This document shows positions 1-64,000 of a stretch of DNA of 64,000 nucleotides, piece by piece. The stretch is from positions 806,001 through 870,000 of the forward strand of contig NZ_RKSM01000001.1 in the NCBI RefSeq assembly GCF_008729015.1, given 5' to 3'. The notes beneath the pieces are model-generated. The model saw nothing but the letters and a program-made list of their open reading frames with translations. It was not told the DNA's origin and did not search any database. The stretch is from Haloarcula sp. CBA1129. GTDB taxonomy: Archaea; Halobacteriota; Halobacteria; Halobacteriales; Haloarculaceae. The stretch's first letter is position 1. Every line of letters starts with the position of its first letter. The translations under genes and the position numbers were made by a program.

Positions 1-343
1 GATCGTCTGGGGGCCGGAGCTGGTTAACGAGCGAGATGAGGACACTGAAGATACTGTCGTCCTTGTTGCAGTTGATTTCGAGTATCGTCACCGGGACATC
101 GTGCTGGGCGGCTTCGGCGCGGAGGAACTGCATCATTTTCTTCGTGACGACGGTCTTGCCGTTGCCCGTTTGCCCGTAGATGAAGACGTTGTTCGGGCCG
201 AACCCTTCGATGACATCCTGCAGGGCTTCAGAATAGCGGCTGACTTCGTCTTCGCGACAGAGAATCGTCTCGGGGGTATAATCCTCATCGAGAGGCCGCT
301 TATCGGCGAAGATTTTCCCAGGCTCGTCAAACGGGGAATCCAT
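1..343 (-). CDS. orc1: Orc1/Cdc6 replication initiator, N-terminal part (runs off window start)
   Basis: Origin-binding AAA+ initiator of archaeal replication. The visible 114 codons begin at the ATG at 341-343, open MDSPFDEPGKIF, continue with the family's DYTPETILCREDE segment and reach a Walker A loop GQTGNGKT at residues 57-64. Walker B, sensor 1 and the winged helix lie beyond the window edge. Origin boxes start about 35 bp upstream of the start codon, the usual arrangement in which an orc gene sits beside the origin its product binds. The 3' part of an orc gene on the same strand occupies the far end of the window and could be the rest of this gene on a circular molecule. Confidence 0.93.
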   Translation of the reverse strand, partial: MDSPFDEPGKIFADKRPLDEDYTPETILCREDEVSRYSEALQDVIEGFGPNNVFIYGQTGNGKTVVTKKMMQFLRAEAAQHDVPVTILEINCNKDDSIFSVLISLVNQLRPPDD

Positions 344-435
344 GTTAGATGTATTCTCAGACCAATCGATAATAAATCCCCAGTTCGAGTGTTTCGAGTG
401 TTTCTCCTGTTCCAATGCATGGTTGCCTATTGACT

Positions 436-452
436 CCCCCTGTTTCGAGTGT
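436..452 (-). repeat. Origin recognition box (variant)
   Basis: CCCCCTGTTTCGAGTGT; five-C run and one substitution relative to the best copies. Oriented with its G-string toward orc1. Confidence 0.6.
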
Positions 453-525
453 AACCATCATATAGAGAGGCTGTATCGATGATTATGGGCGTTCACCTGT
501 TCGTGGTGAAGCAGTGAATGTTCGT

Positions 526-544
526 CACCCCCCATTTCGAGTGT
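526..544 (-). repeat. Origin recognition box
   Basis: CACCCCCCATTTCGAGTGT, one mismatch from the perfect copies; same orientation as the 436-452 box. Confidence 0.7.
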
Positions 545-755
545 TCTTTTAGTTTTGGACAGCGGGCTGTGCTGGAGAGTTGACAGTGGGACTTCGGATT
601 GTCTCCAAGCAGATGAGTGGGACATGACTGACCGACAGGCTTCCCTCAGCCTCCTACCGGTCATCTGTGAGTGTTCTGTATCGAGGAACCAGACAGAGAG
701 GTAATCTACTAATGCTGTTCAGGACACACAAATAATATGAAAGAACGGTAACGAG

Positions 756-1241
756 GTGACAGACATGTCTGGTGTCGAATCGGTGCTAATCAAGGCGATT
801 TTAAGCAGTGTATCAAGCAAGGGAACCTCTCTATTATTTTCTGAAGCGATAGAACGACTTCAAGAAGAAAAGGATCTATCTGAAGATGAAATTCAATATA
901 TTGATCGGGCAGTCCAAGTTATCATAGACATCGAACTCACATATAAATATAATATTGAAAATAGAGATGATCCTGATGTAGAGACTTTTTTGCAGGATTT
1001 AGATAGTGCGGCGAAGGAGGCTACAGAGCTGGAGGTCATCTCCGAAATGAAAGGGTTCGATCCCAAGAAGGGCGGAAGTAGTGTACTAATAGGAGTTGCG
1101 TCCGGTATGGCCGCAATATCTGACAATTACGCAGGTGTCAGCGACCGAGATGATATCCCTCAGGATACTACCCCGGACGAACTGTACCAAAGCTCTGCAG
1201 CCGCCCGAAATAGTATGCCGATTTTTGCAGATACAGAGTAG
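756..1241 (+). CDS. Hypothetical protein within the origin region
   Basis: 161 residues from the GTG at 756; an ATG at 765 is an alternative start three codons in. Not recognised. The N-terminal part is predicted helical (VLIKAILSSVSSKG then a charged EAIERLQEEKDLSEDE segment). It has no signal peptide or convincing membrane span, and the C-terminus is acidic and likely disordered. Codon use is more AT-rich than neighbouring genes, which hints at recent acquisition. It sits between two groups of origin boxes and is transcribed away from orc1, a position often taken by small origin-linked genes. A replication role is only an inference from position. Confidence 0.6.
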   Translation: MTDMSGVESVLIKAILSSVSSKGTSLLFSEAIERLQEEKDLSEDEIQYIDRAVQVIIDIELTYKYNIENRDDPDVETFLQDLDSAAKEATELEVISEMKGFDPKKGGSSVLIGVASGMAAISDNYAGVSDRDDIPQDTTPDELYQSSAAARNSMPIFADTE

Positions 1242-1398
1242 CCTGTTGTCCTGTGATGTCATCTCCTGCTTTACTGCACCCTGCAGCACTAACTGAGACG
1301 GTAGATTTGCACACTTACTGACCGAGTGATCCAATCATTTTTTCATGAAGCAGTTTTCGTGAGAGAGATTCTGGTGGTGAGATCCTCCGATTCACACA

Positions 1399-1417
1399 CA
1401 CCCCCCGTTTCGAGTGT
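1399..1417 (-). repeat. Origin recognition box (perfect copy)
   Basis: CACCCCCCGTTTCGAGTGT. Opposed to the boxes at 1618-1636 and 1708-1726; the AT-rich tract lies between them. Confidence 0.75.
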
Positions 1418-1617
1418 TCTGCGGGAATCATCTGTTTCCCCAGGAATCACATCTCGAACGGCTTCGATTCCACCGAGAGATGGCTGCTACGGCGAAGATC
1501 AGAGAGTGAGTTTCGGGGGTCCAGTGATCGAGTGGTGTCGCTGTCCTGAATGTTATATATATTCTTTTCTACTAGGTAACGTTAGTAGTAGTAGTAGACG
1601 GCTCACTCCTATGATAA

Positions 1618-1636
1618 ACACTCGAAACGGGGGGTG
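1618..1636 (+). repeat. Origin recognition box (perfect copy)
   Basis: ACACTCGAAACGGGGGGTG, opposed to the 1399-1417 copy. Confidence 0.75.
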
Positions 1637-1707
1637 ATCGGAACTGTCTTTATATACGAATCGGGCGGAACCGCTCTTCCGTCGGAGAGACTGTCGCTCG
1701 GAGCAAA

Positions 1708-1726
1708 ACACTCGAAACGGGGGGTG
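1708..1726 (+). repeat. Origin recognition box (perfect copy)
   Basis: ACACTCGAAACGGGGGGTG, followed by a short GT run; direct repeat of the 1618-1636 box with a 90-bp period. Confidence 0.75.
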
Positions 1727-1748
1727 TGTGTGTGGTCCCCCGTCCGAA

Positions 1749-2114
1749 TCAGGCTGGATCAACTGGCCCCACATATTGGCTCGTGACAGTGTCGCCCTCT
1801 CGCCACTGCAGGTAATAGTAGTCACGTCCGTCGATGGTTTTGGTTGTGAGCGTTCCCTTCGAGGCTGGGATGTCTGCCTTTTCGTGAGCCTCCGCAAGCT
1901 GGTCATCCCACTCATTCTCAGCCCACTCGTCCGGTGTGTCGTGTTCTGCTATGGGTTGGGTGTCGGTCTCGGTTGGCTTCTTGAAACGATCAGAGAGTGT
2001 CTCGAGGGCGGTGATTGCCTGCTCGTGTGTGTCGATTAGGTCCGCTGGAATCTCGTTGGAGTCGATGGCTTCCAGTTCCTCCAGTGCCGCCTCGGCGTGG
2101 GCTCGGTCGCTCAT
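1749..2114 (-). CDS. Small acidic haloarchaeal plasmid protein
   Basis: 121 residues, start ATG at 2112-2114. The N-terminal half is helical and acidic (AEAALEELEAIDSNEIPADLI). The C-terminal 40 residues form a compact beta-rich unit, GTLTTKTIDGRDYYYLQW, ending SQYVGPVDPA. That tail resembles the short YYYLxWREG segment of haloarchaeal DUF6788-type proteins, but the name is not certain. It reads toward the origin boxes; its 5' side faces palindrome A four bases upstream of the start codon, so the palindrome may act as its operator. Function unknown; acidic composition and clean codon use support a real gene. Confidence 0.75.
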   Translation of the reverse strand: MSDRAHAEAALEELEAIDSNEIPADLIDTHEQAITALETLSDRFKKPTETDTQPIAEHDTPDEWAENEWDDQLAEAHEKADIPASKGTLTTKTIDGRDYYYLQWREGDTVTSQYVGPVDPA

Positions 2115-2117
2115 GTA

Positions 2118-2159
2118 CTAACCAACACTCTTGCGGAAGTTATCGGTTGTGTTGGTTAG
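2118..2159. repeat. Dispersed palindrome copy A
   Basis: Perfect 11-bp arms CTAACCAACAC and GTGTTGGTTAG separated by 20 nt. One of five copies (2118, 5115, 13802, 30120, 46769), all between genes. It lies directly upstream of the 1749-2114 gene. Confidence 0.9.
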
Positions 2160-2272
2160 CGATGATGGTTGGTTTGCTATCTCCGTTGTGAGTGTCGAAT
2201 CAGCTACGGCTCTGTTGAGACAGTCAGAAGTGTGAGTTTTCTTAGCCTCAATCGCTCAGTATAAGAGATGCG

Positions 2273-2701
2273 GTGATCAGCAAAATGTACCGGCTATCAG
2301 GACCAGATTTACCGTACAAGATGAAGAGCATGAGTTCAGCACGAGATGGTGAACAATTCCTGGTTAGGAGCGGGATGGATCTGGATGCTGCTGTTGCTGT
2401 GTCAAAGATGGTCTCTATCGCGACGACGACTTTGGGTTCCTGTTTTTGCCATAATTTCCGGTACGGTGGTTCGGAGACGAGTCAGGTCGGAATCTTGTTG
2501 CTGGGATTCATCACGAATACGTTGACGGCGGTGAACCATTCGATTATCTCGGCGTATATGATTCATGGGTCGGGGAACTTGTTTGAGAAGGCGCTTTCGT
2601 CAGGTATCTGGGCGAATGAGGTTTCTACCGCCGTGGCGTTGCTCGTAGCTGTTGCTGCCGGTGTCCTACTCGGATTCATTTTCACCCTGGATAGTCGGTG
2701 A
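2273..2701 (+). CDS. Hypothetical membrane protein
   Basis: 142 residues from GTG 2273; an ATG at 2285 is an alternative start. Not recognised. Two or three hydrophobic stretches are visible: around residues 70-90 (VGILLLGFITNTLTAVNHSI) and a strong C-terminal span (VALLVAVAAGVLLGFIF). It ends 48 bp before the ATG of the membrane-phosphodiesterase gene and points the same way, so the two probably share a transcript with 4131-4586. Base composition is typical of an acquired region. Function unknown; its fixed place beside a membrane phosphodiesterase suggests a membrane partner. Confidence 0.55.
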   Translation: MISKMYRLSGPDLPYKMKSMSSARDGEQFLVRSGMDLDAAVAVSKMVSIATTTLGSCFCHNFRYGGSETSQVGILLLGFITNTLTAVNHSIISAYMIHGSGNLFEKALSSGIWANEVSTAVALLVAVAAGVLLGFIFTLDSR

Positions 2702-2749
2702 AATATTCTGTGGACAACTACTTTGTCCGGTTGCTGTCTCAGGCAGGGT

Positions 2750-4036
2750 ATGTCCAATAGTTCTCGGTCTGACGGCGGGGATCCGTCCAAGGGAGGTGAT
2801 GATCGGGAGGTTCTCTTGTCGATGTATGATCAGCACCGGCAGGAGATCCGGGCTCACGGGAAGCGGAAGAGCCGTCGATATCTGGGTTCGCTTACGGCGC
2901 TTGGTGTCATCGTCGGATATGTCTTCACGACCAACGGTGATGCACGGGTCTTAGTTTTAGTGCCGTATGTGCTCGGGTTTCTCTACTTGTCTCACATTTC
3001 GTCGATGCATTACGTGACTCAGTTGGCTGCGCTTCTGGCCTTGATCGAGGCGAAGCTGGATCATCTTGGTGCAGAGTATGAGCTATTCCACGGCGGGTTC
3101 AGTATCCGTCAGAATCCACGGTTCCAGAATGTTGAAGCTAAGTATCTCAAGGAGTTCAAGCACGCTAAGAAAGATTCGGATCTGCAAGGTCTGCATCGAG
3201 TTATACAGCTTTGTGTTCGTTATTCGATGAGGGGTATTGCTCTTACAGCATATATTGTCCCGATGGCGGCTGGTACGTGGGCTGTCTATCGTGAGGGGGC
3301 ACCAGACGATTGGACTGGTCTCTTGTCGATGTTCCCGGGTCCCTCTTGGATAGGTCCAGATTTGGTAGGTCCAGCTTTGATACTTGGAACACAGATCGTT
3401 CTGCTCGTTGTAATTGGGGCAGCCTGGTTGCAGTATAGAAATCACAAGGACCTACTTAAGTCAGGGGTTCTGGAATCAGTACTGGAGGATGACTTGGAGT
3501 CGAGGATTGGGGAGATAGAGGATTTAGATATGTATTCGGTATGGCTTGTTCCTGACCGCGGCTCGGAGGCGTATCAGCAGTTAGAAGAGACTGTCGAGGA
3601 GTACGCTCAGCTGGACGAGGATGCACCTGAGTTTGAACCGCATATCACCGTAGTAGGCGGGATTCAAGCCAGTGAATCAGTGCTAGAGGAGGGTGTCCAG
3701 AGTCTTGCTGAGGGACAGGGCGTCTTCGATGTCGAGTTTACGCGGGTTCAGTGTTCGACGACGAAGCACCAGTGCGTGTTTTTGCTGGTTGAGCCTACAG
3801 CGGAGGTTCTCTCTTTGCACCAGGAGGCGGTAGAGGTGTTTGATGTGGATGGTGGGATGTATGTCCCGCATCTCAGTCTCATCTACAGCGATATGGATGT
3901 AGAGGAGCGGTTAGATTTGGCCGAGTCAATCGATATGTCGGCCTTTCCGAGTACCGTTCAAGTCGGCGAGCTTGTACTCGTCAAGACGACAGGGCCTGTC
4001 TCTGAGTGGGTGACTGTTGCGAGATATAATCTGTAG
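2750..4036 (+). CDS. Membrane-anchored 2H cyclic phosphodiesterase (CPDase-like)
   Basis: 428 residues from ATG 2750; an upstream TTG at 2723 is less likely. The N-terminal half has four hydrophobic spans, roughly residues 43-61, 67-82, 159-179 and 205-227. From about residue 260 comes a 2H phosphoesterase domain: YSVWLVPDRGSEAY, then FEPHITVVGG (first HxT, H298/T300) and YVPHLSLIYSD (second HxS, H374/S376). The spacing and the FEPHxTVVG signature match the cyclic phosphodiesterase family that opens 1'',2''- or 2',3'-cyclic phosphates. Fusion to a membrane domain is unusual. The catalytic part should face the cytoplasm, but topology is inferred. Substrate unknown: RNA ends or a cyclic nucleotide signal are both possible. 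Confidence 0.8.
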   Translation: MSNSSRSDGGDPSKGGDDREVLLSMYDQHRQEIRAHGKRKSRRYLGSLTALGVIVGYVFTTNGDARVLVLVPYVLGFLYLSHISSMHYVTQLAALLALIEAKLDHLGAEYELFHGGFSIRQNPRFQNVEAKYLKEFKHAKKDSDLQGLHRVIQLCVRYSMRGIALTAYIVPMAAGTWAVYREGAPDDWTGLLSMFPGPSWIGPDLVGPALILGTQIVLLVVIGAAWLQYRNHKDLLKSGVLESVLEDDLESRIGEIEDLDMYSVWLVPDRGSEAYQQLEETVEEYAQLDEDAPEFEPHITVVGGIQASESVLEEGVQSLAEGQGVFDVEFTRVQCSTTKHQCVFLLVEPTAEVLSLHQEAVEVFDVDGGMYVPHLSLIYSDMDVEERLDLAESIDMSAFPSTVQVGELVLVKTTGPVSEWVTVARYNL

Positions 4037-4130
4037 GTTGACCTCAGCTGCGGGCTGGTGCATACAGGAGCCAGGGTGTCAGGCGAATTGCTCAGTTATA
4101 AGCCAGGTGTCTGTTATACTGTCAGAGTAG

Positions 4131-4586
4131 ATGGTACTGTTACGGATGGGACTGGGTCTTCTGGGCTCTATCTCTGGTTTGCTGGCGGTGGTCGCCGGTC
4201 AACGAGTTGAGCCGTTCTACTCATATCTCGCCCGGATCTTTCCGTCTACCCGTAGTTTGTACGCCGCACGGGAAGTGATCTCGGAGCAGGATAGAATCCG
4301 GATCCGGAATGGTTACCAGGATGAGTTGGAGACTGCGCACAGGGTTTTCATCGACGAGTATGATTTCTACGAGCAGTATCAGCCGACGAAACTCCGTTTT
4401 ATGCATAACTCTTTCAAGCTCGAGTACGCGGATAGGCGGACTCAGACAAGGAGGAAGACATCGAGAGAGGATGTCCTCGAATTGTTCGACTCCCGTATCT
4501 CGGAGGCGTTGGGAACGATATCGGCTTACGCTGCTATAGTCTGTGTCCTAGCGTTTGCTGCGTTGATTTTGACCGCTGTCATCTGA
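4131..4586 (+). CDS. Small two-span membrane protein, probable partner of the CPDase
   Basis: 151 residues, ATG at 4131. A hydrophobic N-terminal segment (LLGSISGLLAVVAG) is followed by a charged central helical region with many Tyr and Arg residues and a C-terminal membrane span (AAIVCVLAFAALILTAVI). Family not recognised. It lies 94 bp downstream of the CPDase gene, same strand, and is probably co-transcribed. The two ends in the membrane with a soluble middle suggest a hairpin-shaped protein with a cytoplasmic or external loop of about 100 residues. Confidence 0.6.
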   Translation: MVLLRMGLGLLGSISGLLAVVAGQRVEPFYSYLARIFPSTRSLYAAREVISEQDRIRIRNGYQDELETAHRVFIDEYDFYEQYQPTKLRFMHNSFKLEYADRRTQTRRKTSREDVLELFDSRISEALGTISAYAAIVCVLAFAALILTAVI

Positions 4587-5472
4587 TTTCCTTGTTGTCT
4601 GAGGGCCAATTTCTTGGAGAGGAAGAGGCGGAAGCTGAGTCGGAAAAAGTCGCGGCTTGAAGATGTGAAGGAGAGGGGGATGAGATCTTGGAGGATCTGG
4701 ATGATGCGATTGAGGAGAACCGTGACCGGCTTCGAAGACCTCAGGGATTTGCCGGCGGTGATACTGAGGATCTGGTAGAGTGCCTTGGGTGCGAGGTATT
4801 ATCTACCTTGCGGGTGCGCCTGTGTGAATAGTTTAAGATTTGGTGCCGTAAATCTTAGCAAGCGGATGTGCGTGTTATATTCCGCCTATACTTGGCACAA
4901 AGGGGTAGCCTCGACACTCCCAAGGTCCGTCATTAGATAAAGTGCTGAATATGCGCGTTCCATCTTGCACGGTTCTCTGAAAACATATGAACGTTGTCAG
5001 CACTTTCAGCGATCAGGTTGCAGGCTTCGGCGACAGACTGTTTCGTATGAGAATACATCTGAGGAATAGCATTCCAACAGAACGGCTGAGGATCCTCCGT
5101 TTCCAGTATTTCGCGCTAACCAACAAGCTGAATGAATACCTCTCTGTGTTGGTTAGCAGTAGGAAGTTTACTCCAGCGGTTGATTCAATACATAGAAGAT
5201 ATCGATAGGCTCCAAATCTCCCGCTGGACTGTTCTCGTCCAATGCTGGTAACCGTCTCTGAGGAGCGTCCGTCACACCCGTTGTGAACCAGCGAACTGCT
5301 CTGGTCGCTCCGTTCGTGTTACGACCACTCACTACACTCCTGAAACCAAGGGATCGCTCCCGGTTCCTGTAGCTACCAAACAGTGGCGTCGGCAGCGGCA
5401 GGGCACGTGCCACCGCGTCCGACAGCGTCGATTTAGTGCCGATTCCCGTCTTCGTCGGTGTCCGTCACAGGG
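4587..5472. other. Gene-poor stretch with decayed coding remnants
   Basis: No intact gene is supported. Around 4640-4830 a plus-strand frame reads like part of an acidic coiled protein (EDLDDAIEENRDRL) but has no start codon and is cut by upstream stops, so it looks like a decayed gene. On the minus strand 5168-5413 shows an open frame lacking haloarchaeal acidic bias, possibly a mobile-element remnant. Palindrome B lies in the middle. Confidence 0.5.
5115..5157. repeat. Dispersed palindrome copy B
   Basis: Perfect 11-bp arms GCTAACCAACA and TGTTGGTTAGC separated by 21 nt. Confidence 0.9.
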
Positions 5473-6354
5473 TCAGGCCGAGGACTCCACCACAACGGGT
5501 GTGACGCCACCCGTCGCGGCTTTGTGGTCGCTGTTCTCTAACAGATCGAGGCCGATGTAGCGTTTTTCGAGCAGTCCTTCAGCGACCTTCATATCCATCG
5601 CGAGGATTTCCGTTTTCGTCTGGTCTCGTCCGACCTGCCGGGTTTTCTCGACGATATCATCGCCGCCCAATTCGACGAGTGTCTCCCAGACCCGCTTGAT
5701 CGTCTGGCGATGGGGCTCTTTCCCGAGTTCGGCAGTCAAAGCCGTTTGCAGATCGGCTTTCGTCATGAAGACGCCGCTGCCGTCGGTACGCTTAGTGGCA
5801 AACTCCGGCCAGCGTTTGGCGACGGCAATCGCCCGATAGGTGTTCTGTCGGTTCGAACGCTCGACGAACATCGTCTTGACTTTTGACTGGCGGCAGTTCG
5901 CGAAGAAATCCAGTGGCGAACTGCTGGGTTCGATGCCCTCGGGCAGCTGCTCGGCGTCCTCTTGCTGGTCGGTGTCGGCTTCGAGTTGCTGGGCCTTGGC
6001 GATGGCACTCTTGGCGATATCGTGGGTGGTCTCCTGCTGGGTTTCGACGTCGTTGAGGCGGCTCTCGTTTTCGGCGGCGTCACCGACGGCTGTCGTCGCA
6101 ACCTCGTGGGTCTGTTCGAGGTCGGCCTCGAGGTCGTCGACGCGGGCTTGGAGGTCGTCGATGGTCGTGACCAGCGTCTCAAGAACACTCGAAACGGGGG
6201 GTGAGACCTCGTCGTCGAGCTCGCTGACAAGTGACTGGAGGTCGTCGGTATCAGTGCCATCCTGTTCGATGTCCATGTCAAGGTGGTCGGCGAGGGCTTT
6301 GTCGGTGGCTGTGTCGTCGGTGCCGTCGTTGTTGGGGTTTGTTTGTCGTGGCAT
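5473..6354 (-). CDS. Coiled-coil plasmid protein with C-terminal winged helix
   Basis: 293 residues from ATG 6352-6354; longer readings begin before a hairpin and are disfavoured. The order is an acidic disordered start, a long coiled coil (about residues 55-135, heptads such as LQARVDDLEADLEQ), then a globular C-terminal region with a helix-turn-helix look (KADLQTALTAELGKEPHRQTIKRV). Coiled coil plus DNA-binding domain is common in haloarchaeal plasmid maintenance proteins, but the family was not identified. A perfect origin box lies inside the coding sequence at 6185-6203 and is read as the peptide SPPVSSVLE. With no ParA in the window, this is a fair candidate for a maintenance or replication accessory protein. 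Confidence 0.75.
   Translation of the reverse strand: MPRQTNPNNDGTDDTATDKALADHLDMDIEQDGTDTDDLQSLVSELDDEVSPPVSSVLETLVTTIDDLQARVDDLEADLEQTHEVATTAVGDAAENESRLNDVETQQETTHDIAKSAIAKAQQLEADTDQQEDAEQLPEGIEPSSSPLDFFANCRQSKVKTMFVERSNRQNTYRAIAVAKRWPEFATKRTDGSGVFMTKADLQTALTAELGKEPHRQTIKRVWETLVELGGDDIVEKTRQVGRDQTKTEILAMDMKVAEGLLEKRYIGLDLLENSDHKAATGGVTPVVVESSA
6185..6203 (+). repeat. Perfect origin box inside a coding sequence
   Basis: ACACTCGAAACGGGGGGTG identical to the origin copies, 4.5 kb away from them and inside the 5473-6354 gene. Confidence 0.85.
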
Positions 6355-6367
6355 TGTGACCACAGGA

Positions 6368-6411
6368 CCCGTGCTCGGAATCGAACCGAGCAGTGCTGAC
6401 CACAGCACGGG
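6368..6411 (-). other. tRNA T-arm-like nested hairpin upstream of the coiled-coil gene
   Basis: On the minus strand an outer stem CCCGTGCT / AGCACGGG encloses GCTCGG TTCGATT CCGAGC, a stem with a seven-base loop that reads like a tRNA T arm. No anticodon arm or matching acceptor 5' strand is visible, so it is not a tRNA gene. It could be a relic of a tRNA 3' end (attachment site) or a leader hairpin of the downstream gene. Confidence 0.4.
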
Positions 6412-6540
6412 CTATCGAGGTGTCGACTGGCGCTGCACCGCTGACTGGGACCGGTATCTGGTAGCAGCTGGAGTGACGCTTGAGCACCTGCCAGCCTCAA
6501 CGCCGGCTAGGAGCGACGCTGGTGGGCATCCCGTAGCGGG

Positions 6541-6675
6541 TCACATCTCGATCACCGCTGGACGCTTGCTACCGATGTCGTGGACGAGGGCCCCGGTCAC
6601 GTCGCGGAGCCACCGCTCGTCAGGCTGTGTGGGCGCTGTGTCGCGTTCAGTCGTGACCGTAGTTTTCGGGGCCAT
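6541..6675 (-). CDS. Possible 44-residue protein coupled to the upstream gene
   Basis: Starts at ATG 6673-6675 directly after the TAG of the 6676-6975 gene, a stop-start junction typical of translational coupling. The product begins MAPKTTVTTERD and ends AVIEM, with the charged composition expected of haloarchaea. Family unknown; support rests on the junction and composition only. Confidence 0.45.
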   Translation of the reverse strand: MAPKTTVTTERDTAPTQPDERWLRDVTGALVHDIGSKRPAVIEM

Positions 6676-6975
6676 CTACTGCTTCTCTCCCGCGAACGGC
6701 CTAGGAGGGCTGCTGTTGCGTTCGACTCGCGCATAGTCTGTCAGTGGGACGGTGAACGACAGGCACTCGTCAGCGCGCTCGACGGCGGTGGCCACCTGCC
6801 GGCGCGTGGCTGTGTCTGGCTCAGACGCTCGCAGTCGGTGGATTGTCTCGGTCGACAGGTCGGCAAGCAAGACGCCTGTGGCCTGCTTGGCGTCGGCAGT
6901 ACAGACGAGCAAGCGGGGGTCGCTGTCGGTGGTCGTGATGGCGACGATTTCGCCGACGGTGGGCTGGGGCGTCAT
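6676..6975 (-). CDS. Small haloarchaeal hypothetical protein
   Basis: 99 residues, start ATG 6973-6975. Begins MTPQPTVGEIVAITTTDSD and has a beta-rich N-terminal half (RLLVCTADAKQATGVLLADLS) followed by a helix (ATRRQVATAVERADE). No membrane span or metal site. The acidic haloarchaeal codon pattern supports a gene. It is upstream of, and abuts, a 44-residue reading frame and probably lies in one transcript with the coiled-coil gene further down. Function unknown. Confidence 0.6.
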   Translation of the reverse strand: MTPQPTVGEIVAITTTDSDPRLLVCTADAKQATGVLLADLSTETIHRLRASEPDTATRRQVATAVERADECLSFTVPLTDYARVERNSSPPRPFAGEKQ

Positions 6976-7093
6976 AGCGCCACCTCCCGGTGGGATAAAC
7001 GGCTTGTCAGCGGGTGGCCACTCGGCAGCGAATCAATAAACAGCGGGACGGTATCACAGATTTTTTGTTTACTAACCACATATCGTTTGGTTA

Positions 7094-7161
7094 GGTTCTG
7101 GTCCCCGCCCCACTTCCTGCTGACTCCCCCCAAATTCATCGATTGGTTTGGGTCCAGAACC
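7094..7161. repeat. Inverted repeat, copy 1 of a pair
   Basis: Arms GGTTCTGGTCCC and GGGTCCAGAACC match at 11 of 12 positions with about 44 nt between. A diverged second copy lies 310 bp downstream. Confidence 0.65.
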
Positions 7162-7402
7162 TGTCGTCGCTGGTGACGACCCCCAACGGTGGACACGCCA
7201 CGCCCCATTCCATGGCTGTCCACCATCCGTCCGCTGCTTCGGATAGCTGAACAGTACGTTCTGACGGCAACTGGGCGAAGCCGAGACTCTGTTGCCGTTA
7301 TATTCTGTCGTGGGAAAGCCAGCAAACCGGGAGGTTAGACGGCTCAAGCTATCTATTCTGGTGACATAAGACCTAATTGTTGAACGTGCAGTACGTGTAA
7401 AT

Positions 7403-7472
7403 GGGTTCGGGTCACTGCCCAACTCGCTCAGACAGCCCATCTGAGCCACCGACTGGATTGGACCCAGAACCC
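7403..7472. repeat. Inverted repeat, copy 2 of a pair
   Basis: Arms GGGTTCGGGTC and GACCCAGAACCC with one missing base; similar length and spacing to copy 1. Confidence 0.55.
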
Positions 7473-7586
7473 GCGCGTGCCTCTGACAACAACCGGGCGA
7501 CTCGTTCTGTGCCCATCGTCGCCCGGAATATGCTTTCTGGTAAGAATATAAAATAGATATGGTGTTGTTGTGACGATAATGAAGAA

Positions 7587-7904
7587 TCACTGTCGGCCAC
7601 CTCCAACGATGGGTCGGGGCTGGTCACACAGGCCGGCGAGCGTGTCGGCATGATGCTGGAGGAGTTGTGTGCCAGCATCAGTCAGCGTATACTCGTTGGT
7701 GCGGCCGTCGAGTTCTTTTCGGTTGACGAGGTTCTGGTCGGCGAGTTGTGTGAGATTCTGGTAGAGGCGGCTGTGGTTGATCGGGTCGGCGTAGCGCTCG
7801 TCGAGGTAGTCTTTCAGCGCGAGGCCGTAGGGTTCGTCGTCGACGACGGCGATGGCTTCGAGCAGGTCGCGCTGGAAACCCGTCAGTGCGTAGTGGGTCG
7901 TCAT
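7587..7904 (-). CDS. PadR-family transcriptional regulator
   Basis: 105 residues, start ATG 7902-7904. The N-terminal two thirds is a PadR winged helix: LTGFQRDLLEAIAVVDDE, then LALKDYLDERYADPINHSRLYQNLTQLADQNLVNR and the wing ELDGRTNEYTLTDAGTQLL. Small PadR proteins of this length are common haloarchaeal regulators binding as dimers. Its own upstream region (7905-8308) holds four copies of TGAACGGAA and a CCGCC / GGCGG hairpin, plausible operator material for autoregulation. Target genes cannot be told from sequence. Confidence 0.85.
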   Translation of the reverse strand: MTTHYALTGFQRDLLEAIAVVDDEPYGLALKDYLDERYADPINHSRLYQNLTQLADQNLVNRKELDGRTNEYTLTDAGTQLLQHHADTLAGLCDQPRPIVGGGRQ

Positions 7905-7972
7905 TGGTGGCCTCCGGTGGTATGCATCTGGCTGGGACTGGGACAGGACATGGGAAGCGTCTGGGGCGCGCG

Positions 7973-8101
7973 TGAACGGAAGTCGATTTTTCGCGGTCGG
8001 TTCTCGTCTGTGGCCCGCTGTGGCGTGTTCATGGGCCGCTCAGGCGATGAACGGAAAGTGAACGGAAGGACCGCCCTCTGGCGGTTTCCGACTGAACGGA
8101 A
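7973..8101 (+). repeat. Four direct copies of TGAACGGAA
   Basis: Copies at 7973-7981, 8048-8056, 8059-8067 and 8093-8101 in the 400-bp region between PadR and the 8309 gene. The middle two are 11 bp apart, one helical turn, as expected for cooperative protein binding. Confidence 0.6.
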
Positions 8102-8308
8102 ATCGAGGCTGGCGAGCGATGCGACTCTTCGTAGGTGGGCTTGCGGGTTGTCATGGTCGATGCGACGCCGCTGTGTGCGAGTAGGCGTCGCCTATCCCAG
8201 ACTGTTACACTGACTGCACTTAATCTTTTCCGCACGACAACCAATTACCAAGCGTCTATTAAAGGCAGACCGCTGATATTTTCTAAGTAGGTATCTATAC
8301 CACATACA

Positions 8309-8554
8309 ATGCCAGATCCGGGCCGTAAACCGACAGTTTCCGATGTCGAAATACTCAGAGAATTTGCCCTCTGCCCGGACCCGTTCATGCATGCGACAGA
8401 ATTGACTGAAACCCTTGATTTATCCAGACAAGGCGTTCACAACCGGCTTGAGAAGCTACAAGAGAAGGGCTATTTGGATAGCAAAATGACGGGTGGAACT
8501 CGTAATTGGTGGCTCACTGATGAGGGCCGTAACTACCTTTCAGAGCAATCCTGA
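8309..8554 (+). CDS. Small winged-helix DNA-binding protein
   Basis: 81 residues, ATG 8309. One winged helix fills the protein: VSDVEILREFALCPDPF, recognition region LTETLDLSRQGVHNRLEKLQEKGYL, wing SKMTGGTRNWWLTDEG. This is the haloarchaeal MarR/ArsR-like minimal type. The gene converges on the 8533-8772 gene and the two overlap by 22 bp at their 3' ends. The two proteins share fold and length, including a WWL motif before the end, and may be diverged paralogues. Confidence 0.8.
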   Translation: MPDPGRKPTVSDVEILREFALCPDPFMHATELTETLDLSRQGVHNRLEKLQEKGYLDSKMTGGTRNWWLTDEGRNYLSEQS

Positions 8555-8772
8555 TCCTCGGGCAGCCACCAACCAACCATCGTTGAAGTCGGCTTCTTTC
8601 GGTTGATTCTATTTTCATTCCATAACTGGTTAAGGCGCTTGTTTATAGCCGTTCGACTGATTGGTAGGTGTTCCGAGAGTTCACCAGCAGTCACGAATGG
8701 CCCCTCTATTTTTTCAAACGTTTCCAGCAGCTCTCGATCGGTCACTCTCTGGTTCCCGTGTGCCGTGCTCAT
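8533..8772 (-). CDS. Small winged-helix DNA-binding protein, convergent paralogue
   Basis: 79 residues, start ATG 8770-8772. Winged helix with VTDRELLETFEKIEGPFVTAGELSEHL, recognition helix ISRTAINKRLNQLWNENRI and a wing ending GWWLPED. The same plan as 8309-8554, with which it overlaps tail to tail by 22 bp. Its promoter side faces the structured leader at 8841, so it could regulate that unit. Function inferred from fold only. Confidence 0.78.
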   Translation of the reverse strand: MSTAHGNQRVTDRELLETFEKIEGPFVTAGELSEHLPISRTAINKRLNQLWNENRINRKKPTSTMVGWWLPEDQDCSER

Positions 8773-8807
8773 ACTACATATCTAAGTTAGTTTCCGCATG
8801 GAAAGGA

Positions 8808-8814
8808 TTTATGG
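8808..8814 (+). promoter_or_regulatory. TATA-like box for the 8924-9468 unit
   Basis: TTTATGG preceded by an A/G-rich BRE-like stretch (GAAAGGA). It lies about 27-30 bp before 8841, so transcription would begin at or just before the first base of the structured leader. Confidence 0.5.
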
Positions 8815-8840
8815 TGGTGGCGTAACATAAGCTAAGTACA

Positions 8841-8911
8841 GGAACACACGCGCCGCTGGTCGATTTCTTACGAAATCGCCCCGGTGGTAGGACACCGAGG
8901 CGCGTGGTTCC
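8841..8911 (+). ncRNA. Structured leader RNA, predicted three-way junction
   Basis: The outer stem pairs GGAACACACGCGCC (8841-8854) with GGCGCGTGGTTCC (8899-8911), with one bulged base. Inside are two hairpins: CGATTTC-TTAC-GAAATCG (8861-8878) and CGGTG-GTAGGA-CACCG (8882-8897). It ends 12 nt before the ATG of the 8924 gene and starts where the TATA box predicts the transcript start. Most haloarchaeal mRNAs are leaderless or have short leaders, so a folded 71-nt leader is unusual. It could be a cis-regulatory RNA or a processed small RNA. Confidence 0.65.
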
Positions 8912-8923
8912 AGGAAAGAACCA

Positions 8924-9220
8924 ATGGCAACTACGCAATCCAATCCACAAGAACGTACCGCCCGCGAACTACTCACCCAGGGTCGACCGCTGTTTCTCGG
9001 CGTCGACGGCGACGGCGCAGCCCACTACTGGGACAGCTACGAGTTCGCCGTGGCTGTTGTCACGGCTGATGGCGACGCCGAGACAGTCGAGCTGGCGGCG
9101 ACGCCGTTCGAGACGCTCGGACAGTGGTGCGAGTATACGCGTTCCGAGCGCGGCTGGGACATCGGCCCGCACGTCGGTGGCTCGCTGGTCGGTGATCTTG
9201 TTCGGGCGGTGGAAGCATGA
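8924..9220 (+). CDS. Small haloarchaeal hypothetical protein behind a structured leader
   Basis: 98 residues, ATG 8924. Begins MATTQSNPQERTARELL, followed by a beta-rich segment (FLGVDGDGAAHYWDSYEFAVAVV) and an acidic C-terminus (VGDLVRAVEA). No metal site or membrane span. It overlaps the next gene by four bases (ATGA), so the two are translated together. Family not recognised; related short proteins are thought to be common on haloarchaeal plasmids, though this was not checked. Expression may depend on the folded leader 12 nt upstream. Confidence 0.7.
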   Translation: MATTQSNPQERTARELLTQGRPLFLGVDGDGAAHYWDSYEFAVAVVTADGDAETVELAATPFETLGQWCEYTRSERGWDIGPHVGGSLVGDLVRAVEA

Positions 9221-9468
9221 GCTGTACTGTGGAAGAACGCAAGCGAGTGTGGCGGGCAGCGCGGGCCATTCGTGAGGAAGTGGCTACTGAGTCGGTGGAC
9301 GTGCTTGCGCCGAGTGCTAGTCAGTACGGTGAATGGACGCTCGACGCGGTGCTTCGGGATGCTGATGGGGTTCCGCCGGAGGTTCTTCGGGAGCTGGCGC
9401 TCGCTGGATTGACGTTGCAGCCGACGCCGTCGCAGGCTGAGTATCAGCACGTCGCGGCGACAGTATAG
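9217..9468 (+). CDS. Small haloarchaeal hypothetical protein
   Basis: 83 residues, ATG 9217 overlapping the previous stop (ATGA). Starts with a basic helix (SCTVEERKRVWRAARAIREEV), then a mixed region and a C-terminal AEYQHVAATV. No recognised domain. The four-base overlap indicates co-translation and possibly a physical partnership with the 98-residue protein. Confidence 0.65.
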   Translation: MSCTVEERKRVWRAARAIREEVATESVDVLAPSASQYGEWTLDAVLRDADGVPPEVLRELALAGLTLQPTPSQAEYQHVAATV

Positions 9469-9520
9469 GCTGCATTACGATGGAGACAGAACTACCACAG
9501 ACAATTTATTATCCGACATA

Positions 9521-10120
9521 TCAAAATATGGTGTTGCTGAGAACAGAATCCAGCTCCCCGCACTGTGCATACTCTCTAATTATGCTAAATTTTTGTTCCT
9601 TGGTATCATGAATTCCCTTATCTATTCCCGCGGCCTCTTCCATCTTGTCTCTGAATGCTGATATTATAACTTCACCCCGTTTTCTCCCGCCCACTTCTAT
9701 ACGGCAGCGATATCCCACCATTTCTGTAGTCGCCACCAGTTCACATTCGGTTAGAGTGTTAGTTTCATTAGTGAAATTGGTCTTTTTATTTACTTCATCA
9801 AGCCACTCATCAATAGTGCAGTGATCCAAATCAATAAGTAAATTTATACTAAAACTTTTCTCAAGAAACCCATGTATCTCGTTGCTGTATACATCTTTGA
9901 GTATTTCTCTTCCGTTTTCAGACTTAATGAGTATCTCACAGGGATAGTATGAATTCCCAAACGATTGAATCATATCTGATTCTTTTCCCCTCTTGTCCTG
10001 ACCTTCAATATCTTCAACCGAAAATGTCTCCAATTCAAAATCTAAGTTTCTGTGTTTTATATACTCATTCAGAAGTCGCAAATCCCACTTTCCTTCGCAG
10101 AGGATTAACTTCTTGCTCAT
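9521..10120 (-). CDS. Stand-alone TOPRIM-like nuclease subunit
   Basis: 199 residues, start ATG 10118-10120, overlapping the ATPase gene by four bases. The N-terminus KKLILCEGKWDLRLLNEYI fits the first TOPRIM motif (Glu in CEGK followed by Asp), and LLIDLDHC about 95 residues on fits the DxD motif. TOPRIM partners of this kind (DUF3226/DUF4435 type) act with ABC ATPases in OLD- and PARIS-like defence. It is shorter than typical AriB. The gene is AT-rich with Lys-rich codon use unlike its neighbours, suggesting recent transfer. Nuclease activity is inferred. Confidence 0.65.
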   Translation of the reverse strand: MSKKLILCEGKWDLRLLNEYIKHRNLDFELETFSVEDIEGQDKRGKESDMIQSFGNSYYPCEILIKSENGREILKDVYSNEIHGFLEKSFSINLLIDLDHCTIDEWLDEVNKKTNFTNETNTLTECELVATTEMVGYRCRIEVGGRKRGEVIISAFRDKMEEAAGIDKGIHDTKEQKFSIIREYAQCGELDSVLSNTIF

Positions 10121-11406
10121 TCTCCTCTTAAGTCAAGATGCAGTTCATTAAGATGTTTCCTCGCCTCTGCAAAATCTAGATGCTGCGCAGCATACTTTTG
10201 AATTTTCAATATGCCGAGATTCTCTTCTAGATATGATTCGGTTTCATCTAAGGTTGGATTCAAAAATGCGTTAATCAAATCTACATCATGTGTAGTTATT
10301 ATCATTTGGACACCTTCGTCTCGACTTACAGATACAAAGAAATGGACTAGTTTCTTTATATACCCAGGATGCATACTGTTTTCCGGTTCTTCAAGAAGCA
10401 AAACATACTCTTCCATTTCTGATACGTGAAGTTCCCACAGAAGCCCAGTAATCGCACGGAACCCATCTCCCATAAATTTGTGCGGAATCTGATGACGTTG
10501 GTTGTCCTGATTAAATACTACATCTTCGCTATTGAACGACTTTATTTCCGGTAGAAGGTTATATTTCCGAATAGAGTCTTCGACTCTTGAGAGGACTATG
10601 GAACTCTCCTCATGGCCCTCTATATCTTTCTCAGCAATATCGAGCTCACTTACCATTTTAACGGCAGCATTGCTTTCTAAAGTGCCTACAAAGTTTCCTG
10701 ATCCGTATCGACCTACGACCAGTCCTCTGAACAGGCTTTCCACAGCCCATTGAACTTCGTGTTCATCCACGGTAATAGAAGCGCTCGATTCAGAAATTGA
10801 ACTAGAAAACGTGTCTGCAATATCACCGATAAGATCTGAGAAGGTATCAGAAAAGTACAAAAATGGAACTTGATTTCCTGACTGTTCAACCAATATCCCG
10901 CCACTCACATATTCATCAACCTCCTCATCAGAGCGCATCTCGTCAAACACAATCTCTACTGCCCTACGTAGCAGCGATTTTAGCTCAGAACGTATATTTT
11001 GGTCCCCCTCTTCATCAACTAATCTACGCACAACTCCCCTATTCGAATTAATCTGTCTGAGGAAGAGTTGGCGAGCAACTGAGTGCTTTTGATTGTTGCT
11101 CAGTCTTTTCAGGATTAGTTCCTGCGTTGCTCCTTCGTCGATAAATTCGGTCAGTTTAGCCTGTCCAGTTGCGCCGGAATATTCGCAGCGGACAGTTGAT
11201 TCGTTGCTTCCAGACCGTATTAGATTTTCAACTAGTCCCTCATAACGCCGGACATTGTCTGGAGAAAAGCACAATTCGATGGCTTCAAGAAGCGAAGTTT
11301 TTCCTGAATTATTTTTACCCGTGACGATTGTTATATTATTTGGCTCAAAGATTAGGTTCTCGTGGGTTTTGAAATTTTGAAGATTAACCTTGCTGATTTG
11401 TACCAT
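10117..11406 (-). CDS. RecF/OLD-like ABC ATPase, partner of the TOPRIM protein
   Basis: 429 residues, start ATG 11404-11406. Motifs in order: ISKVNLQNFKTHENL (RecF-type N-terminus), Walker A GKNNSGKTS at residues 30-38, a long middle region, LLLEEPENSMHPGY (Walker B with the D-loop region), and IITTHDVDLI (H-loop). It belongs to the AAA15/AAA21 OLD-like ATPases. It is first in a two-gene unit with the TOPRIM gene, the same order as ariA-ariB of PARIS, which senses phage proteins and kills the cell. AT-rich like its partner. A split OLD or PARIS-like defence module is the best reading. Confidence 0.75.
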   Translation of the reverse strand: MVQISKVNLQNFKTHENLIFEPNNITIVTGKNNSGKTSLLEAIELCFSPDNVRRYEGLVENLIRSGSNESTVRCEYSGATGQAKLTEFIDEGATQELILKRLSNNQKHSVARQLFLRQINSNRGVVRRLVDEEGDQNIRSELKSLLRRAVEIVFDEMRSDEEVDEYVSGGILVEQSGNQVPFLYFSDTFSDLIGDIADTFSSSISESSASITVDEHEVQWAVESLFRGLVVGRYGSGNFVGTLESNAAVKMVSELDIAEKDIEGHEESSIVLSRVEDSIRKYNLLPEIKSFNSEDVVFNQDNQRHQIPHKFMGDGFRAITGLLWELHVSEMEEYVLLLEEPENSMHPGYIKKLVHFFVSVSRDEGVQMIITTHDVDLINAFLNPTLDETESYLEENLGILKIQKYAAQHLDFAEARKHLNELHLDLRGE

Positions 11407-11554
11407 GTAAATGACTTCTCCAGGCCCAATTGTCTATATTAACACGTCAATCTGATTTATTACCTTCGTTGTATTGGCTATCGGAACAGTATGTGAGAGT
11501 TGATAAAGAACGGAGGTACAAGATCATGACATATTGGAAGTCTTTTATAAATCC

Positions 11555-12487
11555 CTACTTGTTCTCGAAGTTATCCGTCAACGACATCTGCTCGGTCCCA
11601 TGCAGATAGTCTTCTACTGGCTCTGAGAGTACCTGTGGCTCCACGTCAAGCACTGCATCAAACCGATCCCGAGTGAATCGGTAGGTGTGATTCTCAACTT
11701 GCTCGCAGGCACCGATTTCGACGAGAAAATCAAACACCAAATCGAGATCTGTGAGCCTCACATTATGCTGTGGGGAAAAGTAATCCCGCACCTCAGTCCG
11801 ACTCACTTCAAGTCCGTCAGCATAATCTAGTGCTTTCTCACCCCACACGTCGGCAATGGCAATCGCGAGGATTTCGTGTTCCATACCCTCAGTGAGCATA
11901 ATCTGATCTGGCGGGTTCTGTGGCAGTTGAATCCCTCGCCGAAGTAATGACTGCAGATTCCCTGACTCGTTGAACTCTCCCCTCAGCGGCCGGAGCTGGT
12001 CACCGTAGTCCTGTGTCATCAACACGGCATAGTTCGTCAGCTCTTCAAGCCTGTCTTGGAACTGTGTCGATTCCTCGGCGGCTTCTTCGATATACGCGGC
12101 GTCCAGATCCTGATAGACGATGACCGGCTCAACGGCTGTGACCGTCCCAGTGTAGCCCATGCGATCCTGTACTTGTGCGTCTTTCAGTGCTGACTCGGCA
12201 GTCTCGATATCGACATCAGCACACTCTCGCATCTGCTTGATATCTCGCCCTTCGATGTTGTGTCCGCTCTTGATTTCTGCGAGTACACACGTCTCACCAT
12301 CGTAGAGTACGAAGTCTGGTTCAGCTGTTACATCCGCAGTCCGGTCTTCGATTTTCGGGAACAGCATCGGAATCCGGACCCCATGATTGGCGAGCGACGG
12401 TGTGGATCGGGCAGTGACAGCGGAGTAAAACAGGTTGTATGCGTTCACTTCCCGCCGTTGCCGAATACCTTCCGTCACCTCGTCCAT
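11555..12487 (-). CDS. PD-(D/E)XK-type nuclease with C-terminal winged helix
   Basis: 310 residues, start ATG 12485-12487. The segment TAEPDFVLYDGETCVLAEIKSGHN carries the restriction-like core: D in PDFVL, then ExK in AEIK. C-terminal residues from about 215 look like a winged helix (VSRTEVRDYFSPQHNVRLTDLDLVFDFLVEIG). The gene follows 12490-13647 after two bases and is clearly co-transcribed with it. No known defence family was recognised. DNA cleavage is inferred from the motif; the target could be phage or plasmid DNA. Confidence 0.65.
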   Translation of the reverse strand: MDEVTEGIRQRREVNAYNLFYSAVTARSTPSLANHGVRIPMLFPKIEDRTADVTAEPDFVLYDGETCVLAEIKSGHNIEGRDIKQMRECADVDIETAESALKDAQVQDRMGYTGTVTAVEPVIVYQDLDAAYIEEAAEESTQFQDRLEELTNYAVLMTQDYGDQLRPLRGEFNESGNLQSLLRRGIQLPQNPPDQIMLTEGMEHEILAIAIADVWGEKALDYADGLEVSRTEVRDYFSPQHNVRLTDLDLVFDFLVEIGACEQVENHTYRFTRDRFDAVLDVEPQVLSEPVEDYLHGTEQMSLTDNFENK

Positions 12488-12489
12488 GT

Positions 12490-13647
12490 CTATTGTACTG
12501 CCACCGGGTTGTCCGACTTGCTCAGTGAATAAGTCGAGTCCAAATCGTCGTAGACATCGCGAACGAAGCTCCGTAGCGAAAGCGCTGTCGTCGTTTCACG
12601 CGCGTAGAGAATCAGGTTTGGCGGCTCCAGCGCCACATCAAACGTCTCCTGATGTTCAGTGTCGTAGACCCGGATCTTGCGGCCACTGTCGCGAATTCCA
12701 TACCGATACTGGTTGCCGTTGAGCACGTTCTCTTCAAGATCAGCGATGAGCTCTTTATTGGTCGCCGACGACCGGTCTGGATCAGTCAACTCCACCGCAG
12801 TGAACCCCTCAACGGTGAATCCACTCTCAAGATCACGGCGCTGTGGCGAGTGCTCGACCTCGAAGCTCTGACGGTCAAGCTCCTGATATCCCTTGGTGAG
12901 CCCGAGAAGTGTCTCGACAGCCTTCCCCTCGGAGCCCCGCCGGACAGACCGCATCGTCAACCGGCCTTCGTTCGTGTTCGAGCCTTGGATAGCTGTCGTT
13001 GGCGAGTTTGTCTGATCGAACTCGATGCGCGTTGGTTTCGCGTCGAAGGCATCTTCGGCTTTCTGGAGGTCATCTTCCTCTGCCCCGGAGAACATGAGTG
13101 TCGCATCTCGCTCCCGATTTGGGGCGTGATACTTGGCGGTGAACCCAGAGACACGTGAATCTTGGATACGCTCGGTTAGTGCCTCTAAATTCTCGGCCGA
13201 GAGGTAGAGCCGTTCGACGCATGGCAGATACCTCAGTAGGTTTTCAATCGTCTTTGTCCGCCAATCGCTATGTACCGTGGTTAGAACCCACAGGTATCTA
13301 TCGTTCGTGACGAAAACGAACTCATCGGTACGATTCTTGGCTGGTGTTTTGATGGTAACCAGCGATACGTCGTCGTCAGCAACTTCTTCAGAGAAGGTGT
13401 GCTCCGCGACGTAGTTCTCAGCATGGCTGGTGACACTATCGCTCTCGGCGAGCCCAGTAATCCACGTATCCAGGTCACCAATTTCGTACCCCTGATTATC
13501 ACACAGATAGATATTCAGGTCGGTTTGGCCCCCGCTCCGGGTTGTCTTCTCCTGCATCTCCTCATCCGTCGTGATGACGTACTGAATGAGTTCATGAAGG
13601 ACTTCTCGCGTGGTTTTGTCCTCGACATCGGATGGGGAGATATCCAT
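12490..13647 (-). CDS. Unknown partner of the PD-(D/E)XK protein
   Basis: 385 residues, start ATG 13645-13647. Acidic soluble protein with no motif that I recognise. The N-terminal helical region (DKTTREVLHELIQYVITTDEEMQ) is followed by mixed alpha/beta regions and a C-terminal stretch DVALEPPNLILYAR. Being first in a two-gene unit, two bases from a nuclease-like gene, suggests it senses or recruits for the nuclease. The intergenic side carries palindrome C about 155 bp upstream. Confidence 0.6.
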   Translation of the reverse strand: MDISPSDVEDKTTREVLHELIQYVITTDEEMQEKTTRSGGQTDLNIYLCDNQGYEIGDLDTWITGLAESDSVTSHAENYVAEHTFSEEVADDDVSLVTIKTPAKNRTDEFVFVTNDRYLWVLTTVHSDWRTKTIENLLRYLPCVERLYLSAENLEALTERIQDSRVSGFTAKYHAPNRERDATLMFSGAEEDDLQKAEDAFDAKPTRIEFDQTNSPTTAIQGSNTNEGRLTMRSVRRGSEGKAVETLLGLTKGYQELDRQSFEVEHSPQRRDLESGFTVEGFTAVELTDPDRSSATNKELIADLEENVLNGNQYRYGIRDSGRKIRVYDTEHQETFDVALEPPNLILYARETTTALSLRSFVRDVYDDLDSTYSLSKSDNPVAVQ

Positions 13648-13801
13648 GTTCGAAAGTACTCTGTGGTCACCGATTTTTATTCGGGCGGATTCTATCCTGC
13701 GATTCTACCTCAAACATGGAAGCTAAGTTGACAATAAATTTGTTCACGAATAGTTGATACTTACCAACCACTATGCAACAAAAATCCGTCCCCCAGCCGT
13801 C

Positions 13802-13845
13802 GCTAACCAACAAGTTACGCTGAATTACACTCTGTGTTGGTTAGC
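13802..13845. repeat. Dispersed palindrome copy C
   Basis: Perfect 11-bp arms GCTAACCAACA and TGTTGGTTAGC separated by 22 nt. It lies between the divergent 12490-13647 and 14265-17087 genes. Confidence 0.9.
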
Positions 13846-13863
13846 CACGACCCACCGAACCAC

Positions 13864-13935
13864 TCACTCCCCAACAGCCCCTTCCACGATCTCGATCCCC
13901 TCGTCGGTCAACCCATACAGCTTATCGACGATCTG
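13864..13935 (-). pseudogene. 3' remnant of a winged-helix gene
   Basis: A short minus-strand frame ends LYGLTDEGIEIVEGAVGE before a stop at 13864-13866. LTDEGxEIV is the usual wing end of small haloarchaeal winged-helix proteins, but the 5' part is missing. Probably a fragment left by a rearrangement. Confidence 0.4.
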
Positions 13936-13956
13936 GTCTGGGCAGTGGAAGCATGA

Positions 13957-14136
13957 GGAAGGTGTCGGTTGCCGACGCGAAGGGGCCTCGTCTACGAGCC
14001 CGTCCGTGGCCCCAAGCGAAAGATCGAGTTTGAACCACGGAGTGATGGTGGGTTTGAGCGTGTGGAAGCTGTCTGGAACGGCTGTCAGTGGCGGGTGACC
14101 GGTCGGGAGGTCGTGACGACGATGCGGCGGACTTGA
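13957..14136 (+). pseudogene. 5'-truncated remnant of a small haloarchaeal gene
   Basis: A frame without a good start reads GLVYEPVRGPKRKIEFEPR and then VEAVWNGCQWRVTGREVV before TGA at 14134. The composition is clearly coding, but an upstream in-frame stop removes the beginning. It abuts the other remnant, marking an old recombination joint. Confidence 0.4.
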
Positions 14137-14264
14137 ACGGCGGGGAAACGGCTAATTGTCCTTCGAATAGTTCAATAGCACTTTCGCCCAGAACGGTTGT
14201 TCCTTGGCTTGGTCGATTATATTTATTGAAAAATACTATTTATCCATGGCTGTACAGGATTCTC

Positions 14265-17087
14265 ATGAGTCTCAATCGAGGGTCTGAGTGGAGCCAATGG
14301 GATTTACACGTCCATACGCCGCTTTCTTTTGAATCCGACTTCAGAATGGGCGCTGAAGAACGTGAGCAGTATGCTGCACTAGATACGTTGAATGGAGTCA
14401 GCAAGCCGCAGCGTCATAACGAAAAGATATGGGCAAAGTACGTTGATGAGCTGGAGTCCATCAGTCACATTGATTGCCTAGGTATCACCGACTACTTTTC
14501 GCTTGAGGGCTATGAGCTCATTAAGAAACTCCGGTCTGCTGGTCGACTCGACAACTTTGATGTAGTCCTTCCCAATATCGAATTTCGACTCGATACTATC
14601 ACTGCCGATGGAGAGCGAATCAATCTTCATGTTATTTTTTCAGATGAACTTTCGGTGAGCGACATCCGGAAAGAGTTCTTGCGCAACCTCAAGGTAACTA
14701 TAAATCACGGTGATGAACGCACCCTTCGCCCCGAGTCGTTGCGAGAACTCGGGGCTCAAGCCAAAGAATATCATAATGACACCTGTTCTGACTATGTTGC
14801 AGGGTGTAAATACGCACGTGTCAAATTCGATGATATAATCGATGAATTGGAGTCAACGAACCTTTTTTCAGGAAAATATCTTATCGTAATGTCTGGCGCA
14901 GAGTGGAGCGACATTAATTGGAAAGGTCAAGACGCAGAGAAGAGACGCCATCTGCTCGCTAAAAGCCATGCCCTGTTCTCTAACAGCCCGTCTGACCTTC
15001 GGTGGGCAACTGGTAAAGGGGATCTATCGCCTGAAGAGTTTAGAGACGAATTCGAATCGCTGAAGCCAGTCTTTTCATCATCAGACAGTCATGATTTCGA
15101 ATCGCTCTGTGTGCCTAATAAGGACCGCTATTGTTGGATAAAAGCCAATCATACCTTTGACGGTCTGAAGCAGGTTGTCTACGAGCCCCAAGACCGGCTC
15201 GACATCTCTGACTCATCACCAAAATCGTTCACACAAATCCAAACCATCCGCTCATTTTCAATAGACGATGGATATGTCAACCAAAATCTTACTATCGGCG
15301 ATACAGAAATCCCGTTCAACTCGAATCTAATCACGCTTATCGGGAGCCAGGGGACGGGCAAGACTGCGCTCTTAGATCTAATCGCGAACTGTTTCCAAGA
15401 CCGACGCAATACCGCTGTCAGTGGTGGAAACTCATTTATTGCGAGAATTGAAGATTCGAATACTCGACTTCAGACTGGGATTGATTTTGAAGACTTGGAC
15501 CCATTCACGAAGACTGCGTTGGGTGAACCGGCTGAGTTCGTAGATGGGGCCGATATATCGTATATCCCACAGGGAAAGATAGTTGAATACTGTGAGCAGG
15601 GGAACCGACTTCACAACCAAATAAATGATTTAGTGACGGGATCTGCCACCAAGGAGTCTTCTGACACGGTAGATGAGTTCAAATCAGAAGGGAACCGAAT
15701 CAGCGAACTTGGCGACAAACTCCGTCGGTTGAATGCCGAACTTCACGACATCAATCCTGCAAGCGTACGTGAGGAACTGCAAAAAGAACTGAAGCAGCTA
15801 AAAGAAGCCCAGACAAGTCTCGATAACAAAAAGTCAGAAATCGAGGATTTCAAGCAAAATCACGAGGCTGAGTTGGAGGAAACAGAAACTGAAAGTCTCC
15901 AAGACGAGTTGGACTCCCTTCGTGAAAAGAACGAGAGGGTAGATGAATTAGAGGCATTAGTAGACTCTGCGAGAGAGGACCTTTCTTCTGTTAACTCGTT
16001 CAATAATAAAGTCAGAAGAATAGACAACCAATTCGGTGACCTAGATATTGACTCAGATATTCCGGAGATTGAATTCAATGGGCACCGTAATGCCATTGAC
16101 TCCTTGGCGGACGACATCTCCGGACTTCGTGATGAGATATCAAACTCTCGGAATAAAATTGAAGACAAGTTGGATGACTCAACAGATGCTGAAGAACAAC
16201 TTGCAGATCTTCGAGAAGAACAGCGGCAAATTCAAGATGTGATTGATAATCTTGAGGGTGCTGTCAAAGATTCAGAGAAGGAGCTAGAGCGGGTCACAGA
16301 ATTACGTAATGAACGTACAGAGGTGTTCGCAGAATATGTTTCTGCATACCTCCGTCGGCGCACGTTGTACAGGGATATCATAGCCCAGTTTACGGGTGAC
16401 GACGGCGGCATCCTTGGGGATGTGGAGTTTGAGCCGAAAATTGAAATCGCCGATGATCTGGTTGATGATTTCTCTGATCTTATAGATATGCGCTCAAATA
16501 ATAGTGAGGATATAAAATCTGAGGTCCGGAAATTACGTGCTATTATTCAGGGTAACCAACCAGACAACCTCCAATCTGCAGTTAGCGAATATCTCGAAGC
16601 AATGGAGGCATTCCGTCAACACACCCTTTCTGACATCGAACCTATCAAATTCGATGGGACACTATATGACACTTATTTGTCTCTATCGGAAGAGGTTTTC
16701 TACCAAGGTACGCCCATGGGCCAACTGTCCAGAGGGCAGAAAGGAACAGTATTGCTTAAAATATATTTGGCTGAGGGTGATAATCCGCTCATTATCGATA
16801 CACCTGAAGACAATCTTGACAATCGTTTCGTCTACGAAGAACTCATTGATGCTATTCGGAAAGCGAAGTTGAATCGGCAGATATTCATTGCCACTCACGA
16901 CGCAAATTTGGTCGTCAACACGGACTCTGAGCAGGTTATTATTTCATCGTTCGATGAGGGAACAATAGAGTATGAAGCTGGATCTCTCGAAGATCCCGAT
17001 ATCCGGTCTGAAGCTAAGGACATTCTTGAAGGAGGAGACGAAGCGTTCCGTCGCCGAGAAGAGAAATACGAACTTCGGCCGAATTAG
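14265..17087 (+). CDS. TrlF-like PHP-domain ATPase
   Basis: 940 residues from ATG 14265; upstream codons in this frame read through decayed sequence. The N-terminal PHP phosphoesterase has WDLHVHTPLS (HxH), LGITDYFS and FSSSDSHDF as metal ligands. Walker A GSQGTGKT lies near residue 360. A long acidic coiled coil (about 450-680) follows, then the ABC signature LSRGQKG near 821, Walker B PLIIDTPEDNLDN near 841 and H-loop ATHDANLV. PHP plus SMC-like ATPase is the TrlF family plan. Family members often occur in defence islands; nuclease or phosphatase action on nucleic acid is inferred. Codon use is more AT-rich than the plasmid average. Confidence 0.82.
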   Translation: MSLNRGSEWSQWDLHVHTPLSFESDFRMGAEEREQYAALDTLNGVSKPQRHNEKIWAKYVDELESISHIDCLGITDYFSLEGYELIKKLRSAGRLDNFDVVLPNIEFRLDTITADGERINLHVIFSDELSVSDIRKEFLRNLKVTINHGDERTLRPESLRELGAQAKEYHNDTCSDYVAGCKYARVKFDDIIDELESTNLFSGKYLIVMSGAEWSDINWKGQDAEKRRHLLAKSHALFSNSPSDLRWATGKGDLSPEEFRDEFESLKPVFSSSDSHDFESLCVPNKDRYCWIKANHTFDGLKQVVYEPQDRLDISDSSPKSFTQIQTIRSFSIDDGYVNQNLTIGDTEIPFNSNLITLIGSQGTGKTALLDLIANCFQDRRNTAVSGGNSFIARIEDSNTRLQTGIDFEDLDPFTKTALGEPAEFVDGADISYIPQGKIVEYCEQGNRLHNQINDLVTGSATKESSDTVDEFKSEGNRISELGDKLRRLNAELHDINPASVREELQKELKQLKEAQTSLDNKKSEIEDFKQNHEAELEETETESLQDELDSLREKNERVDELEALVDSAREDLSSVNSFNNKVRRIDNQFGDLDIDSDIPEIEFNGHRNAIDSLADDISGLRDEISNSRNKIEDKLDDSTDAEEQLADLREEQRQIQDVIDNLEGAVKDSEKELERVTELRNERTEVFAEYVSAYLRRRTLYRDIIAQFTGDDGGILGDVEFEPKIEIADDLVDDFSDLIDMRSNNSEDIKSEVRKLRAIIQGNQPDNLQSAVSEYLEAMEAFRQHTLSDIEPIKFDGTLYDTYLSLSEEVFYQGTPMGQLSRGQKGTVLLKIYLAEGDNPLIIDTPEDNLDNRFVYEELIDAIRKAKLNRQIFIATHDANLVVNTDSEQVIISSFDEGTIEYEAGSLEDPDIRSEAKDILEGGDEAFRRREEKYELRPN

Positions 17088-17289
17088 AGAAATTCGACTA
17101 CAGGTAATATGAGGTGTTTTTCCTATATTCTGAGTGAAAATAAGGGAATGATCTTATAAATCAAATAAGAGAGGTCATTTGCAGAAAAATCCGGGTAGAC
17201 CAGTGAAAACTTATTTGAATGTAAGGCTATCTTCGATTTGATAGCGGTCTCAGCTACCGGGTAATCAAACGAAATCGTTTACCAGCCGA

Positions 17290-18474
17290 CTATGTGAAAT
17301 TCGACAGCGACATATTGACAAACTTGAGAATGTCGTCACGCCCATATCCACGTGATTTGTTACCGTTTGGTTTGTGGGGTCTATGTTCAACCTCTAACTT
17401 ACCTTCTGCTTCTAAGATTTGGAATGCGGACCGGTAGTGCATTAATTTGAATACGTTTTGATCCAGCGTCTCCTCCAGAAGATCCTGAAACACAATCTCA
17501 TCTCCTTTGTATGTTGAATAGAGGCTTCGAGCGAAGGCCTCGACGCGCTCCTCAAAATCGTTGGTTTCGCCGAATTCCGCGAATGACAGCTGATCGTCCT
17601 CGTAACCGGTATGGTCCGGTCCTAAATACGCGAACTCATCGTCTGCTCCAGCATTGAACATTGTTTCCTTCATCACTTTCAGCCCCTGCCAGTGGTTCGT
17701 CACATGAATAAGATAGTAGCAGGTCTGTCGTTTTGACTCCTCCACCATTTCAAACGGCATCGTGAACTTTGCATCAGCTTTGTCTTTGAGTTGTTCTTGA
17801 TAGATGGATGAAAATCGCTCGGCCCGTTCGTCTTTGCCGAGATCGGGTGGAACGCGCTGTTGCCATTCCGTAGAGCCCAGTGCCTCAGAGATCGCTTTCT
17901 GGTGGCCTGAATCTTCCATCCACTGTGCCATCTTTCCAGCCATAAATGTGATCAACAGCTCTAAACTCTGATCTCGAAGCTGGAAGAGTTCAGTAATTAA
18001 ACTAAATGGGATATTGCCATATCCGAAAGGGTCTATGAACACTAAGGATGGTGGTGGTACTCCATACTCATACTGCTCAGTGAAATCTACCGCCCAGTCT
18101 TCGAACTTTCCGGGTCGACAGATGGGATCAATACGGTCATCTACAACTTGTTCTTTCTCTTGGACAGACTGTTTCAACTTCTCAAAGTTCTCAGGGTCTT
18201 TCTCAATAAAAATACACTTAAATGAATCAAGCCGTTCATCAATTCCGTTAGCGGTAGAGAGCATTTTATCAGCCATATCCATCGCAATAAGCGGTGACCC
18301 TTGCGACCCGTCAGGATATCGTCCAGGACCAGCAAACCCATCGACAAAAAGCAAATTAGAGTCAACCATGCTGATTTTCTTAATCCATGGGTTAAGATAG
18401 AGACTGAGAATACTATGCTTCATTTCTGTCTGCCCTTTTTTTCTCAGCTTCCGTTCGTCGCTGTCTTCGTACAT
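17290..18474 (-). CDS. tcmP: Three-Cys-motif partner protein TcmP
   Basis: 394 residues, start ATG 18472-18474. The N-terminal region KGQTEMKHSILSLYLNPW then FVDGFAGPGRYPDGSQGSP and FIEKDPENFEKLK is the TcmP signature, followed by VFIDPFGYGNIPF, which resembles a methyltransferase-like core. TcmP proteins are named for constant linkage to three-Cys-motif (Gp37/Gp68, DUF5131) radical-SAM-like proteins, and here one lies directly downstream on the same strand. The pair's reaction is unknown. Convergent with TrlF across a 200-bp gap with no other gene. Confidence 0.85.
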   Translation of the reverse strand: MYEDSDERKLRKKGQTEMKHSILSLYLNPWIKKISMVDSNLLFVDGFAGPGRYPDGSQGSPLIAMDMADKMLSTANGIDERLDSFKCIFIEKDPENFEKLKQSVQEKEQVVDDRIDPICRPGKFEDWAVDFTEQYEYGVPPPSLVFIDPFGYGNIPFSLITELFQLRDQSLELLITFMAGKMAQWMEDSGHQKAISEALGSTEWQQRVPPDLGKDERAERFSSIYQEQLKDKADAKFTMPFEMVEESKRQTCYYLIHVTNHWQGLKVMKETMFNAGADDEFAYLGPDHTGYEDDQLSFAEFGETNDFEERVEAFARSLYSTYKGDEIVFQDLLEETLDQNVFKLMHYRSAFQILEAEGKLEVEHRPHKPNGNKSRGYGRDDILKFVNMSLSNFT

Positions 18475-18590
18475 AATTAGTTCGGTAGTGACAAAGTATA
18501 GAAATCAGAGAACTGCTTAGTCACTTCGAGATACACCTCTAATAATATAAACTCTAGGGAAAATGGATTTTTTATTACTGGTTGTATAGA

Positions 18591-19652
18591 TTATGAGTCG
18601 ACAATTGTCTGTGATGCAGGATAACTTGGGGGCGACTCCGCCGGCACCTCACGCCCTGCAAACTCTTCCGGCGACTGTCGATCTCGCCAGGACTGCATCC
18701 AGACCGCCGTCTCTTCGTCGACGTGCTTGATCAACTGCTTATCGGGCCACAGATGCACCGGCAGATCCAACTCGCGCCCGATCTCCTGCACCCACCGGAG
18801 ATGATTCGTCGCGTACTCCACCCACCGATCCCGACTCCGTAGCGCATCCAACTCCTCGGCTAACTCTATTTCACCAGCCTCCCGAGCAGCCTCGACGGTC
18901 ATCTCGAAGTTCCCGCCACGCGGGTTGATCGGCTCGTGGAACACAACCGCCGGGTCACACTCGGCGACCCGTTCGAGTTGCTCACGAAGGTCGGCCTTGT
19001 CCTGCGTGGGATAGGTCGGACTCATACTGACGAACGTCTGCACGCCGTGGTCGTTGAATTCTTTCAACCCCTTCAGCCGCAATTCAGGCGCTGGGGCACT
19101 CGGTTCAATCGCTCCAACTTGCTCAGGGTCCATACACGGAATCGATGAGCCAGTGGTCACGTACTTGCCGGCATCCTGAAAGACATCTAGATCCTGTAGC
19201 GCCAGAATCGGGTTCCGTGTCAACACCCGGACGTACTCTTCGTGGCTTGCGATAGCGTCAACGACGTCGCGGGTAATCTTCCCAGCGCGACCGTCCATGT
19301 AGCAATCCGTCGAAAAGGATACCCCAACGACGCCCTGCCCACGCTCGGTTTCCCGCCACGTTCGCTTCCGATCCAAATGCCCGTCCAGCCGCTCGCCGAG
19401 ATCGTCCCGATAGAGGACGTAGTTCCCCCACTCTTTCTGGCCGTTGTCAACGTCGGCTTCCTCTTTGAGCATATCCGGCCGCGTTCGAATGTTTGGCGTT
19501 GACGGGACATAGCAGAACTTGCAGCCGTGGCGACAGCCTGTCGCCACATTGACAACGTAGTCACAGAGGTGCTTGCTGTTGAGCCCCGATTCGCTAAGAA
19601 TTGCCTTTGTCGGGTCCTCTCCCGTTCGTACGTCTTCGTGGCCGTCTGTCAT
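18591..19652 (-). CDS. Three-Cys-motif radical-SAM-like protein (DUF5131, Gp37/Gp68 type)
   Basis: 353 residues, start ATG 19650-19652. The cluster-binding motif CRHGCKFCY (Cx3Cx2C) follows LCDYVVNVATG. Downstream, VSFSTDCYMDGRAGKI, VRVLTRNPILAL, TTGSSIPCMDP and VFHEPINPRGGNFEM mark the SplB-like radical-SAM barrel. It lies just after tcmP on the minus strand and is the expected TcmP partner. A paralogue is encoded divergently at 19786. Chemistry inferred: iron-sulphur radical SAM acting on nucleic acid is likely but unproven. Confidence 0.85.
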   Translation of the reverse strand: MTDGHEDVRTGEDPTKAILSESGLNSKHLCDYVVNVATGCRHGCKFCYVPSTPNIRTRPDMLKEEADVDNGQKEWGNYVLYRDDLGERLDGHLDRKRTWRETERGQGVVGVSFSTDCYMDGRAGKITRDVVDAIASHEEYVRVLTRNPILALQDLDVFQDAGKYVTTGSSIPCMDPEQVGAIEPSAPAPELRLKGLKEFNDHGVQTFVSMSPTYPTQDKADLREQLERVAECDPAVVFHEPINPRGGNFEMTVEAAREAGEIELAEELDALRSRDRWVEYATNHLRWVQEIGRELDLPVHLWPDKQLIKHVDEETAVWMQSWRDRQSPEEFAGREVPAESPPSYPASQTIVDS

Positions 19653-19785
19653 ATGTTATCTTGTCTTTCTCGTCTACTACTAGATATAAGTGTGTGCAAC
19701 CAACCCAGCATCCAGTTTCACTTTCACTCCGCGTGGCTGACTTCTAATGGGGTCCAGTATAAAAAGACAGGTAGGAGCAAGACGG

Positions 19786-21129
19786 ATGGAACTCACCTGG
19801 GGCACCGGCGATAGCTGGTTCGAGCGGACGTACGCCGTCGAACACGCTGGGTCGACCGTCGCCACGTTCGAGGACCAGCCCACGCTCGACGAACTGCGCG
19901 AGCTCTCACGCCAGCATGGCGCTCCCACCGAGCGACTTGACCTCTGGCAGGCTGGCCTCCTCTGTACCCAGTGTGACAGTGAACTCAACGACCGCTTTGC
20001 CGCCAACCCGCAGGGGGACCTGCTGTGCTGGGACTGTGCAACCGACACCGAGAGCCACGACGACCGGGGCATTACGGTCAACACTGACCCGACGAAGTCG
20101 GTCATGAGCGAGTCCCATCTCCACACCAAGAGCCTCTGTGATCACGTCATCAACGTCGCCACCGGCTGCCGACACGGGTGTGAATTCTGCTACGTGCCAA
20201 CCACACCGGCTATCGACAGCCGTGATGAGATGCTCGCCGAACAGGCCGGCGTCGACGACCCACAATCCGACTGGGGAAGCTATCTGCTGTACCGGGACGA
20301 CCTCCCGGAGCGGCTGGGCAACATCCTTGAGGAGCGTGACCCCAGCGAGCGCAAGCAGACCGACCGCGGTCGCGGCGTCGTGATGTTGTCCAGTGGCACT
20401 GACTGCTATCAGGACCGCCGGACGGCCCAGATTACTCGCGGCGCTGTCGCCGAGCTCATCACACACGACATTCCCGTTCGCATCCTCACCCGAAGCCCCG
20501 CTGTGACTCGGGATATCGATCTCTTCCAGGCCGCCGGTGACCGTATCACGGTCGGCTCCTCGATTCCGTCCTTCGATGCGACACTCGTCAGAGCGATGGA
20601 ACCGAACGCGCCGCCACCGATGACTCGCTGGCAGGCGCTGGATACGCTCCAACAGGCCGGTGTGTCCGTGTTCGTTTCGATGTCACCCACATATCCGACC
20701 ATGGACGAGGACGACTTCCACGAGCTACTGAGCTACTTCAGAGCGCTCGGTGAGGTCGTCGTCTTCCACGAGCCAATCAACCCACGGGGCGCGAACTTCC
20801 AGCAGTGTCTCGACGCCGCCCAGCAAGCCGGCTACGACGACGTTGTCGAAGAACTCCAGCGGATGCAGGACAGTCACCAGTACTGGGTCGAGTATGCCCT
20901 CGACCAGCTGAACACGGTCCAGCAGGTGGCGACGCGTTTCGACGGCCTGCAGGTCCATTCCTGGCCTGACGACGAGCTCGTGCGCTCAACCAGCGGCCAA
21001 CTCCGGTCGAAACTCAACGCGATGCAGCAGGCCGTCTCACCGGAGTCGTTCTCCGGCCGTACGCCAGACTCGTCGCCGGAGCAATCCGAATTAGCTCGCG
21101 ACGGCGAGTCCGTCGAGCATCTCATCTAA
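19786..21129 (+). CDS. Second three-Cys radical-SAM-like protein with N-terminal zinc ribbon
   Basis: 447 residues from ATG 19786; an ATG at 19747 is less likely because the protein clearly begins MELTWGTGDSWFERTY. A roughly 100-residue N-terminal extension carries a zinc ribbon (LLCTQCDSEL ... LLCWDCA). The rest is a paralogue of 18591-19652: CRHGCEFCY, LSSGTDCYQDRRTAQI, VRILTRSPAV, VGSSIPSFDA, VFHEPINPRGANFQ. Divergent from it with 133 bp between. Having two copies beside one TcmP suggests different substrates or a heteromer. Confidence 0.82.
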   Translation: MELTWGTGDSWFERTYAVEHAGSTVATFEDQPTLDELRELSRQHGAPTERLDLWQAGLLCTQCDSELNDRFAANPQGDLLCWDCATDTESHDDRGITVNTDPTKSVMSESHLHTKSLCDHVINVATGCRHGCEFCYVPTTPAIDSRDEMLAEQAGVDDPQSDWGSYLLYRDDLPERLGNILEERDPSERKQTDRGRGVVMLSSGTDCYQDRRTAQITRGAVAELITHDIPVRILTRSPAVTRDIDLFQAAGDRITVGSSIPSFDATLVRAMEPNAPPPMTRWQALDTLQQAGVSVFVSMSPTYPTMDEDDFHELLSYFRALGEVVVFHEPINPRGANFQQCLDAAQQAGYDDVVEELQRMQDSHQYWVEYALDQLNTVQQVATRFDGLQVHSWPDDELVRSTSGQLRSKLNAMQQAVSPESFSGRTPDSSPEQSELARDGESVEHLI

Positions 21130-21228
21130 CGACTACAGTGTCTGGGGCAGACCACCTCCTCTCGATGGCAGCCGTGATGAATACGGTAATTCTATGCATA
21201 CGGTCAGCACAGAGAGCCGACCAACTAC

Positions 21229-21333
21229 TCAGAGACCATCAGCATCTCTCAACAAGCGAAATAACAGAGCGAGAGTCAGTGTCATCGTCACGAGGACTGT
21301 AACCGCAACAATGAGTGTCCCTATTCCAATCAT
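21229..21333 (-). CDS. Possible 34-residue single-span membrane protein
   Basis: Start ATG 21331-21333. The product is almost entirely one membrane helix, MIGIGTLIVAVTVLVTM then TLTLALLFRLL, with a short charged tail. Very small, so chance is possible, but a clean hydrophobic run with a correct start in otherwise empty sequence makes it worth recording. Confidence 0.4.
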   Translation of the reverse strand: MIGIGTLIVAVTVLVTMTLTLALLFRLLRDADGL

Positions 21334-21683
21334 GTGTGATCTCGGGGAGCCTTGCAAAAGAAATCCCCGGTATGAGGCCCGCTGTCCGGTCAGATCCAAT
21401 TAGTCAGTACGCACTTAGATTGACCAGCCGTCCCACGCGATATCGGTTGTTGTGAGTACGGATTCTTTATTCGCCGAGTGGTTGAAACAGCGGGTCGGTT
21501 GGGCTGCACACTAAGGAGCCGATTCGTCATCAGTAGCTCTGAAACGGACTACCTTACCAACTTTCTCTGATACCTGCTGGCTGTGATATTTGTGGGACGC
21601 GGATTTGGGCGCAAAACCATCCAGTTATCAAATATAATAACTGCGACCATATTGTTTTCGCAAATATCATAAAATAGCTAAAT
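21334..21683. other. Intergenic region upstream of the response regulator
   Basis: No gene seen. The last 80 bp are AT-rich and hold TATA-like stretches (AAATATAATAA near 21629) placed to drive the response regulator. Confidence 0.4.
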
Positions 21684-22079
21684 ATGTCGAGTAGTGTTCA
21701 AGAGGCAATCCAAGTCCTCCATGTCGATGACGAACCGGACTTTCAGGACCTCACTGAGAGGTTTCTTGAACGCGAAGACGAACAATTCAGCGTCGTTGTA
21801 GCTACTGATGCAACCGAAGGTCTAGAAATAATAGATGCCGACAAGCCGGACTGTGTTATTTCAGACTTCGATATGCCCAGAGTAGATGGACTTGAATTTC
21901 TACGGATGATTCGGGCACAGTACCCGAAACTTCCGGTTATTTTCTTCACTTCGCAGGACCGTGAGACGATCATTGGTAGTGCTATCGCTGTCGGCCCTAC
22001 GGACTACGTCGAAAAGGAGGCGACCGCTGAACAGTACGAACTTCTAGCCGAACAGATCCGCAGTGCCATACAGAGATAA
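21684..22079 (+). CDS. Stand-alone response-regulator receiver domain
   Basis: 131 residues, ATG 21684. A single REC domain: acidic pocket VLHVDDEPD, phospho-acceptor in DCVISDFDMPRVDG, the switch Thr/Ser in IFFTSQD and the conserved Lys in DYVEKE. No output domain, as is common in haloarchaea, so it probably relays signal by protein contact. No histidine kinase gene is nearby. Neighbouring genes give no clue to the stimulus. Confidence 0.92.
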   Translation: MSSSVQEAIQVLHVDDEPDFQDLTERFLEREDEQFSVVVATDATEGLEIIDADKPDCVISDFDMPRVDGLEFLRMIRAQYPKLPVIFFTSQDRETIIGSAIAVGPTDYVEKEATAEQYELLAEQIRSAIQR

Positions 22080-22179
22080 CGTAAGTAACTGAATTCCGCG
22101 GCTCGGCTATCTGGCTGTTCAGATAGCGGTGACCCAGCCACTCACCAATATTGTGTCCCCCACAGTTGAACGGAGAGGT

Positions 22180-22350
22180 ATGAAGTGTGAATGCTGTGGG
22201 AGTGATGCGGAGGTTCACCGTCATGATGTAGATGAATTCACTGGCTATCTTTGCGATGAGTGCAGGCAGGAATGGACGAGGTTCAAGACGAGTGATGCTG
22301 TTTGTCAGCGTGAGACACAGAGATGTTATCCGACCGCTACGCGTCGCTGA
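22180..22350 (+). CDS. Small zinc-finger protein
   Basis: 56 residues from ATG 22180 (upstream codons in frame are not typical coding). MKCECCGSDAEVHRHDVDE then LCDECRQEW gives two CxxC knuckles, with a histidine pair between, as in haloarchaeal CPxCG-type zinc ribbons. A fifth and sixth Cys follow near the C-terminus. Likely a nucleic-acid or protein interaction module; no partner is evident. Confidence 0.6.
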   Translation: MKCECCGSDAEVHRHDVDEFTGYLCDECRQEWTRFKTSDAVCQRETQRCYPTATRR

Positions 22351-22436
22351 AAGGACGGCTCTGAACCAGCTCGCAGAACCCACGCTCCGCCGTGATTGCA
22401 ACCATCGTTTTCATCGGTCGCCACATACCGCTCCCC

Positions 22437-23429
22437 ATGACCTTCGGTCCGACCTGGAACAACCTACTCGATAACATTGACGCACTCCCATCGGATGCAA
22501 CCCTCGTTACCCCGCTGTCACGCAAAGCCTTCGGCATCGAGGATGTGCAGGAACACCGCGTGCTGATCCAGTACCGAGACGACGACGAGACGATCCCACT
22601 CCAGCAAGCCCAATTTGAGACGCTGTACGAGCGCGTAAGCGAGGCCCGTGGTGAATTCGACGTCGACCGCTTGCCGCCCGACGCCGAACCGTACGCAACT
22701 GTTCTGTCTCTCCATCCACGGTTTGAGATAGACGACCGGACGGGAACACTGACCGAAAGCGACCAGTCGACGGGATCGCCACTGGTGGAAGCACAAAGCG
22801 GTAGTGAGGAACTCGACGAGACCGAGCGCGAAGAGCCGGATATGGACGTGTATGCAGATGCGCTCTTGCTGATTGACGCACTCGAGCGCCACGACCTGAC
22901 GGCGCTCGACGCTGTCGACACGCCCGCGCTCGTGAATATCTACACCCTGCTGTCGGACGTCCAGCGCAACGCCAACGACCTCCGGAAGGATGTTCGGAGC
23001 GTCTTGCTTGATCGACTCCATCACGACCAGCCGGTTTCTGGGCAGTTTGGCTCCGTCCAGCGGACCACGCGACGGAACCGGGCGCTCAAGGACGACGAAC
23101 TAGTCTTGAACGCGTTTGAATCCGCCGGCATTGAGCGCGAACGGTTGACGACAGTCGATTCCAGCAAGGTCGACGAAGCGCTCGACGTGACCGAATTGTC
23201 CGAGTCCGACGTCTACGACATCGAACCGAGCGAGTACGTTCGTAAGGCCGACGTGGACGAACAGGAGAAAGAAACACGTCTACAGGGGCTGAAAGACCAA
23301 CTTGAGGCGACCGAAGGCGAGGAAGCTGACGAACTTCGGGAGGAAATCGACGAACTCGAAGATCGGATCACTGAACTGACTGAATTTCGGTCCGGTCGGT
23401 CATTCCACGAATCTTCGGCCGGCGGATGA
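22437..23429 (+). CDS. Haloarchaeal plasmid protein with C-terminal coiled coil
   Basis: 330 residues from ATG 22437; the 15 upstream codons in the frame are hydrophobic and not needed. An N-terminal domain begins MTFGPTWNNLLDNIDALPSD, a middle acidic linker follows, then a region FGSVQRTTRRNRALKDDE and a C-terminal heptad coiled coil (EADELREEIDELEDRITEL). Family not identified. The basic patch before the coiled coil could bind DNA or RNA. Strong acidic bias confirms a real haloarchaeal gene. Confidence 0.75.
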   Translation: MTFGPTWNNLLDNIDALPSDATLVTPLSRKAFGIEDVQEHRVLIQYRDDDETIPLQQAQFETLYERVSEARGEFDVDRLPPDAEPYATVLSLHPRFEIDDRTGTLTESDQSTGSPLVEAQSGSEELDETEREEPDMDVYADALLLIDALERHDLTALDAVDTPALVNIYTLLSDVQRNANDLRKDVRSVLLDRLHHDQPVSGQFGSVQRTTRRNRALKDDELVLNAFESAGIERERLTTVDSSKVDEALDVTELSESDVYDIEPSEYVRKADVDEQEKETRLQGLKDQLEATEGEEADELREEIDELEDRITELTEFRSGRSFHESSAGG

Positions 23430-24014
23430 CATCCTCCGGGCCGTTCACGGCGCGGTTTCCTCCGTGGGAGTCTCGGCTATGCCGATTCCCCGGAAGCAAC
23501 AGTCCCGTCACGATGGACGGTACTCGGGTCTGTGCGCTGTTCTTTGGGACTGTAGGTATCCGGTGTGAAGTGATCCAGCGGTTCGCTGCCGAGCGAATCG
23601 TCAACAAGAATGTATGCGGATAACGGACTGGCGGATGCTTCTTTCTAAGTGTAGGAACAGTGCCGGTAGACCCGACACCGTTCGGGAATGGGGGTGGGGT
23701 GGGGGTGGATGGACACCGAAAGTAGACATAGACCGGTATCCATTTCTAGGATACTCGGTCCATCTGATTGAGCGTTCTGGCTAATTACTTAACGCTCGCC
23801 TGGGTCAGCAGGGCCATCTTTTCCAGTTCCGAAAATGAGTATTCGCGCTGGTCTGAATCTAATTGCTGTGTCTACAGCCAGAGATCCGCGAACGTGTCAT
23901 CGGTGACCTCCTCTTCTCTATTCTCGCACCGTCAGCGCTGGGTCGAACTGAAGATAGCCGTTTGCTTGCACGGCAATTTTGTGCACCTCTAGCGGGTGAG
24001 AGGCGTTCCTGAAC
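23430..24014. other. Gene-poor stretch with a G-quadruplex motif
   Basis: A 65-codon plus frame starting at 23426 overlaps the previous stop but lacks coding character, so it is not called. The stretch contains a canonical four-tract G motif at 23684-23705. Nothing else was recognised. Confidence 0.4.
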
Positions 24015-24152
24015 ATGAGCACCGAACAGCAGTCCGGCGACGAACAGTCTGCAGACAGCGAAGCTGACGAGCAACCAGACATTCGTGCCCAGCATCGACA
24101 GGCACAGGCCAGTGGCGAGGTCTTCGAAGGCCGACCCCATGGTAACAGATAG
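24015..24152 (+). CDS. 45-residue acidic protein
   Basis: ATG 24015, preceded by a GGTGAG ribosome-site-like sequence about 20 nt upstream. The product is strongly acidic and disordered (MSTEQQSGDEQSADSEADEQ, then HRQAQASGEVFEGRPHGNR). This composition is hard to explain except as a haloarchaeal coding sequence; the larger opposite-strand frame over the same bases lacks it. Function unknown. Confidence 0.5.
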   Translation: MSTEQQSGDEQSADSEADEQPDIRAQHRQAQASGEVFEGRPHGNR

Positions 24153-24299
24153 ATTCCCTTTGACAGTAATCCAAAGCCACAGCTGAGAGTGTGGAAAATG
24201 AACCCTGCAGTCCGTTTTGTGTGTGCCGGCGAGGGTGCCGGCGTTGGACTGATACGCACGCAGTAATCGGTGGAGCGTCGGCAGGACACAGTGAGTCCA

Positions 24300-24791
24300 A
24301 TGCACAAGATCATCTACGCGATAGTCGAGGCATCGACAGAAGATGAGGCAGTGACGGCCGGGAAACAGGCGTTCGATCACCTGGTCGGCGTCCGACCACA
24401 CTCTAGTGCTGTCTTCGACTACTACGTCACATTTGATGACGAGACCACATCTGTTGCTGGCAAAGCTCGGTGGGGAGACCGTCCGACCGCAGCTCCCATC
24501 GACTCGGCAGACGGCCAAGAACTACTTGATCGGGGCTGGGAGGCAACGAAGGCAGAATTCGAGCGCAATCTCAAGCGGGTGAAAGACGCTCTCAATGAGC
24601 ACTCAGACGAGGAAATCATGCGCGACAAAGACCTTGCTCGGCATGCCTTCCGCCAAGTCGGGGCCTCCAGAGGTTCAGCAATTGCTCTATATACGGAACA
24701 CGGGGACGGGATTTGCGATCGGACACAACTCGATCGGATTCTCGGCGAGAGTGATAGCCTCTGGATTGTCCCCGCTGACGTTCACCTATAG
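24300..24791 (+). CDS. Conserved haloarchaeal plasmid protein of unknown function
   Basis: 163 residues from ATG 24300. Begins MHKIIYAIVEASTEDEAVTA, then FDHLVG, FDYYVTFDDE, VAGKARWGDRPTAAPIDS and ends LWIVPADVHL. The protein is soluble and acidic with an alpha/beta pattern. I believe close relatives are frequent on haloarchaeal plasmids, but no function is known to me. The longer reading from 24270 adds ten codons that lack support. It stands alone between gene-poor stretches. Confidence 0.75.
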   Translation: MHKIIYAIVEASTEDEAVTAGKQAFDHLVGVRPHSSAVFDYYVTFDDETTSVAGKARWGDRPTAAPIDSADGQELLDRGWEATKAEFERNLKRVKDALNEHSDEEIMRDKDLARHAFRQVGASRGSAIALYTEHGDGICDRTQLDRILGESDSLWIVPADVHL

Positions 24792-25039
24792 CAGTTGGAG
24801 TGAATACGGTCTTGTTATTCATGTGAATCAGGATGCCATAGAACGGTTGTCACGCCCATCCGGAAACGATCAGTACAGAGAAACGATGTATCGCACTGAT
24901 AATCGTTCTCTTCAATTTCTGTCAAAAACAGCGTACAAGGCTTTGATGAGATGAGGTGGCTGCATTTGTTCATTCACGCGGTAACCGATGCATCAGCTAT
25001 GAGGCTATTTTGAGGATTGATTGGAGAGTTATTCTTGTC

Positions 25040-25810
25040 TCACTCACTTTCGACTTTCAGTTTAGAGATCATGGTGTTAAAGTCATCATAGACTTTAGGT
25101 TTTATTCCATCTTCAAGGTTCTCAACTACTCTATCAATCAATTCGATGTTTACCCATTTGGATTCCAAGAGTAGCATACTACAATCTGAGAGTATAGCTT
25201 GAGTACATATCTCTAAATCCGCCATATCATTCGCGTCGGGGTTCTCATTAGGATCCATTTCCTGAAATCGCTGAAGGTAGACTTCCCCTTTCACATACTC
25301 CACTATATCCAATTCGTGCTGATGAAGGACTAATTTCTCTCCATCTTCTTTTTCCTCTAAGTGGTCATTGAAAGCTAATCCTTTGAGAGTCTCATATCCG
25401 TATTCTTGGGTTAAGTCTCGATATTCCTCAATACCGTTATAAAATTCGTCAACGGGCTCCCAATCCGAAGAACGAAAGAGGTACTGTAGCGTCTCAACCA
25501 TCCCGAGATCTTGTGTTTGTTCCCTCGCAAAACTTCGGAAATCATCGTCTGGAATAAGAGAAAGTGGGTTCCCTGAAATGCGATATTTCTTTCCGTGGGT
25601 CGGTGTTGGCGGAAGACAGTAGTCCGCAATTCCGACGATGATTTTGGACATGATGTCTTGTTCCTTGGCTTTAGCTAAATCAATGAAATTCCCGTAACTG
25701 AAGTAGACTTTTACACTCTCATAGGAACACACCTCATAGAATTCCTTGAAAAGGTCTGGATTCTTTTTCAGAGCAATCCAGTAGTTGGTATCCATAATTA
25801 TTCTATTCAT
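25040..25810 (-). CDS. PIN-like nuclease-fold protein
   Basis: 256 residues from ATG 25808-25810; a GTG four codons upstream is an alternative. The start MNRIIMDTNYWIALKK carries the PIN-type DxN at the end of the first strand; acidic residues recur in DANDMADLEICTQAI, the position of later PIN active-site acids. Longer than VapC toxins and without an adjacent antitoxin. AT-rich and Lys/Glu-rich, unlike its neighbours, suggesting transfer. RNase activity is inferred; it could be a defence effector. Confidence 0.6.
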   Translation of the reverse strand: MNRIIMDTNYWIALKKNPDLFKEFYEVCSYESVKVYFSYGNFIDLAKAKEQDIMSKIIVGIADYCLPPTPTHGKKYRISGNPLSLIPDDDFRSFAREQTQDLGMVETLQYLFRSSDWEPVDEFYNGIEEYRDLTQEYGYETLKGLAFNDHLEEKEDGEKLVLHQHELDIVEYVKGEVYLQRFQEMDPNENPDANDMADLEICTQAILSDCSMLLLESKWVNIELIDRVVENLEDGIKPKVYDDFNTMISKLKVESE

Positions 25811-26245
25811 CTTGATTAACACCCACGAGAGGAGGTGTATTAATTCCAGTCTTCAGGATTAACTGAATTGCTCAATCGGTGTAGGCAAATCGTTTTTCGG
25901 TAGGAGATTGTTGATATGGTCTCCGGGTTTGGATCCCAGTCAGTAGGTTGCCGTCAGAGCTGCTGAGTCGTACGTTCTCGATCTGCTCAACTCACTGCAG
26001 AATCGCAAGACGGCTCTCCATCAACAATGTACTACACATGAGCGCCGATTGTAAATCTGGGCCGACTCCTCGCTCATATAGGAGATTTACCAGTTATCAT
26101 CGATACCAAGCGAACTTTTTTATATTCACCTGCGCTAATTATGGATGAGGACGCAGGTCACTCCCTTGCCTTTGTGGCGGGGACTGACCTGGTAAGCATG
26201 TGCGGTCACAGCGCACGTGTGCTGACGTCCGGCGGTTCCTTTCCG
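25811..26245. other. Intergenic region, no gene recognised
   Basis: About 430 bp between two minus-strand genes. Open frames are short and lack haloarchaeal composition. Contains a short inverted repeat GGTCA-type stretch near 26156-26200 but nothing convincing. Confidence 0.4.
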
Positions 26246-27133
26246 TTACAACTCATTCAGCAGGTACTCCCGTACAACCTCAGATTGTAACCGATTAGCG
26301 AGTGACTGGAGTGGCTGATTGCCCCATACATCATCTGTGGAGGGTCGGCGTCCTTCAATCCATGCAGCTGCACGGTCGTACCTTTGTTGTGACTGGCGAC
26401 GGTCACGGGAGCGAAGGCTGTATAGCGTACAGGGAGGGTCGTCTGAGACATTCCAAGAATCATCAATTCTCTGGATATTATAACCGATTCCCTCAATACC
26501 AGCTTCGGGAAGTTGGCTTCTGAGGTATCCAGCAATGTAGTCAGCTGCCGTCAGTTCTGGATAAACCCGATCGCCGTCTTGGAGTTGTGTGAGGTAAACT
26601 GGAGTGACCCGGTCACCAAACCCGTTGAATTGCCGCGTTGCTGCTCTTCTAAAGCGTTCTTGGCGAGAACCGTACATCCGGTCACCACCATCATGGACCA
26701 GTGCTGCAGGCCCCTGGTAGTCAGGCATAGTCCCTGAGCCACCAGTTAGAGCTTTACTGGCGACGATGCACGCTGTAGCCGCTCGTTGATCGGCAGTATA
26801 CATCCCCCATCCCGCAACGGCGTACCAAGTAATAGGGCCGGAATCAAGAGACGTAAGTAATTCTTCAACTCTTCCGGACAACTCCGTATTTGACAACCCT
26901 TCCGGCGTCGAACTTGATTTACTCTTCCACGGCTCGAGGCCGAGTTCAATAAGTAACTCAGCCAGGGATTCACCATATGATCGTGGACACTGCACCGCAG
27001 TCATGACGAATGGCCCATCGTGTTGATTCCCAGATTCATCAACACCAACGACATGACTGGCGTGTTGGACTGGTGGTTGTGTCTCAACAACCCCGTGTTC
27101 AAGCAACTCAATCTGCCGCAATCCCGACGACAT
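26246..27133 (-). CDS. DUF3800-like RNase-H-fold protein
   Basis: 295 residues, start ATG 27131-27133. The segment VVGVDESGNQHDGPFVMTAV has the DESG start of an RNase-H-type fold, ALVHDGGDRM supplies a second acidic site and LTAADYIAGYLRSQL fits the AADxIAG helix of DUF3800 proteins. These are predicted nucleases or transposase relatives often near mobile or defence genes. It stands alone with an empty kilobase on its promoter side. Family assignment is by motif only. Confidence 0.6.
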   Translation of the reverse strand: MSSGLRQIELLEHGVVETQPPVQHASHVVGVDESGNQHDGPFVMTAVQCPRSYGESLAELLIELGLEPWKSKSSSTPEGLSNTELSGRVEELLTSLDSGPITWYAVAGWGMYTADQRAATACIVASKALTGGSGTMPDYQGPAALVHDGGDRMYGSRQERFRRAATRQFNGFGDRVTPVYLTQLQDGDRVYPELTAADYIAGYLRSQLPEAGIEGIGYNIQRIDDSWNVSDDPPCTLYSLRSRDRRQSQQRYDRAAAWIEGRRPSTDDVWGNQPLQSLANRLQSEVVREYLLNEL

Positions 27134-27643
27134 CTATACTATTCAATCGTATTCACCCGCCGAATAAAAAGCCTCAGTTAATGGATGACTGGGTGGTTAT
27201 TCAATGACTTCCCGTTCCCCTGTTCTCCACCAGGATCATGTCTATTTGACCGTTCGTGGAATGGCAGACGATACAGGCTCGGCGTGTCTAATACATCCAA
27301 GACCCATATTTTGACAACCATTTTAGAGGGGAGTCCTCGTGCACGTCGACGTCTCGTGCGGTTGAAGACGAGAGCGACACGACTACACTAGCGCTGGTAG
27401 TCGGGCCTTCTCAACGTGGGGCAGACGGTCGGGTGACATAGCACGGCTGACTGATGGTATTCGACGTGGGGCTGGCAGGCTAACTAAGAGGGCGAGAGGC
27501 AAGTGTGAGCCGGACGGGGGACTGACAGCCGGGCAGGAACAAGTGACTGGCTGGTGTGTCTCTGGCCGCCGTGCAGCCGCCGCTGGGCGGCACTCTCGTT
27601 GCTGGTCGAGCCGGTCCGTAAAGTGGTGAAAGGACGGACAAGA
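27134..27643. other. Intergenic region with one CRISPR-repeat-like fragment
   Basis: No gene supported. It contains a lone sequence resembling the 3' half of the CRISPR repeat (see 27353-27368). From about 27500 the sequence resembles a diverged copy of the 29.9/31.9-kb direct repeat flank (GCCGGGCAGGAACAAGTG). Confidence 0.4.
27353..27368 (+). repeat. Lone CRISPR-repeat-like 3' half
   Basis: CTCGTGCGGTTGAAGA matches the last 16 bases of the array repeat (CTCGTGGGGTTGAAGC) at 14 positions; over 30 bases identity is about 20 of 30. No second repeat was found at array spacing. It may be chance or a crRNA-like relic. Confidence 0.35.
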
Positions 27644-27877
27644 ATGGATGTCAAATGCCTCATTACTTGTGACATCGGGATTGCGGTATCACTCAAACTG
27701 AGGGCGGAAACAGAAGTACAACTGATAGAGTTGGGGGACACTGTACTACAAAGACCGGAGCTTGCATTACCACTAGTTGAGAGATTCGTGGTACTACTGT
27801 TCGAACCAGTACTGGCTACCGTAGGTGTACAGAAGATTGTGGAACTGCTATGGCGACCGGAATCACGAGAACGGTAA
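27644..27877 (+). CDS. Possible small protein
   Basis: 77 residues from ATG 27644: MDVKCLITCDIGIAVSLKL, then a helical region and LLFEPVLATVGVQKIVELL. Hydrophobic-amphipathic with little acidic bias, so coding status is uncertain. The base composition is lower in GC than flanks. Confidence 0.3.
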   Translation: MDVKCLITCDIGIAVSLKLRAETEVQLIELGDTVLQRPELALPLVERFVVLLFEPVLATVGVQKIVELLWRPESRER

Positions 27878-27894
27878 CGGTATCGGCCCAGCAC

Positions 27895-28366
27895 ACCTTG
27901 AAAGCCCCACGCCGCTGGCGGTCGCTCAGCGACATATCCTCACTACGTTCGGATAGGGGCCGCTGACCCGACTACAGCAAGCGCCAGCGGCGTGCCCCTT
28001 TCAGTCCCACCCGACTGCTACAACACAGTACAGCACAGTCGACGTGCACCTTGCTCGCGCACGGTTTGTCTGGGGAACCCGTGCGGCCGGCGCTCCCTCG
28101 CCGGAACGAGGACGGTCGCTGCGCTCCCTGTGTTCCGGGCTGCTCACTCCGTTGCGCTGCCGGGCTTTCACCCATCCGGCACTCGCTTGGCCGCGCGGGA
28201 TGCTGGCTCACCGCAACCGCACAAGATTTGACCGCCTGCCGGGATGTCCACAAGCCACCGTCCATTTATATACTGATTTCCCTCGAAACTCGAAACACAA
28301 AACGCCGCTCAGACACTGCCAAGACATCCGAATACTGCACTTGAAACAATCAGAATTGTCCGGTGC
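27895..28366. other. GC-rich intergenic region
   Basis: No gene supported; overlapping open frames in all phases reflect GC bias. Holds several short GC-rich repeats of the GCTCGCTGCGCTCC kind seen around haloarchaeal replication genes. Confidence 0.4.
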
Positions 28367-28373
28367 TTTTAAG
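28367..28373 (+). promoter_or_regulatory. TATA-like box for the 28502 gene
   Basis: TTTTAAG, about 27 bp before the first base of the structured leader at 28397, giving a transcript that begins with the outer stem. Confidence 0.55.
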
Positions 28374-28396
28374 TATTATCCACCCATGCAACCAAG

Positions 28397-28486
28397 TACG
28401 GAAAGACACGACGAACGCGGCGCTGGCAGAGCAGTTTCACGCCGCAGAAATCGGGTGTTAGAGCACCCGACAAGTGTCTTTCCGTA
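28397..28486 (+). ncRNA. Structured leader RNA, predicted three-way junction
   Basis: The outer stem is a perfect 13-bp match, TACGGAAAGACAC (28397-28409) with GTGTCTTTCCGTA (28474-28486). Inside, GCGGCG (28417-28422) pairs with CGCCGC (28440-28445), and TCGGGTG-TTAGAG-CACCCGA (28451-28470) forms a second hairpin. It ends 15 nt before the ATG of the OB-fold gene. The same architecture, TATA spacing and position occur at 8841-8911 with unrelated sequence. Confidence 0.68.
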
Positions 28487-28501
28487 GGCACCAGAAAGAC
28501 A

Positions 28502-29653
28502 ATGTACGCTAGCAATTCCAGCAGTAAGAATGCATCGGCCAGCAACCAGCAGGTTCCCCTCTCGACCCACGTCGAGGGCGGTCCCGAGCAACTTCTAGAA
28601 GCCGTCGCAGAGACCGAGAACGGCGACGAACTCGACTTCAGGATGAACAAGGGGAGCGATAGCCGTGGCAACTACTACGCCCGCCAAGACGACTATCACA
28701 GCTACGACTGGACCCGTTCGACCGAGGTCGGCCCGAACCGGCGGTTTGGTGAAACGTTGGAACAGCAGGAGGAACGCCACGGGCGCGAAGCCGAGCAAGC
28801 CCGACACTCCGAGGTCGCACGCGCCCACGTCGACGGTGCCGACCGTGAAGCCTCGGCTCGCCAGCTCACCGACGCCGAAACCGAACGCGCCGACGGGTTC
28901 CGGTCCCCGGCTGACCCCCGGCAGTGGATGGACCGCGACACGCTGGCGCGCATCAACCAGCAAGCCGCGACGCTTGCAGACAAGACCAGTCTGTCCCGAG
29001 CGGCCGCAAGCCGGCGACTCGCCGCCCTTGTCTCCGGGCAGATGGGCGACTGTGATACCCTGTATGACGCTTCCTTTACCGTGTTCAGGGACGCCCGCGA
29101 CGAACTACAGGAACCGACGCCTCTCGCGGATCTGTCGCCCTACGGCTACGAGTGTACCGTCGAAGGCGAAGTTACGCACATCATCGACGAGCCAGACGCC
29201 CGCAATCAGTACCAAGTCCTCTACATCGAAGACGACGAGGGCACGAGCGCGAAGGTCACGGTCTGGGGCAAGTCGATGCACGGCGGCGAGATGGTCCGCA
29301 CGCTCCACGAAGGCGACCGGGTGCGAATCTCCGGGGGCAAGCCAGACGAGTACGACGGCATCAAGACCGTGGCGGTCACGAGCGACACGCTGATGTGCAT
29401 CATCGAGCGTGGCGACGGTCCCGCGCCGACCGGACACGGAAGCAGTATGTTCGGTTCGTCCGGTGAGAGTCAGACGGTGGCCTCGTGGGAGGCTGAATCT
29501 GACACCCATGCATGGGCCAACGAGCGGGACGGTGACCACGCGGTCGCCGTGACGCTGGGCAAGGCCCGCTGTCCTGAGTCCGGGTGTTCGGACCTGTTCG
29601 ATACCGAGCATGGAGCCGCCACCCATCGCGGGATAGTCCACGGCGACGACTGA
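28502..29653 (+). CDS. OB-fold single-strand-DNA-binding type protein with C-terminal zinc finger
   Basis: 383 residues, ATG 28502. The N-terminal half is highly charged and probably disordered. Residues about 215-295 form an OB fold (YECTVEGEVTHIIDEP, YQVLYIEDDEGTSAKVTVWGK, LHEGDRVRISGGKPDEYDGIKTVAV), as in archaeal RPA/SSB-like proteins. The C-terminus has a C2H2-type finger, CPESGCSDLF then HGAATHRGIVH. Plasmid-borne proteins of this build are presumed replication or repair factors that coat single strands. Expression probably depends on the folded leader directly upstream. Confidence 0.82.
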   Translation: MYASNSSSKNASASNQQVPLSTHVEGGPEQLLEAVAETENGDELDFRMNKGSDSRGNYYARQDDYHSYDWTRSTEVGPNRRFGETLEQQEERHGREAEQARHSEVARAHVDGADREASARQLTDAETERADGFRSPADPRQWMDRDTLARINQQAATLADKTSLSRAAASRRLAALVSGQMGDCDTLYDASFTVFRDARDELQEPTPLADLSPYGYECTVEGEVTHIIDEPDARNQYQVLYIEDDEGTSAKVTVWGKSMHGGEMVRTLHEGDRVRISGGKPDEYDGIKTVAVTSDTLMCIIERGDGPAPTGHGSSMFGSSGESQTVASWEAESDTHAWANERDGDHAVAVTLGKARCPESGCSDLFDTEHGAATHRGIVHGDD

Positions 29654-30119
29654 CGCCCGACGGCTAGGGCGTCCCCCACCGGGCGGGGGCCTGTCGGTCG
29701 GTGCGACGGTGCTCGCGCACGCGGCTCGCCGGCGGCCACCGGCAAGCCGGGCCGCCGCCGAGCAACCGCGCGCACGGACTGGAGCGCCACCGCATCAGCG
29801 CGTCAGGGTGGGTCAGTCTGGTGGCGGCTGTGAGAGGGCTGGAGTCCTGGTGTGTGCGTGGACGTGGGCCAGCCGGCCGGGGAGAAACTGAGGCTGGGTG
29901 GCTGGTGGGTCGCGACAGCGCGCGACGCCACCGACAGACTCGCGATGCTCGTCTGTCCTGTCCTCGTTCGCTTCCGCTCACTCGGACGACGGGGCGCTGC
30001 GCTCGGCGCTATCGCGCGCCTCACGCCGGTCCAATCGTGCCTGCAGTGGCGGGCGCGATCCCGGCCTGCCGCCGGGAGGTGGACGGACCCGCTCGTCGGT
30101 GAATAAGAGCATCTTCGTC
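29654..30119. other. GC-rich spacer downstream of the OB-fold gene
   Basis: No gene supported. A CCCCC / GGGGG hairpin at 29674-29691 just after the stop could end transcription. The rest includes the left copy of the 149-bp direct repeat. Confidence 0.45.
29914..30062 (+). repeat. 149-bp direct repeat, left copy
   Basis: From GACAGCGCGCGACGCCAC to GGGCGCGATCCC; only one difference from the right copy was seen (ACC versus ACT near its start). Flanking sequence is similar but diverged for a further 60-80 bp on the left. Confidence 0.9.
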
Positions 30120-30159
30120 CTAACCAACAATACAGGGTTTTGAGGGAGCTGTTGGTTAG
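30120..30159. repeat. Dispersed palindrome copy D
   Basis: Perfect 10-bp arms CTAACCAACA and TGTTGGTTAG separated by 20 nt. Confidence 0.9.
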
Positions 30160-30258
30160 CTGTTTTCTGGGCCCGGAATCCCGGATGGACACACCACGAT
30201 TTTGTGTGGCCGCAGGCAGGTGGCGGCCAGACAGGGCCGCCGGGAGGTGAGATATCAG

Positions 30259-30408
30259 ATGGGAGAAATTCGATGTCCACGCTGTGAGGACGTATTTATT
30301 GCCGAGTTCGATGAGGTCCGGATTCGGTCGGGATCGTTCCACGACTCTGACCGCAACGAGTCGTTTGACCAGCTTTGCGAGGACTGCTATCGCGAGGTCG
30401 TGAAGTGA
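30259..30408 (+). CDS. Small zinc-ribbon protein
   Basis: 49 residues from ATG 30259. MGEIRCPRCEDVF opens with a CPxC knuckle and LCEDCYREVVK closes with a second CxxC, typical of the tiny haloarchaeal zinc-finger proteins. A GGGAGGTGA ribosome-site-like sequence lies about 10 nt upstream. The IS element begins 28 bp downstream. Confidence 0.6.
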   Translation: MGEIRCPRCEDVFIAEFDEVRIRSGSFHDSDRNESFDQLCEDCYREVVK

Positions 30409-30436
30409 CGTCGGTCAAACTACTCTCTCTGGCTCT

Positions 30437-31362
30437 GGTGAATCGCTGGACAGCGTCGGCTTCGACCGTTAGAACTAGTGGACTGAAGCGGGAAACCGCC
30501 GATGGTTCATGTCGAAGATCTCCCGCTTCACGAGCAGAGTGGTTCAGTTAGCTAAAAATGCTGTTGGTGAGCGAGGCGAAGTCGCCGCCCCCGAAGGGGG
30601 TGGCGGCTTCGCCGAGTATGCGGTGGTGTCGCTGCACTGTCTGCGGGTTTACCTGGAAAAATCCTACCGAGAAGCACTTGATTTGCTGAGTGAGATGCCA
30701 CAAATACTCGGGGAGATCGGCCTCAACGCGGCCGATCTCCCCGATCACTCCACGTTAGTCAAGTGGTTTGACAGAATTAAGACAGCGCTTTGGCGAGTGC
30801 TGCTGCGCCTGTCGGCGCAGGAGCACAAGCCATCCGGTCACGCTGCCATTGACGCAACGTTCTTTGACCGCGAAAACGCTAGCAAGCACTACTGCCGTCG
30901 GACGAATTACCGGGTTCAGACGCTCAAAGCGACAGCTCTCATCGACACAGAAAGCCAAGCCATTCTGGACGTTCACTGTACGACCAAGAAACGCCACGAT
31001 ACACAGCTCGGCTGGCAGGTCGCCCGTCGCAACGCGGGCGACCTCGCCAGCCTCGCTGCGGACAAAGGCTACGATTGGATGTATTTACGCGAGAAACTCC
31101 GCGAAAAGGACGTGAGACCGCTGATCAAACATCGTGAGTTCCGGCCCATCGATCACGCGCATAACGCGCGGATCGATGGGCCTCGATACCGCCAACGAGC
31201 GATGTGTGAAACCGTCTTCTCGACGATCAAGCGCACGCTCGGCGACGCCGTGCGTGCGCGAACTTGGTACGGTGAATTTCGTGAACTCGTCCTGATGTGT
31301 GCAGTTCATAACATCAAGCAGGCAATGAAACAGTGAAATCAAGCTATGTCTGGCGATTCACC
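30437..31362 (+). mobile_element. IS5-family insertion sequence (ISH type)
   Basis: 926 bp bounded by inverted repeats: left GGTGAATCGCTGGACA (30437-30452), right TGTCTGGCGATTCACC (31347-31362), 14 of 16 matching. One transposase gene inside. No target-site duplication is visible in the flanks, so the flanks may have been rearranged after insertion. The right end supplies the last codons of the neighbouring minus-strand gene. Confidence 0.85.
30509..31336 (+). CDS. IS5-family DDE transposase
   Basis: 275 residues from ATG 30509; full length for a haloarchaeal IS5-type transposase. DDE residues: D in GHAAIDATFFDRE, D in LAADKGYDWM, E in RAMCETVFSTIKRTLGD, with the Y-x2-R-x-E-like spacing of the family. 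The N-terminal part (HCLRVYLEKSYREALDLL) is the usual helical DNA-binding region. No frameshift seen, so the element may be active. Confidence 0.92.
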   Translation: MSKISRFTSRVVQLAKNAVGERGEVAAPEGGGGFAEYAVVSLHCLRVYLEKSYREALDLLSEMPQILGEIGLNAADLPDHSTLVKWFDRIKTALWRVLLRLSAQEHKPSGHAAIDATFFDRENASKHYCRRTNYRVQTLKATALIDTESQAILDVHCTTKKRHDTQLGWQVARRNAGDLASLAADKGYDWMYLREKLREKDVRPLIKHREFRPIDHAHNARIDGPRYRQRAMCETVFSTIKRTLGDAVRARTWYGEFRELVLMCAVHNIKQAMKQ

Positions 31363-31728
31363 ACGGCCCTCTCTCTTTTTTTCGACTGGATCTGGGATAC
31401 GGCCAAACTCAGTTTCTAGCAAGACTTCCAACTCATCAGTTTCTGTGTCTCTCTCAGCGAAAAAGCCTTCAACCACTTCACGGTCACTGTGGTACTGGAT
31501 GATCGCCTCGTATCCGTATCGGTTGTTTGCTCCGGCAGGATACCAGTGCTTGACGCGGACTTTGAACTCCTGATCTTCCCACGTCCACAGGCGGACTTTG
31601 ATCGGGTGCTTGAGTTCTCGGCGGGCGATATCGATCACTTCGTCGACGACCGGCCCAATCGCTTCAATGCTCGGGATCTGGCGCTGGCTGGATGGCTGTT
31701 GCTCTGGGGATAGGTGTTGCTGTGACAT
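31339..31728 (-). CDS. Haloarchaeal hypothetical protein with IS-modified C-terminus
   Basis: 129 residues from ATG 31726-31728. After a Gln/Ser-rich start (MSQQHLSPEQQPSSQ) a compact domain follows: IKVRLWTWEDQEFKVRVKHWYP, YGYEAIIQYHSDREVVEGFF. The final residues (GESPDIA) are encoded by the right inverted repeat of the IS element, so the original C-terminus was cut by the insertion. Family not recognised. The fold looks beta-rich and intact, so the protein may still be made. Confidence 0.6.
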   Translation of the reverse strand: MSQQHLSPEQQPSSQRQIPSIEAIGPVVDEVIDIARRELKHPIKVRLWTWEDQEFKVRVKHWYPAGANNRYGYEAIIQYHSDREVVEGFFAERDTETDELEVLLETEFGRIPDPVEKKREGRGESPDIA

Positions 31729-31892
31729 GAGAACGGTGCGATGCACACTTGGCCGGCATCGCTCAAAAAGCTCCGGGTTAGGGTGGGAGCCGACTGGCAG
31801 CCAGCGAGGAACAGTCCCGACAGGGGGACCGGGTGGATCGCAAGCGTGGGTCTGCCGGCCGGGCTGAAACAAATGGAAGCGCGGTGTGTCGT

Positions 31893-32041
31893 GACAGCGC
31901 GCGACGCCACTGACAGACTCGCGATGCTCGTCTGTCCTGTCCTCGTTCGCTTCCGCTCACTCGGACGACGGGGCGCTGCGCTCGGCGCTATCGCGCGCCT
32001 CACGCCGGTCCAATCGTGCCTGCAGTGGCGGGCGCGATCCC
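31893..32041 (+). repeat. 149-bp direct repeat, right copy
   Basis: Near-identical to 29914-30062; the two copies bracket palindrome D, the zinc-ribbon gene, the IS element and the 31339 gene (about 1.98 kb period). Confidence 0.9.
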
Positions 32042-32840
32042 CGCCGGAGATCGGACAGTTCCCCGGCTGAATGGCTCACTAAATTGCGAGTATATTACTG
32101 TACGAAAGGAACGTCTATCAGAAGTGTTGCGATTCGAATATAAAGCTCCGGATACAGTGGTGTGTCCGCCAGTTGTTGATCGACGAGTTGAGTTCGGTGC
32201 GGCGTCGGCATGGGTCTGCCCCGAGCGTGGGTCTGCCAGCGCTGGCTCAGTTCGGGTGCGGTCATGATCGGTGTGGCCTCGACGTCGACGGGCCGGCGAC
32301 GTGCGTGGCATAGTGGACTCGCATGATACTCGGTGGGGCTGCCCGACCGTGTGCAGGTCACGATTGGACTTCGGGGAACAAGCTGGGACCTATTTATATT
32401 CCAATACATCCTGCTGGGACTGAGTGGGCGGGCTTCTCGCGATCCGAAGTCCGTCGTTCGTCACTGGTCCTTATGTTCTATTCTCTATGTATCGCTGTTT
32501 CCAGCGCCCGCCTCGCGACTGAATCACCAAAGGACAAGATAAAGAGTGTCTTACATCGGCGGTTTTCGATGAATAATTCGATTGCCGTCTTGCGATTTGG
32601 ACTTTATTCAGTCAACAGTGGTAATTCACCAGTAGTGATTCAAACAGGGCGAAAACCGCTGCCGTCTTGCGATTTCAGTGATATAAAGATAGGAATAAAG
32701 ATAAGTATTGGAATTTGATAGAAGAGGAGGTAGAAATTCTTGCTGTCCACTCTTACCGGCGGGGTAGAGAGGATCACGGTCGCGGAACGATACAAAAGTA
32801 TTAGATACGCTATATACAGAAACAGGTTCACAACGAGGGA
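32042..32840. other. Gene-poor stretch downstream of the transfer operon
   Basis: No gene with convincing composition. A 15-bp direct repeat GCCGTCTTGCGATTT occurs near 32584 and 32661. The sequence becomes AT-rich from 32550 to 32830, where the transfer operon would terminate. Confidence 0.4.
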
Positions 32841-35063
32841 TTACATAAACTCAGATACGTCGCGTCCCTCTTCTCTTGACTCAGTTTCGTCCCGCTCTTC
32901 AGTCTCGGTTGAGTCTCCCTCTGCATCTGATTCAGTGAGTGATTCTCCGCCTTCCTGCTCGGCAGACTCCGTCCCACCTAAGCTGGGATCTGGGTCCGGC
33001 TCAGAGAAGAGTCCCCCAGTGTTGTCGTCGGACTGCTGATCGTGACTGCCACCGTCGAACTCATCTTCACTATCTGATAGGTCCGGGTGGTCCGTGTCCG
33101 GTGACGTAACGGCAGTGTTTGCTGTTGTCTGGTCGAGTAGATCACTGGAATCGTCGTCGTCCAACCCATCCGTCGCGTCGACGGTTGGCTCAACTTCGGG
33201 GCCACGATCCGGGCCACTATCTCTGGACTCGTCGTCGGTCTCACCAGCCGACTCATAAAGCACTTCATGGAGTCGAGCACGAGTGAACGAGAACCAACTG
33301 TCACTCTCGATGTCGGTGTCATCTTCTGTGGGCTCTGGCTCCGAACTGCCCGGCGACTCCGCACCCTGTGCCGGAAGGCTGTCGCGGACGTCGGCCAGTT
33401 CGTATGACTGCCCGTGAACCCACGTCGTTCGCGAGACTGCAACGCACTCACCGGGCTGGAAGTCTCGAAGCAGCCCAGACGTGACCGGTGTTTTGTCCTT
33501 TTCCTTGTACGTGTCCCGAGCCTGTGTTCGTGGGTTCTCGCCGCGTCCCTGGTGGCTCATCGACACCATCTCAGAGCGGTCGTACTGCCGACTCTCGCCG
33601 AGTTCGTCGAGGATGAAGTCCGTCGACTCAGTGTCACCCGGCCCGAAGTACACGCCTTGCGGGCAGTTGCCGACAATCCCAGAGATCGTACTGTACGTGT
33701 CTTTGAGTTGGCCTATTGTCTGGACGCCGACCAGTGCCCGTGCTTTGTGTTTCCGGCCTCGTGCCGTGAGGTTCGTAACTTGGGTCAGTGCCGGCAGCGC
33801 GTCGATCTCGTCGAGGATGTGGACCGTTGGGTTCTCGGCGTTCATCGCATACCGGATCGACCAGTCTACGAGCAACTGGTACATCGGCCCGAGCGTTTCC
33901 AGCTCCGTTGGGTTCGAGTCGATGATGAGGACCCGGCCTTCCGGGCTCTCGATGTACTCTTGCAGGGAGAACTCCCCGTAGTTCCCGAAGTCGCCGGTGA
34001 AGACGGGATCGACGTTCTCCTTGATCGTCTGGTAGACGTTCTGTGCGCCTTTCCCCTTGTCAGGGTCAATGTGGCCCGAGTCCAGTCGGTCGAACTCGTC
34101 CAGTGCCTTCTTGAGCGCGATATGGCCCTCGTTGAGCAGCGAGACGATATCGGCGTGACAGAGCGCATGACGGCGATTGTTCTTTTGTGCGCTCAGGTGG
34201 AGGTACATCAGCATCTCCGCGAAGGTCTGTTTGGCGGGCCGATGGAATGGGTCATGACCGTCGGCTTCGCCGAAGATCGCGCCGGCGACCTCGCGGAAGT
34301 CCGACTCTGAGTCAGCGTCTTTGAAGAGGTTCCAGACTACGTCGCTATCTTCGTGGCGGATACGCTGAACCTCAAAGCCCAGTTCCTCGTAGAACGCTTG
34401 GAAGTCTTCGCCAGTGTCGTGAGCGATGACCGCGGTATCGCTGTAATAGGGGAATTGGTAGGCCAGTAGTTTCATCATCGACGTCTTCCCGCTTCCAGTC
34501 TCGCCCACGACGGCGGTGGAGACATCTTGATCGAGCGTGAACGGGAGCTCTGCGTCGTCGTGTTCGTGGCCGACCTCTTCTAGCGGAACGACGGACTCGC
34601 CGTCGTCGTGGTCCCACTGGTTCATCGCGAGCATTTCGGGCGAGGTCCGGCGGAGCAGTTCCCCGGAGAACACGATACCGATGGAGATCGCATACAGGAT
34701 TGCAGTGGTCGAGTACGAGAGCATCGGTAGCGACAACCCGGGCATCGTGAAGTCAGCGAACAGTGTCCCGACTGAAATAGCAGCCAAGACGTGAGCAAAC
34801 GGGAATAGCAGTGCCACACTCGGCGTCCCGAGGAGCACGTCGTGGAAGAACGCCGCGCTGATAACTCCAAAGCCGAGGTAGATGTAGCGCCACGCCCAGA
34901 ACCGCTTTGGCAGGACCTTGTCGCTGTCGACGATCATCGGTGGGAACAGCAGCATGAACCCAGCCCAGACGAACCCGACGACGTTGTCGTACTTGAGGCT
35001 ATTCGGGACTTCGCCGGAGCGTTGTCCTGGTGGTGCAGAAGAACTAGAACTCACTGCCACCAC
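32841..35063 (-). CDS. TraD/VirD4-type coupling protein
   Basis: 740 residues, start ATG 35061-35063. Four N-terminal membrane spans (about residues 28-47, 55-78, 81-105, 113-135), then Walker A VVGETGSGKTSMMK near 187, and HILDEIDALPAL as Walker B-like acidic strand in the RecA fold; VLIIDSNPTE lies between. The last 170 residues are an acidic disordered tail. This is the ATPase that brings the relaxase-bound DNA to the secretion channel. It is the last gene of the transfer operon and overlaps the relaxase gene by 13 bp, matching functional pairing. Confidence 0.85.
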   Translation of the reverse strand: MVAVSSSSSAPPGQRSGEVPNSLKYDNVVGFVWAGFMLLFPPMIVDSDKVLPKRFWAWRYIYLGFGVISAAFFHDVLLGTPSVALLFPFAHVLAAISVGTLFADFTMPGLSLPMLSYSTTAILYAISIGIVFSGELLRRTSPEMLAMNQWDHDDGESVVPLEEVGHEHDDAELPFTLDQDVSTAVVGETGSGKTSMMKLLAYQFPYYSDTAVIAHDTGEDFQAFYEELGFEVQRIRHEDSDVVWNLFKDADSESDFREVAGAIFGEADGHDPFHRPAKQTFAEMLMYLHLSAQKNNRRHALCHADIVSLLNEGHIALKKALDEFDRLDSGHIDPDKGKGAQNVYQTIKENVDPVFTGDFGNYGEFSLQEYIESPEGRVLIIDSNPTELETLGPMYQLLVDWSIRYAMNAENPTVHILDEIDALPALTQVTNLTARGRKHKARALVGVQTIGQLKDTYSTISGIVGNCPQGVYFGPGDTESTDFILDELGESRQYDRSEMVSMSHQGRGENPRTQARDTYKEKDKTPVTSGLLRDFQPGECVAVSRTTWVHGQSYELADVRDSLPAQGAESPGSSEPEPTEDDTDIESDSWFSFTRARLHEVLYESAGETDDESRDSGPDRGPEVEPTVDATDGLDDDDSSDLLDQTTANTAVTSPDTDHPDLSDSEDEFDGGSHDQQSDDNTGGLFSEPDPDPSLGGTESAEQEGGESLTESDAEGDSTETEERDETESREEGRDVSEFM

Positions 35064-35806
35064 CCAACTTCGCGTTCGGGTTCCTGCTCGCGTTCAAGGT
35101 CAACTTCGGGTTCGCGCTCAGTTGCGGCCTGTTCTTCAGCCCTCTCCGCAGCGCCCTCTGAGAGTGACTCTGGTTTGCTCTCAGCGCGCTCTTTCTCAGC
35201 CGTGGGCTGTCCGACCTCTTTCTGCTGGCTCTTCTCACTCGCCCGCTTGAGCGCTTTTTCCGCGTCGGGGTTCAGCGACAACTCTGCCTCGTGGTACTGC
35301 TCCCGTGCTTCTTGATCGACGACCCGACCGGGATTCTCTGGAGCATCGCGAGCAGCAGTCGTTGGGTCCCTCGTCCGGGAGGGCTCTTCATACACGGTCG
35401 CTGCTTGTTCGCGCAACTCTCGGATATTTTCCCGATCCATCTCCAACTCTGCGCGCTCGCCAGTCGCCGCGATGTGTGCGTGTGGGAACTCTGTGTCCCG
35501 GTGAACTCCATACACGTAGTCAGTCGTCGGCTGCTGGGCAAACTCACTGCGCATGAATTCCCGAGTGTTGGCATTCACCTCTTCTGGTGAGTATTGTCCC
35601 GTGGGATCTGGCGAGACGATCATGTGTCGCTGGAATCCGAACTCTCGGCTCTTGTCGACGAATTGGTCTACTTCTGGGTTGGACAGTTCTCGTCCTGCTG
35701 GGTTTCGGAGGTCAACTGTCGCGCCGGCGTCCTGTTCGCGATCACGGCGAATATAATCGACGAGGTTCCCTGCACCACTCTCCTGATAATCTGTTTTCAG
35801 CATCAT
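35051..35806 (-). CDS. HUH relaxase (mobilisation nickase)
   Basis: 251 residues, start ATG 35804-35806 (two Met in tandem). The N-terminal LKTDYQESGAGNLVDYIRRD carries the candidate nicking tyrosine and the GAG...DYI pattern of MobA/VirD2-like relaxases. Histidine ligands are seen in RHMIVSPDP and in GVHRDTEFPHAHI, the HxDx..PHxH metal motif. The C-terminal 100 residues are a charged coiled tail. Much shorter than bacterial relaxases, with no helicase domain. Overlaps both neighbours, so co-translated with the accessory and coupling proteins. Confidence 0.8.
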   Translation of the reverse strand: MMLKTDYQESGAGNLVDYIRRDREQDAGATVDLRNPAGRELSNPEVDQFVDKSREFGFQRHMIVSPDPTGQYSPEEVNANTREFMRSEFAQQPTTDYVYGVHRDTEFPHAHIAATGERAELEMDRENIRELREQAATVYEEPSRTRDPTTAARDAPENPGRVVDQEAREQYHEAELSLNPDAEKALKRASEKSQQKEVGQPTAEKERAESKPESLSEGAAERAEEQAATEREPEVDLEREQEPEREVGWWQ

Positions 35807-36276
35807 GCGCTCTCACCTGCCGGCTCAGTGGCGGCCGAGGCATCTGACTCAGCGTTGTTTTCTTCATCTGGTGTTTGCGACTCCGTGTCCGGATCTTGTC
35901 CGACGTGTTCGCCGGCAAATTTCAGCGCAAGCCGCCGCTGTTCAGCTGAGTAGTCATCTTGGAGCAGTTTCCAAATCGCGATGATGTATGCTGTCCGGAC
36001 TTTTTGCACGGTCTTCACTTCCTCCATTGATCCAGACTCAAATTCTGCTAACAGTTCCGTCACCTCGCGCTTTGCCTCCTCCAGCAGGACTTCGATTTTT
36101 GTGTTAGTACTGTACCGCTGATACTGATTCTCTCCAGTCTCCCATTCAACGTAGTCCTCGATAACCTCGTGTCCGTATTCGGAGGTGGATGTCCCCGCGG
36201 CGTCAGCCAACTGGTCAAACAATTCTTTGTTCTCCTCGCTCGTATAAATCTGGAGCAGAGTATCTCTCTCAGTCAT
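35803..36276 (-). CDS. Transfer accessory protein upstream of the relaxase
   Basis: 157 residues, start ATG 36274-36276. MTERDTLLQIYTSEENKELFDQLADAAGTSTSEYGHEVI resembles a ribbon-helix-helix start followed by helical regions (EAKREVTELLAEFES) and a disordered acidic tail. It overlaps the relaxase start by four bases and the RHH gene by four bases. MobC-like relaxosome proteins occupy this place in bacterial systems; that role is inferred. Confidence 0.65.
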   Translation of the reverse strand: MTERDTLLQIYTSEENKELFDQLADAAGTSTSEYGHEVIEDYVEWETGENQYQRYSTNTKIEVLLEEAKREVTELLAEFESGSMEEVKTVQKVRTAYIIAIWKLLQDDYSAEQRRLALKFAGEHVGQDPDTESQTPDEENNAESDASAATEPAGESA

Positions 36277-36659
36277 TCCTGACCCTCCTTGTTTCGGATT
36301 CTTTCAACCTCTTCCTCGAGTTTCCCTGTCGCTTCCTCCATCGCAGTAGCGCGCCTCTCTGCCGGGAACTCAGAGGAAATCAAATCCCACAGAGCGACCG
36401 AGTAGAACAGTTCCTGATCCGTATCAACGTTTGTTGCTTCCTCAACGTCCTCTACGACGGCATCAGCGATGTACTCCAGTTCCGATCCAAGATTTAATTC
36501 CCCCGCACGCTGTTCCTGTAGTTCCCTCGAAATACGCCGTTCCGTGGCTTTCAGAATGTACTCTGAAACCCCTTCACCCGCTTTGTTAGCCTGCTTCACG
36601 ATCTCTTTTCGCTGCTCTGCACTCAGCCGAAGTGTGACTTTTTCACTCATGTGAATCAC
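36273..36659 (-). CDS. Ribbon-helix-helix relaxosome-type protein
   Basis: 128 residues from GTG 36657-36659; an ATG at 36648-36650 gives MSEKVTLRLSAEQRK. The N-terminal 40 residues are a clear RHH DNA-binding unit: EKVTLRLSAEQRKEIVKQAN then GVSEYILKATERR. The helical remainder (EYIADAVVEDVEEA, FPAERRATAMEEATGKLEEE) shares its layout with the 35803-36276 product, so the two may be paralogues forming a heteromer. Probably binds the transfer origin or represses the operon. Confidence 0.75.
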   Translation of the reverse strand: MIHMSEKVTLRLSAEQRKEIVKQANKAGEGVSEYILKATERRISRELQEQRAGELNLGSELEYIADAVVEDVEEATNVDTDQELFYSVALWDLISSEFPAERRATAMEEATGKLEEEVERIRNKEGQE

Positions 36660-39600
36660 TCCGTATTGTCGAACTCCGAATCAGTCTCTGCCTCGGTACC
36701 ACCATCAGCAACAACTGCATCCGGCTGTGCCCGGTCAAGTGCCACAGACACAGCATCCACCAACTCATCTTCGTCCAGTCCGTCCAGAACGCGCTCAGCC
36801 TTCTCCGGGGACAACCCGTGATTCGTTAGCTCTTGCTCGACTGCTTCCGAGTGGACGAACTCTTCGAACTCAGCAATGTGGGGGTCAACCTCGGCGACAA
36901 CATCGTCAAACGCGTCCTCCGCGTCGGCGTCGAGGTCGATAATCTGCTTTTCCTCCCACGACGTCTTGATCGTCAGCGGGTAGTCGCCATGCTCGTCGAC
37001 GCGGACCAGCGCTTGCGAGTACCCCTGACCGTCACCCAGCGACTCCTTGCCGGCCTCGGCGTGCTGGATGTAGGACTGCTGTTCGTCTGTCAGTCCAGCA
37101 CTTGTCGCAGTCTCATCACCCAGTTCTGGCTCACGATGATGCACCTTGATCGGGCACATCCCCGCGATTTCCTCAGCGGCTCCCTTATCCTCGAACTCCG
37201 AGAGTGTCTGGGACAGCATCACCAGTCGCAGCCCAGCGTGACGCTGGTGGCGGGCGATCTGGTTCAGCGACTCCAAGTTCGCAGCGTCATTGAACAGGTA
37301 GTGCGCTTCGTCAATGATGATCTCGACCTTCTGGGTCATGTTCTTGGCCTGCTGGTACAGCGTCGACAGCAGCAACTGCATGATGAACGACTGCTTGCCG
37401 AGGCCACTGCCCGAGCCTTCGACCTGCTGGAGATCCAGATACACAGCCTTGCTGCTGTCATCGATCAACCGCAGGTCCGACTCTTTCGAGAGATTCCCGA
37501 ACGTACTCCCCGGGCGGAATGGATGCAGCGCAATTGAGAGTTCGTTCGCGTACTGCTGGATTTTCTGCTGGGAAGATTCGGTTGTCGCGCCGGGGAACAT
37601 TCCCGGGTCTTCTTGGAGGCGGTCAACCACATCGAGGAAGTCACTCAGGTCGGGCGAGTTCGCCGGCGTATGCGTTGAGGGGTCGTCCGGGTCGATATCG
37701 GATTCAGTGAATATCTTGTCGATCAGGAATGTGATCAGCCCGCTGTGCATCTCCAGATCGACATCCCGCGATTGCAGGAAGTTCTCGATGACACCGTACA
37801 CTTCGTCTTTCTTCGCTGAGACGGGCTGCATATCCGGGGACTGTTCGAGAACATGGGGCGGCGTCGGATGCATCTCACACGGATTCAGCGGTGTCTCGCC
37901 GCTGATTGTGATCGTCTTTGCATCCAGCATCTGCGCACTGCCGTGCATATCCCCAACCGGGTCGATGTAGATCTGCTTGACATCCGACCGCTTTTTTAGC
38001 ATCCGCATCGCCCGAGCCTGCGTGCCGTGTGTTTTGCCGCCGCCGGGCATCCCGGTCACCAGCTCTGAGTGGCCGGTTTCGAGCGCCCATGGGTCGATCA
38101 ACAGCGATGAATCGTTGTGGCCGTGTAGCCCGTATTCGATCCCGTCCTCCATGCGGAGGTAGTTCGACGAGAACGGGAACAGCGAACCCAGCGCTTCCCC
38201 GGTCATCGAGGAGAGCCGATTCTGGCCGAGTTCATTGGCCCCGATGGGCGAGACAGTCACCAGTCCCGCTTCCTGCCGGCGGGTCGTTCGCTTGACGCCG
38301 CAGTTCGACGGCGAGTCCCGCAGCAGCGTTTCAAGCCGGTTCGTTTGCTTCCGGAGGTCTTCCTCGGTCTCCGCGGTCAGACGGATGAACGCGCCGACAC
38401 GGAACAGCGACGTGTGGTTCCGGCGGACCATCTGTCGGATGTACTTCGCCTGGTTGACCTCCTGTTCGATATCTTCCGCTTCCAGCTCCCCTTTGTCGTT
38501 TTGCAGCATCTTCAGCGACGAAATCCACTCTTTTATGACTGACACGGCCGCGTCAGAGTCGTAGGGGTCGATGTGGATTGAGACGTCGACGGCAAGGTCC
38601 GTATCCAGCAGCAGTTGCTCTAACATCCCGCTGGTCGGATGCTCTGGATACGTCTCGATCCAGAAACAGCGTGTGTACGTCTCTTGGTCGAGGAGGGCGT
38701 GGTCGGCGTCCCACTCGATATCCGTCGGCGCGACCAGCGACCGATGATTCTCTCCCGGTCTGTGCAGCTGGGAGACGAAGTCCGTCTCGTCGACCTCGTA
38801 GTCGGTCCCACCGACGTCGTCGGTCTCCATGCCCTCTGCGACGTCGTGGGCTGCCGCACCCTCGCCGTGCTTGATCAGTTCCCGAGCGGAGTATGTTACC
38901 GGAGAGACGGAGGCCGCCTCTTCGTACTCTCGCTCGGACCGCGTTTCACAGGCCCAGTAGTCTTCGGTCAGGTTTGCCAGTTCGTGGGGGCTGACCGACC
39001 GGCTGCGACACCGGAACATATTGTTGACTGCCCTGTCGACAGTCTCAAGCCGGTCGTGGAGTTTCTTGGCCTTGAACTCCTCTCGCTCGGCATCAGTCAG
39101 CGTATCACTGTCGAATCGACCGAACAGTCGCCCAAGGACGGGTATCCCGGCTAGATAGTCAGCGATGGAGTCATCGGCCATCTGGAGGTCGTGAATATCA
39201 CCGTCAGTGACCCAGACGACGATGTAGTACTTGCGCTGGAGTTCGGTTTCGGTCTCAACGTTGCCGCTGTCATCGGTGTAGCGGTTGACCCACTCCAACA
39301 GGACTCCCCGGAAGATCGGGTGGCTCTTCGCGTCGGGATCTTCGAGCCGATCGATATGTGTCTGGATGTGGGATTCGTTGTCGACTTCCGCTGTCGTGAC
39401 GTGGAGCTTTGCTCGACCAGTCAGCGACTCAGACAGGCGTGTGAGTGACTTGACTGCCTTGTTCCACTTCTCGTCGTCTTGCAGCGACATATTGGCAGGT
39501 TCGACCTCGACCGCGCCGACATATGCTCCGTCGACGCGCTCGATGCCGTGGGGCATAATCCGCTCCAACCGTGTGACCTGCCGAGCATCCTGATTGCCCT

Positions 39601-39910
39601 GGCCGTGGGTGTACTGGCGCTTTTTGACGAGCCAGAACAGTTTGACCCGTAGCCACTCAGTCAGCCGGTAGTGGTCCGGGCGGACTTTGTGGAGGATGTA
39701 GAGGAAGACTTCGACGACCGCTGTGAGGGCCAACGTGGGGAAGAACAGCGCCGCTGGGACGAACGGCATCCCCATCCCAACGAGGAAGCCAAACGGCGGG
39801 ATGAGGAACAAGATGAGTTCCCCGAGCGTGTAGTCTCCCCAGAAGTTGGTCGTGTCTCCGAGGGACTCGTGGATGATGTTCGTGTTGTACTCTTCTTGTT
39901 CGTCAGCCAT
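36656..39910 (-). CDS. VirB4/TraC-type secretion ATPase with N-terminal membrane region
   Basis: 1084 residues, start ATG 39908-39910. The N-terminal two membrane spans (LGELILFLIPPFGFLVG, ALFFPTLALTAVVEVFLYIL) look like a PrgI/VirB3 unit fused to VirB4. Then comes the VirB4 N-domain, Walker A GMPGGGKTHGTQ around residue 630, Walker B VEIIIDEAHYLFNDAANLE and RHAGLRLVMLSQTLSEFED (motif C/Q region). It powers assembly of the transfer channel. It overlaps both neighbours by one to four bases. Longer than bacterial VirB4, with an acidic tail. Confidence 0.88.
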   Translation of the reverse strand: MADEQEEYNTNIIHESLGDTTNFWGDYTLGELILFLIPPFGFLVGMGMPFVPAALFFPTLALTAVVEVFLYILHKVRPDHYRLTEWLRVKLFWLVKKRQYTHGQGNQDARQVTRLERIMPHGIERVDGAYVGAVEVEPANMSLQDDEKWNKAVKSLTRLSESLTGRAKLHVTTAEVDNESHIQTHIDRLEDPDAKSHPIFRGVLLEWVNRYTDDSGNVETETELQRKYYIVVWVTDGDIHDLQMADDSIADYLAGIPVLGRLFGRFDSDTLTDAEREEFKAKKLHDRLETVDRAVNNMFRCRSRSVSPHELANLTEDYWACETRSEREYEEAASVSPVTYSARELIKHGEGAAAHDVAEGMETDDVGGTDYEVDETDFVSQLHRPGENHRSLVAPTDIEWDADHALLDQETYTRCFWIETYPEHPTSGMLEQLLLDTDLAVDVSIHIDPYDSDAAVSVIKEWISSLKMLQNDKGELEAEDIEQEVNQAKYIRQMVRRNHTSLFRVGAFIRLTAETEEDLRKQTNRLETLLRDSPSNCGVKRTTRRQEAGLVTVSPIGANELGQNRLSSMTGEALGSLFPFSSNYLRMEDGIEYGLHGHNDSSLLIDPWALETGHSELVTGMPGGGKTHGTQARAMRMLKKRSDVKQIYIDPVGDMHGSAQMLDAKTITISGETPLNPCEMHPTPPHVLEQSPDMQPVSAKKDEVYGVIENFLQSRDVDLEMHSGLITFLIDKIFTESDIDPDDPSTHTPANSPDLSDFLDVVDRLQEDPGMFPGATTESSQQKIQQYANELSIALHPFRPGSTFGNLSKESDLRLIDDSSKAVYLDLQQVEGSGSGLGKQSFIMQLLLSTLYQQAKNMTQKVEIIIDEAHYLFNDAANLESLNQIARHQRHAGLRLVMLSQTLSEFEDKGAAEEIAGMCPIKVHHREPELGDETATSAGLTDEQQSYIQHAEAGKESLGDGQGYSQALVRVDEHGDYPLTIKTSWEEKQIIDLDADAEDAFDDVVAEVDPHIAEFEEFVHSEAVEQELTNHGLSPEKAERVLDGLDEDELVDAVSVALDRAQPDAVVADGGTEAETDSEFDNTE

Positions 39911-41583
39911 CAGTAGTCATCCCCCCGAGGCGGCAGGCCGTCGCGGTATGCATCAGGCCCTAATTTATCGGCATCAGTCGCAAACACATCCTTGAGTGAG
40001 TCATACGACTCGGACCCACCAGAGTCAGTATCGGTCCCGTTTTTGTCGGGTTCCCCATCCGAGAACGGCGGGTCTGCATCAGACTCGTAGACTCTGGTAT
40101 CGCCGGAGTTAATCTGCGTCTGGCGCTCAACCTCCGTCTGACGCTCACTGATTGGAGTATCGTTGCTTCCAGAGTCGCCGGACGAACTCCCGTTGTTGGT
40201 GAACCTACTGTTGAGCGGACTTCCAGAGGAGGTTCCACTGGAGCTTCCGGTGCTACTGGAGCCGCTAGAGCCACTGGAGCCACCAGAACCACCGGAGCCC
40301 CCGGAGCCACTGCTGCCGGCAGGAGGCGGAGCGGAACCGCCGCCACCGCCGTTACCGCCTCCAGAGCCGTTGGAACCGCCACCAGAGCCGCCAGTACTGT
40401 TCCCACCGCCACCGGAGCCATTGGAGCCGCTCTTCCCGTAATTGCGTTTCATTCCAGCGGGGTTGGCTGCCATCTGGCGATGGACCATCTGGGCACCTGT
40501 GGCAGCACCGCCGACACGCCCTTTTGCAGCGCTTGAGGCGGCTCGAATCGTGCCACCCGTCGCCATTGCTGCGCCGGGGCCACCAACGGCTCCAGCGCCG
40601 GCTGTCGCCGCTGCACCAGTGGCCGCCGCGCCGATCTTTGCTGGCTTTTTCCCGCCGGCAAGGACCTGCTCGCTGACTTGGATTGCCACGCGGCTACTGC
40701 GCTGGATGAGGACCTTCTGGGACTTTGCCGCCAAGTACAGCGTGACGAGACTGATGAACAGCGACAGTTCAGATGCCAATCCCCAGTTTGTTGCCTCAAA
40801 GCTCATGCGGATCAGGATTGCAGGCGGGATGCCCGCAGCGAGGACGCCCGGGTATGCGCCAGCGATCTGCTTTGCCAGTCCCGAGAAGCGATTGAGTGGC
40901 CAGACTTCCACTGCCCAGAACGTCGCCACCAGCGGCATCGACAGCGTCAGCAGGAAGACCAGCAGCCACCGAGTGATGAAGATAAACGCCGCTTTGAGGT
41001 AGACATACAGGCCGACAATAATGAGGACGAGGAATATCCCAAGGCTGAGTTCCGCAATTTGCTCGGCTGAACCGATTAGTGCAGCGACTTCAGTGGTTGA
41101 TTGACCGGAGCGGTAAGTGGCCTTACCGATGGCATCGAAGAATTGCGTCCCCAGCGAAGCCACTGGGAGCCAGAAGAACAGCGAAAGAAATGCTACTCCG
41201 ATGCGACGCAAGAGTTTCTTCCGAACAACTGGGTTCATCGACCCATATCTGAGCCCGATCATTGCCAGAACCGAGAACTGGATGCCGAGCGCTAACCCAA
41301 CGATAGCATCGAAGTAGATGCCCGAGATGAGCGAGTCCCACGGGGCGTTAGTTGCGGATTCAAACGCGATATCTACAGGGGCTGCTGAATTCGGCCCTTC
41401 AGGAGCGGGCGTCCGTACCATCGGGTCGATAATGCTCTCGAAAAATCCATCTAAATACTCGACTATCTGTGTTCTGAGTTGATCAAAGAAGCCACTCATA
41501 CCGGCTGTAATTGCCGATGAGAGTTCTCTAATCAGCCTCTCGGTGATTTCCTCGATGATTTCGTCACCAATTCCGGCCTGCAT
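39910..41583 (-). CDS. TrbL/VirB6-like polytopic membrane protein with Gly/Ser-rich tail
   Basis: 557 residues, start ATG 41581-41583. An N-terminal amphipathic region precedes six or so membrane spans between residues 90 and 300 (for example IVGLALGIQFSVLAMIGL, VAFLSLFFWLPVASLG, LGIFLVLIIVGLYVYL, RWLLVFLLTLSMPLVATFW). A long Gly/Ser/Asn low-complexity tail follows from about residue 380. The layout matches VirB6/TrbL channel proteins. The one-base overlap with VirB4 (stop and start share an A) indicates coupling. Confidence 0.75.
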   Translation of the reverse strand: MQAGIGDEIIEEITERLIRELSSAITAGMSGFFDQLRTQIVEYLDGFFESIIDPMVRTPAPEGPNSAAPVDIAFESATNAPWDSLISGIYFDAIVGLALGIQFSVLAMIGLRYGSMNPVVRKKLLRRIGVAFLSLFFWLPVASLGTQFFDAIGKATYRSGQSTTEVAALIGSAEQIAELSLGIFLVLIIVGLYVYLKAAFIFITRWLLVFLLTLSMPLVATFWAVEVWPLNRFSGLAKQIAGAYPGVLAAGIPPAILIRMSFEATNWGLASELSLFISLVTLYLAAKSQKVLIQRSSRVAIQVSEQVLAGGKKPAKIGAAATGAAATAGAGAVGGPGAAMATGGTIRAASSAAKGRVGGAATGAQMVHRQMAANPAGMKRNYGKSGSNGSGGGGNSTGGSGGGSNGSGGGNGGGGGSAPPPAGSSGSGGSGGSGGSSGSSGSSSTGSSSGTSSGSPLNSRFTNNGSSSGDSGSNDTPISERQTEVERQTQINSGDTRVYESDADPPFSDGEPDKNGTDTDSGGSESYDSLKDVFATDADKLGPDAYRDGLPPRGDDY

Positions 41584-41585
41584 CG

Positions 41586-42434
41586 CTACCCCCCTGTCTC
41601 CGTCTTTGTCGGGGTTGTGGTGACCTCTTCTGGCTCACCAGCTAGAGTTCGTTTGCACCCGTTACCGGTGGAGTCAAACCTGTCGGTATACTTGATGGAT
41701 TGGGTGATAGTAACCGGGTCACTCCAGAGGAATCCAACAGTCAATTCCTCATCCCTCTCAGTTGTCTCTTCGACTTTTACGCAGTGTGAACCATTGGCGA
41801 GGAGGAAAGTGAACTCGACAATGCCAGTTTCACCAGGTTCTATTGGTTCAAACGGATCGCTGTCTTTGTTTTCTCCATTGAGGATTGTCTGCGTTGCCGC
41901 GCCGGTTCGCTGGCCCACATTCCGGACAACCACCCCTAAGCTATCGTCGCGGATCTTTTCGTGTTCAGTCCCGGGAACGACTTCCTCAAGTTCGAACGTA
42001 GTGCCCAGTTCGAGTGGGAGTTTAGTTTCGACCTCATCCCCACGGAGGTAGAGCCTGTGCCTTCCCCGTGGCAGCGGCTCATACGAGTCCTCTCCCTCTG
42101 TTAGCGAGAGACGTGTCCGGGTCTCGCCGGGACTGAAGTAATCGCTGGCGAACTCCCGCCCAGACTCTGTGATGATGCTGACCGATGACGGCTCGATCTC
42201 ATCGGTCACGGCCACCTCCAGTGCCAATTGACGGCCGTTCTCGACAATCTCAATCGACGTCTCTTCGATGTAGTCGGACTGCTCTTCCGGCGGACCGGCG
42301 CTTCCGTCACCGCCGTCACTACTATCAGACAGCCCGCCGCTGCATCCTGCAAGTGCGGCAAGACTCCCGCTCAGGAGTCCAAGCACTGTTCTGCGGTCGA
42401 TACTGCTAGTTCGTGGTATATTCTTGTGTGTCAT
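41586..42434 (-). CDS. Tat-exported lipoprotein of the transfer operon
   Basis: 282 residues, start ATG 42432-42434. The signal has a twin-arginine motif SIDRRTVLGLL, a hydrophobic stretch and a lipobox LAALAGCSGG, then an acidic Gly/Ser linker. The exported part is beta-rich (SIEIVENGRQLALEVAV, IVEFTFLLANGSHCVKVEE). Haloarchaeal Tat lipoproteins are folded before export and anchored outside the membrane. Overlaps the glycoprotein gene by four bases; likely part of the cell-surface side of the transfer machine. Confidence 0.82.
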   Translation of the reverse strand: MTHKNIPRTSSIDRRTVLGLLSGSLAALAGCSGGLSDSSDGGDGSAGPPEEQSDYIEETSIEIVENGRQLALEVAVTDEIEPSSVSIITESGREFASDYFSPGETRTRLSLTEGEDSYEPLPRGRHRLYLRGDEVETKLPLELGTTFELEEVVPGTEHEKIRDDSLGVVVRNVGQRTGAATQTILNGENKDSDPFEPIEPGETGIVEFTFLLANGSHCVKVEETTERDEELTVGFLWSDPVTITQSIKYTDRFDSTGNGCKRTLAGEPEEVTTTPTKTETGG

Positions 42435-44518
42435 GGATTATACCAACCAACGAAGTTGCCTCTCGTCCAGACGTCGTAGCCGTACAGCACCAACACAGCC
42501 GGCAACAACGTCAGGAGCGTCACTACAGCGAGGTCGATGAATTCTGCAAGGTCCGGGAGATCGAGTTCATATGCGACCCGCTCTTGGGTGTCTCGCACCG
42601 GGACAGCACGCCCTTGCTCCCACCAGATCTGATTCGGACGATACGTGACTATCGCCGACGAGACTTCGCCCTGGTCGACGGTCACCGTAATCTCATCGTC
42701 GCCAGAGAACGGCCGTTCAATTCGAGTCTGTCCAGTCGCGACCGTAACGTTCCCCGCTGCAATCGGGAAGCCAGCCGTCGGTTCGACCCGGACCAGCAGG
42801 TCCGTCGAGTTGTCGGTCGAGTTGACGACCTCGGAGGTGATATTTACCTCGCGGATCGGCGTCGGGTTCGTCGAGTCCGCTGGCTGTTTGATGCTGTTCC
42901 CGCGAACGAGTCCGTGGATCTCGGAGTTCTCTGTCCGGAGCGATTCCGCACTCCGAATCGTGAACCGATCCGCTCTCGTGAACGTCTCCGAACGGTTGAT
43001 CCGAATCTCCGGTGGGAGGGTGGTCCTGTTGGTCGCGTTAGCGGTCGTGTTCCCCGTCGCGTTCACCGGGTACGTCGCTTCCAGCGACGGCACGAACTGC
43101 CAGCCGTCGGAACTTTCATTTTGGACGCGGTTGACCGTGACTTCCGGGCCCTCTGTAGTCCGGACAGCGTGGGTTTCGAGCGGTCGCACTGGCGTCGTCG
43201 TATTTTCGGACCAGTTCTCCCAGCCGGGCGGTGAACGAGTGTAAAACCGCCACTTGCTCTGGACCTCGTATCCCCTGTCAAACTGGACGCGCTGCCAGCT
43301 GCCGGGGATTACAGTCCCGATACGGTAGTCGTCGGTCGTGGCCCCTCTGCCGTTCGGGACGACGCCGGGCTCGACGATCATCTCCCGCTCGGACAGGTTT
43401 TCGACGTGGACCGTGCGGGAGTCCGTGACCGTCAGTTCGTACTCGTTGATCTCGTTATCATCGCTCCCATTATCGTCACTCTCGTCATCGTCAATCTCTG
43501 AGATATTCGTCGAGACCGTCGTGACCAGTTGGAGGTCGGTGGTCCCAGAGATGTTCGTGTAGTTGAGCGTCGGCTGAGCAGCGGTGCTGTTGTCCATCGC
43601 AGTGCCGTTGGCATACAGCGTCGTGTTCGTCGACGTGTTCAGGACCCGGAAGTCGTCCTGGAAAAACTCCGAGATGAATACCCGGTAGTCGTGGATGGCA
43701 CGAACAGTTCCGTTTGGACGGACGAGCCGTTTTGTGCCCGATGGCCGATGGACAACGGTCATCGGTTCGAGACTGAAGAACGCGACATAGGCGTCACGAA
43801 TCCAGAGTCCAGATCGAGTGTCGGTGACGTTGACTGGTCGCGAGGAGTCCTCAATTCCAGTCCGGAACGAGTCGTGTTCGGGCCGGTTCCACAGCGTCGT
43901 GTTCGAGGGCGCACGAGAGGGCATATCTCCCGTGCAAGATGGCAGGACGGCCAGCGTGCCGTTCTCGGCATCTGACCGGTCGGCCCGTGTGAGATTCGGG
44001 TGGTCGGGGTCGCCAGACCACAGCGCACGGAAGAACGTGTGGTTGTGATTGTAGGACCGGTTCGGAGGCACGACGCCGGCCGTCGCGTTGTCTCCAACAG
44101 ACGCGTTCGCTGGCGGATTCGAGGCGTTCTCGTAGCACGAGACTTGGGCGCTGAGGTTCTGCCTTGCGCCGAGTTCGACGGACCTGTTTACGTCTGTCTG
44201 GTTCGGTGCTGGTCCCTGTTCGGTGGACTCGTTGCCCCCGGTTCCGTTAGCTGCTGTCCCGTTGTCTACCGCGTCTTGGACGGTGGATTCGTTGTTGTCA
44301 GTGTCATTCGCTTGTCCCTCACCGCTGGAGCCATTCGGTGCAGTGGCGTTTTGTTGGAGTACCCCCACGCCACCGTGGCTCACATCGCCGAGAGAGTCTG
44401 CCGTCCCCCGCTCAATCTGAGATAGGTCGCTACCAGCAGACGCAGGCCCCGCAGCTGCGGCTGTCGAGAGCAGCGAGCAAAGGGCCGCGACCAGCAACAG
44501 TGAGCGGAGTGTTGGCAT
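42431..44518 (-). CDS. Large surface glycoprotein of the transfer operon
   Basis: 695 residues, start ATG 44516-44518. Sec signal (MPTLRSLLLVAALCSLLSTAAAA), a Ser/Asn/Thr-rich region packed with N-glycosylation sequons (NATAPNGSS, NGTAANGTGGNES), a large extracellular beta-rich region, and a C-terminal membrane anchor (IDLAVVTLLTLLPAVLVLYGY) with a short basic cytoplasmic end. Family not recognised. Its place next to the pilin-like gene suggests an adhesin or mating-contact protein. Confidence 0.8.
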   Translation of the reverse strand: MPTLRSLLLVAALCSLLSTAAAAGPASAGSDLSQIERGTADSLGDVSHGGVGVLQQNATAPNGSSGEGQANDTDNNESTVQDAVDNGTAANGTGGNESTEQGPAPNQTDVNRSVELGARQNLSAQVSCYENASNPPANASVGDNATAGVVPPNRSYNHNHTFFRALWSGDPDHPNLTRADRSDAENGTLAVLPSCTGDMPSRAPSNTTLWNRPEHDSFRTGIEDSSRPVNVTDTRSGLWIRDAYVAFFSLEPMTVVHRPSGTKRLVRPNGTVRAIHDYRVFISEFFQDDFRVLNTSTNTTLYANGTAMDNSTAAQPTLNYTNISGTTDLQLVTTVSTNISEIDDDESDDNGSDDNEINEYELTVTDSRTVHVENLSEREMIVEPGVVPNGRGATTDDYRIGTVIPGSWQRVQFDRGYEVQSKWRFYTRSPPGWENWSENTTTPVRPLETHAVRTTEGPEVTVNRVQNESSDGWQFVPSLEATYPVNATGNTTANATNRTTLPPEIRINRSETFTRADRFTIRSAESLRTENSEIHGLVRGNSIKQPADSTNPTPIREVNITSEVVNSTDNSTDLLVRVEPTAGFPIAAGNVTVATGQTRIERPFSGDDEITVTVDQGEVSSAIVTYRPNQIWWEQGRAVPVRDTQERVAYELDLPDLAEFIDLAVVTLLTLLPAVLVLYGYDVWTRGNFVGWYNP

Positions 44519-44525
44519 CGTGTGC

Positions 44526-44981
44526 TTAGAATGGCGTCACGCAGTCCGAGAAGCCGAAGCCGACATTGTCTCCGAACTTCGTGATCAACTCTGGAGCCAC
44601 GATTGCCAGCACAACGACGCCGAGGCCGACCAGCGAGAGGATGAGGTCCCGTCGGGCTTCGTTTTGCTGGTTCGGGTTGCCAGAGGCTCGCATATACGAC
44701 AGGCCACTGCGACCGACGAAAACCATCGTTGCTGGCAGGCCAAGACCAGCCAGTGCGCCGAAGACGACATCGACGCCGTCTTCGACAGCCGTGTCACAAT
44801 AGATGTTCCCAACGTCAGTCTGGCCCATCGCCGAGCCAGCAAACAGCGTGAGAATCAGCAGCAGTTGGGTCCCCTGTCGCACGCCGGGCGTGAGCCATGC
44901 GTCTGCAAGTCGGCGCTTCGCGTGCGTGTAGAGTGTTGGTTCCGAGGTCGATGCGGTCGATGCTGTAGTTTGTGTTGACAT
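44526..44981 (-). CDS. VirB2/TrbC-like pilin candidate
   Basis: 151 residues from ATG 44979-44981; the frame is open to 45026 but the upstream part is basic and unneeded. A signal-like hydrophobic segment (GTQLLLILTLFAGSAMG) is followed by a short Cys-containing external piece, a span (VVFGALAGLGLPATMVFVG), a polar loop (NPNQQNEARRD) and a second span (LILSLVGLGVVVLAIVAPELI). Two helices with a short polar loop is the VirB2/TrbC plan. First gene of the transfer operon, downstream of the repeat-rich region. Confidence 0.72.
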   Translation of the reverse strand: MSTQTTASTASTSEPTLYTHAKRRLADAWLTPGVRQGTQLLLILTLFAGSAMGQTDVGNIYCDTAVEDGVDVVFGALAGLGLPATMVFVGRSGLSYMRASGNPNQQNEARRDLILSLVGLGVVVLAIVAPELITKFGDNVGFGFSDCVTPF

Positions 44982-45166
44982 GGATGTCTCTGTTTTTGCA
45001 GTCTTGCTTGCTTTCCGATTCCCCACCGGTGACCCGCTACCAATTGTATATCAGTTTTCTTATGTTTGTGGTGAACCCTGCCCTGAATTCGCCAGCACTT
45101 ATTGACAGTGGGACTATCAAAAAACTTGTGAACAAAATTAAGAGTGCTAGATTATGATAGGTAGTG

Positions 45167-45341
45167 TTACTCGGCAATGCCGTAATTTTCGTGCCGCATG
45201 AATGCTAATGCTAAGTAAAAAATCTATTAGTATATCAACTAGTAGTTTAATCAACTAGTCTATCAGCCGCAGAGATCCCAAACCGTATATCAGAAATTGC
45301 GGCAGTTAGGAAAGAATATTGATAGTGATAACTAGTAGTAT
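45167..45341. promoter_or_regulatory. Candidate oriT / operator region upstream of the transfer operon
   Basis: AT-rich region starting 186 bp upstream of the pilin start codon. It holds a hairpin TTACTCGGCAATGCCGTAA (45167-45185), tandem TGCTAA units (45203-45214), and three copies of AACTAGT: ATCAACTAGT at 45234-45243 and 45250-45259, GATAACTAGT at 45327-45336, two of them followed by AGTWT. Repeats, a hairpin and AT-richness beside relaxosome genes are the usual oriT features, but a nick site cannot be identified by eye. Confidence 0.45.
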
Positions 45342-45982
45342 ATTTACTGCAATTGGATATAAGATAGCCATGGAATTTGATTAATAGAACATCATTAGGC
45401 TAGCTTCATAGAAGGGCAAAAGCGAGGCATTAGGAGAGCCAGACTGAAATCAGAACCTCCCGTTGCTCGGGTCGTGGACCACTCTCATATTGTTAATGTC
45501 GCCGCACACACCCGTGTCGTCAACTCTGCGATGCCGAGCGAGCGGGAAATAAAACTGAGCAGAGTGGATATGCGGTTCTATCAGTTACTGTCGAGGATGG
45601 TGAGATAGCCGTAGCCGACTATGACCCAGAAACGACAACAACGCGGAATGAAGACGCACAAAGCCGGTTTGACCGGCTGTCGAGCCGGCCAACAGACGAG
45701 GATTCATAAGACGAGCAGTTATAATACTGAGAAGTGGCTTGCTGTCTGTAAGACCAATCTACAGCGGGTTGATCTCTGGCAACATCGGGATAGAGTGCGG
45801 GGATTGTCCTCGTTGGGCTTCATGTTCGTTTCGGCGGTGACTGGAGGGTAGTGTTCATGGGGTTAGCTGACACTTGCGGACGGTCTCAAGCGATAGCCCA
45901 CCTTTACTGGCTAACTGTTGAGCGAACCCCAGTCGTGTGGGAAGCACGGCACTTACATAACACTCCATCTACAGCGGTGGGT
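45342..45982. other. Intergenic region, no supported gene
   Basis: About 640 bp without a convincing coding sequence. The open frame at 45621-45851 is rich in basic residues and unlike haloarchaeal proteins. AT-rich at its left edge, GC-rich to the right. Confidence 0.4.
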
Positions 45983-46648
45983 ATGAGCGAGTGGGTCGTG
46001 GATGCCCGTGGGGGTGTCTGCAACCAGTGTGAGAACGAGTTCCAGCGCCTCGCCCAGCACTGGTCGCGCAATCAACAGTGTTCGTATCCGGATGTGGGTG
46101 CGGCCCAGCACGAGGCGATTCGTGGGTGTCTGGTTGGTGACGGTAATCTTGACAATCCGAATGACGGCCCGCCGGCGCTTCGGATTGCCTCAATGCGGCG
46201 GGCACACATCGAATGGATTCGCGACCAACTTGGCTGGCTCGTCCGTGGAGTCACGCGCGACACGGACGGTGCGTATCGCCTTCGGACGCTTTCACATCCC
46301 ACTCTTGGCCGGTACTGGACGTGGACGGATGGGCCCCCAGCGGACTGGACGCTAACGAAGCCTATCGCGCGTCTGTGGTACGCCTGCGACGGTGGATTAG
46401 AGTGGCCCGGCAGCTCGACGCAACCACGAGCCACCTGGACGATCACTGACGACGCCAAGCGACGAGCCTGCAAGCAGGCGCTCGCTGAACAGGGCTACGA
46501 GGTCATGGTATGGGACCGACGGTTGGCGTTGCCCTTTGAGGCGACCGAGCGGTTTCTGGCGTGGGTTGGCGATCCGACACCCGGTAGCGAACACAAGTGG
46601 GCGACAGAGCGTGAAGAGTATGAACGGCGTCGCGGGGAGCTATCGTAG
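45983..46648 (+). CDS. Free-standing LAGLIDADG endonuclease with zinc-binding N-terminus
   Basis: 221 residues from ATG 45983. An N-terminal CNQCENEFQRLAQHW and NQQC segment looks like a zinc knuckle that may help DNA binding. Two LAGLIDADG-like helices follow: AIRGCLVGDGNL and IARLWYACDGGLEW, each with the terminal acid that makes the active site, giving a monomeric two-motif enzyme. It is not inside an intron or intein here. Likely cuts a long specific target and spreads with the plasmid. Confidence 0.72.
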   Translation: MSEWVVDARGGVCNQCENEFQRLAQHWSRNQQCSYPDVGAAQHEAIRGCLVGDGNLDNPNDGPPALRIASMRRAHIEWIRDQLGWLVRGVTRDTDGAYRLRTLSHPTLGRYWTWTDGPPADWTLTKPIARLWYACDGGLEWPGSSTQPRATWTITDDAKRRACKQALAEQGYEVMVWDRRLALPFEATERFLAWVGDPTPGSEHKWATEREEYERRRGELS

Positions 46649-46768
46649 GGTTCTGGTGGCATACAGTCGTTCTCGGCCAGACCAAGTCATGTGTCCTGCC
46701 AGAGAGCTCTGATGACATCATTTCGTGTCTAGAGAAGTCGTCAAATCGCTGTGAAACGCGGTGAGGCG

Positions 46769-46809
46769 TTAACCAACAACGGTTGATCTCGACCGCTACT
46801 GTTGGTTAA
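46769..46809. repeat. Dispersed palindrome copy E
   Basis: Perfect 10-bp arms TTAACCAACA and TGTTGGTTAA separated by 21 nt; the outer base pair is changed together on both arms relative to the other copies. Confidence 0.88.
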
Positions 46810-47021
46810 TCAGATATCGGTTCGCCTTCTAGGCGTGGTTTATTGCTTGGAGTGATGATGTGTAATAGCCGTTCAGTTTATGTGCGAAAGAATCAACTGA
46901 ACCAGTGACGACCGCCAGCGGAGCCACAACGAATATGACCACTTGCATAGAAGATGGAATCGCTAACTCGGCTGATGAGTTAGGTTACTAAAAAGCCGTC
47001 TTATTTCAGTGATTCTATAAA

Positions 47022-47482
47022 ATGGGATCAACATCGAAAAATCGCTTCAGTGGCCGCGCTCTCATTATATTTGCAGTAGTATCGTTCATCATATCCGGTC
47101 TACTCATTGGTGCTGCCTCGGAGCCGACGAACGCGGCTTACACCACCGAGACGAATGAATCGCAAGTGTCTCCCGATGCCGAGGTAGTCAGTTACAATAA
47201 CCTTTCAGCAGCGGGCCAAGACGTGTTCGACCAAGCACTCCGTGCTGATGGGATTACCACAGTGCATCAGTCACCGCCAGATTTCGACTATCCCGGTGAC
47301 ACGATGGACTATACCTACGTCGAAAAAAAAACGGGACGATATACACTATAGGCACTGGATCAAATAGCTGCTGGGTATGTGCCTTCGTGGAGCCACTCAG
47401 CATCGTGGCTGGGCTTGCGGGGGCCATCCTGTTGCTGCGCGGAGTGTATCGCTTGGTGAACGGGGAAGCCGACGCCACATAG
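47022..47482 (+). pseudogene. Small membrane protein gene broken at an A9 run
   Basis: The frame from ATG 47022 gives an N-terminal membrane span (ALIIFAVVSFIISGLLIG) and a soluble part (YNNLSAAGQDVFDQALRADG), then stops at 47351 just after a run of nine A at 47323-47331. With seven or ten A the reading continues as NGTIYTIGTGSN and a second span (LSIVAGLAGAILLLRGVYRLV) to TAG at 47480. The restored plan of two spans around a folded loop is typical of a haloarchaeal family (DUF7979-like). Either decayed, a sequence error, or a slippage switch. Confidence 0.65.
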
Positions 47483-47729
47483 GGCCGATGATCGGTAGAG
47501 TGTCTTTTTGGGAGTCTGGTTTCAACTCAACCGAACGTCACGCTCACAACCATTCTGATCACCACTAGAGCTTTTGTGGCCTGCGAGTTACAGTCACTGT
47601 ACTGACCGGTACAGCGATTTGTTGAGTAAGTCGTTACTCAGTATTTCAGGGATGGAGGGGAGATATGGCGCTCGGTATGTCTGCAACTTGATTAGACTTA
47701 TTTGGGAGAATTGATATTCTATTGGTACC

Positions 47730-47927
47730 GTGAAGCATCTCTACCGTCGCGTAGATGCGCGGATACGTACTCTCTCGCGGGGGAAATTCGCAGTTCTAGC
47801 CGGTATCCTAACCGGCATTGCTTTCCTTGCATTCACCCTGTTACTGGGTGATTTGATGCCCATTCAGGCGGTGTCGATGTCTGTCACAATAGCTGTGGTT
47901 TATTACATACTTGACCCAAATAGCTAA
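47730..47927 (+). CDS. Small two-span membrane protein
   Basis: 65 residues from GTG 47730. A basic N-terminus (KHLYRRVDARIRTLSRGK) leads into two membrane helices (FAVLAGILTGIAFLAFTLL, AVSMSVTIAVVYYIL). Short proteins of this build are common in haloarchaea; no function known. It stands alone between the frameshifted gene and the toxin-antitoxin pair. Confidence 0.6.
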   Translation: MKHLYRRVDARIRTLSRGKFAVLAGILTGIAFLAFTLLLGDLMPIQAVSMSVTIAVVYYILDPNS

Positions 47928-48136
47928 CTCGAGTAAGAGTCGTCGCCGAACTGTTGAGAGAGCTTCCCCTTAGACGAAACAGTAGGTAGTTTGCCTCTAC
48001 TGACCGAAGTCACACGGTTGAAAACCTGAAGCGTATGCTTACAGGGATAAGCACGACCAGTTCTTCTTCGGAGACTTTTGATAGAGATACACTGGTCCGA
48101 ACACTCTTGATGCCCCAGGCGGTAGATGACACTAAG

Positions 48137-48409
48137 ATGAGTTCGACGGTCCAGATTGTGAAAACGCCAGATATCCTCCACGGAAAGCCCCGAGTTGAGG
48201 GAACACGGGTTGGCGTCCTCCAAGTGGGGGAACTAGTCCGACAGCGTCAGTGGAGCATCTCTGAGGTCGCCGACCAACTGGGTCTTGATGATGCACAAGT
48301 TCGTGCTGCGACCGAGTACTACGATGAGCATCCGGAATTAATGGACACGCTTCGTGCACAGAAAGAAGCACGAAAGCGATCGGTCACGCAGCAGAGTCAA
48401 GCCGAATAA
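48137..48409 (+). CDS. DUF433 antitoxin
   Basis: 90 residues from ATG 48137. VKTPDILHGKPRVEGTRVGVLQVGELVRQ then WSISEVADQLGLDDAQVRAATEYYDEHPE is the DUF433 domain, a helix-turn-helix that binds its own promoter and neutralises a DUF5615 toxin. The toxin gene starts directly after its stop. A longer reading from 48035 exists but its extra 34 residues lack support. Confidence 0.85.
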   Translation: MSSTVQIVKTPDILHGKPRVEGTRVGVLQVGELVRQRQWSISEVADQLGLDDAQVRAATEYYDEHPELMDTLRAQKEARKRSVTQQSQAE

Positions 48410-48736
48410 ATGCGGATTCTTTGCGATCAGAACGTACCCGCGAAATACATTGAGGCGTTCGACGACGCTGACAACATTACTGTCACGACGGTCGAGAGCG
48501 TTCTGCAGCACGATGCTGCGGATAGAGAAATCGCAGCCTACGCTGAACGCCACAACTGGGTCGTGTTCACGAACGATGACGATTTCTTCGTAGTTGATGG
48601 CGACCACGGCCTGCTCCTGTATGACCAGCTGGATGATCCAGTGCCAGGCGACGTTGTCACCGCCATCCAGCGTATTGCAGAAGCATATCACACTCAATCA
48701 GAAATCACTGAATCAGTCCCTGGAAACTGGGTTTAG
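48410..48736 (+). CDS. DUF5615 PIN-like toxin
   Basis: 108 residues from ATG 48410, immediately after the antitoxin stop. MRILCDQNVPAKYIEAF gives the DxN start of the PIN-like fold; VVFTNDDDFFVVDGDHGLLLYD gives the NDxDF motif. Members pair with DUF433 proteins and are predicted ribonucleases. The pair sits directly upstream of the cas operon and points the same way, so it may help to retain this plasmid region. Confidence 0.85.
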   Translation: MRILCDQNVPAKYIEAFDDADNITVTTVESVLQHDAADREIAAYAERHNWVVFTNDDDFFVVDGDHGLLLYDQLDDPVPGDVVTAIQRIAEAYHTQSEITESVPGNWV

Positions 48737-48916
48737 TTCTCTCAGGATAGGTAGAACCGCTCAGTGCGAGCTACGGGCCCTTCTACTGCTGATAAATAAT
48801 CCGGCTGACGGGTGGCACTCATGATTACCGTGATAATCAGAACCAGTAGGAAATAACGTACTACACTGACACTACCAATGTGCGATATTTTTTATCACCA
48901 CCTGTGTTTTTTATTA

Positions 48917-48949
48917 TGCCAATATATACAATAGATTGTATGATTGGCA
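48917..48949. promoter_or_regulatory. Palindromic candidate operator at the cas promoter
   Basis: Left arm TGCCAATATATACAAT, centre AG, right arm ATTGTATGATTGGCA: 14 of 15 paired with one extra base on the left. It begins right after a TATA-like TTTTTTATTAT (48907-48916 area) and ends 16 bp before the cas6 start, covering the expected transcript start. A repressor dimer bound here would block transcription of all cas genes. Confidence 0.65.
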
Positions 48950-48965
48950 AAGGTGAGTCACCCGG

Positions 48966-49781
48966 GTGCGTGTAATGGCCCATTTGTCGGCACGTGCGGA
49001 TGCGGCTTATCAGAATGATTACCACCATAAGCTCCGTGGTCGGCTCTGGGACGCACTTGAGGGGACTAAGTACGACCAACGCCATGACGATGGCGAGCCG
49101 CCAGGATTTGTTTACTCGAATCCATTTCCACCCCACGATATGCAGGAGGGTGATGATCGTAAACTTCTGGTTGCCTCACCCGATGAAGGATTACTGGCCA
49201 ACGTCGCCGCCGACTTACTTGACCAACCGGAACTGAACATCGGCGAAATGCCGTTCCACGTTGACGACGTTACGTCGCTATCGCCCGACGTCGGTGAACC
49301 GGGCACGCGCGGGACGATTGAAACCGGGACCGGCCTATTGGTTCGGATTCCACCGTGGCGATGCGAGGAGTATGGAATCGATCATCCCGGTGGCGACACC
49401 GCCGTCTTCTGGCGTCCGGAGCATTCGATGGAACCACTCCGTACGCAGTTGGAAGCAAACCTCGATCAGAAACACAACCGATTCGCCCACGATCACCTGC
49501 CGGGACCGAGCGACGTCGACGGCGACCTGTTCGACGGCTACGAACTCATCAAGACGTTCGCGGTCCCGGTGACCGTCACTGAAGGCCAAGAGATGACCTA
49601 CGTCCTAAGCAAGTGGGAGTTCTCGTATATGGTTCGGGACGACCACCACCGCCGCCATCTCAACCTTGCATTGGATTGCGGACTCGGCGAGCGGAACTCG
49701 CTAGGGCTTGGGTTCGTGAATATCACAGAAAAAACGCGACCAGGTGAGAGCGAACTGGAGGGAAGCGATGCTTTCGCCTGA
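48966..49781 (+). CDS. cas6: Cas6 crRNA-processing endoribonuclease
   Basis: 271 residues from GTG 48966; this start is chosen because the product then opens RVMAHLSARADAAYQNDYHHKLRGRLWDAL, as known haloarchaeal Cas6 proteins do. The candidate catalytic histidine region is YHHKLRG near residue 20. The Gly-rich C-terminal loop GLGERNSLGLGFVN is the RNA-binding signature. Cas6 cuts the repeat transcript eight bases before the repeat end. First gene of the cas operon; it overlaps cas8b by 14 bp. Confidence 0.93.
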   Translation: MRVMAHLSARADAAYQNDYHHKLRGRLWDALEGTKYDQRHDDGEPPGFVYSNPFPPHDMQEGDDRKLLVASPDEGLLANVAADLLDQPELNIGEMPFHVDDVTSLSPDVGEPGTRGTIETGTGLLVRIPPWRCEEYGIDHPGGDTAVFWRPEHSMEPLRTQLEANLDQKHNRFAHDHLPGPSDVDGDLFDGYELIKTFAVPVTVTEGQEMTYVLSKWEFSYMVRDDHHRRHLNLALDCGLGERNSLGLGFVNITEKTRPGESELEGSDAFA

Positions 49782-51927
49782 CGAGTTCCGAGAGAAGTAC
49801 CCGGCCGAGGATTTGGAAGCCGAACTACCGGATTCGCCAATCGGATCGCTCCGCGATCTCCAGTACCTCTACGGGAAGCTCTACACGCTCGCCACAACAG
49901 GTGGCGGTGAGTATGCTCCGTATCTCACACCCGACGCGGCTGGTGATCTCATTGACACCGATAATAGCCTAATCGTGGTCAGAATAGACGTGTCGGGTGA
50001 CAAGCCACAGCTGGCTGCTGATCTTGATCCAGTGCTGGTGACAAGATACACTGATGACCTGGTGCAACAGGTTGGCCACTGCAAATATGCGGCAGCAGCC
50101 GGGATTGACCACAGCGTTACCCACCAAGCTGGGCGAAATAGCGATCCCGAAAAGCTGGCACGCTACGCTAAAGAACGGCTTACGAAGTGGGCTGTCGATG
50201 AAGTCGTGACAGAAGCAGCCGACAACCATTCCGATGGCTGGATCATTGAACGACTAGCCGAAGTCGGTGAGGACGAGAGTGCACTCGAAACAATTGAGGA
50301 GAGGATCACGCAGAAGCTCGGCGGCGAATCAGCTACATCGCTGTTAACGGTTCAAGTGAAAACTGAGTCAGACGGCGGCTACCAATGGCCCGGCGATCTC
50401 GACGTGTTCAACGAAGCGATGCGCCAGCGGAAGCTCTCGAAGCTCGTTACAAAAAACAAAGCCAACGATTCATCAGGAGACGCAACCGATCTCGTTACGG
50501 GACTCCCTGCCCGAACAGTTGGAACGTCCGAAGATCCGCAAAACTACTTCCTCGGCAAACAGCTCGAAAAGTTCCCCGGACTCGACATCGAAGAAGCGTG
50601 GCGTTCACATCCGATTTCGGAGGATGCCGCGATCACCGTGATGAACGCCGAGACGTTCGTCGAAGCTTGTACTTACCGGACGTTTGGCGCGAAGGTGTAC
50701 TACCTGCCATACGTATTCGGCCGGTTGGCAGCTGACAAAGTCCATCGGCTGTACGAACTGCTCTATCAGGCTGTTGAGGAGGAAGAAACAACCCCAATCG
50801 AAAACGCGTACAAAAGAGAACGTGACAAAACTATCGAAGAACAGGACTTCCGCTTCTACGTCTCGGCTGTGATGCCACATCAGATGTCACGGTACGATGT
50901 CTTTGGCGAGACGCTGAACGGCCGACTCCACTACCCGAAGCAACTCGCAATTACACATAATCAGTTCGTAGAGACCGTCTCAGCGTTCGACAGAGACCAC
51001 TATACTGACTGGACGGCTCCCCTACCGACCAATCAGAACTGGGGGCTACTCGAAACAAATGACGAACAATTGCACGCAGTCTCGACTGGCTGGTATTTCA
51101 GACAGACCTTCGCTGAACGCGATGATGACGAAGCTGACGCTGACGATCCGCGCATCGAAGCCCTCGTTAGTGTGTTGAGTGGCCAACCAATTGCCGTTGA
51201 TGTCCTGCTTGAAGAGTATGTGAGCCGGATAATTGACGACGAAGGCGATGATGAAGAATACGAGGGATTCCCGTCGTTCCTCGTAGCAAGCCAGTTTGCC
51301 CAACTGTGCGTACTTGCAGACGAAGATCTCAACCTGTTGCAGACAGCAGATCCATCAAAAGACCAGATTACACAGCAACCCAGCTATGACACCAGCATCA
51401 TGCCATCACTAGATGAGATTCCAATTGCGGACGGGGGCCACCCTGCCGCACCGAAACTCGAATCGTTCATTGATGAAACACCTGCACTGTCGCCAGGCCA
51501 CGACGATGATCCGGATTCCATGACGAGCCAACGCCGCGGGGCGTTCCTGCTTGGTGCGCTTGTCGGTGATATTGGAAGCTATCAGGAGTACAGCGAGGAT
51601 CGCTCGACGACGCTGGTCGACCAGTACCCGGTCAAGTCGATCACCCGATCACGGATCAAGAAGGTGACACAGGAAACCATCGCCAAGACGCTGACATACA
51701 CGCGCCAGGAAAAAAAACAGCAGGGGAACTATCCCGGAACAAAGGCAGATCACATCGTTGACCGCCTTCGCGATACGATCCTCAATCCCGATCCCGAGGA
51801 TTGGGAAATTGAGACCGACGACCTCCGTTTCTACTACGCCCTTGGCGTGACGTACGGGATGAATGATCACCCGTGGAACCGGGACGAAACCGATGCTAAC
51901 GAATCCACAACCGAGGAGAACCTCTAA
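49768..51927 (+). CDS. cas8b: Cas8b, large subunit of type I-B Cascade
   Basis: 719 residues from ATG 49768, inside the end of cas6. Csh1-type protein: begins MLSPDEFREKYPAEDLEAEL, followed by LRDLQYLYGKLYTLATTGGGEYAPYL and the C-terminal AFLLGALVGDIGSYQEY with the helical small-subunit-like region (TKADHIVDRLRDTI). It recognises the PAM and recruits Cas3. In Haloarcula hispanica the creTA RNA toxin-antitoxin lies between cas6 and cas8b; the 14-bp overlap leaves no room for it here. Confidence 0.92.
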   Translation: MLSPDEFREKYPAEDLEAELPDSPIGSLRDLQYLYGKLYTLATTGGGEYAPYLTPDAAGDLIDTDNSLIVVRIDVSGDKPQLAADLDPVLVTRYTDDLVQQVGHCKYAAAAGIDHSVTHQAGRNSDPEKLARYAKERLTKWAVDEVVTEAADNHSDGWIIERLAEVGEDESALETIEERITQKLGGESATSLLTVQVKTESDGGYQWPGDLDVFNEAMRQRKLSKLVTKNKANDSSGDATDLVTGLPARTVGTSEDPQNYFLGKQLEKFPGLDIEEAWRSHPISEDAAITVMNAETFVEACTYRTFGAKVYYLPYVFGRLAADKVHRLYELLYQAVEEEETTPIENAYKRERDKTIEEQDFRFYVSAVMPHQMSRYDVFGETLNGRLHYPKQLAITHNQFVETVSAFDRDHYTDWTAPLPTNQNWGLLETNDEQLHAVSTGWYFRQTFAERDDDEADADDPRIEALVSVLSGQPIAVDVLLEEYVSRIIDDEGDDEEYEGFPSFLVASQFAQLCVLADEDLNLLQTADPSKDQITQQPSYDTSIMPSLDEIPIADGGHPAAPKLESFIDETPALSPGHDDDPDSMTSQRRGAFLLGALVGDIGSYQEYSEDRSTTLVDQYPVKSITRSRIKKVTQETIAKTLTYTRQEKKQQGNYPGTKADHIVDRLRDTILNPDPEDWEIETDDLRFYYALGVTYGMNDHPWNRDETDANESTTEENL

Positions 51928-51928
51928 C

Positions 51929-53011
51929 ATGTCCGATACACCTGATACTGTGACGAACCGTTCAGAAATCGTCTTCCTGTACGACGCCGTCGATGCCAAC
52001 CCGAACGGCAACCCGCTGTCCGGTGCTAACCGGCCGCGAATCGATCCACAAACCCAACAGGCAATCGTCACCGACGTTCGACTGAAGCGATATCTCCGCG
52101 ACCAACTTGATGACGACGGGCACGGTGTCTACATCCGAAACGTGCACGAAGACGGTGACCAATACACGCGCGGTGAGCTCCTCGAAGATCGACTCAAAGC
52201 TGTCGAGCCCGACAACTACGATCTCGATGACGACGAGGAAGCCGACGAGTTCCGCGACGATGTGTTCGGCGAATTCCTGAACGAAAGCGTCGACGTGCGG
52301 TACTTTGGCGCGACGATGTCAGTGGATACTGACGAGGTGTATGCCAAACACCTACCCGATCACTTCACTGGCCCTGTCCAGTTTTCACCCGGCAAATCGA
52401 TGCACGCCGTCAACGAAAACGAAGAGTACGATAGCCTGACGAGCGTGATCGCCACACAGGAGAACAAACAGCAGGGAGGATTCGATCTCGACGACCATCG
52501 GATTCAGTACGGGCTGATCCGGTTCCACGGGCTCGTTGACGAACACGGTGCGGCGGACACAAAACTCACCGAAACGGATGTCGAACGGCTTGACACGCTC
52601 TGTTGGCGCGCGATCAAGAACCAAACTATCAGTCGGAGCAAAGTCGGGCAGGAACCGCGGCTCTACTGCCGTGTTGAGTACGCTGACGAGAGTTTCCACC
52701 TCGGCGGTCTCGACCGAGATCTCGAACTCGACGACGAGCATTCGAAGCCCGATGAGGAGCTCCGAACGGTTCGTGACCTCACGCTTGACGTGACAGGGCT
52801 TGTGGACCGACTCGATGGGGCGAGTGACAGAATCGACCAAGTTCGGGTTGTTGCTAGCGACGTGTTGCAACTCACCTACGATGGCGAACTTGGTGGGCCA
52901 GCGGTACTTCACGACGCCCTCGAAGACGCACTCGGAGCGGATGCTGTCGAAAAAATCGATGTTTACGAGGAACAGACTGCGACACTCCCGAATGACGAGA
53001 CCACGGCGTAA
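51929..53011 (+). CDS. cas7: Cas7 backbone subunit of Cascade (Csh2)
   Basis: 360 residues from ATG 51929, two bases after cas8b. EIVFLYDAVDANPNGNPLSG is the family N-terminus (RRM core), followed by PRIDPQTQQAIVTDVRLKRYLRD. MSVDTDEVYAKHLPDHFTGPVQFSPGKS is the thumb/RRM region. Several copies line the crRNA spacer. Frames upstream within cas8b are not used. Confidence 0.94.
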   Translation: MSDTPDTVTNRSEIVFLYDAVDANPNGNPLSGANRPRIDPQTQQAIVTDVRLKRYLRDQLDDDGHGVYIRNVHEDGDQYTRGELLEDRLKAVEPDNYDLDDDEEADEFRDDVFGEFLNESVDVRYFGATMSVDTDEVYAKHLPDHFTGPVQFSPGKSMHAVNENEEYDSLTSVIATQENKQQGGFDLDDHRIQYGLIRFHGLVDEHGAADTKLTETDVERLDTLCWRAIKNQTISRSKVGQEPRLYCRVEYADESFHLGGLDRDLELDDEHSKPDEELRTVRDLTLDVTGLVDRLDGASDRIDQVRVVASDVLQLTYDGELGGPAVLHDALEDALGADAVEKIDVYEEQTATLPNDETTA

Positions 53012-53013
53012 CG

Positions 53014-53811
53014 ATGTCCCAACAATCGCTGGACGGATGGACGGCTGACGAGGGCAGTGACCAGCCTGACCACTGTCTCTCGTTTACCGTTCGTGGCCCG
53101 TGGGGACACTTCCGACGGATCGAGGGCAATATCGTCAAACAGACCTATCGAATTATCCCCCGAACGACCGTTGCTGGGCTCCTCGCAGCCGTTCTTGGAA
53201 TCGAACGCGATGGCTATTACGACCTGTTCGCACCCGATACCTCGGCAGTCGCCATTGAGCCTGTTCGTAAGATTCGAACGGTCAACATGCCGATGAATAC
53301 ACTCTCGACTGCTGCTGGAAACTTACAGTCACTCAATGGTCGCGGGAAAATCAGTGTAAAATTACCTGATCCGACGACCCTCCGACAGCAGCACAACTAC
53401 GAGGTACTGGTCAACCCGGCCTACCGTATCGATGTCGCACTTGCGGACGATCAGTGGTATACCGAATTGCGTGAAACGCTGTCCGCAGGAGAATCCCACT
53501 ACGTGCCAAGTCTCGGTCTCTCAGAGTACCTCGCGGATATCGAGTATCACGGAGAGTTCGATATTGAGGATGGCCCTCGGAACGATACTATCGAGGTCGA
53601 TTCAGCCGTACCAAATGCGGTCGACGATATCGTTCTTGATCCAGGAACACGCTGCCAGATCGAAGAATCTCCGGCATTTATGCAAGCTGATTCGGGTGGT
53701 CGGACGACCACGGGCTTTACGAACTACGCCTACAGCCCGGACGCCGAGTCTCTTGAAGTTTCAAACGCGTCAGCTGCCAGTGTCGACGGTCGAACCGTGG
53801 TGTTCGTCTGA
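53014..53811 (+). CDS. cas5: Cas5 subunit of Cascade
   Basis: 265 residues from ATG 53014, two bases after cas7. LSFTVRGPWGHFRRIEGNIVKQTYRIIPRTTVAGLLAAVLG is the Cas5 start, with the RAMP fold holding the crRNA 5' handle. Its stop shares a base with the cas3 start (TGATG), so translation is coupled. Confidence 0.94.
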   Translation: MSQQSLDGWTADEGSDQPDHCLSFTVRGPWGHFRRIEGNIVKQTYRIIPRTTVAGLLAAVLGIERDGYYDLFAPDTSAVAIEPVRKIRTVNMPMNTLSTAAGNLQSLNGRGKISVKLPDPTTLRQQHNYEVLVNPAYRIDVALADDQWYTELRETLSAGESHYVPSLGLSEYLADIEYHGEFDIEDGPRNDTIEVDSAVPNAVDDIVLDPGTRCQIEESPAFMQADSGGRTTTGFTNYAYSPDAESLEVSNASAASVDGRTVVFV

Positions 53812-56444
53812 TGCCCGTTCGGTACTCCCATCCACCCGAAGACGGCTATGAGGGAGTCCATCTCCGTGAGCATCTGGATGATGTTGCCCGACGGGTCAAC
53901 GAAATCGTTCCCGACCGGGCGACGACCCCTGGAGGCGAGTCACTACAGGGGGTCGTTGAGACGCTTGCTTATGTTCACGACTTCGGGAAAGCGACGACGT
54001 TCTTTCAGGAATACCTTCGACACGACACTGAGCCAGAGTACAAGCCGTGTCGGTACCATGCTCCAATCGGCTCGTTCGCAGCGTATTATGCCCTCGATGC
54101 ACAAGGGTTTGAAACTGAGACCTGTCTGGCCGGCTTTGTCGCGGTTGCCAAACACCACGGTCGGCTTCCGGATGTGACTCAGTACATCTACGACCGTGCG
54201 TACAACTCAGAGAACTCGACGAGTGGAGCCCAGACCAACGCTGAACAGCAACAGGCAGCAATCGCCATGCAGCTGAACGACATCGAGGAACACGCCCCCG
54301 AGCTTGCGGCCGATCTATTCGAGGAGGCAACTGATAGCGATGGGTCGTGGGATGGATTTCGGCATTCGTACAAAGAGCTTCTTGATGAGATTGTCGCTGC
54401 TGTTGCCACGGAAAGTGGGACGACAATCAATCGTGAGTCGTTATCAGAGTCCTGTTACGGCCTTATCCTCGAAATCTGGGGCTCGCTTGTGCTTGCAGAT
54501 AAGACGAGTGCAGCAAGCCGGAGTGTGGATGTTGGCTCGGGTTCCACCTACGAAGCAGAAGCGCCGTCGATGCAGGTATTGGACGAGTACGTCAATGATC
54601 TCGAAGCGGCCTCACCTGCTGATCCGGACGGCTCCAGAACGGAGCGACTGAACCACTATCGATCACGGGCGCGGTCAGCTGTCATAGAGAACGCGGAGAA
54701 ATTTGCTGAGGAGGGCGGCGGCGTAGCAACGCTCACGCTGCCAACTGGTATGGGCAAAACGCTCTCCGGGCTGTCGGCCGCACAGACGATTCGTGACGAA
54801 CTCGGTGGCGAGCGTGTTGTCTACGCGTTGCCGTTTACCAGTATCATCGATCAGGTCGTCGATGAAATCGAAGAAATCTACGAGACCGATACACTCGGTC
54901 GGCTACTGACAGCTCATCACCATCTTTCGGATATCAAAATCGTCGATGAAGACGACGTAGACGCTGACAAGGCAGACAAGAACGATGACGTGGCCGGGAT
55001 GCTCGCCGAAAGTTGGCGTGCAGGACTCACCGTGACGACGTTCGTGCAGTTGTTCGAAAGCCTTGCTGGCCCAGCTAACAAGCAGTCGATGAAGCTTCCC
55101 GCACTCCGTGACAGCGTTGTGATCCTCGATGAGCCACAGAGCTTACCACTTGATTGGTGGAAGCTTGTACCCCGCCTCGTTACAATTCTGACCGAGCAGT
55201 ACAACGCGACAGTTATCGCTATGACCGCCACTCAGCCACAGTTGTTCGATGAGGCGAGCGAGCGAGTAGAGGACGTGACCGAACTGGTCGATGATCCGGA
55301 TGTTTACTTCGAGGCGACTGAACGTGTCCAATACGAACTTGATGCGTCGGCCGAACGATATATCGAAACTCAATCGGAGCCGAAAGCATACGCCGACGCA
55401 GGAGACGAACTGCTCAGGGCGGTCGATGCTGGAGCATCAACGCTTGCGGTCTGCAACACAATCGACAGTGCACGCGCCCTCTTTGATGAGCTTACTGGTT
55501 CCCGACGTTCGCTTCTGAGTGTTGGAGATATCTATGACGACGCACTCGATGCTGTCGACACCACAGCGGACATCGATCCGGAGGCACTCGCTACTCGCAT
55601 CAAAAACCGAAGCGACGCATCGTTACTCCATCTCTCGACACGACTTCGTCCGCTAGATAGACTCAAACTCATCGAAACTGCGAAAGAACTCACTGACGAC
55701 GAACACGGTCTCATCACGGTCTCGACACAACTTATTGAGGCCGGTGTGGATATCAGCTTCGACCGCGTTTACCGTGATCTGGCACCAATCGACAGTATCG
55801 TCCAAGCGGCCGGTCGCTGTAATCGGTCGTTTGAACGAGAACAAGGGCGGGTAGTCATCTGGTGGCTTGATGTTCCGGACGAACAAGAAAAAACGCCCGC
55901 AGAAGCAGTCTATAATCGCGGAGCGACACTGCTTCCGGTTGCAGCCGAAACACTTGATTCTGTCCGTGAAGCTGATACACCGCTTTCCGAGACAGCTGTT
56001 GCCCGAACGGCGGTCACGGAATATTATCGGCGATTACACACCGATAAGAACGTCGGTAAACAGGAATACGTCGAGTATGTCGACGATTTACGTGGTGATG
56101 AACTGAGCGAACTATCATTGATCGATCAGCGCAACGCAGTGGACATCATTATTTGTCGAACCGATACCGAACGGAAGAAGGTAGAGAAAGTACGCAAGGC
56201 ATGGAAGCAGTACAAGTTTGACCGCGTTCGTCGGCTGATGGATGAACTCAAAGAGCTGCGTGTGTCGATCCCGATTTACCACGGTGAGTCGGAGAAGAAA
56301 GGAAAACTCGGACAGCTGAATCAGGTTCACTCGGATACGGATGTACTGTGTCTCGATGTTCGCGAACACGGATTGAGCCAGTATTTTGACCAGAATACTG
56401 GATTCGTTATTCCGGACAGCACCGCGGAGAGGCGAATCATATGA
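53811..56444 (+). CDS. cas3: Cas3 nuclease-helicase
   Basis: 877 residues from ATG 53811. N-terminal HD nuclease: VHDFGKATTFF (HD pair near residue 57) and AVAKHHGRLPD. Helicase: Walker A TLPTGMGKTLSGLS near 307, motif II VILDEPQSLPLDW, motif III AMTATQPQ, motif V STQLIEAGVDISFDRV, motif VI IVQAAGRCNR. It unwinds and degrades target DNA when recruited by Cascade. All catalytic motifs are present. Its end overlaps cas4 by four bases. Confidence 0.95.
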   Translation: MPVRYSHPPEDGYEGVHLREHLDDVARRVNEIVPDRATTPGGESLQGVVETLAYVHDFGKATTFFQEYLRHDTEPEYKPCRYHAPIGSFAAYYALDAQGFETETCLAGFVAVAKHHGRLPDVTQYIYDRAYNSENSTSGAQTNAEQQQAAIAMQLNDIEEHAPELAADLFEEATDSDGSWDGFRHSYKELLDEIVAAVATESGTTINRESLSESCYGLILEIWGSLVLADKTSAASRSVDVGSGSTYEAEAPSMQVLDEYVNDLEAASPADPDGSRTERLNHYRSRARSAVIENAEKFAEEGGGVATLTLPTGMGKTLSGLSAAQTIRDELGGERVVYALPFTSIIDQVVDEIEEIYETDTLGRLLTAHHHLSDIKIVDEDDVDADKADKNDDVAGMLAESWRAGLTVTTFVQLFESLAGPANKQSMKLPALRDSVVILDEPQSLPLDWWKLVPRLVTILTEQYNATVIAMTATQPQLFDEASERVEDVTELVDDPDVYFEATERVQYELDASAERYIETQSEPKAYADAGDELLRAVDAGASTLAVCNTIDSARALFDELTGSRRSLLSVGDIYDDALDAVDTTADIDPEALATRIKNRSDASLLHLSTRLRPLDRLKLIETAKELTDDEHGLITVSTQLIEAGVDISFDRVYRDLAPIDSIVQAAGRCNRSFEREQGRVVIWWLDVPDEQEKTPAEAVYNRGATLLPVAAETLDSVREADTPLSETAVARTAVTEYYRRLHTDKNVGKQEYVEYVDDLRGDELSELSLIDQRNAVDIIICRTDTERKKVEKVRKAWKQYKFDRVRRLMDELKELRVSIPIYHGESEKKGKLGQLNQVHSDTDVLCLDVREHGLSQYFDQNTGFVIPDSTAERRII

Positions 56445-56989
56445 CCGATACTGATCCAGTCGACCGCCTACTGGCAACCGCCCGCGGCGAGCCGGTTGAC
56501 GAGCCGTTCCGCGTCACGGGCGTCATGATGCAGTACTACCATGTCTGCAAGCGCGAACTCTGGTTTGAGAGCCGGGACCTCGAAATCGACCGCGAGAATC
56601 CGACCGTCGTTCGCGGCACTCGCGTCGACGACACGGCCTACAGCGACAAACGGGAGAACCTCAACCTCGGAATGATCTCACTCGATCTGTTGGACGACGG
56701 TCGGGTCGTCGAGGTAAAACCCTCCTCGACGTTGACCGAGCCGGCTGAAATGCAACTGTCGTACTACCTCTGGTATCTCGACCGTGTGGCCGACATCGAG
56801 CGGGATGGCGTCTTGGCCCATCCCCGAGAGCGAAGTCGGGAACCAGTGGAACTCACCGATGAGCGGGCCGAAGAAGTCGAAATGGCGATTCGTGGAATTC
56901 ACAATATCGTCAGCCAATCCTCGCCGCCGCCAGCGGAGGAAAAACCGTTCTGTGACTCGTGTGCGTATCACGACTTTTGTTGGTGTTAA
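56441..56989 (+). CDS. cas4: Cas4 adaptation nuclease
   Basis: 182 residues from ATG 56441. One iron-sulphur Cys in YYHVCKRELWF, three more in CDSCAYHDFCWC at the end. RecB-type catalytic residues lie around LLDDGRVVEVKPSS (ExK). Cas4 trims prespacers and sets PAM-dependent orientation with Cas1-Cas2. Two bases separate it from cas1. Confidence 0.93.
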   Translation: MTDTDPVDRLLATARGEPVDEPFRVTGVMMQYYHVCKRELWFESRDLEIDRENPTVVRGTRVDDTAYSDKRENLNLGMISLDLLDDGRVVEVKPSSTLTEPAEMQLSYYLWYLDRVADIERDGVLAHPRERSREPVELTDERAEEVEMAIRGIHNIVSQSSPPPAEEKPFCDSCAYHDFCWC

Positions 56990-56991
56990 CA

Positions 56992-57987
56992 ATGGATCGG
57001 AACTACCACGTCTTTTCTGACGGTCGACTCGAACGTAGCGACGACACGCTTAGACTCGTTCCCGAGGATGGGGACGATAAAAAGTACATACCAATCGAGA
57101 ACGCCGAGGCGTTCTTCCTGCACGGCCAGATCGACTTCAACACTCGATTGATGTCGTTCCTCAACGACCGAACAGTCGCACTCCACGTTTTCGGCTGGGA
57201 GGATTACTACTCGGGGTCGGTGATGCCGAAACGCGGACAAACCTCTGGGAAGACCGTCGTTAATCAGGTCCGGGCCTACGAAGACAGTCAGCACAGACGC
57301 CAACTCGCCGCGGCGATTGTGCGGGGCAGCATCCACAATATGCGGACGAACGCGGTCTACTACAACGGCCGCGATCACGATCTCGACGACGTAATTGAGG
57401 ATCTGGAAGCTGCGGCCGCACGCGTTGATGAGGAGCTGCCGGTTGATGAGTTACTGGGAACTGAGGCCACCGCGAAAAAAGCGTACTACCGGAGCTTCAA
57501 TGAAATCCTCCCGAGGGAGTTCCAGCTGACTCAGCGTGAGTACAACCCACCGCCCAACGAGATTAACAGCCTCATTTCCTTCGGCAATTCGCTGGTCTAT
57601 GCGAACTGCGTCTCAGCGATTCGTGCTACGGCACTCGATCCGACGATCAGCTACCTACACGAACCGGGCGAACGGCGGTACTCGCTGTCGCTTGATCTCG
57701 CTGATCTATTCAAACCCGTTCTTGCCGACCGTGTTCTGTTCCGGCTGGTAAACCGAAACCAGATTTCGGAAACCGATTTCGAGACGGAACTCGGCTCGTG
57801 CCTGTTGAACGAATCCGGACGGAAGACGTATACAAAGGAGTTCGAAGAGACACTTGAGCGGACTGTCGAACACCCGGCGCTGAATCGGAAGGTTAGCTAC
57901 CAGTATCTAATGCGGCTCGAAGCTTACAAGCTTAAGAAACACCTACTCACCGGCGAAGAATACGACCCGTTCCAACGGTGGTGGTAG
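56992..57987 (+). CDS. cas1: Cas1 integrase
   Basis: 331 residues from ATG 56992 (MDRNYHVFSDGRLERS). IPIENAEAFFLHGQIDFN is the beta-domain start. Metal ligands appear as E in ILPREFQLTQREYNPPPNEINSLI context, H in ISYLHEPGERRYSLSLDLADLFKP and the following acids. The gene is intact, so spacer capture should be possible. The longer frame from 56959 overlaps the cas4 end and is not used. Confidence 0.95.
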   Translation: MDRNYHVFSDGRLERSDDTLRLVPEDGDDKKYIPIENAEAFFLHGQIDFNTRLMSFLNDRTVALHVFGWEDYYSGSVMPKRGQTSGKTVVNQVRAYEDSQHRRQLAAAIVRGSIHNMRTNAVYYNGRDHDLDDVIEDLEAAAARVDEELPVDELLGTEATAKKAYYRSFNEILPREFQLTQREYNPPPNEINSLISFGNSLVYANCVSAIRATALDPTISYLHEPGERRYSLSLDLADLFKPVLADRVLFRLVNRNQISETDFETELGSCLLNESGRKTYTKEFEETLERTVEHPALNRKVSYQYLMRLEAYKLKKHLLTGEEYDPFQRWW

Positions 57988-57988
57988 A

Positions 57989-58249
57989 ATGTATGTAGTA
58001 ATGGTCTATGACTTGGAAGCTGACCGAACACAGAAAGCCCTCAAAATCGGTCGGCGGTATCTGACTCACGTACAGAACTCAGTCCTTGAGGGTGAGATTT
58101 CTGAGGGCGATCTCTCTAAGCTCAAAAACGAGATTGATGATCTGCTGAAACCAGGTGAATCAACAATCATCTACGAGCTGTCTTCTGATACACTGCTCAA
58201 TCGGACAGTCTACGGCGACGACCCAACTGAGGATCAGCGGTTTCTATAG
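57989..58249 (+). CDS. cas2: Cas2
   Basis: 86 residues from ATG 57989, one base after the cas1 stop. MYVVMVYDLEADRTQKALKI is the ferredoxin-like first strand with the conserved YD; the C-terminal LSSDTLLNRTVYGDD forms the exchanged strand. The structural partner of Cas1 in the integration complex. The CRISPR leader begins directly after its stop. Confidence 0.95.
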   Translation: MYVVMVYDLEADRTQKALKIGRRYLTHVQNSVLEGEISEGDLSKLKNEIDDLLKPGESTIIYELSSDTLLNRTVYGDDPTEDQRFL

Positions 58250-58354
58250 CCGATTTCCGTCGACCCCCCTGGGGAAAGCACCCTATTGATGGTCGACGGA
58301 AGGTCTTTACTGTGACCCGCCGTTAGCAGCCCTATGGCCCGTATATCGGGCATG
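58250..58354 (+). promoter_or_regulatory. CRISPR leader with internal inverted repeat
   Basis: 105 bp between cas2 and the first repeat. It carries perfect arms TTCCGTCGACC (58255-58265) and GGTCGACGGAA (58291-58301) 25 nt apart, with a small CCCC / GGGG hairpin between. New spacers should enter at its right end; the array promoter must also lie here or just upstream. Confidence 0.8.
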
Positions 58355-61300
58355 GTTTCAGACGAACCCTCGTGGGGTTGAAGCAGTGACGGCGGGGTGG
58401 TCGAGACGCGCACTATCGCGTTTCAGACGAACCCTCGTGGGGTTGAAGCGAGTAGCGCTCGTGGATCGGGCAAGCAGGGGTGTTTCAGACGAACCCTCGT
58501 GGGGTTGAAGCTGGCGAATCGTCAAGGACGAAGACATGGCGCTGCAAGGTTTCAGACGAACCCTCGTGGGGTTGAAGCTGGCTGGATTTCGCTCGAACCG
58601 GGAGAAGAGTTCGGGTTTCAGACGAACCCTCGTGGGGTTGAAGCCTGGTTCTCGACAGCGTCGCCGGCGTCGACGACCGTTTCAGACGAACCCTCGTGGG
58701 GTTGAAGCCATCTTCGTGGCGTCCATGTCGATGGAATCCGTGTTGTTTCAGACGAACCCTCGTGGGGTTGAAGCACGTCACGCGAGAGTTGGACGATTTC
58801 GGTCGGCACCCGTTTCAGACGAACCCTCGTGGGGTTGAAGCGACGAGTCGATATCGAGCAACTCCTCGGCTTTTTCGAGTTTCAGACGAACCCTCGTGGG
58901 GTTGAAGCCTATGATAGCGAGATGTTACGACGCGAAGCGACCGAGTTTCAGACGAACCCTCGTGGGGTTGAAGCCTGCACCGAATCCAGGAAGATCCTTG
59001 CTCGTGAAGTGTTTCAGACGAACCCTCGTGGGGTTGAAGCACTGGTGACGACGGTGAAGAGGTGACGTACAACCCGGTTTCAGACGAACCCTCGTGGGGT
59101 TGAAGCGTCAGGATCGTCGACGTCAGGATGAGGCACGACTTGTTTCAGACGAACCCTCGTGGGGTTGAAGCCTGTTTATCGTTTGCATAGTGATGGTTGC
59201 GTTATACGTTTCAGACGAACCCTCGTGGGGTTGAAGCCGCATCGCCGGCACGGAACCCAACGAGAACGAAATCGTTTCAGACGAACCCTCGTGGGGTTGA
59301 AGCAACGGAGCAATCAAGGGCGTCCGCCGTCCAAATGTTTCAGACGAACCCTCGTGGGGTTGAAGCTTGACGGGAACGAACTTGACGAGTCCGCCCTGCT
59401 CGTTTCAGACGAACCCTCGTGGGGTTGAAGCATCAACAATGTCGTCGGCGTCAATTTTGAACGATGGTTTCAGACGAACCCTCGTGGGGTTGAAGCACGC
59501 GAGTAGCCAGTGACGCGCCCACCGTCTCCGCGCGTTTCAGACGAACCCTCGTGGGGTTGAAGCAGGATGCCAGAGTAACTCGCGTCTGTCGAGCCGTGTT
59601 TCAGACGAACCCTCGTGGGGTTGAAGCGCCCGTTCCGTCGCGTTTGGTCGCTCCGCATACGTTGTTTCAGACGAACCCTCGTGGGGTTGAAGCCGTAGCC
59701 CAATCCACGCCAAAGTCATTACTCATGTGTTTCAGACGAACCCTCGTGGGGTTGAAGCATTGCGGGAGTCGGCGTCGTCCCGGTCTGAATCATCGGTTTC
59801 AGACGAACCCTCGTGGGGTTGAAGCGGACACTGGACAGTCTCGACAGCCCCCTGTATCTCGCGTTTCAGACGAACCCTCGTGGGGTTGAAGCAGGGCACG
59901 CCGACGGTCAACCGGAAGGGCTACGCCGGTTTCAGACGAACCCTCGTGGGGTTGAAGCTCCCAACGCGATGTTCTTACTTTTGGATATGTTGGTTTCAGA
60001 CGAACCCTCGTGGGGTTGAAGCTAACTCGTGTGAGTTGTATAGAAAATTCCCAGCGAGTTTCAGACGAACCCTCGTGGGGTTGAAGCCCCGAACGAATCA
60101 GGGACGGGAATCTCGCTGGTAGAGTTTCAGACGAACCCTCGTGGGGTTGAAGCCTCTACCTTCGTCGCTAGCTTACTCTGTCGAGAGAGTTTCAGACGAA
60201 CCCTCGTGGGGTTGAAGCGCGCGCGCCCTCTCGCGCCGCTGGCGTCAGCTCCGTGTTTCAGACGAACCCTCGTGGGGTTGAAGCCTCTTCGAGAACCTCA
60301 GCCACTTCTACCGATAGAGTTTCAGACGAACCCTCGTGGGGTTGAAGCACTTCCTTCGGGAGTTCGTGGTGGGGCCACGCCTCGTTTCAGACGAACCCTC
60401 GTGGGGTTGAAGCCATTATGATCTGTCCGAGAAGGTCGGGGAGTCCGTGTTTCAGACGAACCCTCGTGGGGTTGAAGCCCACAGCAGGCACAGGTTTCGA
60501 CGTTCGTCATAGAAGTTTCAGACGAACCCTCGTGGGGTTGAAGCACGCATCTTCAGCTGACGAACTCGGCTCCGCAGTCTGGTTTCAGACGAACCCTCGT
60601 GGGGTTGAAGCGGCCCGCGTGGGAAGGGCGACATCCTGAAGTACCTGTTTCAGACGAACCCTCGTGGGGTTGAAGCCAGCGTCGACTCATCTGTCGGGAT
60701 ATGTGGGTTCTCGGTTTCAGACGAACCCTCGTGGGGTTGAAGCAGGAATCAGGTCGCCGGGCTCAGGGAGTGAGGCGTTTCAGACGAACCCTCGTGGGGT
60801 TGAAGCAGGAATCAGGTCGCCGGGCTCAGGGAGTGAGGCGTTTCAGACGAACCCTCGTGGGGTTGAAGCCGCTTTAGCTGATTCGCCGCGTCGGTCGCGC
60901 CGGTTTCAGACGAACCCTCGTGGGGTTGAAGCGCTTCCTTAACGGCTTCGTGGACCATCTCGGCCACGGTTTCAGACGAACCCTCGTGGGGTTGAAGCTG
61001 GGCATTGACCCCGGGGTTTTGGTCGTCAATCCGGTTTCAGACGAACCCTCGTGGGGTTGAAGCGCTGATACTCCGGCCGCTGTCACTGGATGCCATCGGT
61101 TTCAGACGAACCCTCGTGGGGTTGAAGCCGCAATCGGGCCGTCCCTCGCGTGGATCGGGCCGGACGTTTCAGACGAACCCTCGTGGGGTTGAAGCGTGCC
61201 GCCGTCGTCGTCGGCTACCTGAATGTCCATCGTTTCAGACGAACCCTCGTGGGGTTGAAGCGGTGAGGTAGTCCACTCCGTCGAACAACTCGCCGCGTTT

Positions 61301-62773
61301 CAGACGAACCCTCGTGGGGTTGAAGCCACTGCCCACGCCCGCCGAGTTGTTCGACCCGAATAGTTTCAGACGAACCCTCGTGGGGTTGAAGCCATCCACT
61401 CCAGATTGTACTGTTGCACGTCCTCGGCAGTTTCAGACGAACCCTCGTGGGGTTGAAGCGACGACAACGCACAGCTTCGATTCGACAAACTACTCGTTTC
61501 AGACGAACCCTCGTGGGGTTGAAGCGCTGTATCGAGATAAGGGAGCGGACTTTCTCGAGTTTCAGACGAACCCTCGTGGGGTTGAAGCCAGTTCGTCGAT
61601 AACCGAGAGATCAGATAGGTCCACGTTTCAGACGAACCCTCGTGGGGTTGAAGCTCCGTCAATATCGTAGACGAAAGTGGTTGAGGTGGTTTCAGACGAA
61701 CCCTCGTGGGGTTGAAGCAGGTTCAATCCCCCCGCCCCGTGTATAGGTCATACGGGTTTCAGACGAACCCTCGTGGGGTTGAAGCATCGGCGCAGCCGTG
61801 CTGTTCGCCTACTACCAGCCGTTTCAGACGAACCCTCGTGGGGTTGAAGCGCCGGCCTGCTCGGTCAGCGACGAGATCACCACGGGTTTCAGACGAACCC
61901 TCGTGGGGTTGAAGCGCAGATCAGGTGATCGCGCACGCTGATCTGTCGAAGGTTTCAGACGAACCCTCGTGGGGTTGAAGCGAGTCCGTCGACGCGCTCC
62001 GGCGGGCCGATCAGGACGTTTCAGACGAACCCTCGTGGGGTTGAAGCCCCGCCCGTACAGCAGACCACAGATTTTCCCTGCCGGGGTTTCAGACGAACCC
62101 TCGTGGGGTTGAAGCTCCCCACGTAGCGGAGCCGTGAAGGTTGATTTCGCGTTTCAGACGAACCCTCGTGGGGTTGAAGCGAACAGTATTTCGACCGCGT
62201 CTGATGTTGTTGATGGTTTCAGACGAACCCTCGTGGGGTTGAAGCGGCTGCCGTCGACGGCGTCGCGGTAGGTGAGCGACCGTTTCAGACGAACCCTCGT
62301 GGGGTTGAAGCGGACGACGGGAAAAAGGACCCGACAGTCACCCTCGTTTCAGACGAACCCTCGTGGGGTTGAAGCGCCCAGTACAGTGAGACGTGCCCCG
62401 GCGTATACTCGCGTTTCAGACGAACCCTCGTGGGGTTGAAGCATACCTCATACTACGCCGCCATAACCTTTGAACCTCGTTTCAGACGAACCCTCGTGGG
62501 GTTGAAGCACGCGCTTTCGAGAGCGGCTCGCGGACAGATCGGACGTTTCAGACGAACCCTCGTGGGGTTGAAGCACCATGACGTTCACCTTCGAGGCCGC
62601 CGACGGCAGTAGTTTCAGACGAACCCTCGTGGGGTTGAAGCCAACTGCTGGATTTGGTACTGTCGTACAGAGTCCTCGTTTCAGACGAACCCTCGTGGGG
62701 TTGAAGAGCCCATACTGCTTTGAGTTTCGCGGCTATCTGAGTGGTTTCAGACGAATCCTCTACATCCCAAATC
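58355..62773 (+). CRISPR. Type I-B CRISPR array, 67 repeats plus a degenerate terminal one
   Basis: The 30-bp repeat is GTTTCAGACGAACCC followed by TCGTGGGGTTGAAGC, seemingly invariant in all but the last copies; spacers are mostly 33-37 bp (one is 32). Starts counted by eye run from 58355 to 62678. The repeat at 62678 has A instead of the final C, and the terminal one at 62744-62773 keeps only its first half, marking the leader-distal old end. One spacer occurs twice in a row (60744-60776 and 60807-60839). The repeat belongs to the Haloferax/Haloarcula type. Open frames within the array are artefacts. Confidence 0.98.
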
Positions 62774-63254
62774 TTTCCGAACAGAAAGGTAGTGCTTTCT
62801 ACGGACCCGTCAAAAGATGGTCAGTTTATGTGTGCGCTGACGCCGCAGGAAGTCTGCTAGGACTCAGTATCTACGCCTGTGTAGTAATATTGAGTGCAGT
62901 TTACAGCAGAGGGCGGCGGGGGGAAAGAGGGGATGTACGGGGATGGAGCGCGCGAGAGGACATGTCAGAGGGCACCCAGTTGGCTCCATCCCTAAGCGGG
63001 GATCGGGCGTGGGCGATGGTAGGCGGGCATGTCGGATACTTTTCGGGGACCGCCTCCGACTGGCGGCTATCTATGTCTACTGGCTGACCTGTACTAAAAC
63101 CCCGCAGCGAGTTTCTGACTCAGAAACTTTGCTTCCAATTGATTCTGTCAAGGACAACGAACCAGCCGGTTTTCGTCTATCCAGACCCTCCACCGTTTCC
63201 GGAGCTTTCAGCGACGGAAGTTAGCTCAAGTTCTCTTTGGAATTACAGACTAGA
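62774..63254. other. Intergenic region between the array and orc1
   Basis: No gene supported; open frames here continue from the array and lack haloarchaeal composition. No origin boxes or dispersed palindromes are present on this side of orc1. Confidence 0.5.
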
Positions 63255-64000
63255 TTAGTAGTCGGAGAGGCCCGATTGAAGCAGGTTGTTATCGTCAGCC
63301 GTCGATTCGATGATATTCGCGAGTTCTTCGAAGCGAGTCGTTGAGAGGAGAACCTCAAGTACGGCTTGCAGCGGCACGTCAAGCTCATACTCGTGATACC
63401 GGCCAGCCGAGAGTCCCTCGTTCCGTTCATAGACGCTGATGAGCCCAAGCATATTCATATCCGAAAGATGGTCACGAACACGGCGTTCGCTCACGCTGTC
63501 GGTGTCGAGCCGGTCGCAAATCTTCACGTATCGCTCGTAAAGATTCCGAGAGCGGACAGGAACACTATCCAGTGCTTGGTAGTACGCGAGCGCACAGAGG
63601 ACGGCATGTCCCTGTGTCGTGAGTTCCTGCATTCCCTCGTAGAGTTGATTCTTTTCCAGTTCGTCCTGAGCGTCTCGGACATGATCTTCGGTTACAGTGT
63701 CAGAATCAGCAGCTTGCGCGAGTTCGCCGGCTTCACGGAGCAGCCGGATTGCTTGTCGGGCCGATCCCGTGTCCTGCGCAGCAAAAGCTGCACAGAGCGG
63801 GACAGCGTCTTCTGATAAAACATCATTATAGAACGCTTTCTCGGCGCGCGGGTTCAGAATTGAGCGCAGTTGGTTCGCATCGTACGGCGGAAACAGAATC
63901 TCCTTTTCAGCGAGCGTGTCCTTGACCTTTGGTGAAAGATTGTCCCGGAACTGAAAGTCGTTGCTGATACCAACGATTACTGGACGGACATCGTTGACGT
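63255..64000 (-). CDS. orc1: Orc1/Cdc6 replication initiator, C-terminal part (runs off window end)
   Basis: 247 codons plus the stop at 63255-63257. From the window edge: VRPVIVGISNDFQFRDNLSPKVKDTL (sensor 1 region and arginine finger), then FPPYDANQLRSIL, the sensor 2 helix GSARQAIRLLREAGELAQAAD, and the winged-helix domain (ELTTQGHAVLCALAYYQ, VRDHLSDMNMLGLI). The ATPase N-terminus and Walker motifs lie beyond the window. It starts almost where the 1-343 fragment stops in the protein, with roughly 45-60 residues missing between them (Walker B region). Confidence 0.93.
   Translation of the reverse strand, partial: VNDVRPVIVGISNDFQFRDNLSPKVKDTLAEKEILFPPYDANQLRSILNPRAEKAFYNDVLSEDAVPLCAAFAAQDTGSARQAIRLLREAGELAQAADSDTVTEDHVRDAQDELEKNQLYEGMQELTTQGHAVLCALAYYQALDSVPVRSRNLYERYVKICDRLDTDSVSERRVRDHLSDMNMLGLISVYERNEGLSAGRYHEYELDVPLQAVLEVLLSTTRFEELANIIESTADDNNLLQSGLSDY

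Follow-up and report, generated by a model that had tools for sequence, protein, structure and literature searches.

The gene at 2750-4036 of the DNA analyzed here encodes a protein in which a predicted four-span membrane module is fused to a C-terminal 2H domain of the cyclic phosphodiesterase (CPDase) type. We lean toward reading this protein as a membrane-tethered 2',3'-cyclic phosphodiesterase that faces the cytosol and serves as an accessory, patchily distributed enzyme, often carried on variable or mobile DNA. The window, by which we mean the whole 64-kb stretch that was analyzed, belongs to the main contig of a haloarchaeal genome that is nearly complete (4.05 Mb). Enzymes of this kind are known; what is new is the joining to a four-span module, which occurs both by gene fusion and by operon. 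Within an open-licence library, literature searches on archaeal CPDase and on fusions of 2H phosphoesterases to transmembrane helices gave no title or abstract that described this joining. The features of the locus are as follows.

2750..4036, plus strand: fusion gene, four-span membrane module plus CPDase-type 2H phosphoesterase (from the ORF, Pfam and the start Met of relatives)
2750..3520, plus strand: membrane module (N-mod), four predicted helices, both termini predicted cytosolic (from the haloarchaeal family, model and charges)
3524..4033, plus strand: CPDase-type 2H phosphoesterase domain (PF07823, 8.2e-20; 1fsi, 4e-21; model pLDDT 93, TM 0.87)
3641..3649, plus strand: catalytic motif 1, H-I-T (H and T invariant; aligned to H42/T44 of 1fsi)
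3869..3877, plus strand: catalytic motif 2, H-L-S (invariant; aligned to H119/S121 of 1fsi)
2357..2701, plus strand: gene 1, 3' end left over from a seven-span membrane protein of ~290 aa (ORF 2273-2701 starts in unrelated sequence)
4131..4586, plus strand: gene 3, 151-aa orphan ORF whose two ends each carry a hydrophobic segment (from the ORF list and searches for relatives)

The reading frame of the fusion gene spans 2723-4036 on the plus strand and would give 437 aa from a TTG codon at 2723 or 428 aa from an ATG at 2750. The separate module genes of relatives begin with a Met that aligned with the ATG at 2750, and we therefore consider this ATG the likelier start. The C-terminal domain is almost certainly a 2H domain of the CPDase type. 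In Pfam it gave a nearly full-length match to PF07823 (CPDase) with 71.8 bits against a cut-off of 21 (E = 8.2e-20), and it also matched PF13563 (2_5_RNA_ligase2) with 54.9 bits against a cut-off of 27 (1.4e-14). The profile search against 2H and CPDase families, which the sequence-only reading had proposed as a check on itself, was thus positive for two families above their curated cut-offs. A profile of seven haloarchaeal 2H relatives matched the Arabidopsis cyclic phosphodiesterase (1fsi) at an E-value of 4e-21, and matched B. subtilis YjcG far more weakly (5e-4). In the profile alignment both motifs fell exactly on H42-x-T44 and H119-x-S121 of 1fsi, and DVYS-x-W, QCVFLL and Y-x-PHLSL-x-Y were also kept between the two proteins. 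Nine 2H proteins shared 34 invariant columns that included all four catalytic residues, and the His/Thr pairs, whose loss in homologues the same reading had named as evidence against itself, were invariant among the relatives.

The AlphaFold2 model of the 2H domain had a pLDDT of 93. Its best five PDB matches were all chains of Arabidopsis CPDase, with a top TM of 0.87/0.82, and the next matches were a Pyrococcus 2H protein, YjcG, Usb1 and LigT at TM values of 0.55-0.77. Profile score, motif register and fold all place the domain with the CPDases (PF07823; PDB 1fsi, 1jh6, 1jh7), its fold being nearer to CPDase than to other 2H proteins. The domain shares the 2H fold with LigT/ThpR and YjcG and passes the cut-off of PF13563, but it falls far below the equivalog cut-off of TIGR02258 for LigT/ThpR (15.9 bits versus 65.7) and below that of NF010223 for YjcG (30.4 versus 129), and its structural similarity to both is lower. 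Relative to the CPDases of Arabidopsis and yeast, the haloarchaeal domain is distinguished by its fusion to a four-span module and by being archaeal, accessory and patchy, with the partner pathway of KptA mostly absent. We consider it very likely that the domain is an active enzyme.

The module comprises residues 1-257 of the fusion protein and belongs to a family of haloarchaeal proteins of ~200-260 aa. Of 293 genomes from the order, 15 (about 5%) had members of this family, and most of these genes were free-standing, with neighborhoods that differed. The free-standing four-span module genes at loci L029-L038 belong to no named family. No Pfam family covered the module, and only stray single-member matches were obtained among 12 members. 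The model of the module, built on 12 sequences, had a pLDDT of 77.6 and showed four long helices extending beyond the membrane; a Foldseek search of PDB and BFVD with this model, whose quality is moderate, returned nothing below an E-value of 0.16. When Lys and Arg residues were counted, there were 10 in the N-terminus, 1, 11 and 0 in the three loops in order, and 4 in the linker. The concentration of these residues in the N-terminus and the middle loop, with hardly any in the outer loops, suggests that both ends of the module and the 2H domain lie in the cytosol. It is therefore highly probable, as predicted from the sequence, that the fusion protein is held in the membrane and faces the cytosol, and four membrane helices are supported by the model and the charge pattern. 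Pfam, model and charges thus agreed with the earlier description of four membrane spans followed by a C-terminal domain with both HxT/S motifs.

CPDase-type 2H enzymes are normally soluble, and a membrane-joined member is indeed unusual, as had been suggested from the sequence. Membrane attachment of a 2H enzyme is nevertheless not unprecedented, since vertebrate CNPase, which opens 2',3'-cyclic phosphates to 2'-phosphates, is anchored via C-terminal isoprenylation (PMC3290555). The two proteins are alike in being membrane-attached 2H enzymes, but the haloarchaeal protein would be held by membrane helices rather than by a C-terminal lipid. CNPase also represents another 2H branch and was absent among the best structural matches listed.

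We found the module and the 2H domain encoded side by side in other genomes. In G033, a module gene (L026, 9140-9865) is followed by a 2H gene (9898-10413) after a gap of 32 bases, and in G231 (L024) the two genes are adjacent with a gap of 13 to 40 bases, depending on the start chosen. The two genes lie on one strand in both of these Halorubrum-type genomes and form one frame in the host. In G261 a module without its front half precedes the 2H gene and lies beside what appeared, on reading by eye, to be the end of a transposase. Identity to the host module was 46-50% for the 2H-linked modules of G231 and G033 and 17-28% for free-standing modules. By a rough estimate, the chance of a module gene and a 2H gene lying next to each other is about 1e-5 per locus. 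Because G033 and G231 belong to one genus, the linkage evidence was counted as about three lineages, and even so the adjacency is far beyond chance. The fusion in the host and the adjacent separate genes elsewhere support each other, and the module and the 2H domain probably work together. Comparison of G033 with G231 (NG86) gave dN/dS values of about 0.16 (module) and 0.18 (2H gene), indicating that both genes of the operon are under purifying selection. We infer that the operon form came earlier than the fusion; in a tree of ten 2H domains, most deep forks were without resolution.

Other genes were noted around these pairs. A 332-aa protein is encoded in G231 (L024, 8162-9160) on the same strand, about 42 bases after the pair; by eye it is possibly PD-(D/E)xK-nuclease-like, and it had no Pfam or PHROG match. 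The gene directly upstream of the pair in G033 encodes a regulator that matches a viral PHROG (E = 9.5e-172), with an integrase-like gene about 3 kb farther upstream. The neighboring genes in G033 gave no match in a tblastn search against phage records, though one of them matches a viral PHROG.

The CPDase-type 2H gene was found in 7 of 392 genomes of the order and in 3 of 345 genomes of the phylum, all three of them haloarchaeal. Six of the ten genomes that carry the gene had no module nearby (G282, G337 and L053, plus G060, L051 and L052, the last three being Haloquadratum or close relatives whose neighboring genes are shared), so the enzyme in general does not depend on attachment to the membrane. 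The 2H gene of L053 (Halorubrum laminariae) is broken by an internal stop, and a search of 170 Halorubrum-family genomes added only one more, a broken second copy in G715 of the Haloquadratum group. Other PF13563 proteins numbered two or more in all 21 genomes examined. Since two core PF13563 proteins occur in each of the genomes examined, the CPDase-type 2H protein appears to be an extra, accessory enzyme. A profile scan of genome contigs found no loci for the whole fusion protein and six for the 2H alignment, and a plasmid search gave a single match, in Paracoccus, with 30% identity over 27% of the query. Relatives of the fusion protein were not found in phage records, nor were relatives of the 2H domain found in viral contigs. 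We read the unit of module and 2H domain as accessory, being rare and patchy, carried in variable or mobile DNA, and outside core tRNA splicing.

We propose that the four-helix module would hold a plant/yeast-type CPDase on the cytosolic face of the membrane, where the two His-x-Thr/Ser pairs would open a terminal five-membered cyclic phosphate and leave a 2'-phosphate. The most likely substrate would be the 2',3'-cyclic phosphate of RNA ends or nucleotides. Module and enzyme would act as a pair, whether fused, as here, or encoded by the two genes of one operon, as in some other genomes. Opening of a cyclic phosphate is the chemistry expected from the family, and by the same analogy the chance that a 2',3'-cyclic phosphate is the main substrate seems about even. 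Haloarchaeal tRNA halves are joined by RtcB, which takes cyclic-phosphate ends directly, and the need for a separate opening step is therefore not obvious. Of the two roles proposed from the sequence, RNA end processing at the membrane and removal of alarm signals, neither found specific support, but chemistry on RNA ends or 2',3'-cyclic phosphates is the better supported choice. A role in conflicts of mobile elements or viruses with the cell is plausible only from the context. What stands out is that a plant/yeast-type CPDase is tied here to a module matching no library family. If the protein is active, membrane-bound 2H enzymes would extend beyond vertebrate CNPase to organisms mostly without KptA, raising the question of which cyclic phosphate is removed and for what reason this happens at the membrane. 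Together, the fused and the two-gene versions make a small, ready test system.

The enzyme could instead act on Appr>p, the ADP-ribose cyclic phosphate that is made by KptA (PMC9503650), although we consider this unlikely. Its nearest solved relative is the Arabidopsis Appr>p phosphodiesterase, and KptA (PF01885) is present in the host genome. However, searches of the six other genomes with a CPDase gene gave no KptA, and a further six genomes from the host genus had KptA while their PF13563 proteins were the two core ones only. A KptA partnership as a general rule was rejected because KptA was missing from 6 of the 7 2H-bearing genomes tested, and this absence makes 2',3'-cyclic phosphates a better guess than Appr>p.

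Rather improbable, too, is a counter-signal or defence enzyme in which a cyclic nucleotide alarm would be broken down or sensed by the 2H domain, with the module as effector or anchor. Such a role would fit the patchy distribution, the variable DNA with candidate defence genes 6-14 kb away, and the position of the G033 pair beside a viral-PHROG regulator and near an integrase-like gene. It also has a parallel in Acb1, a phage anti-CBASS nuclease with a 2H fold and an HxT/HxT tetrad that erases cyclic nucleotide signals (PMC9117128). The haloarchaeal domain shares the 2H fold with Acb1, but its TM is 0.87/0.82 to CPDase and 0.47/0.56 to Acb1 (Foldseek E = 3.6e-3), and it is membrane-joined and not phage-borne, with the searches of phage records and viral contigs described above negative. 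An Acb1-like enzyme was ruled out by this fold and distribution. PADLOC gave no match up to an E-value of 1 for any of genes 1-3, and no recognized cyclase was present among the predicted neighboring genes. The SMODS cyclase (PF18144) was absent from the host, G231, G261 and G337; among six relatives, it was above cut-off in G033 and G282 and weak in G060. A CBASS partnership was rejected since the host has no SMODS cyclase. Removal of antiviral alarm signals, which had been offered as a second role on the basis of the sequence, is thus possible but unsupported.

A further proposal, which we regard as improbable, is an undescribed membrane effector whose 2H pocket would read and erase a nucleotide signal while the module would act on the membrane, in conflicts among mobile elements, viruses and haloarchaea. 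Very improbable is a degenerate or idle gene with no present function in a decaying island, since the decayed gene 1, the broken 2H copies in L053 and G715 (second copy) and the G261 module without its front half would be in line with decay, but the host frame runs unbroken through 428 codons and retains every catalytic position, and the G033 and G231 copies are under purifying selection.

The gene for the proposed membrane-tethered cyclic phosphodiesterase lies in variable DNA, and nothing adjacent to it names its job. A complete Orc1/Cdc6 frame on the minus strand extends across the left edge of the window, from -916 to about 457. The G-rich repeat AACACTCGAAACGGGGGGT occurs in six copies on both strands, at 435, 527, 1400, 1617, 1707 and 6184, where none would be expected by chance, and this repeat cluster adjoins the Orc1/Cdc6 gene. 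Haloarchaeal orc/cdc6-associated origins with G-string ORB elements have been described (PMC3528665), and the Orc1/Cdc6 gene with the repeat at 435-6202 is probably an orc/cdc6-linked replication origin of this type. Candidate defence genes are located at 10117-18474 and comprise an AAA ATPase like AriA/OLD/PDC-M38A, a large ATPase like Ppl, and a PDC-M30A-matching protein with a GMT-like winged helix. Farther along the window are a conjugation coupling protein of the TrwB/TraG type (32841-35063) and a CRISPR-Cas set with Cas7, Cas3, Cas1 and Cas_TM1802 (49744-57987).

The fusion gene and its two neighbors on the same strand had been taken together as a three-gene membrane system. This grouping was not sustained, and a three-gene operon was ruled out, because gene 1 is a remnant and gene 3 an orphan; the conserved partnership is that of the module with the 2H domain. 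Gene 3 was not found beside any of the relatives, and searches of plasmids, viral contigs and 293 genomes from the order gave it no convincing relative of its own. A weak match of gene 3 inside a 1218-aa methylase-like frame was taken as chance. Gene 1 (2357-2698) aligned with 79% identity to the 114 residues 176-289 of a seven-span protein from another haloarchaeon, G007, that is 290 aa long. The first 175 residues of this parent protein were found neither in the window nor in the 10 kb on its left side, and gene 1 is therefore a decayed 3' remnant, left by another element. A similarly short copy of gene 1 was present in G292. At L046, L047 and L048 the seven-span parent protein (290-325 aa) is encoded inside a conserved gene set, together with proteins of 409, 346 and 809 aa that had no Pfam or PHROG matches where scanned. 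This gene set is perhaps an undescribed element.

Follow-up and report, generated by a model that had tools for sequence, protein, structure and literature searches.

Bacterial translational riboswitches and bistable 5′ leaders work through competition between the closing stem of a junction and a hairpin at the translation start. The haloarchaeal leader family described here has this competition of closing stem and start-site hairpin in common with them. In contrast to the bacterial leaders, it has no visible Shine-Dalgarno sequence to mask, no known ligand and no visible invariant pocket, and it precedes many unrelated small genes within one order in the sampled genomes. The principle of a stem opposed by a start-site hairpin is already known; new, as far as tested, are the family itself, the range of its hosts and the form without a Shine-Dalgarno sequence.

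One account considers control via structured leaders untypical of haloarchaea (PMC4983044), and a 2021 paper called the fluoride riboswitch the sole experimentally determined natural archaeal riboswitch (PMC8241225). The fluoride (crcB) riboswitch of Thermococcus kodakarensis is likewise an archaeal cis-regulatory leader, but the genes are different and the haloarchaeal leader has no Rfam match. The S15 ribosomal-protein leader of Halobacteria (Eckert and Weinberg 2020, PMC7247131) is likewise a structured haloarchaeal leader found from covariation; according to that report it precedes rpsO, whereas none of the translated genes downstream of the new family was recognised as a ribosomal-protein gene. 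Another related system is a synthetic theophylline riboswitch of Haloferax volcanii, reported to control translation by structure in the start region. That riboswitch was engineered and is described as masking the Shine-Dalgarno sequence and AUG directly (PMC8241225), while the haloarchaeal hairpin, here called P4, adjoins the AUG.

We analysed 64,000 nucleotides of a contig of Haloarcula sp. CBA1129 (the window; coordinates refer to this whole stretch). The leader and the two genes behind it comprise the following features.

8841..8911, + strand: three-way-junction leader RNA of P1, P2 and P3 (fold z -5.3, covariation, model matches)
8841..8854, + strand: P1, 5′ strand (fold; A8846 bulged)
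8858..8880, + strand: P2 hairpin (8858-8859 and 8861-8867 with 8872-8880)
8882..8897, + strand: P3 hairpin (8882-8886 with 8893-8897)
8899..8911, + strand: P1, 3′ strand (fold; 8905-8910 doubles as the 5′ strand of P4)
8924..9220, + strand: first gene, 98-aa protein, presumed controlled gene (start ATG 8924)
9217..9468, + strand: second gene, 83-aa protein (overlaps the first gene by 4 nt)

The original prediction of a folded 71-nt segment with an outer stem of about 13 bp, two internal hairpins and 12 nt to the start codon was recovered by folding. The segment corresponds to 8841-8911, P1 consists of 13 bp with one bulge (8841-8845 with 8907-8911 and 8847-8854 with 8899-8906), and positions 8912-8923 separate the leader from the ATG. 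Its minimum free energy is -42.5 kcal/mol, whereas dinucleotide shuffles average -24.9 (z -5.3) and none of 200 folded as well, the longer stretch 8808-8960 being less extreme (z -2.9). Rfam 15, searched with gathering and permissive thresholds, gave no family for the leader: the matches in 8780-8960 lie far under the gathering scores, and the only matches above the gathering threshold in the window are CRISPR repeats away from the leader. A search for tRNA and tmRNA found none.

The start of the transcript was predicted from the promoter.

8800..8813, + strand: predicted BRE/TATA promoter element, GGAAAGGA TTTATG (sequence; positional enrichment over 76 leaders)
8829..8830, + strand: predicted WW (-10) element (TA enrichment over 76 leaders; PMC3986360)
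8840..8841, + strand: predicted transcription start, identical with or one base before the start of P1 (promoter spacing)

When 76 leaders were aligned on their own 5′ ends alone, AAA at -34..-32, TTTA at -29..-26 and TA at -10/-9 were enriched. For leaderless starts of Haloferax volcanii, BRE has been reported at -34/-33, TATA at -29 to -25 and WW at about -10 (PMC3986360). As the spacing of the leader promoters fits these positions, the start is predicted at 8840-8841. The earlier claim that transcription starts at the 5′ end of the leader is in this way supported indirectly, and the sequence indicates no downstream start. At the promoters of one downstream gene, encoding a zinc-ribbon-like protein, we also noticed inverted repeats (L182-L198; e.g. 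TTAGTC..GACTAA in L182) about 55-100 nt upstream of the end of the leader, which are a possible operator.

To characterise the distribution of the leader we used two covariance models, R1, built from 41 leaders (alignment A3, MAFFT), and R2, built from 50 diverse leaders (alignment A5); the E-values of both are rough. R1 matched 46 of 392 Halobacteriales genomes at E ≤ 1e-3, and R2 at E ≤ 1e-4 matched 151 of the 392, which represent 53 of 95 genera. In a sample of 294 genomes of the phylum, whose share outside the order is unspecified, 14 had matches and all of them were Halobacteriales. The leader is one member of an RNA family that the models match across Halobacteriales. The family is apparently undescribed; we found no description of it in the open-access literature, including passages of PMC2864571 and PMC7247131. 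A covarying two-state leader in more than one third of the sampled genomes would change the prevailing picture of haloarchaeal regulation. One R1 match, L132 (E 9e-4), is a probable false positive as it lacks the promoter and gene pattern and its genome has no R2 match; it was excluded from the P4, promoter and coding-region counts and retained in the G.U/A.C count, and L020 was excluded because no start codon was found. Viral carriage of the leader found no support: a P3 pattern occurs in four viral contigs but the model matches there are weak and partial. Some leaders form divergent pairs about 500-600 nt apart (L079, 91-190 on the minus and 683-780 on the plus strand; L142, 3063-3163 minus and 3665-3764 plus; L134, 700-802 minus and 1421-1521 plus, where the minus copy is weak).

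Compensatory change in homologues had been set beforehand as the test of the fold, and it was present in both alignments. In A3, 8 of 27 pairs changed on both sides and 92.2 % of cells were paired. In A5, which was fitted to the structure and is biased in its favour, the numbers were 26 of 27 pairs and 93.0 %, with 190 compensatory cells and a covariation score of 0.492 against 0.161 (sd 0.009) for shuffled and at most 0.080 for slid alignments. The fold also arises without the alignments: seven members folded without one again gave an outer stem and two hairpins (z -2.0 to -6.0), and energy alone produced a two-branch junction in 45 of 46 non-redundant leaders, the exception being L120.

The covarying structure could also be a property of the DNA, serving as a hairpin recombination site or a protein-binding site with no function in RNA. 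Conservation of the leader and N-terminal codons in front of differing downstream genes is what module shuffling would give. However, in folds restricted to Watson-Crick pairs, single interruptions were 17 G.U against 3 A.C in 47 non-redundant leaders, and 22 against 7 in all 80, and this excess indicates that the mRNA strand is the selected molecule. The promoter elements at a fixed distance and the position of P4 against the start codon also speak against a DNA element, which we regard as very improbable.

The original prediction had proposed either control at the RNA level or a processed small RNA, and these two parts fared differently. Control in cis is well supported by the compensatory changes, the mRNA-strand polarity, the promoter position and the placement before the start. 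The small RNA found no support, since in 60 of 61 model-found leaders (31 + 30 inspected, L132 dropped) no more than about 25 nt lie between the end of the RNA and the beginning of an ORF, and the conserved pairing extends to the start codon. A covarying structure in the 5′UTR before the start codon is what characterises a structured cis-regulatory leader, and the sequences place this RNA, in all probability, in that general class. The breadth of the family had been overlooked, as had the second pairing of the P1 3′ strand.

8918..8923, + strand: P4, 3′ strand GAACCA (pairs with 8905-8910; its last base directly precedes the ATG)

The 3′ strand of P1 in the window includes UGGUUC (8905-8910), which is complementary to 8918-8923 (GAACCA), and the representative L005 has the identical P4 sequence. 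We scored the P4 helix of leaders with their own tails and with tails permuted among leaders. For 47 representatives (<80% identity) the score was 13.77 with own tails against 11.31 (sd 0.32) with permuted ones, reached in 0 of 10000 permutations, in line with an earlier result for 46 leaders. The stricter set of 26 representatives (<70%) gave 13.35 against 11.03 (sd 0.43), again 0 of 10000. Both sets supersede a first grouping (65% identity, loose gap costs), in which only 7 representatives remained (12.1 against 9.7, 24 of 10000). The best P4 helix has a median length of 6 pairs (at least 5 in 37 of 47). In 41 of 47 leaders it ends 0-1 nt 5′ of the start codon, and in the other 6 it does not come that close; it adjoins the AUG, mostly without including it. 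For L172 (1507-1585) the script probably chose the wrong start codon, since a perfect P4 (GGTCTT/AAGACC) lies in front of the following ATG.

Along the shared strand, 241 bases pair in both P1 and P4 (C-G-C, A-U-A, G-C-G and wobbles), and because the bases are shared the two helices are mutually exclusive. The three strands covary, and divergent sequences keep both pairings, for example GCUUC/GAAGC (L118, L140), GCUGUCU/AGACAGC (L025), GGCUUUC/GAAAGCC (L116), GGUCUGU/ACAGACC (L158) and GUCUUC/GAAGAC (L164). According to predicted energies P1 is stabler in 40 of 46 leaders and P4 in 5, with one tie (median +4.5 kcal/mol); the window copy favours P1 by 7.3 kcal/mol, and its predicted P4 state retains upper P1, P2 and P3 and releases the 5′ end. 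Since P1 is predicted to be stabler in most leaders, switching would need an outside factor. An RNA thermometer does not fit, as the predicted P4-P1 difference of the window copy goes only from 8.7 to 6.3 kcal/mol between 25 and 65 C, and neither does an intrinsic terminator or antiterminator, because the start codon directly follows P4 and there is no U run.

The segment before the AUG has a sequence bias of its own (AACCC), which could explain a part of the P4 signal. If it explained all of it, P4 would be a by-product of this preference and the folded 5′ end would merely shield the mRNA from 5′-3′ decay and so raise expression. P1 does begin at the predicted 5′ end and is predicted to be very stable. 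Against such a shield, own tails fit the shared strand better than the tails of other leaders, and the sequence exceptions GCUUC/GAAGC, CUGUC/GACAG and CGUU/AACG keep the pairing, so we think this explanation unlikely.

Structure, covariation, strand, promoter spacing and exclusive pairing are supported directly, and we consider that the leader is probably a cis-acting translational switch, on with P1 and off with P4. In the proposed mechanism, transcription would start at the 5′ end of 8841-8911 and P1 would close the three-way junction, from which the hairpins P2 and P3 branch off. A closed P1 would leave the 12 nt in front of the start codon free and the gene translatable. Alternatively, the end of the P1 3′ strand would pair with the segment just before the start codon; this hairpin, P4, would open lower P1, free the 5′ end and bring a helix right up to the AUG, so that initiation should be blocked. 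The balance would be shifted by some factor, be it a protein, a ligand or an RNA. We infer the use of both states, the direction, the translational level and the existence of a trigger; for Haloferax volcanii, a synthetic riboswitch is reported to work by a structure that masks the start region (PMC8241225). The Haloarcula leader could become a tractable system for switching an archaeal ribosome without Shine-Dalgarno pairing.

The 6-nt P3 loops vary at every position, and the junctions vary too. As no strictly invariant nucleotides were seen in the loops, a protein or RNA partner of the switch is no less likely than a small molecule. In one narrower form of the translational switch, a protein encoded by the host or by the element would stabilise P1 or P4. 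The variable loops suit recognition of structure more than a metabolite pocket and the unrelated downstream genes point to a common trans-acting factor, but we identified no candidate protein that the hosts share, and we hold this form to be a serious possibility that falls somewhat short of probable. In the other narrower form, the three-way junction would be the aptamer of a riboswitch for a metabolite or an ion. Two exclusive pairings with one at the start site are what is looked for in a riboswitch, and the predicted leader has them, in the shape of a junction domain whose P1 is opposed by an anti-P1 hairpin next to the start codon. Nevertheless, we saw no invariant nucleotides of a ligand pocket, the downstream genes form no pathway and no Rfam riboswitch matched at threshold, which makes this form quite doubtful.

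The genes behind the leaders are diverse and we recognised no known pathway common to them. In the Haloarcula subgroup, the gene behind the leader belongs either to the 98-aa family or to one whose members have about 60 aa. Other leaders precede SWIM zinc-finger proteins (PF04434 above the cut-off for L107, L158 and L137 and just below it for L167), a zinc-ribbon-like protein and small C2H2-like proteins, these two recognised by eye, a TAT-signal protein (L114) or further genes. The zinc-ribbon-like gene has the leader directly upstream in 17 of 17 homologues in named haloarchaeal genomes, with hosts including Halorussus, Halogeometricum, Natronomonas, Halosimplex, Halostella, Natrinema and Halorubrum. 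On some islands three or four leader-gene units lie together (L158-L161). The plasmids pNG100, pNG200, pNG300 and pNG400 of H. marismortui have one unit adjoining leftward runs of small genes, and on pNG200 and pNG100 the same stretch also has replication genes (RepH or orc1/cdc6) at another place. Beta-CASP (RNase J/CPSF-like) ORFs, confirmed by PF10996, adjoin leader-gene clusters at L158 (7669-9294) and L159 (4960-6792), and a TFB-like ORF was noticed by eye at L158 (9281-10330). A link to the nuclease is noted without weight: two genomes of one genus (G136, G103) have additional copies close to leaders, but all 26 genomes examined have copies regardless.

The coding sequences share a short motif near their start.

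8948..8960, + strand: early coding motif CAAGAACGTACCG at +25..+37 from the ATG (position conserved across unrelated proteins)

Among 70 distinct N-termini, which are not independent, the third base of codon 9 is A/T in 68, the third base of codon 12 is C in 64 and the first base of codon 13 is G in 63. This pattern may belong to the control element or to an N-terminal module that the proteins have in common. A hairpin in the early coding region is clear by eye in a subset of leaders, but we do not extend it to the family, as the mean z over the 70 N-termini (-0.31) is no different from that of later windows (-0.27 and -0.37). The bias for GAA at codon 10 (41 of 42 Glu) was dismissed as unspecific, because Glu in codons 2-9 is nearly always GAA as well. 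Unrelated small genes, many of them zinc-finger and carried on plasmids or islands, might form an order-wide haloarchaeal regulon under one two-state leader family with a common signal and a matched element in the first 13 codons, a reading that we put forward tentatively. If true, it would mean a bipartite RNA switch spanning the start codon without a Shine-Dalgarno sequence. The control element that the genes share also gives access to a large number of small proteins that are uncharacterised.

Searches of both window genes against Pfam, NCBIfam and PADLOC gave no match; the 98-aa protein matched phrog_32485, of unknown function. Phage records gave no match, and among the viral contigs neither the 98-aa protein nor one SWIM protein had a relative. 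The original prediction spoke of homologous plasmids; the window's own unit is located on a 3.48-Mb contig and not on a small plasmid, although relatives of the two-gene unit are often carried by Haloarcula plasmids (26 records). The same genome has a second copy of 90% identity. Among 60 relatives, 23 have DNA-level matches and 23 have the 98-aa protein, throughout in Haloarcula.

In Haloarcula genomes (e.g. G000:C1:937-957 kb, with L143 and L144) many partial copies of the 98-aa gene lie near full copies. They lack the first 9-12 codons, some contain a stop codon, and they look like silent cassettes beside one leader-bearing copy. Directly 3′ of the two-gene unit, the window encodes an OLD-like TOPRIM protein and an AAA ATPase (9521-11406, minus strand), a pair that resembles two-gene defence systems (PDC-M38A/B-like). 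A CRISPR array of 67 repeats, called CRISPR-DR24 by Rfam, lies at 58355-62707.
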